Positions 1 through 22,687 of a stretch of DNA of 22,687 nucleotides are shown piece by piece (the stretch's first letter is position 1; every line of letters begins with the position of its first letter). Location: positions 1 to 22,687 of IMG/VR virus record IMGVR_UViG_3300027833_000236; one strand, written 5' to 3'. The notes below the pieces were generated by a model, which did no database searches, was not told the origin of the DNA, and saw nothing but the letters and a program-made list of their open reading frames with translations. Origin of the DNA: a virus. The position numbers were made by a program, and so were the translations under genes.

Positions 1-750
1 AACATTTTCCTCTGTTAGATCAAGTCTATTCGATCTCCAATAAGTGTTGACGTAAAATTTTCTACTTCTCGTCTGATCTAAATAAGCGTATTGCTGTTTT
101 GGATAAATTGATTGGCGGTAGACAAACATGTTGAAAGAATCAATTGGAGAACCCTCATCTTCAAGTCCACCATCCAAGTAAAGCTCTTTGAGTTGCTCGT
201 AGTTCTCGTCTGTTTCAGCGATTGTTTCAAAATAGTCGTTGACTTTTGAGTTTGCAAAGAAAGCCGTCTCATTCCCGAATGATGTTTTTAGCTCAACCGA
301 TCGATTTTGGAACACATTTAAGTTTTCATCATAAACCTTGACATCCCCTATTAGAGAAATTGGCTTGTAAGAATCTGTTACAACTGGTTCTGTGAAAGAT
401 TGAAATTGGCCAAACCTTCCGTTGTGCTCTTCGACATATGTGAAAATGTTTGATTTCCTTTGATGTCTCATCAAAGGGTTATCAGCCGATCGGATTTGCT
501 TCCATGTAGGGTAACCATAAGATCCATTTCTATGCAAACTCAAGAGGACCATTGTAGATTGCTGTTGGTGCCGAACGAGGGGTGTTATGTTTGGATTTGG
601 AGTTGATCCTTCGATGTAGCCGAGGGCGCCGGTGAGATTATAGCCAATGTAGTTACCTTCGATTCCATCCGAGTTCATAGTCCCTGCATCATCCGCAGTT
701 GGGTCATAAATGCCGTAATTTAATCCGACCAAATCTTTAAAAGTTGACAT
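1..750 (-). CDS. Partial virion structural-type protein (N-terminal 250 codons; runs off the left edge)
   Basis: Reading the minus strand from the ATG at 748-750 gives 250 uninterrupted codons to the window edge, so the 3' end is missing. The protein begins MSTFKDLVGLNYGIYD. The start is preceded by an AAGGA ribosome site (AAAAAAGGATGTGAA before ATG). A motif around residues 75-100 (NGSYGYPTWKQIR, then NPLMRHQRKSNIF) reminds me of large structural proteins in environmental phage genomes; this is recollection, not a search. No transmembrane segment or signal peptide is visible. It lies 66 bp downstream of the 2506-aa tail gene, in the same direction and with no convincing terminator between, so it probably belongs to the same late transcription unit. 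I can assign no enzymatic function. That it is a gene is well supported by the open frame, ribosome site and context; virion structural protein is an inference. Confidence 0.8.
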   Translation of the reverse strand, partial: MSTFKDLVGLNYGIYDPTADDAGTMNSDGIEGNYIGYNLTGALGYIEGSTPNPNITPLVRHQQQSTMVLLSLHRNGSYGYPTWKQIRSADNPLMRHQRKSNIFTYVEEHNGRFGQFQSFTEPVVTDSYKPISLIGDVKVYDENLNVFQNRSVELKTSFGNETAFFANSKVNDYFETIAETDENYEQLKELYLDGGLEDEGSPIDSFNMFVYRQSIYPKQQYAYLDQTRSRKFYVNTYWRSNRLDLTEENV

Positions 751-816
751 TTCACATCCTTTTTTGCCCTAATTAGTCTCTTTTATTCATTTGTTGACCA
801 GAAAACTTTTAGAAAA
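751..816. other. 66-bp intergenic leader with a CTAATTAG palindrome
   Basis: This is the largest gap between genes. It carries the ribosome site of the partial gene, a short A/T-rich stretch, and the palindrome CTAATTAG at 770-777 inside the 10-mer CTAATTAGTC, which recurs at 21121-21130. I see no G+C-rich stem followed by a T-run, so no intrinsic terminator is called. I also see no TATAAATA late-promoter box on the coding strand; the nearest string, TGAATAAAA, is a poor match. Confidence 0.5.
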
Positions 817-2253
817 TCATGGTCCAGATACTGTTGCTGCATCTTGAAGAGTTATTGTTATCTCGTCAGTGTATGGGTTTCCGAAAGCATCTGTGCATTG
901 ACTAACAGTGACGCGATAGGCAATTGTGTCACCAGCAGAATATTCAACATTTGGTCTGTTGTTTGGATCTGTTCCATGGAAGACTTCGGTCGCACCGTTT
1001 TCACTGATGTAAATTTGATAAGAGGCTGAAGTTCCACAAGGCATGTTCGTGCCGACAGATGAGAATGAGAGGTTATTGTTTGCCTCAGTTTCATTTATTT
1101 TATTTTGAGATGTTCCAGTGCTTGTTCCATCTGCTACAAGAGTTATGGTTGCGTCAGCAGTTACAGTCTTGGTTGTTCTTGAAGATGCTGAATAACTCCA
1201 GTTTGGATAACTAGCGTTAGACACCAAGGTAGTGTTGTCAAGCGTAGCATTGTTGAAGATAATAGTGGAAGGATCTTCAACGACAAGACCAGAAGTTGAT
1301 CTAGATGTCAGAGTAAGGATTACTTGATCACTAGAGTTTGATGAATAGTAAATCTGACTAAACGAAGATGGAACTGTTGCTTGTGGACCAAAAGTCTGAC
1401 TCGTTCCAGCCAACACATCTCTTTCTAAAAGTTCGAATTCTAATCCGCCGATATTGTCTGCCAAGTGAGAAGATGCCACATAGCCAAATGTTGTTAAGTT
1501 TGCTTCTGCTTCAGAAACTTGATTTGCTCCCGGCGAAGAGCTTCCCGGAACTACCGTTGTTGTTTTGCTTTCTGCTGTTATTGTCGTTCGTCCACCAGAG
1601 CCATCGTCATCATAGAAAGTCACATTGCTGACTAGAGTCGGAGTAGTGATTGTTGCATCTACAAAAGTTACATCAATGGAATCCGTTATAACATTGCTGC
1701 AAACAGAGACTGTAGATTGAATCACAGTGTTGGTTCCGTTAGAATAGTAAAGCGTTGTCAGCGAAGCCCAAGGAGCTGGACTGGTGTATTCCGTGTAATT
1801 GGTGCCGTCGTTAAGGCCATGCACCATATCAGTGCAAATTATGTTCTCAATGACTCTAGAGAATGTGACCTCATTGGCTTCGGCGATAGTCAATTGCCCA
1901 GAAACTGGTGTAGTCGCAAAAGGAACTAGATTTATAGTTTGGTTTACGTAAAACGTTGCCTCAACGACACCGAGTGTTCTAACTTTTCTTATTACCGATG
2001 CTGTAAGGTTCGGCTCAAGCTCACTAGCACTATCCAAAGTCATAATTATCTGATCAGTGTAGCCAGATCGAATTGATGAAATGTCAAAAACTGTTGTGTG
2101 CAATGGGTTGAAAAATAATGTAGGCAAACTTGGAGACTCTTCATAGTTCTTAGGTTGGCCATTTATAACCATACTAAATAAGCCCTCAGCCAAACTGCAC
2201 CCTACATTGGTGTGATTTAGGGCTAGTGTATTGAAGTCTGCTTGATTCAAAAT
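817..2253 (-). repeat. Four C-terminal protein repeats (about 123-140 aa each) in the giant tail protein
   Basis: A shared motif recurs at regular spacing: NQADFN near residue 2029, AEANEV near 2152, EAEANL near 2275 and ETEANN near 2415, so the steps are 123, 123 and about 140 residues. Each unit also has a beta-strand motif of the form D-[QES]-[IV]-x-[IVM]-T-[LF] (for example TDQIIMTL, TDSIDVTF, SDQVILTL, TDEITITL). Sequences are strongly diverged between units, so this is an old protein-level array. The Ser/Thr/Asn-rich beta composition suggests stacked Ig-like domains. Confidence 0.6.
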
Positions 2254-5200
2254 AGTTCCATTGGTCGAAGTTGTCGCGACCGTCAAGGTAAAATTACTAT
2301 CAGAAGAAAACTGCCCAACATTGCCCCAGTTCATTGTCAATTGTGCAATCGGGTTTTGACTACAGTCATCTAGCTCCATGTCAGACACTGCAGGGAATAT
2401 TAGTGCTTCGTGATATCCAACCGATGAGCTTATCATTCCATTCTTTGGAGCATAAGTTAGGACATCTTGGTCTGCTTCCCAATTTGATCCACTAATTGCG
2501 GCGCTAATCCAAGAGTATTGAAAGTCTGAACCAGGAATTGGAGTGTTGAAGTGCATGTTGTCGTATCTTACTGGTGTGCCATTCATTCCCAGTGAGAAAA
2601 AATTCTGTGGTCCCGATGGAGTGGATGAAATGAATCCAAGCTTAATAGCTCCATCTGGAAAAGTAATTTCCGTATTACCAACTGCACCTGGTGTGTTTTG
2701 AGTCACAAGTACGTTGTCTCCAATTGGTGTCGCTGTGAAACTTGGTGGGTTCATAGCATTAATTTTGACTACAAGCTGATCTCGCATACCTGCTCGATCA
2801 TTGGTGATAAAGACTAGACCAAAAGTAGTTGTTGATCCAGGTGCGTATGGTACATTGTTTACGGTAATGCTCTGACCAGCAGAAATTCTGAATGCTGTCG
2901 TGACTCCGTTTGAATCTGTCAATGTGAATCTATGATTATCGCTGGTGCCAATACCGGTGGGCGAAGTAAGGTCTGACTCTTTTACTGTCACAATAAGCAT
3001 CTTTGCGGCGAGTGATATTTTAGTAAAATCAGTTCGGTTTTCAACTTTTGTTCCATTCCTATGTTGCTTGTGAAATGAAGCTTCTGAGATATAATCTGTT
3101 GCACTTATTACTCCATGTTGAGAGTCGATGCCAAATTGACCCTGATGTCTTGCTCTCGAAGTTCTCAAACCCTCTCTTCTGCTAGCGTAGGAGTTGACTC
3201 GAATCGCTCCGGCCTCACCAGAACTGTCTCCTGTTACGGAAAGGTTTCTGAAGTTTATCGAATTATAAACAGAGTATTGTTGGGTTGCAACATCAAGGTA
3301 ACCAGATGAGTTAACTTCGGAACCACCAGGGGCAGAGAATCGGGTTCTGATTACGTGAGCAGATCCAGTAGATCTGTCTTGTGTTGGTTTGTCGTTGACT
3401 CCGTAAGATCCACCTTGAAACGAATTGGGACCAGAAAAACCAAAGTGAATAGATCCATTTGGAAAAGCAATCCCTGTATTTCCGGTGGTTCCAACAGTGT
3501 TCTGAGTTATGAGAACCTTGTTTAGGGTGCTTCCGACGATGGCAGCAGTGAAACTCGGTGGGCTCATAGCATTAATCTTAACTGCAATTGTATCTCGAAT
3601 CTGTGTTTGTGTGGTTAGACCACCGATAAATAAAGTAGTTTCTATGCCGGGAGAGTATGTAGTAGAGTTACCAGTATGCGAAGAGTTCACATTAATTTTA
3701 AACGTTGTTATTGCACCATTGGCGTCGGTTAAAGTAAATCTACGATCATGACTGGTAGGGTTTGATGTGAGAGTGGCTTCGGACACTGTGGTGATCGTCA
3801 TGGTTGCGGGAGTTCCGGAAGTGAATCTGTTACTTATCACACCATCCGGTGCATTTAGTTGCAAGTTCCCAAGAAGTCCTGTGGATTGGGCAACTAAGGT
3901 TGAGTAGTTTGTAGTCTGAAGTAACTCTTGCGAGATTGCGTCAGGCAATAGGTTGGCGGCTCTCTTCAAGAAATAACCTTGGTCTCCGAATGTTGAGAAC
4001 ACTTCGTACTCATGTTGGTAATTTCCATGAGGGCCAGTGCCGATAATTGTCTGAATGTTCTTGATGTTTACGGGACGCTTTGCTCGTTCTTCACGATAAA
4101 GTGTCGCTTTTTGCTGATCCGAATCAAGCGTTCCAACAGAATAGTCAGGTGTTGTAATACCAATCGCACCATCTGCAGGGTGAACATCTGCTGGGTCTAC
4201 GGTCGTTTCCGTTGAATCAAGTTCAGCGATGTAAATGTTCCAAGCTTCAGGTCTGTCTGCAATGTTTGGTATTTTTCCAAGAGTTTGGTCAAACCCTTCC
4301 ATGTAGTGAATGTGTCTTGATTGTCGACCACCGATGTGAGTGTGAGTGAATGGACCTTGAATTGAAATCTCATTTGTAATGTCGGTTGTGTCAGAGTGGA
4401 GATTAACGATGTCAAAACCTATAGAGTATCCACCAAGGGCAGGATCCTTGTTGATTTGGGAAGAATAGCCTGTGTCAACGCTGGAAGAAACAATGTTTCC
4501 GGGAAACATCTTAGAAATCTTTTGCTTATAAAGATATTGGCTTGAGTCACTCTTTGGCTTTAGTGTTACCAAAGTCGTCTCTTTACCGAGAATGACGTGG
4601 CCATCATATTTATACTTTACCAATTCTGATGGTCCAGACTCATCGATGCATGTAGGTTTCGCAATCGTTCCGTTTCCGCCGTTAGCTCCAATTAACACAA
4701 TGTTTTCTGGGGTTCCTTGTGTCGATGAGTTACCAACCGCGATTTGAGGAGTGATCATGTCGCGGTCTTTGTTGATGGAGTAGTTGATTCCACCATGAAT
4801 AGAGTTACTGAATCCGATATCTATTGTATAGGGTCTCGACAATCTGCGAGTGGCATAAGTGTTACCACTGTAAACTCCGTTACTTCCAGATAGGTTGATC
4901 GGGTTTGATGCTGTCAATGCATTTTGAGTTACAAGCACTTGACGGATTGCTTCTTCTTCGACTATGTCGTTTTCTCTACGTTCTTTCTGCCATAAGCAGT
5001 TTTCGTTGTCTGGTATTGGATCACCAGGGACGGCCGGAAGTGGAGCATGTCCAACCCTCCAGTTATACTTCAACTCTTGAGCTCCTCTGATAGAGGCTTC
5101 TGTAGATGTAATCGTGCTTAAGAGCCCAACTTGTCGTTGATACTTGTCTCTCTCGAGAATGTGAGGCTCGATAACATCAACAATTCCACCGGCAAAGTTT

Positions 5201-8200
5201 GCGGACATTGGAACAAGTTGATTTACCATTGATGAAATACTTGAATCGATCCACTTGAAGTACTCAAAGAAGCGGTCAAAGTCCATGTCGCTTTCGACTC
5301 TCTCGAAGAATAATTGTCTTGCTCTTGCTAAGTCCTTGTATTCAACGCGGAATCTCTCTATTGGCCTCATGAACAAGTTTGCAAATTCCAAAGTTGTCGA
5401 GAATGATTTTAGCATCTCTTCTGAGATCAACGATGCTGGAGACTTCTCCATAATGAATAGATTGTCGCTTACATCATCGTCATCTGAGAAGTTGATCTCT
5501 TGATCTCCCTTAATATAGATGCTCTGAGCGTCATAAGCGCTCTCTGGAAGCTGTTTCTTGTAAGCTTGGATGAACTCATAGTCAATAATTGAAGAGTCGC
5601 TAGAAGCGAAATCAGAGCCTTTAGCTTTGTGCTCTCGGCGAATGACGTCATCAATCCAGCCATAGATCCTGTCTGCTGATCCTGATGTAATGTCTTCAAC
5701 GATAAACTCACCAGAACTATCTGTTGCTGTTATTGTGTCAAAATCCCAATTGAAGATCGTGAGATCCTGTGATGGAATTTGAACGTCATCAATGAGATAG
5801 AGATTTGACCCGTCAATAGATGATCGCATTCCATAATTCAAAACATCTTTGTTGTGTTGAAGGATCTCGTCATTGCCAAGATAGTCGAGCCATGCTCTCA
5901 CACCGCCAATTTGTAGATCTGTCTCTTGTTGGATTGCACCAGTGAAGTCCTCAGTGTGTGCGCCAACATAGACGCGTTTGGATGCATTCATCAATGCTAG
6001 ACCAGCTGCATTTGAGATTGTTTTACTTAAAATGACTTCATTTTCAATCTCGCCAAAATTGGTCGTGACGGCGTAGAGTTCTACATCGTAACTCGGAGTA
6101 GTGTTCGTAACCCCACCAGCATATGGATAAGTCTGTGGTCTGATTCGTAAAGCAACATTGTAGTGCTCATTTTCGTAGATGTCATAAATGTAATCGGACT
6201 CTTCATTAATCGTTCCGAGAATATCGCGCATTACAAACTTGGCATGTCGAGAGTTTAGAGAATCTCGAACAAGATAAACAGATAGGTTTTGAGTTCCCCA
6301 TGTGAAAATAGCAGGATTTGCATTTGCTTCATGAAATCCCATAATTGAAGAGGATAGGAATGGAGTGGCAAAATAGCCCTTCTCGTCTATTTCTTTCTTG
6401 TAGGGCACTACTATGTCCGCTTCCATTGTAAAAGCGTTTCTAGAGGCATCTACGGCGCTTGAAATGAATGAGTTGGGGTTCGTCGATGATGCAATTTGAT
6501 AAATGCTTGCTTCAAAGCGAGTTGGGTCATTGAAATTAACGTATTTCTTTTTAACAGATGTTTCTCGAGACTTGTCAGTGAAGTATTGGACTCCACCATC
6601 GGTGTAGAGATTAAGCTTTATTAACTCATCGTCGATACCATAGCAACGGATGAGATTGCGAATAGAACCTTCAGTCCCTTTCGTCTTGTAGATCTTCTCG
6701 AGATTGTTGTAAATGTTTGTGTAGATGATGTTCTTGATTTCATGAAGTTCAGTCTCGAACTGTGTATCTTGAAGGTTGATAGCAGATAGTTTCTCATAAA
6801 CCTCATCGCTTTCGAACATTGTCGAAATCATGAACCCCTTGTCTTTCAAGAGATCTGCTGCCATGGTCGAGGCTTTAACGCCTTCCATCGGGTAGCGCTT
6901 AGTCTTTAGTTCTGTTAATTCTTTGATTTGAACGTGAAGAGTGTCCATGTAAGAGGCTAGGATTTGAGAGAACAGTCGTAAGTTACCATTGTCCTCCTCT
7001 TGAAGCCATGCAGGCATTGAGCGGAAGAATGATTGTCCACGGTCTGCGTCATAAACAGATCCGGATGTTTGCATCTCGGAAATTAGCGCTGAGACGGATG
7101 AGTGTTCTTTATAAATAATTGGTGATGGAGTTTCGGTGTAACCTAGTGATTCCATTGCACTATCTGTTGAGCGAGCGAGATTGGTGCTTTCATAACCGAC
7201 CCACACACCATTTGCTAAGCGTCCGGAATAATCAAGGACAACAGAGTCTGCGGCATTGGTTCCAACGATACCTTCGTTGAATTTGAGGTAAACGCCGAGG
7301 TCTGATGTTGCATCGTCTGTGTTGGCTCCTCCGCCGATGGCATCGAACCAGTTTAACTTGATTTGTCGAGATGTTCTCTTGGTCTTCCAAAATCGGAACT
7401 CGTCCAAATAGCCTTGAAACTTACCAGAGCCTGTTGTGCCAAATCCACCTATGCTGGTTTGTAGTGCTCCTAGGAATGCGTCCATTTTTCCCTCGAACTC
7501 AAAAGTGTTAGAAAATGGAATAGGAGTAGAAATAATTACCCCATTAACATACACTCTAAGTTGAAGGACTGAATCTTCTTTTATCAATGAAAATGCAAAA
7601 TGCATCCAAGTCGAATCACTATAGTGGCTAGAAATATCAATTAGTTTCTGTTCGATTGATGTGTCTTTTTGTAAAGATAGTCGAATATAGGGATTAGAAA
7701 AATCTATAAATTCGATAATCATTCTAGAGTTTGTAGATGTGGTGCTTCCATTCCACAGATCCAAAATGACCTCAGCCTCATTCGCAGTTGTGGAATCTTT
7801 TTTCATCCAAAACTCAACTGTTGCTCCGCTGGTGAAGTCACAGTTCCAGTTTTGATTTCTATTATTGTCGTTGTCGTATTTAGCAGACGTTGCAACGTGT
7901 TCACTTAGACTCGATGCAGCCTCGTTGGTATGCAAGCCTCCCCAGACTCTAATGTATTCTGGTACTGTTGTCGCCCTATAGATTCCAGATAGGCCGCCTA
8001 AGTTTGCAGTTGTACCAAGCTTGACATGTCCAGTTGTCTTTGGATACTTGTTCTCGAAGACCCAGCGTTCTAAAGCAGAAGCTTTCTCTTCAAACTCAAT
8101 CTGTTCAGCTTTCGAACCATCATAGGGATAGTCTTCGTAGATTCGTCGAATAGCAGCCTCGTAGTAAAGCTCAGCTGAGCCATAATAGACGAAATTCTCA

Positions 8201-8337
8201 GGATCTGAGAAATCAATCTGTGGATGATAGGTTTGGTCTGCTGATGTCTTGTTTTCTACAAATGCGACGCTCTCGACGTCTTGGACGGTTTCTTCGAGGC
8301 TAGGTGAAGTCTTTCCGAATAAATCTTTAATACTCAT
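817..8337 (-). CDS. Giant multidomain baseplate/tail protein, 2506 aa (LamG-like domains, tail/wedge core, repeats)
   Basis: Probably a baseplate wedge and peripheral tail protein with adhesin-like parts. Apparent domains: a short N-terminal region (1-130) rich in aromatic and acidic residues; a concanavalin A/LamG-like domain (about 135-335, ending GYLDEFRFWKTKR); a tail/wedge core (about 430-580) with RSMPAWLQEEDNG and TKGTEGSIRNLIRCYGIDDE; a second LamG-like fold (about 633-840, with VYVGAHTEDFTG and RAWLDYLGN); a conserved-looking helical segment (about 1020-1070); two copies of a 123-aa beta module (about 1513-1635 and 1780-1902); and four C-terminal beta repeats of about 123-140 aa (from about 2029). 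The ATG at 8335-8337 overlaps the upstream stop by 11 bp, with GAGTGG upstream as a modest ribosome site. It follows gp6 and a DNRLRE-like gene, where T4 has 7, 8 and later wedge genes. Assignment to the virion is confident; the exact role is inferred. Confidence 0.88.
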   Translation of the reverse strand: MSIKDLFGKTSPSLEETVQDVESVAFVENKTSADQTYHPQIDFSDPENFVYYGSAELYYEAAIRRIYEDYPYDGSKAEQIEFEEKASALERWVFENKYPKTTGHVKLGTTANLGGLSGIYRATTVPEYIRVWGGLHTNEAASSLSEHVATSAKYDNDNNRNQNWNCDFTSGATVEFWMKKDSTTANEAEVILDLWNGSTTSTNSRMIIEFIDFSNPYIRLSLQKDTSIEQKLIDISSHYSDSTWMHFAFSLIKEDSVLQLRVYVNGVIISTPIPFSNTFEFEGKMDAFLGALQTSIGGFGTTGSGKFQGYLDEFRFWKTKRTSRQIKLNWFDAIGGGANTDDATSDLGVYLKFNEGIVGTNAADSVVLDYSGRLANGVWVGYESTNLARSTDSAMESLGYTETPSPIIYKEHSSVSALISEMQTSGSVYDADRGQSFFRSMPAWLQEEDNGNLRLFSQILASYMDTLHVQIKELTELKTKRYPMEGVKASTMAADLLKDKGFMISTMFESDEVYEKLSAINLQDTQFETELHEIKNIIYTNIYNNLEKIYKTKGTEGSIRNLIRCYGIDDELIKLNLYTDGGVQYFTDKSRETSVKKKYVNFNDPTRFEASIYQIASSTNPNSFISSAVDASRNAFTMEADIVVPYKKEIDEKGYFATPFLSSSIMGFHEANANPAIFTWGTQNLSVYLVRDSLNSRHAKFVMRDILGTINEESDYIYDIYENEHYNVALRIRPQTYPYAGGVTNTTPSYDVELYAVTTNFGEIENEVILSKTISNAAGLALMNASKRVYVGAHTEDFTGAIQQETDLQIGGVRAWLDYLGNDEILQHNKDVLNYGMRSSIDGSNLYLIDDVQIPSQDLTIFNWDFDTITATDSSGEFIVEDITSGSADRIYGWIDDVIRREHKAKGSDFASSDSSIIDYEFIQAYKKQLPESAYDAQSIYIKGDQEINFSDDDDVSDNLFIMEKSPASLISEEMLKSFSTTLEFANLFMRPIERFRVEYKDLARARQLFFERVESDMDFDRFFEYFKWIDSSISSMVNQLVPMSANFAGGIVDVIEPHILERDKYQRQVGLLSTITSTEASIRGAQELKYNWRVGHAPLPAVPGDPIPDNENCLWQKERRENDIVEEEAIRQVLVTQNALTASNPINLSGSNGVYSGNTYATRRLSRPYTIDIGFSNSIHGGINYSINKDRDMITPQIAVGNSSTQGTPENIVLIGANGGNGTIAKPTCIDESGPSELVKYKYDGHVILGKETTLVTLKPKSDSSQYLYKQKISKMFPGNIVSSSVDTGYSSQINKDPALGGYSIGFDIVNLHSDTTDITNEISIQGPFTHTHIGGRQSRHIHYMEGFDQTLGKIPNIADRPEAWNIYIAELDSTETTVDPADVHPADGAIGITTPDYSVGTLDSDQQKATLYREERAKRPVNIKNIQTIIGTGPHGNYQHEYEVFSTFGDQGYFLKRAANLLPDAISQELLQTTNYSTLVAQSTGLLGNLQLNAPDGVISNRFTSGTPATMTITTVSEATLTSNPTSHDRRFTLTDANGAITTFKINVNSSHTGNSTTYSPGIETTLFIGGLTTQTQIRDTIAVKINAMSPPSFTAAIVGSTLNKVLITQNTVGTTGNTGIAFPNGSIHFGFSGPNSFQGGSYGVNDKPTQDRSTGSAHVIRTRFSAPGGSEVNSSGYLDVATQQYSVYNSINFRNLSVTGDSSGEAGAIRVNSYASRREGLRTSRARHQGQFGIDSQHGVISATDYISEASFHKQHRNGTKVENRTDFTKISLAAKMLIVTVKESDLTSPTGIGTSDNHRFTLTDSNGVTTAFRISAGQSITVNNVPYAPGSTTTFGLVFITNDRAGMRDQLVVKINAMNPPSFTATPIGDNVLVTQNTPGAVGNTEITFPDGAIKLGFISSTPSGPQNFFSLGMNGTPVRYDNMHFNTPIPGSDFQYSWISAAISGSNWEADQDVLTYAPKNGMISSSVGYHEALIFPAVSDMELDDCSQNPIAQLTMNWGNVGQFSSDSNFTLTVATTSTNGTILNQADFNTLALNHTNVGCSLAEGLFSMVINGQPKNYEESPSLPTLFFNPLHTTVFDISSIRSGYTDQIIMTLDSASELEPNLTASVIRKVRTLGVVEATFYVNQTINLVPFATTPVSGQLTIAEANEVTFSRVIENIICTDMVHGLNDGTNYTEYTSPAPWASLTTLYYSNGTNTVIQSTVSVCSNVITDSIDVTFVDATITTPTLVSNVTFYDDDGSGGRTTITAESKTTTVVPGSSSPGANQVSEAEANLTTFGYVASSHLADNIGGLEFELLERDVLAGTSQTFGPQATVPSSFSQIYYSSNSSDQVILTLTSRSTSGLVVEDPSTIIFNNATLDNTTLVSNASYPNWSYSASSRTTKTVTADATITLVADGTSTGTSQNKINETEANNNLSFSSVGTNMPCGTSASYQIYISENGATEVFHGTDPNNRPNVEYSAGDTIAYRVTVSQCTDAFGNPYTDEITITLQDAATVSGP
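2630..3000 (-). repeat. Beta module copy B in the giant tail protein
   Basis: This is the second copy (residues about 1780-1902) of a module also found at 3432-3802. Shared blocks are RFTLTDSNG, VKINAMNPPSFTA, VLVTQNT and GNTEITFPDG. The pattern resembles small beta modules common in phage fibre-type proteins. The similarity is clear in protein and partly visible in DNA. Confidence 0.75.
3432..3802 (-). repeat. Beta module copy A in the giant tail protein
   Basis: This is the first copy (residues about 1513-1635) of the module at 2630-3000. It has RFTLTDANG, VKINAMSPPSFTA, VLITQNT and GNTGIAFPNGS in the same order and spacing as copy B. About 145 residues of unrelated sequence separate the copies, so it is a dispersed internal duplication. 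Confidence 0.75.
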
Positions 8338-9709
8338 TGTTTACCACTCTAAATCTATGCTTAAAAGGGAGCTCTTGATAACTCTTGGTCATTACATTAA
8401 ATAGAGCTAACTTGATTTCGTAAACATAATTAGGCTCTAACATACTAATGTCAAGATCGAAAAAGTTCCCGTTTGAGTCATAGGATAGTGTGGTTGATCC
8501 GTCAGTCATGTTGTAGTCGAAGATAACTTCATCTGTAACGACTTTGGATATTTTAAATTTAAGGTTGTCATACACCTTTGAATCTGGTCTCGATGCTGCC
8601 ACAGTGTGAATGTTTGGAGACCAATCTTTCTCTCTGATGTAAAAATAGAAGCGAGAGGTTTGACCCGCTGAATGGACATCTTGATTGTTGAGAGTAGAAA
8701 CAACGAGATCGCTTACGGAAGGTATTCCAGAAGGATCTTGTGAGAGGACCGTAATTGAGCCTGTAACGACTTCAACAGCGTTGTTGGACCAAACGTCATA
8801 GAGAGTGCTAGCAGACGTTGTAGGGGTCACTATGGCCTTGTAAACGCCTGTTGAGACTTCGGTGGGCGGTGCACCTGTCACAATTGCAGCTCCGCCAAGA
8901 GTTTCATAAAGAGAAACGGTTATTGGACCTGGTGTTAGACTGGTCAATTGACCTCGGACTTCATTGTAAAGGTAAATGTTATTAGCAACACCAGACAGAA
9001 ACGATTTTCGATGATCAGTTGTTTGAGAGTCCCATCGTGCTTCGATAACAGGCTTCTTGAAGAAGTTACTTGTCCCTCGAGCATAAAACATCTTTGTGTA
9101 GTATGAACGAGTCTCTGCGGTAGCTGTTGCTGGGAGCTTTACAATAAGACCGAAGTTTGTTGCAGGAGCATTTCGCCATGCGGTCACAAAGGCGGTTATG
9201 TTTACCAATAGATCTTCGTAGCCTTCGTCAAATTCTGCTGTGACAGGAGTTCCGCTTAAGACACCACCTCCCAAGTTTGTAGTCCAGTCAGCGCCTGCGC
9301 CGCTTTCGTTCCAGCTAGATCCCTTGCCATAAGTAAGGTCCATGTAGCTTTCCATGTCTAAGCCTGTTCCCTCTTCCCACGCTTGTTCAACAGGAATGAC
9401 TTCAAGTTCAAAATTCATCGGCAATGTTCTGCCATGCTCTGCATTGAATAGTCTAAGGTAGAACTGTGCGCCGTCGTCTAGAGTTCCTGCTGCAATGTCT
9501 GCTGTAATTTGGGTGATATCGAACTCAATAAGGATTCGAGCTTCTTCGAGAGAATAAGCATCGTTCTCATCAAGAACTTGTCCATAGATTGAGAAAACCT
9601 CGAGGATGTCGGAGGCTCCCATGTTTGCATCGCTGCCACTTGTGGCAAAGCTTTCGCGGAAAGCATTGGTGATTGTGTTGTCTTTTGTCGCATTATAACG
9701 TCTAATCAT
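8327..9709 (-). CDS. DNRLRE-like beta-sandwich baseplate/tail structural protein, 460 aa
   Basis: The N-terminal half (residues about 1-230) follows the DNRLRE pattern: an opening RRYNATKDNTITNAF, a glycine-rich MGASDILEVFSIYG stretch, an ARILIEFDI strand, then QAWEEGTGLD and VNITAFVTAWRN, where W-x-E-G-T and a D/N-[IV]-T-x-x-V-x-x-W motif are typical. The rest (about 235-460) looks like Ig-like beta domains (for example TGVYKAIVTPTTSA). DNRLRE folds often bind carbohydrate or stabilise surface structures, so a role in the outer baseplate is plausible but inferred. The start ATG overlaps the gp6 stop (ATGA), with AAAGGAG 10 bases upstream, so it is probably translationally coupled to gp6. It ends 11 bp inside the 2506-aa gene. 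I recall similar proteins beside gp6 in marine T4-like phages, but could not check. No TM segments. Confidence 0.82.
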   Translation of the reverse strand: MIRRYNATKDNTITNAFRESFATSGSDANMGASDILEVFSIYGQVLDENDAYSLEEARILIEFDITQITADIAAGTLDDGAQFYLRLFNAEHGRTLPMNFELEVIPVEQAWEEGTGLDMESYMDLTYGKGSSWNESGAGADWTTNLGGGVLSGTPVTAEFDEGYEDLLVNITAFVTAWRNAPATNFGLIVKLPATATAETRSYYTKMFYARGTSNFFKKPVIEARWDSQTTDHRKSFLSGVANNIYLYNEVRGQLTSLTPGPITVSLYETLGGAAIVTGAPPTEVSTGVYKAIVTPTTSASTLYDVWSNNAVEVVTGSITVLSQDPSGIPSVSDLVVSTLNNQDVHSAGQTSRFYFYIREKDWSPNIHTVAASRPDSKVYDNLKFKISKVVTDEVIFDYNMTDGSTTLSYDSNGNFFDLDISMLEPNYVYEIKLALFNVMTKSYQELPFKHRFRVVNNEY

Positions 9710-11508
9710 CTGATCAATACTCCTTTCACGTCAGTTGTTGGGAACTTTAATTCCATAATCACATTCTTCGGTGTTTTAATAAATGTTCCATCTTGAGACA
9801 TCGCTTCTTTGAAGTTCATTCGAACCATCGAATAGTTTCCACCAGTCTTTTGGTAAACTCTAACTTTCTTTACATCTGCTACACCGTCGACCTTTGAGAG
9901 GATTGCGTAGAGTCTTGTGATATAAAGTGGCTCTCCGATGTAAGATTGATTCGAGAAATAGTTGCGGATTGCGGTGTTGCATCGGGATAAAATGTTTTCG
10001 TTCGAAAACTGTGGGTCAACAGAGACCTTAAAGTCTATTCCGAAATTCACAATCTTAGCATCATAAATGTCAATAACATCATTGAGAGATTTATATTGTG
10101 ATAACCAATTCTTGATATTCTGTTTTAGTCTGTCGTTTGCACTTGCAAGCTTACCAGTGCTACCTTCGGATGTGATGTAGATTGCCATTCTGCGATTGGT
10201 AGCTGATGGGTCGTTTACGACACTTACACGCTTGATGATTCCAAACTTGTTGGGCATGCTGTAGATAAGAGACTCATAGTCTTGTCGAGTAACTGCTCGG
10301 CCTTGACTTGCATAGTAGCTTTTTGCTCTTTGTTTTAATTCTTCGTTTGTCATTCTCTCGGCTGAACCTATGATGGGTTCTTCGTTCGTGATCTCGAGAG
10401 AACTAACAACGGCACTCTTCTTTGAGCTTATTAAGTTGATTTCCGATGGAAACTTCATTCTTGCAGTTCCAACTGAGGTAACACTGTTTGCTCCAGCGCT
10501 CGAAAGGTCTGTGGTGTTTGCTTTAGCGATGACGGTCAATGTGGTTCCAGATGGAGCGACTCCAAGCTTGGTAGTTCCAATAAGTCTAGATGGGTCAAAT
10601 GTTTGAGAAGAGATGTAGTTCTTTCCATGCATCTCGAGAAAGACCTTTGCAGGGTCAGCGATCTCTTCAGCCTCAGAGTCCTCTGAACCGAACCCAAATT
10701 GTAGGTAGGTTCCAGTGTCATCTTGCTCCAAAACAAAGCGTCTAGTGGCTACGAAGGGCTTTAAAATGCTCCTTACACCTTCAGTAGATGCTTCGCGGTT
10801 CGTTGTTTCTTTAAACACAACCTCTTGCGAAAGATTGTCTACTTCATAATATGTGTTTCCATCAGAATCTGTAACTGAAATGACTTCACTATAAGTTGAA
10901 TCTCCTATTCGGATCTTTTTGAACTTCTCAAATGTTGAACTTGTTAAGTCTACCGTGATTCTTGAGAATACACCAGAGACAATTTGCCCAACAGCTTTAA
11001 TCGCAAAGTGCGTTGTCTGTCCGTTCGAGGAGTCGAATTTTGCTGCCACCATATCATTCATTGGATTATCGAATGAAACATCCTCAGTCAACGTAAAGAC
11101 ACCTCCAGCAGTTGATGTGAACGAAGATCCTTTCTGAAGTATTGGCATGTAATTAAAGTCGGGAGCTGTTCCTGCTGGGTTTGAAGGAACGAGAACAAAC
11201 ATCGATATGAATCCGTAAGAATTTGCTGAACCTGCGAACTTAAAGCCCATAGACCTAGCATGTTTGCGAATGTTGTTGAATTCAATTGCCGAATCCATGA
11301 AAGATTCATTTACTTGGTAATCGAGATAGTAAGATAGAACATCTCCAACATAAGCAACAGAATCAACTAGTAACGAGTTGATAGTTCCCTTTGTGAAGTC
11401 CTTCCATTGTTCTGGATAGAATCTCTTAGCATGTTCAACGATGTCTGATTTAATCGAATCAAAGTCTCTGCTGGTGTATTTTATTGGTGTTTTCTTTTGT
11501 TTTGACAT
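9706..11508 (-). CDS. 6: Baseplate wedge protein gp6 (Baseplate_J-like), 600 aa
   Basis: In T4, gp6 dimers link neighbouring wedges to form the inner baseplate ring. The N-terminus here (KYTSRDFDSIKSDIVEHA, then a region with LLVDSVAYVGDVLSYYLDY) is the typical gp6 opening. The central-to-late region has the family motif NEELKQRAKSYY followed by GRAVTRQDYESLIYSMP near residues 390-420. The C-terminal third (IGEPLYITRLYAILSKVDGV) matches the conserved end of the family. The length is near the T4 protein (about 660 aa). The ATG at 11506-11508 has GAGGGG upstream. It lies 34 bp after gp25, the usual neighbour in many contractile tails, and overlaps the next gene by 4 bp. No truncation or frameshift is visible. 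Confidence 0.93.
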   Translation of the reverse strand: MSKQKKTPIKYTSRDFDSIKSDIVEHAKRFYPEQWKDFTKGTINSLLVDSVAYVGDVLSYYLDYQVNESFMDSAIEFNNIRKHARSMGFKFAGSANSYGFISMFVLVPSNPAGTAPDFNYMPILQKGSSFTSTAGGVFTLTEDVSFDNPMNDMVAAKFDSSNGQTTHFAIKAVGQIVSGVFSRITVDLTSSTFEKFKKIRIGDSTYSEVISVTDSDGNTYYEVDNLSQEVVFKETTNREASTEGVRSILKPFVATRRFVLEQDDTGTYLQFGFGSEDSEAEEIADPAKVFLEMHGKNYISSQTFDPSRLIGTTKLGVAPSGTTLTVIAKANTTDLSSAGANSVTSVGTARMKFPSEINLISSKKSAVVSSLEITNEEPIIGSAERMTNEELKQRAKSYYASQGRAVTRQDYESLIYSMPNKFGIIKRVSVVNDPSATNRRMAIYITSEGSTGKLASANDRLKQNIKNWLSQYKSLNDVIDIYDAKIVNFGIDFKVSVDPQFSNENILSRCNTAIRNYFSNQSYIGEPLYITRLYAILSKVDGVADVKKVRVYQKTGGNYSMVRMNFKEAMSQDGTFIKTPKNVIMELKFPTTDVKGVLIR

Positions 11509-11542
11509 TTATGGCCCCTCTACAAAGACTAAATAGTTTGAC
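11509..11542. other. 34-bp gap with a near-palindrome ACTAAATAGT
   Basis: The gap between gp25 and gp6 holds the gp6 ribosome site and ACTAAATAGT (about 11528-11537). This differs by one base from the palindromes in the other two larger gaps (770-777 and 21120-21129). No terminator hairpin or TATAAATA box is present. Confidence 0.4.
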
Positions 11543-11971
11543 CTAAATAACTTCAAGTTCAAAAACTTCAGGAATTGTTAGCTCATTATAAAAGAATTCT
11601 ATTCTTATTCTCATCATTGAGTTTATTGGTTCAAGAGTGACCTGTAAATCCGAGATTGTCATGTAGGGCATGTAAGATTCGGCCTGTGTCCTAATTATGG
11701 ACTCTAAATTACCAGTGTCAATCTCTTGTTCTTGTAAGAATAGATAATCCTGAAGACCGATGCCATAGTTAGCATCCATGACATATTCACCTGCTCTAGT
11801 CAATAGAAGCATTTTGAGATTCTGCTTGATTGCATCGCTTTGGCTCCAATCTGCATAAGATCCAACGCCCATGGCGCTAGTGCTGACAGAGTATCTACCT
11901 TCAATGCCAAGCCTAGGGTTTGGGACTGCATCAGGAAGAAACTCCAGCGGAAAAATAATTGAAATTGACAT
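11543..11971 (-). CDS. 25: Baseplate wedge protein gp25 (GPW/gp25 family), 142 aa
   Basis: gp25 is part of the conserved wedge core of contractile tails, where it helps initiate the sheath; the fold is related to lysozyme-like gpW/gp25 proteins. The family motif is clear at residues 54-73: MLLLTRAGEYVMDANYGIGL, matching the usual LLLTxxGExxxxPxxG-G-L pattern. The C-terminus (MRIRIEFFYNELTIPEVFEL) fits the family's final strands, and the length is close to T4 gp25 (132 aa). An upstream in-frame extension exists to 12019, but I choose the ATG at 11969-11971 because an AAGGA site lies 8 bases before it, inside the last codons of the giant gene. It sits 4 bp after that gene and 34 bp before gp6. 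Confidence 0.93.
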   Translation of the reverse strand: MSISIIFPLEFLPDAVPNPRLGIEGRYSVSTSAMGVGSYADWSQSDAIKQNLKMLLLTRAGEYVMDANYGIGLQDYLFLQEQEIDTGNLESIIRTQAESYMPYMTISDLQVTLEPINSMMRIRIEFFYNELTIPEVFELEVI

Positions 11972-11975
11972 AGTT

Positions 11976-14900
11976 TTAATCCTTGAAAAGTTTTTGAAAA
12001 TCGTTAAGACAGTCTTCACCGTCTATTCCGAATGGTTTGACGCTTACGATTCTCACAGATTGCCACCAACGAACACCACCATCTATTCCTATATAAGAGT
12101 CTGGTAATAAATTGCCCACCCATTTCGCATCGAATTTACGTCTCTCTTGCTTATTACCTTCAAATTCATCATCATCTGAGCGATAGGTTGATCTAAATTG
12201 CCTCTTGAGTGTTCTCTTTACACTATCAAAAACTTTTCTCTTCCATTTATTCTTAATTTTGTCTTGCCGATCCTCTTCGACTTCGTTAGGGCCCAAGCCG
12301 ATTGATTCAAAAAAGTTGTAGTAGGAGTAGATTGCAAACAAAGATGAGAATGTTGTTGTCTTGATGATAGTCTCGAACACAAATTTAAAATCATCGGTCT
12401 CCACGAGATTATCAACGTAGCACTTGAGATCTTCTCCCATGTTTTCATCATCAAAATCGATGTCCTTAATGGCTTTATCTAGAACGTCATGTTCGTAATG
12501 AGTAAAGGAGATATGATGCCGAGATCCGACTTTTCCGAGCCTTTCCTTCGAATCATCAAGATTAGATGAGATCCCAAGAGACTCGTGCGGGACATAGATC
12601 AATCTTACCCCAAACTTAACACCAATCGTGCCGTAGAACTTGCCATTTAAAACTGTGGCATTTCCAAAATAATCAGATAGTTTTGAGTTCTCGTCAAATC
12701 GTCCTGGACTTGTTATAAGTTGCTTGAATTCTTTGACGGTCATCACTTGTTCGTGGTCATCTTTTGAGATTGTTCTGACGTACTTCTCGAGAAACATTGC
12801 GCCTTGTTTTGGGATTGGTAGTATCGAAGCCGGTGATGAGCTGTTTCCACTTGTTGGGCAATCAATAACAGATCCATATGCAGGTCTTGATGCACCTTTA
12901 ACAATTTCAACTTCAACATCGGATTGTCCGGCCTTAATGCTTGACAAGCTTATAATTCCTTTTTTAGATAAAGCATATTTCTTAATGTTCCAAACATGAG
13001 GCAATGGTCTCATATTTTGGTTTATTCTATTTGTCATTCCAGACATTTCTTTTCTCATTAATGCATCTAGAAAAACTTGGGCATGTTGTTTCGAATCGTG
13101 AATAGCTGCAACTTTCATCGCCATTCTTCTGCGGTGAGGTAACATCCGCTTCAACCTCTTTCTATACTCGGATGGTTCAAATTTATTAAAATATTCTTCC
13201 CAATCTGCATTGTGGCCTATTATCGCCGCTCCTTTGATGGTCATCTCGAGTCCTCTTGGACTTTTCGTTTCTTTAGGAAAATCCATCTGAACTCTGTTTA
13301 ATTTTTGCAGAGCCTCTGTCATTTCCGGAGTCTCTTCTAGTAGCCCATCTTTGATTTGTCTCTGTGCAACTTGGACGCACTGTTCGATAAAAAGCAAATA
13401 GTAAGTGTATGACTTAACCATGTTGATGTCCCAAACACCTTCTTCGCCTATAAATTCTTGCTCCATCTTTTCGGACATCATCCGAAACAATGAGTCATCA
13501 TAGTTTTCTAGAGACAACCTTAAAGATCCTAAAATTGGCATAGTCCTCAGGATAAACTGTGTTCCATAAGTTCTCAAAGTTGCCATTAGGACCCCTTCCA
13601 ATATTCCATGATTGGCGGGTGTCAACTGTCTATCATAAGGGACTTCGAAACGACACTCAGGCGCTTGAGATAGACGCTTATCTATTGGTAACGAGCCTTC
13701 AACTTTCTTAGCTCTCTTTGCGATGTTGTGTATCTGCAAAAAACCATTGTCGACATCTTCACAAACTTCCACTTCTGGGATAAATGTTTTCATCATTCCC
13801 ATCCAACCACTATAGGATGCAGGTTCAACGTAAATCTTAGGAAATAAATAAGCACCTCCATGAATAGCAGGGTCCAAAAAGTGCACCCTAGGGTGTTCCG
13901 TTGCGGATTTGCCCAACACCTTGTCCCATGGGAACTTGTTATAGTACCAAGTTGTCATGTCTTTGGGGTCGGATTCAGGGTTCACATAGAGCATATCTCT
14001 AAATGTTACTTTTTGTTCATCATCAGCGCCAAAGCGAAATCCAACAGGAGTCTTACCATTCGGCTTTTTAATAATTGATTCTTTCACAAAATTCAAAGCT
14101 TTAAGATTCCACGCGTCAGTGATCTTCTCGATCTTATCGAGAGTCGAGTTGCCCATGATAACATTTGCCTTCTTCATGAGGAAGTTTCGGAACAAAACCG
14201 TCTCGACATTAAAGTGTTCTTTAAAGATGCTATAGTCAATCTCACTTGTCATGTCTTGAGCAGATAAATCTTTAATCTTAAAGCGGCTTGAGTTCGGACT
14301 CTCAATAGCTCCAAAATCAACTCCTTCAAGTCCGAGTTTCTGTTTCTCTTCTTTTGACATCTTGCGGTGGAAGGTTTCATCAACTTTTATAAGATGGGTT
14401 GGGTTGCGCCTTGGGAGAACACGGTAAATGAGCTTGCTTTCATAGTCGGGATCATCTTCGATGTCTTTGAAACTCATGACGATTGTATTTTTGGCTTTTG
14501 AGTCATACTTAATGTTCATGCTCTGCATTTTTTGCATCAAACGGCCGCCGACTGTTTCGGGGTTTTCTCCACGCATCCTATCCAAATCATAGGGGAAGCC
14601 AAAGTCTGTACCAATCACTGGAATTTTGAAGTCAACCTGAAATGGCCAACTATCTTTTCGTCTCTGGAGCATTTCTTCATTATCTACATAATTTGGACGG
14701 ATGAAGGGTTGTCCCGCTCTCCTGTTGTGCTTATTAAGTCTATTTCCATAAGTGTCAACGAGAATGTTACCTAGAATCGAGTGCCTTCCTCTTATGAGAT
14801 CTGAGATAAACTTCTTTTCGATTGTTTTGAAAAAATTACTCAACATGTCAAGCTTCTCAGCTGCAAGATCTTCATCTTCTAAAACAATGGCCGATGGATC

Positions 14901-17900
14901 AGTTTCACATGCAGGATCAGATTGTTTGAAAAGGTCCTCTATCGCTTCCGCCAATAGCCCTTCAGGGCCTTTTTGAAGCATGTCAGACACAGTGCCTAGG
15001 TCATTAAGTGCACGTTCATTAGCTTTATCTACGAGCTCTTGAGCGGTTTCACCGTCAAGTCCATTACTAATATAGATTGATCTCCTATCTTCATTCCATT
15101 GATCGAGCTCTGATTGACTTAAGCAGATTGAATCAAAAATTGGACCTTCGGGTACTAGGTTTGATTGTTCTTTTAGGAATTTTCGAAGTTCTGGTGGGAT
15201 GAATTTTTGCATTGATCCAAAGCAGTCCTTAATATCTTCAGGATCTCCAAGAACTCCAGCTAGGTCAGGGCATCGGGAATTGACGAGTTGCGACATTTTT
15301 GTTATAACGTTTGAATCCATGTTTGATGGAGTGTTTGTCAAGAGATTGATGACTTCTTGTTTTGACATTGTTGCATTCATTGTTTGAAATAGACAGTCAT
15401 ATGCCCCAGTGTTCGGAGCTTGAAGTCCGCCACCGCCTTTACCAAGAGCGTTGTTGAAAAGGTTTTCCTTGATTTTGTCAAGGTCGCTATCAGCATTCGG
15501 ACAGAAAGCGTCTTTTACCGCTTCGTCGAGGCCTTGGTTATTACCGGTCAAAAGTCCTGCTGCGAATTGCCCTGCAGCGTTTATGCCTTTACATAGAGCA
15601 TCATCAACTGTCTTTATCAATTTGAGGATCATTCGAACCAAAATTTGTGTCAAGACTGTTTCAAGTTTGGCAACGAATTTGTTGCGTAAGATTGCAAGGA
15701 AATCTTTTTTCCAAGGCTTTAAATCTCTGAAATTAAAGTCTCTCATCTTCTCAGGAAAGCTTATGGGGGTGTTACCATCGCCACAAGGGTCAAACGATAG
15801 GGTCGAGAGAAAAGACTTTACAGGAGGATTGTGGAGCCCCTGAAAGGCACATCCAACCTGATTGAGATAGCGCTGGACTAATTGTCCACCGGGGAATCGA
15901 TCAAGGTGAGACATTAACTCATCAATTCCAACGACATCCATCATGTTCTCAATGTACATGTCGATTAACTCAGCTTGAATATCTCCCAGTGCTGTGCCTA
16001 GAGTCCCTTGGGCATTTGTTTGAGCTGCGATAAGTTCTTGTTGCCGTTCTGGTGGGAGTTTCGAGAAGTCTTCTTCTTTAAATTTTTCGAGTTGTTTTTG
16101 GATGTCGTTTTGAGCGATCTCAAGTTGTTGAATTTCAGCTCTTAGTCTGTAAATACCACCTTTCACATTTTGGTCAAAATTACCGTCTTCCTCGTTTGAA
16201 ACCAAATCTCTCACTGCAGTATCCATTTCCAAAAATGATGTCTCTTCTTCTATGCGCGCTTGCTTTTCTACAATTTGATTCCCGAAGTCAGCTAAGTCTG
16301 TATTTAATTTATCCTTAAGGGAGGCTAAGTTGTTTGTCATTTCTCCATCTTGGTTCAAATACGACAAATAAGGATTTGCATCTTGCGACCCGCCGGCCGT
16401 AAAACCTTCTTCCCATGGCATTGGCATGTCTGCCCACTTCTTTTTCGCCATCTCTCGAAGTTCCGATTGCTTTGCTGGTGGTAACCCTTGGACGAAGAAG
16501 CCCATGACATCAATATCCATAGCTTTTAAAGCCGATTCGACGATCTTCTTGAAAGCTGCTTCTTGTGTTACACCTGAGAATAGACACTGGATTGCACCTA
16601 TCGTTAGAGACTTGATGCCACACATGGTCGCTCTCTTTAAGAGGTCCTCCGGAGCCGCTTTTGCCTTGTCATTTGCTTTTGGTGATGTGATCTCACCAGA
16701 ATTCATAAAGATTTCTATGTCAACTAGTTGAGACAAGATTCCGTCTTGATGTTTCAATTCTTCAAGTGCGAGTTTTTTTGCCTCTTTCCAATAAGGATTT
16801 TTCTTGTTTTTGGCAGATTCTCGAGCCCGTTTGGCGGCGCTGTCTCGTTGGTTTCTTTCTTTTTCTCTTTGTTGAGTTGGGCCATCTTCGGATTGAATCG
16901 TCCGCAACTTGGACTGGATTCTCTTCGCTTGGAGTCTTATTTCTAGTTTTTTTGTTTCAAGAGTCTTTATTTGTCTTTCAATCTTTGCCACTTTACCAGT
17001 GTTTGTAGCGAATTGGAACTCTTCTTCATTCTCTCTTAGTTTCTCCAATTCAGATTGGACCTCTTTGATTTCCGTTAGAATTTGAGCTGGGATTTCCATA
17101 GTTAGCGAATGAAGCTCTGCTCTTAGTTTATCGGGGTCATCGGAAATTGAATCTTGTCTTTCCTCAACTTTATCCCTGGCTTCGAAACCTGTTGTTAATC
17201 TTGCGCTAAAATACTTCTTCTCAATCTCGGGATCAGCAAGAAGATCTTTACATGACTCTTTCGAGTTGAACTCATAAGCAATTGCTTGGACCAAGCTCAG
17301 AGCTTCATTTAGGATGTAATCCTTTAATTCTCCGCCGAAGTCTTGGATATTATCTGCGACGCATTCCCCTAGAGAATCTTTGATGGACTCTTCATTGAGC
17401 GTTCCATAGTCTACGACCAAAAGTGGATAAGTAAACTTAACCAAGAAGTCGAGCCATGGGTAGGATTCGCGCGCTTTGAGAGCAATGTCTATTTCGTTTA
17501 TCTTTGCAATGTAATTCATTATCGTTGGCTTCAAGCTATACTTCTTTGCAAACTTACTGTTTCGACCACAGATGCGTTGATATTCACAACCTTCTACTTT
17601 AGCATCGACTCGCTTGATTCGATAAGGATTTCCATTTTCGCCGTCCATAAATGTGATGCGAATCTTGTCGGCATTCTTCACTATCACACTTGGAATGTTT
17701 GATCGAATGTTCCATCGTTTTTTGCGAGGCTTGTTTTTATTGTTTGCCTCTGCTTTGAGGTCATCATAGAATGTGTCAATCTTGCTCGAAAACGAAGAGG
17801 CATAATAATCACTACCGCTTTCTTTGAATTTCAAAAACCCATCTTGAGTCTGATAGAAGTAAGACTGATATGTTGCATATGCCATTAATGATGCTTTTAG

Positions 17901-18683
17901 TCTGAAGATTTGGCTGTAGAATTTCTTAACATCTATTTCAACCTCTCCTTTCGTTGTCTCGGCGGATTCCTGAATCTCTCCACTTGTTGGGTTATCTGGA
18001 ACAGAATCTAGAATGAAAGCGGGGATTGAAACCAAAACCTTAAGCAAGTTCTGCATTGGGTCTATGTCGAAATCAATCGCTCTTGCGTAAAGCTCGAGAG
18101 CAAATGGGTTCTTCACTTCGTTTGAAATGTTTTGAAGTACAAACTGGGTAAACGATAGGGGTTCTTCGGGGTCGAATGATGTTGCTCCAAAAACAGTGTT
18201 TGTAACAAGATCTGGGCAGTCTTTCGCTTCTCCGAGAGGATCATCCTTGAGGTCCATGTAGATGCCATCAAAGTTGTCATATTGTTGCAATAACTCGTTT
18301 GCAACTCTTCCTGCAAATGCTGGACCGTTGTGAGTTGCGCAAATGATTTGTTGGGCTATTAATTTATCTGTGTCTTGAAGGATCAGTCGTATTGCTGGTT
18401 GGACAAAGGATCGGAATAAATGATCTCTTGTGGGATACTTATTAGAACCTACAGCATCTCGAAACTCTGCTGCTGTGAACGAGTTGCCTTCATTGTTGAT
18501 TGTTACGCAAATCTTGTATTCACATGCAGCTTCATCCAAATAGGCTTCTTCAGGAATCTGTCTCCAATCAGGAGCGATAAAAGATTTGTTTGGTGTGCAA
18601 GCTGGGCATAGTTTCTTCAGCGGCAATGGTTCCGGTATGCCACCACAAACCTTTGGTTGAAATTGTTCGAAATTTTCTGACAT
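11976..18683 (-). CDS. Giant Cys-rich coiled-coil virion protein of unknown function, 2235 aa
   Basis: I do not recognise a named family with confidence. It starts at the ATG at 18681-18683 behind a strong AGGAAGG site, 1 bp after the 339-aa gene. Visible parts: an N-terminal Cys cluster (C13, C26-P-A-C29, C54, C59), possibly metal-binding; coiled coil 1 (about 530-650) followed by a Lys/Arg-rich stretch; coiled coil 2 (about 783-890); an amphipathic/hydrophobic region (about 998-1048, including AGQFAAGLLTG); a more globular second half; and a basic helix near the C-terminus (about 2142-2165). I count 28 cysteines, 22 of them in the first 1280 residues or so. C[LA]F[QS] motifs recur near residues 700, 942 and 1095. 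The place between hub/spike and gp25 suggests a baseplate or tail protein, perhaps in the injected or inner-tube part. A tape-measure role is possible but the position is odd for one. The reading frame is intact. Confidence 0.85.
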   Translation of the reverse strand: MSENFEQFQPKVCGGIPEPLPLKKLCPACTPNKSFIAPDWRQIPEEAYLDEAACEYKICVTINNEGNSFTAAEFRDAVGSNKYPTRDHLFRSFVQPAIRLILQDTDKLIAQQIICATHNGPAFAGRVANELLQQYDNFDGIYMDLKDDPLGEAKDCPDLVTNTVFGATSFDPEEPLSFTQFVLQNISNEVKNPFALELYARAIDFDIDPMQNLLKVLVSIPAFILDSVPDNPTSGEIQESAETTKGEVEIDVKKFYSQIFRLKASLMAYATYQSYFYQTQDGFLKFKESGSDYYASSFSSKIDTFYDDLKAEANNKNKPRKKRWNIRSNIPSVIVKNADKIRITFMDGENGNPYRIKRVDAKVEGCEYQRICGRNSKFAKKYSLKPTIMNYIAKINEIDIALKARESYPWLDFLVKFTYPLLVVDYGTLNEESIKDSLGECVADNIQDFGGELKDYILNEALSLVQAIAYEFNSKESCKDLLADPEIEKKYFSARLTTGFEARDKVEERQDSISDDPDKLRAELHSLTMEIPAQILTEIKEVQSELEKLRENEEEFQFATNTGKVAKIERQIKTLETKKLEIRLQAKRIQSKLRTIQSEDGPTQQREKERNQRDSAAKRARESAKNKKNPYWKEAKKLALEELKHQDGILSQLVDIEIFMNSGEITSPKANDKAKAAPEDLLKRATMCGIKSLTIGAIQCLFSGVTQEAAFKKIVESALKAMDIDVMGFFVQGLPPAKQSELREMAKKKWADMPMPWEEGFTAGGSQDANPYLSYLNQDGEMTNNLASLKDKLNTDLADFGNQIVEKQARIEEETSFLEMDTAVRDLVSNEEDGNFDQNVKGGIYRLRAEIQQLEIAQNDIQKQLEKFKEEDFSKLPPERQQELIAAQTNAQGTLGTALGDIQAELIDMYIENMMDVVGIDELMSHLDRFPGGQLVQRYLNQVGCAFQGLHNPPVKSFLSTLSFDPCGDGNTPISFPEKMRDFNFRDLKPWKKDFLAILRNKFVAKLETVLTQILVRMILKLIKTVDDALCKGINAAGQFAAGLLTGNNQGLDEAVKDAFCPNADSDLDKIKENLFNNALGKGGGGLQAPNTGAYDCLFQTMNATMSKQEVINLLTNTPSNMDSNVITKMSQLVNSRCPDLAGVLGDPEDIKDCFGSMQKFIPPELRKFLKEQSNLVPEGPIFDSICLSQSELDQWNEDRRSIYISNGLDGETAQELVDKANERALNDLGTVSDMLQKGPEGLLAEAIEDLFKQSDPACETDPSAIVLEDEDLAAEKLDMLSNFFKTIEKKFISDLIRGRHSILGNILVDTYGNRLNKHNRRAGQPFIRPNYVDNEEMLQRRKDSWPFQVDFKIPVIGTDFGFPYDLDRMRGENPETVGGRLMQKMQSMNIKYDSKAKNTIVMSFKDIEDDPDYESKLIYRVLPRRNPTHLIKVDETFHRKMSKEEKQKLGLEGVDFGAIESPNSSRFKIKDLSAQDMTSEIDYSIFKEHFNVETVLFRNFLMKKANVIMGNSTLDKIEKITDAWNLKALNFVKESIIKKPNGKTPVGFRFGADDEQKVTFRDMLYVNPESDPKDMTTWYYNKFPWDKVLGKSATEHPRVHFLDPAIHGGAYLFPKIYVEPASYSGWMGMMKTFIPEVEVCEDVDNGFLQIHNIAKRAKKVEGSLPIDKRLSQAPECRFEVPYDRQLTPANHGILEGVLMATLRTYGTQFILRTMPILGSLRLSLENYDDSLFRMMSEKMEQEFIGEEGVWDINMVKSYTYYLLFIEQCVQVAQRQIKDGLLEETPEMTEALQKLNRVQMDFPKETKSPRGLEMTIKGAAIIGHNADWEEYFNKFEPSEYRKRLKRMLPHRRRMAMKVAAIHDSKQHAQVFLDALMRKEMSGMTNRINQNMRPLPHVWNIKKYALSKKGIISLSSIKAGQSDVEVEIVKGASRPAYGSVIDCPTSGNSSSPASILPIPKQGAMFLEKYVRTISKDDHEQVMTVKEFKQLITSPGRFDENSKLSDYFGNATVLNGKFYGTIGVKFGVRLIYVPHESLGISSNLDDSKERLGKVGSRHHISFTHYEHDVLDKAIKDIDFDDENMGEDLKCYVDNLVETDDFKFVFETIIKTTTFSSLFAIYSYYNFFESIGLGPNEVEEDRQDKIKNKWKRKVFDSVKRTLKRQFRSTYRSDDDEFEGNKQERRKFDAKWVGNLLPDSYIGIDGGVRWWQSVRIVSVKPFGIDGEDCLNDFQKLFKD

Positions 18684-18684
18684 G

Positions 18685-19704
18685 TTACCTTCCTATAAAT
18701 ACAGTGTTGCTTAAGATGTAGTCGCTTGGAACGCCTTTCATTGCCCCATCTTTGGTTCCCAAGAATTGCCTTTCGGTTTTTCCTTTGTGGAACTCTTCAA
18801 CGATCCCCTCAAGCTTTTGAGCAAAAATCTTTCTAACACCCTTCAGCCCTTCGGTTACTGCTGTGGGCGATGGTGTTGACGGTCCTGCAACAGCTACGAT
18901 GTGGACGTGTCCTGCTAAAGCAATTCTATATAGAGCCATCTGGTGTTCCATTTCATCTACCTTGCCAGCTAGTGTATCGACAAAATCCTTCATTACGTAA
19001 AGATAGTTGACTAGATTTTCACCACGAACGGCTGGTTGGTAATCGTTTTCAGTAATTGCTCCGATTTCGATTTTAGCGGTTACCTTGTCTGATCCCGTTA
19101 CTAGCCTTTCTTTGCCATTGAATTTTGCAAGACCAGCCAGAATTCTAACTCTCTCTCGACCTATTATAAGTGTATGATCGGCTTTGATTCCAATTCCGGA
19201 CTTTAAGCTGTCCGAAACTGCTGTGAGTTTGTCAGAGTTTTCTGTTGCGAAGTAATGATTGATGTTCCCACGTTCCGTGAGATAGATTCTAGCGCCATCC
19301 TCAGCAAAGTTTGCTCTAGACTTCGTGGACGATGTTCGAATCTCTTCAGACGCCGAAAGCTGTCCTGCAACGATGTCAATAGCTTCACACTTGGTTCCGC
19401 CCGCTCCGCCAAGGCCGGTAGATCGAGCACCATAGTTATCTTTAGTAAGCACGATTCGAGCGCCTGCTTTGGCTGTCTCACCTGTTGTCTCATCGACGAT
19501 TACTGACTTTCTGCTAAAAACCTTTTCACATGGTGCTGGTGAGAATGCTGGTAGCTTCTCATCGTCATCCGTTAGGAATAGCCCAGATCGTGCCGGAAGC
19601 CTATCTTTTTGTGCTTCTAAAAACTCTGAGATATCTTTGCGATTTGAATGGACGAGGGCGTTATAGGCCTCTGTCATTTTTACTTTAATTTTACGATGCT
19701 GCAT
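18685..19704 (-). CDS. Baseplate hub/spike-like structural protein, 339 aa
   Basis: Probably a central baseplate or spike component. The sequence has recurring beta-type units: ARIVLTKDN, ARIYLTERGN and HTLIIGRERVRILAG (residues about 80-225). A helical region near 230-260 (ENLVNYLYVMKDFVDTLAG) is followed by a GHVHIV motif; a helix followed by H-x-H is something I recall in spike-type proteins of environmental T4-like phages. The chosen ATG at 19702-19704 has CCGGAG about 10 bases upstream and overlaps the peptidase gene by 14 bp. An internal ATG at 19675-19677 (MTEAYNALVH) is a possible alternative with a weaker ribosome site. No TM or signal peptide. It follows the M15 hub protein directly, so the two may assemble together. 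Structural role fairly likely, exact role uncertain. Confidence 0.72.
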   Translation of the reverse strand: MQHRKIKVKMTEAYNALVHSNRKDISEFLEAQKDRLPARSGLFLTDDDEKLPAFSPAPCEKVFSRKSVIVDETTGETAKAGARIVLTKDNYGARSTGLGGAGGTKCEAIDIVAGQLSASEEIRTSSTKSRANFAEDGARIYLTERGNINHYFATENSDKLTAVSDSLKSGIGIKADHTLIIGRERVRILAGLAKFNGKERLVTGSDKVTAKIEIGAITENDYQPAVRGENLVNYLYVMKDFVDTLAGKVDEMEHQMALYRIALAGHVHIVAVAGPSTPSPTAVTEGLKGVRKIFAQKLEGIVEEFHKGKTERQFLGTKDGAMKGVPSDYILSNTVFIGR

Positions 19705-20830
19705 GGACTGCTGTCTCCGGTTCTGCTGTTACACTTAGATGAATGTGTTCTGCTGGTGCAAACACTCCTCTTTCTCTCCTTATTTTAAGACCAACCTCTG
19801 GGTTGCCCTTCTTGTGATCCCACACTTGTTCCCAATTGTAGCCCTTGACCCAACCGGCAGATTTCATATCCTTTAGGACTTCCAACATTATAATGACATT
19901 TTCATAAGGTTGCTGGTTTGTATTAATGTCCATCGCCTTTAGAGTAGAATGTCCAGAGCCATTCTTGTGCCAGCCGGCTTCAATCTGCTTTGTGTATTGG
20001 TCACCAAGTGCTTTTTGTAATTTTGCTACGCTTCGCCACTCAGTGCCGAAAATGACTTTTTTTGGACCAACGACGGTTTTTCCTCCTTGAGTATAAGTAT
20101 TCATGAACCACCTTCTAAAACCAGCTAAGGAAGATGCGGATCCATTAAATCGACCGCCAATCATAGCGCTTGCTTGCATAGGGCCATTTCTGAACAAGGA
20201 GTTAACTTGGATGGTTGTTCCAGTAAAGGCGGTTTCCTTAAGTCGCTTTCTGAACTCATCGAAGAAATTCTTAAAGTGGGAATATTTATCTAATTGGGCT
20301 TGCAAATCTGATCTTGCTATCAATTGAATCTCTGCTCCTGCCGTTCTGGTAACTTTTAAAACAGGCTTCTTAGCTTTACCAACGAACGCAGCCATGGCAC
20401 CACCAGCCTTACCGGTAACGCCACCAGATGCGTCGTCAAAAGAAAAAGAGGACCCTTGCTTAAGAGAGATAAGGGTCACCAATGCTCCCTCCTTCTTACA
20501 TATCCAAATCGAGCCATTCGTGAGGGATTCTGCGTTTGGGTGATCAGATCTTACTGTTCCCTGCACGCAGGCTTGGATTGCAGAATTATACTCTTGACGA
20601 GACTTGGCGTCAATTGGATTAGTGCTACCAGCGTCGTGGAATGATGGACTAAACACTCTACAGAAGATTGGACCAGTTGTTGCTGGTTCCTCTGTGCTAT
20701 GGTTAGTGTAAACAAATGCTTCAAAAGTATCTGGTGTCGGAGATTTGTTTAAAAGGTCTTGGACCTTTTCGACGCGATACTCATTCCTATCTGATGGCTT
20801 TAGTAGCTGGCTTTGTGATTCAGTCGTCAT
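19691..20830 (-). CDS. Baseplate hub-like protein with C-terminal M15-type zinc peptidase, 379 aa
   Basis: A probable tail-associated peptidoglycan peptidase that opens the cell wall during injection. The C-terminal domain has the M15 signature S-x-H-x-x-x-x-A-x-D (SGHSTLKAMD; H294, D301) and a late E-x-x-H (EHIH; E361, H364). This is the VanX/T5-endolysin-type layout of two zinc ligands, a catalytic Glu and a third His. The N-terminal half (about 50-130, with FCRVFSPSFHD and SIWICKKEGALVTLI) looks like an OB-fold-type domain as in gp5/VgrG-like hub proteins; that part is tentative. A TTG-initiated extension reaches 20863, but I prefer the ATG at 20828-20830 with GGAAG 9 bases upstream. It overlaps the 98-aa gene by 11 bp and the next gene by 14 bp. 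T4 gp5 carries lysozyme in this role; here a peptidase replaces it. A free endolysin is less likely given the baseplate context. Confidence 0.82.
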   Translation of the reverse strand: MTTESQSQLLKPSDRNEYRVEKVQDLLNKSPTPDTFEAFVYTNHSTEEPATTGPIFCRVFSPSFHDAGSTNPIDAKSRQEYNSAIQACVQGTVRSDHPNAESLTNGSIWICKKEGALVTLISLKQGSSFSFDDASGGVTGKAGGAMAAFVGKAKKPVLKVTRTAGAEIQLIARSDLQAQLDKYSHFKNFFDEFRKRLKETAFTGTTIQVNSLFRNGPMQASAMIGGRFNGSASSLAGFRRWFMNTYTQGGKTVVGPKKVIFGTEWRSVAKLQKALGDQYTKQIEAGWHKNGSGHSTLKAMDINTNQQPYENVIIMLEVLKDMKSAGWVKGYNWEQVWDHKKGNPEVGLKIRRERGVFAPAEHIHLSVTAEPETAVHAAS

Positions 20831-21116
20831 TCTTATTGTCTTCCGAGTTTTGTATTTGATCAAAGATTTGAGAATAATCCTTGTCTGTCAACTCATCAGA
20901 CTTTTCATTTTTAGCCATTAGACCACAAAGTTTCACGAGTTGTTCGTTTGATCTTTGAAGCGTTTCAACATATTTTGCCAAAATTAGACCAAGATCCCTA
21001 TGTTTCGAAGGATCCTGTGCTAAGTGTCGCATTGCATCATCAAGGAGTTCTCGAGTTGTTTCTCGATCTTCGTCGATGTTCTTGATTGCTTGTTCTATAT
21101 GTTTTTCGCTGCTCAT
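20820..21116 (-). CDS. Small helical conserved-looking protein, 98 aa
   Basis: All predicted helix, charged, no Cys cluster and no TM. The centre (LAKYVETLQRSNEQLVKL, residues about 46-63) looks like a conserved amphipathic helix, and the tail is acidic (SEDNKNDD). I recall similar small proteins near hub genes in cyanophage-type T4-like genomes, without a known function. It sits between a gp55-like sigma factor and the hub peptidase. A gp33-like transcription co-activator is conceivable from this position, but no sequence feature proves it. The ATG at 21114-21116 follows a perfect ACTAATTAGT palindrome; the nearest AAGGA is about 12 bases upstream, which is long unless the palindrome folds. 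Confidence 0.7.
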   Translation of the reverse strand: MSSEKHIEQAIKNIDEDRETTRELLDDAMRHLAQDPSKHRDLGLILAKYVETLQRSNEQLVKLCGLMAKNEKSDELTDKDYSQIFDQIQNSEDNKNDD

Positions 21117-21119
21117 AAA

Positions 21120-21129
21120 ACTAATTAGT
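21120..21129. promoter_or_regulatory. Perfect 10-bp palindrome ACTAATTAGT in the leader of the 98-aa gene
   Basis: It lies between the AAGGA sequence and the ATG of the 98-aa gene, in the 19-bp gap after the sigma gene. Nine of its bases plus the next C (CTAATTAGTC) recur exactly at 770-779. It could be a protein-binding site, or a small hairpin that shortens the ribosome-site spacing. Function is unproven. Confidence 0.35.
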
Positions 21130-21135
21130 CCTTCG

Positions 21136-21825
21136 TTAGATTTCGCCGTTATCCCATTCTTCTCTAAAGTCTCTGTATCTCTTTCTCATTTTATTGAGTT
21201 GTGAGACGATCTGTTTGGTTGACATCCCCGTCAACTCTCTAAGATATAGATAAATAGCTTTCTTATTAAAGATTTCGATATCTTCAGCAGAATCAAACAA
21301 CATCATTACGGCATCATAAACCTTTTTTTCCTTCTCTTTCTGAAAGTCAACCTTCCAAGATGCCATTTCAACCTTTAGATTCACCATCATTTCTTGGCGT
21401 ATTTTTTTATCTTGGAAGGTTTCACCTTTGTCTACGAAGTGCATGTCGGGATCCAATTCAGCTATTGCTAGAGGAACTTCTCTTTCGAGTTTCTTCTTGT
21501 GCTTCTTGACCTTGTGAATAAACCAATTCTTGGTAACAACAGAGAAGTAGGAGAATGCCTTCGAGCCCTTTGCAGGGTCGAACTTACCAAGGATTGTAGT
21601 CAAGTAAACCTTGCACTCATCTCGCAAGTCATCAATGTCAGGTAGACTTGTAAAGCGATAAGTGAAGACAATCTTGTCAACCATTTGTGAAAACACAGGT
21701 TGAATCAAGTCTCTATATAATTTTTCTTTCGTCTTAAAACATTCAATTGAGCAATAATTAACTATCGCGTCTTCGTGTACCTGCGTAAAGTACATGTTTT
21801 TCTTTTTCGTTCTCTTGCGTGGCAT
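21136..21825 (-). CDS. 55: Late transcription sigma factor, T4 gp55-like, 229 aa
   Basis: Probably an alternative sigma factor that redirects host RNA polymerase to phage late promoters. Residues about 62-108 match sigma region 2: PDIDDLRDECKVYL, then KFDPAKGSKAFSYF and VVTKNWFIHKVKK. This is the DPxKGxxAFxYF-type core seen in gp55-like factors. A C-terminal helix-turn-helix-like stretch (ELTGMSTKQIVSQLNKMRKR, about 197-216) is present. T4 gp55 is 185 aa, so this is somewhat longer. The frame opens further upstream from a TTG at 21894, but the ATG at 21823-21825 has GGAG six bases before it and is preferred. It overlaps the membrane-protein gene by 68 bp. The N-terminus is very basic (RKRTKKKN). 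It lies in the same operon as the virion genes. Sigma-family assignment is strong; late specificity is inferred from the gp55 relationship. Confidence 0.85.
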   Translation of the reverse strand: MPRKRTKKKNMYFTQVHEDAIVNYCSIECFKTKEKLYRDLIQPVFSQMVDKIVFTYRFTSLPDIDDLRDECKVYLTTILGKFDPAKGSKAFSYFSVVTKNWFIHKVKKHKKKLEREVPLAIAELDPDMHFVDKGETFQDKKIRQEMMVNLKVEMASWKVDFQKEKEKKVYDAVMMLFDSAEDIEIFNKKAIYLYLRELTGMSTKQIVSQLNKMRKRYRDFREEWDNGEI

Positions 21826-22138
21826 CTTCTTCTCCAGATTCTTCGTATTCGACCGGTTCTGATAGTGATGCAATATCACCATATTGTTCTTCAAGGATGA
21901 CAGACAGGGATCCGGCGTGGTCCATCAGTGATTTCAGTGTTTCATCACCATAAAATGAGTCGAGCTCATAAACTGCTTTGATGTGGTTTTTAAATCCAAC
22001 CACCAACTCCAGCAGGTCTTCAGAGTTGTCAGCTATTGTTAGCAATTCTCTAGATTGTTCTCGAGAGAACCAAATTAGAATTCCATTAACCACAGCTGAA
22101 ACAGAGAATGCTATTCCCAACCATAAACTAATTGTCAT
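21758..22138 (-). CDS. Small single-pass membrane protein, 126 aa
   Basis: Residues about 4-24 (SLWLGIAFSVSAVVNGILIW) form one clear hydrophobic segment, followed at once by a positively charged FSREQSR, so the N-terminus is probably outside and the rest in the cytoplasm. The soluble part is helical and turns strongly acidic near residues 94-113 (EESGEEDATQENEKE), then ends in RRR. The start ATG at 22136-22138 has GGAG seven bases upstream and overlaps the zinc-ribbon gene by 11 bp. The last 23 codons overlap the sigma gene out of frame. I recall small one-helix proteins of this kind in marine T4-like phages, without a known function. It could be an inner-membrane anchor or regulator; nothing in the sequence shows holin or antiholin function. 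Confidence 0.75.
   Translation of the reverse strand: MTISLWLGIAFSVSAVVNGILIWFSREQSRELLTIADNSEDLLELVVGFKNHIKAVYELDSFYGDETLKSLMDHAGSLSVILEEQYGDIASLSEPVEYEESGEEDATQENEKEKHVLYAGTRRRDS
21826..21835 (-). promoter_or_regulatory. Ribosome-binding site that sets the sigma-factor start
   Basis: GGAGAAGAAG directly precedes the ATG at 21823-21825, with GGAG six bases away. The upstream TTG start and the next ATG (M11) have no comparable site. The site lies inside the membrane-protein gene, so the two genes may be translationally coupled. Confidence 0.7.
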
Positions 22139-22385
22139 CGGGCAACTCCACTCTTATCTTTCGTTCTTCCTTCAGAAGGGCTCTATTCTCTTCTATGGCA
22201 CGCTTTACTTCATCGCCTACCTTACCACCCTTTGAGGCTTGCTTGCGAGCTACATGAGGCATTTGAGGCACTTTATGAATGTTTCTTGATGTACAAAAAC
22301 CACACGTAAAATGTTCATCATTCATACCATGAACGACGTCAAATACCTCTTCGCAGTCAGAACACTTGTAAGTGTATCTAGGCAT
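22128..22385 (-). CDS. FmdB-type zinc-ribbon protein, 85 aa
   Basis: It begins MPRYTYKC-x-x-C, the typical FmdB-family opening (MPxYxYxCxxC), and has two CxxC pairs: C8/C11 and C28/C31. This gives a zinc ribbon, probably binding one zinc ion. The C-terminal half is a charged helix (about 56-80). FmdB-like proteins are named as putative regulators, but their biochemical role is poorly known. An in-frame extension reaches 22418, but the ATG at 22383-22385 with AAGG nine bases upstream gives the canonical family N-terminus. It overlaps the 64-aa gene by 8 bp and the membrane-protein gene by 11 bp. As it sits two genes before the sigma factor, a transcription-related role is possible. Confidence 0.8.
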   Translation of the reverse strand: MPRYTYKCSDCEEVFDVVHGMNDEHFTCGFCTSRNIHKVPQMPHVARKQASKGGKVGDEVKRAIEENRALLKEERKIRVELPDDN

Positions 22386-22572
22386 CTTTGTCGACCTTGA
22401 CGGTTGTTGGAACCTCAAACGTTGGAGGGTTCATGACAACTAGTTGACCAGAGTCATCAACTTGAACGTTAAATTCTCTTAAGACGGGAACAATGTCTGA
22501 TTGTTCGATTAATGATTTTTGCAGAGCCATCATAATAGCTCCGACTGCTTGATTTGATAATTTGTGATCCAT
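22378..22572 (-). CDS. Small hypothetical protein, 64 aa, first gene of the operon
   Basis: The ATG at 22570-22572 has GGAG six bases upstream. The protein is one long helix (AVGAIMMALQKSLIEQSDIV, about 10-29), then a short beta-like tail with QVDDSGQLVVMNPPTFEV. I recall similar small proteins (helix, then VVMNPP) in marine T4-like phages, but no function is known to me. It lies about 24 bases downstream of the predicted transcription start, so it is probably expressed strongly and early. The stop overlaps the zinc-ribbon gene by 8 bp. Confidence 0.75.
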   Translation of the reverse strand: MDHKLSNQAVGAIMMALQKSLIEQSDIVPVLREFNVQVDDSGQLVVMNPPTFEVPTTVKVDKDA

Positions 22573-22602
22573 AACAATCTCCTATTTAAAAGTTATAATC
22601 TT

Positions 22603-22631
22603 ATTATAGCACAGAATTACGGGATTGTCAA
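22603..22631 (-). promoter_or_regulatory. Perfect sigma70-type promoter heading the operon
   Basis: On the minus strand: TTGACA (22626-22631), a 17-base spacer, then TATAAT (22603-22608). The spacer ends TGC, so an extended -10 (TGnTATAAT) is also present. This matches the consensus at every key position. The predicted start is near 22596, giving a leader of about 24 bases before the first ATG. The upstream sequence is A/T-rich and may act as an UP element. It should be read by the unmodified host RNA polymerase, so early or constitutive expression is expected. Confidence 0.85.
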
Positions 22632-22687
22632 TAGAAATAAATAAAAATTTGATTTTTTATGTTTATATCTCTATTGATTTTTTCATA
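22632..22687. other. AT-rich upstream region with small direct and inverted repeats
   Basis: No gene is visible up to the window edge. TTGATTTTTT occurs twice (22649-22658 and 22674-22683), 25 bp apart. TCAATAG (22628-22634) and CTATTGA (22671-22677) form an inverted repeat, one arm of which overlaps the -35 box. The second arm could be a -35 for a rightward promoter whose -10 would lie outside the window. A TATAAACA string on the minus strand (about 22661-22668) resembles, imperfectly, a T4 late box. Confidence 0.4.

Follow-up and report, generated by a model that had tools for sequence, protein, structure and literature searches.

Genomic context of the giant gene

The window, meaning here the whole 22.7-kb (22,687 nt) IMG/VR virus fragment that was analyzed, carries on its minus strand genes for proteins of 126, 252, 98, 390 and 339 aa, a giant protein, gp25, gp6, proteins of 460 and 2506 aa and a final cut gene (Table 1). 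The giant gene has an ATG start and its stop codon lies at 11976; many stops interrupt the plus strand across 11976–18683. Re-derivation of the open reading frame (ORF) reproduced the coordinates, the 2235-aa length and the 28 cysteines given in a first-pass annotation of this DNA, which did not mention the strand.

Table 1. Features of the giant gene and its neighbors in the window
Feature	Position	Strand	Basis
390-aa protein; C terminus weakly M15-peptidase-like (E 0.15)	19691..20863	(-)	weak domain match
339-aa protein directly upstream of the giant	18685..19704	(-)	spike-like by position and pattern only
Giant protein gene, 2235 aa, 254 kDa	11976..18683, stop codon included	(-)	ORF and relatives
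N-terminal four-Cys motif C-x(10-13)-C-x2-C-x(22-25)-C, residues 13, 26, 29, 54	18522..18647	(-)	family alignment, invariant
N-terminal alpha/beta region, residues ~30–425	17409..18596	(-)	AlphaFold, mostly pLDDT 70–94; hhalign
Exchangeable cassette, 408 bp, residues 493–628, codes exactly coiled coil 1	16800..17207	(-)	DNA alignments; helices 517–626 (AlphaFold)
Second coiled coil, residues 783–868, variable	16080..16337	(-)	AlphaFold; alignment
Central helical region, residues 900–1300, shared with distant giants	14784..15986	(-)	alignment, AlphaFold, hhalign
C-terminal module, residues 1550–2235, conserved in core family	11979..14036	(-)	alignment, AlphaFold
gp25 (baseplate wedge), 142 aa, likely start 11971	11543..11971	(-)	Pfam 7.5e-10; PHROGs
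gp6/baseplate J (baseplate wedge), 600 aa	9706..11508	(-)	PHROG 3.1e-29; Pfam
460-aa wedge-module protein	8327..9709	(-)	hhalign probability 100
2506-aa gp7-slot protein with laminin-G domain	817..8337	(-)	domain match; hhalign

The giant had been placed between a hub/spike gene and gp25 in the first-pass annotation. The gp25 neighbor was borne out by its Pfam match; the listed 158-aa gp25 ORF, which overlaps the giant, is probably rather a 142-aa gene whose start falls 4 nt past the giant's stop, and locus L007 is arranged likewise. On the other side, the 339-aa neighbor is present as expected, but its identity as a spike is suggested by position and pattern only: searches of Pfam and PDB gave no match, and just one marginal PHROG hit came from the 28 members compared. 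No gp27 or hub was annotated near the giant using Pfam and PHROGs.

Further downstream, the window gp6 matches gp6 of phage HTVC008M. The 460-aa protein is homologous to a 369-aa protein of phage immuto and a 386-aa protein of Mel-JY01 (hhalign probability 100), and the 2506-aa protein has homologues in immuto (gp109, 1265 aa) and Mel-JY01 (1336 aa; probabilities 99.7 and 100). Genes of the gp8 and gp7 slots are present beside the giant together with gp25 and gp6. Since nothing is missing from this wedge module and its genes are shared with phages lacking the giant, the giant is an addition to it.

The arrangement is strongly conserved. Among 62 full-length loci, gp25 lies immediately downstream of the giant in 61, a spike-like family of approximately 330 aa (represented by the 339-aa protein in the window) lies immediately upstream in 61, and gp6 is the second gene downstream in 60; the intergenic gaps around the giant are mostly 0–50 nt. 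Contigs of this clade encode T4-type portal, terminase, major head protein, sheath and tube. A sheath gene was found in 8 of 14 long contigs and both sheath and tube in G010, indicating contractile tails; the giant is thus encoded within the gp25–gp6 operon of sheathed phages.

The giant gene is genuine and its product has several predicted regions

Sequence comparisons confirmed that the giant ORF is a real gene, far beyond chance expectation: its frame is unbroken in every full-length orthologue, differences from the relative L001 fall mostly at the third codon position (0.185, 0.088 and 0.501 at positions 1, 2 and 3), and 112 non-identical relatives were found in IMG/VR. The protein has a pI of 5.4 and is acidic overall despite basic stretches at residues 318–328, 1841–1857 and 2148–2164. 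No hydrophobic membrane segment was detected (best 19-residue mean 1.36). The basic stretches and the two coiled coils had been noted in the first-pass annotation; the former are the three located here, and the latter correspond to long helices at residues ~517–626 and 783–868 in the AlphaFold model.

AlphaFold predictions were made for two overlapping halves. The model of residues 1–1200 (64 sequences) had a pLDDT of 71.5 and a pTM of 0.47, with an alpha/beta region followed by helices that include the two long coils. Residues 1036–2235 (79 sequences) were modeled at a pLDDT of 78.4 and a pTM of 0.74. When compared with solved structures by Foldseek and VIA, the N-terminal half produced generic coiled-coil rows only (best E 0.74), and for the C-terminal half no PDB row scored below E 1.1 and the highest VIA Z was 5.3, over 53 residues. 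Because the query models span 1200 residues, the comparison could overlook a single-domain match, and we do not claim a new fold. Among predicted viral structures in BFVD, the C-terminal half matched A0A516M7H3_2 (E 2.4e-43, 1208 columns, 22% identity, query TM 0.58), A0A1B1IUZ9 (E 7e-8), and A0A1B1IUR6 and A0A516MAR9 (E 1e-3 to 9e-3, probability 0.95–1.0). These four unnamed viral proteins (A0A516M7H3 and the other three) are likely to be members or distant relatives of the giant family.

The giant family marks one clade of myoviruses

IMG/VR was scanned with the protein, with sub-alignments of diverse members and with an iterated profile. Thinning at 85% identity left 63 full-length members of 2087–2682 aa (median 2232), with a median pairwise identity of 0.25. 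Among 50,697 phage records in INPHARED, tblastn with three different members gave no significant match (one chance row, E 4), and the giant and its family profiles returned only noise in Pfam, PHROG and PDB sequence searches. A first scan of GTDB genomes found no relative; a second found one on a 4.6-kb MAG contig labeled Flavobacteriales, which gives a weak hint of the host.

More distant giants of 1532–2927 aa occupy the same slot. Three clusters of these were linked to the giant by local hhalign without realignment (default realignment was uninformative for most): cC (L030, L029 and L045) with a probability of 98.7 over residues 90–1295, cB (L035, L044 and L051) with 96.7 over residues 901–1296, and cA (L046, L048, L050 and L052) with 95.8 over residues 32–427, meaning that cA shares the N-terminal alpha/beta region. 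The shown homology extends to these three clusters, and the slot giants L043, L054, L056 and L059 lie outside it.

In a gp6 tree built by a quick method, a single branch with a support of 100 parted 45 giant-bearing from 19 giant-free rows, and presence or absence of the giant required 1 change compared with 16.5 after shuffling; many giant loci had been found by the giant search itself, while the gp6-derived loci L026–L103 were found independently of the giant. The isolates immuto and Mel-JY01 fall among the giant-free rows. The best reading of these data is that the giants form a large, previously undescribed family, specific to one large, uncultivated, mostly marine clade of T4-related myoviruses.

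Cysteines are nearly the only invariant residues

Residues were scored as invariant when no more than one of the 63 full-length sequences lacked them. By this measure, 19 of the 28 cysteines are invariant compared with 31 of the 2207 other residues (Fisher p 6e-27). They are located at positions 13, 26, 29, 54, 366, 441, 478, 688 and 700, in the central helical region (945, 967, 1031, 1061, 1187 and 1259), and in the C-terminal module (1641, 1677, 2088 and 2225). The first four, spaced C-x12-C-x2-C-x24-C in the window giant, resemble a metal site in their spacing.

Cysteine makes up 1.25% of the window giant and 0.7–1.3% of the giants, against approximately 1.0–1.1% of the whole proteome of related contigs. 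The content is hardly above the proteome average; therefore, it is the invariance of the cysteines and not their amount that is unusual. The contrast with gp6, gp25, sheath, tube and major head protein is also unusual: sheath, tube, gp6, portal and head proteins of related contigs contain 0–0.7% cysteine, and the gp6, gp25 and 460-aa proteins of the window have 0–1 cysteines each. The invariant cysteines may form disulfides or may partly hold metal, and their odd number means that they cannot all be paired in intramolecular disulfides. The pattern was not seen in the distant giants, which align poorly, and cysteine pairs could not be read from joint loss in these members because the alignments are too poor.

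Coiled coil 1 is encoded by an exchangeable cassette

DNA alignments of the window with L002 showed 97.6% and 91.9% identity on the two sides of 16800–17207 and no match within it. The same breakpoints were found against L005 (92.6% and 93.0% in the flanks, with 16800–17207 unaligned) and recurred against L010; L001 aligned straight through. The nearest cassette allele to that of the window is in L001 (65%), and the nearest to that of L002 is in L010 (70%). Outside the cassette, the window and L002 are almost identical. A frameshift does not account for the difference, because both versions have relatives. From the sequence alignments, the cassette is a wholesale allele replacement between phages that are otherwise ~92–98% identical in DNA.

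Comparison with known baseplate and tail proteins

The first-pass annotation found no T4 counterpart for the giant, and we also detected none: there was no profile match to T4 gp53, 5, 6, 7, 8, 10 or 11, each compared as a single sequence. HTVC008M hub-region proteins and the slot proteins of immuto and Mel-JY01 did not match either. In pelagimyophages and cyanomyophages, the giant baseplate protein VrlC is regarded as a gp7 substitute (PMC7029224). Like the giant, VrlC (2001 aa in HTVC008M) is a protein of ~2000 aa from the baseplate operon of marine T4-related myoviruses. However, its gene lies downstream of gp6 (and gp8) in HTVC008M, whereas the gene for the giant precedes gp25 in 61 of 62 loci, and the two proteins gave hhalign probabilities of 0.1–0.2 against the single HTVC008M sequence. 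The giant does not replace gp7, as the 2506-aa gene still fills the gp7 slot and has homologues in giant-free phages.

A positional equivalent is a helical protein of 371–491 aa (once 995 aa) that immuto and its relatives, part of the giant-free group, encode between the spike-like gene and gp25–gp6. It sits where the giant does, but is far smaller and without detectable homology (hhalign probability 0.4). A parallel for the cysteines is Agrobacterium phage Milano, a contractile-tailed phage with a disulfide-locked sheath and baseplate (PMC10811340). Its baseplate parts are reported to have functionally important conserved cysteines, as the giant has conserved ones; in Milano they link many small sheath, wedge and fiber proteins, whereas here they lie within one giant, as candidate disulfide partners. 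These comparisons do not show the giant to be a member of any named family (VrlC, gp7, gp53 or others). By analogy, among known systems it may work most like an extra wedge or hub brace.

A separate candidate for the tape measure

Helical proteins of 707–892 aa, homologous to one another, are encoded after sheath and tube in all eight sheath-bearing contigs examined (G010, G019 and G022 mapped in full, and five sampled around the sheath). The G019 and G022 copies contain several strongly hydrophobic segments. Position and composition suggest that this protein is the tape measure. In the three fully mapped contigs, tens of kb separate it from the giant. The length of the giant did not rise with that of the candidate, used as a proxy for tail length (Spearman -0.57, n = 7, p 0.18).

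Discussion

We propose that the giant is a clade-specific structural component of the contractile-tail baseplate, stabilized by cysteines and equipped with an exchangeable arm, and assign this reading a probability of about 0.65. A built-in baseplate part is favored because of the operon position, the restriction to a sheathed clade, the near-constant size and the lack of another candidate function; we infer that the protein is located in the virion. This agrees in part with the first-pass annotation. Its suggestion of a new component of the baseplate or of injection, from no known family, stands as the best reading: the gene is fixed in the spike-like/gp25/gp6 operon, and profile and structure searches (Pfam, PHROG, PDB and Foldseek against solved structures), the kinds of check proposed there, revealed no known family. 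Its view that the giant is unlike the usual wedge or hub proteins is also supported, since gp25, gp6, gp8-slot and gp7-slot genes all occur alongside. Neither profile searches nor Foldseek matched the giant to any baseplate protein, an observation that weighs against the baseplate reading.

In this proposal, a single operon would supply the giant along with the wedge proteins, and the giant would be incorporated into the tail tip beside the spike and the gp25–gp6 wedge. There, its N-terminal alpha/beta region, central helical region and C-terminal module may together brace the inner baseplate. The 19 invariant cysteines could staple the chain, either through disulfides formed in the virion or partly through a metal site at the N-terminal motif. 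Coiled coil 1 would project as an exchangeable arm that fits a partner which itself varies, for example a fiber or the cell surface.

Part of the same evidence could fit a pilot protein that travels in the tail tip and is ejected into the host cell upon infection. Great size, basic stretches in an acidic chain, many cysteines that could unfold and refold upon redox change and an adjoining spike-like gene are compatible with ejection; the absence of an enzymatic domain in Pfam or PHROGs and of a membrane segment, and the strict place among wedge genes, make it unlikely. We consider it equally improbable that the giant is the hub, gp27-like or a giant version of it. The order spike-X-gp25 and the failure to recognize a gp27 nearby would suit a hub, but in Mu and P2 the hub gene lies upstream of the spike gene, which differs from the order here. 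Moreover, profile comparison of the giant with the 445-aa tail protein of HTVC008M and with gp5 gave no match, and the hub could instead be among the unannotated proteins of 1031–1540 aa encoded downstream of the tape-measure candidate. A role as assembly scaffold or chaperone outside the finished virion is compatible with the wedge-operon location but very unlikely, as 250 kDa is unusual for a chaperone and the nearly constant length (2087–2682 aa) and invariant cysteines suit a built-in part. The tape-measure role raised by the first-pass annotation is rejected: the giant is long and helix-rich with two coiled coils, but a separate candidate follows the tube in eight contigs, lies far from the giant in the three contigs mapped in full, and did not show a length that rises with that of the giant (n = 7).

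Within the baseplate reading, a bolder and more doubtful version can be considered, in which the giant acts as master brace, locked through redox chemistry or metal, in a new type of baseplate. A 250-kDa chain with a fold unseen in solved structures might then hold the tail tip through a lattice of invariant cysteines until attachment, with a recombining coiled-coil arm setting partner or host specificity.

In the baseplate operon of these phages, the giant ranks first or second in protein size, and it marks a whole clade of uncultivated myoviruses without an isolate in INPHARED. As cysteines are nearly its sole invariant residues, a covalent or metal lock is predicted and can be tested directly, and the exchanged coiled-coil cassette opens a way to study how contacts diversify while the core is unchanged. 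If the baseplate reading is true, then a 250-kDa part added to a complete T4-type wedge module would extend what baseplates can be.

Size variation at the giant slot and in neighboring proteins

In three related loci (L035:3160-9568, L038:3-4089, and L039:1-2976), the giant slot, between the spike-like gene and gp25-gp6, is filled by two successive ORFs instead of one (e.g., 1532 + 597 aa), representing either a split gene or a sequencing error. At one locus of the giant-free group (L073:876-3863), the slot protein is 995 aa long and matches the 371-aa family of the Flavobacterium phage immuto (E 3.7e-11); it is possibly an independent expansion.

The gp7-slot protein, which carries a laminin-G domain, is also giant and varies strongly in size between the window and the long related contigs G010 and G019; its homologues in isolates are 1265-1336 aa. 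In G019, a 1452-aa protein with 15 cysteines (G019:165386-169744; L239:5386-9744) comes next after the tape-measure candidate, and proteins of similar size (1031-1540 aa) occupy the same place in other contigs. On inspection of its N-terminus by eye, a further protein of G010, G019, and G022 looks like a phage-encoded GroEL chaperonin. The baseplate operon is preceded by a 252-aa protein.

Coordinates of proteins encoded in the window and related contigs
Feature	Location	Length (aa)	Remark
gp7-slot protein	window 817-8337	2506	laminin-G domain
gp7-slot protein, G010 version	G010:112487-125023 (L116-L117)	4178	
gp7-slot protein, G019 version	G019:33279-45185	3968	
GroEL-like protein	G010:25736-27313, G019:136381-137961, G022:172112-173686	524-526	N-terminus judged by eye
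Protein preceding baseplate operon	window 21136-21894	252	very weak similarity to sigma-70 region 2 (E 0.12)

Host

Among GTDB genomes, the sole relative of the giant protein lies on a 4.6-kb low-coverage contig (L259) of a Flavobacteriales MAG, which weakly hints at Flavobacteriales as the host.
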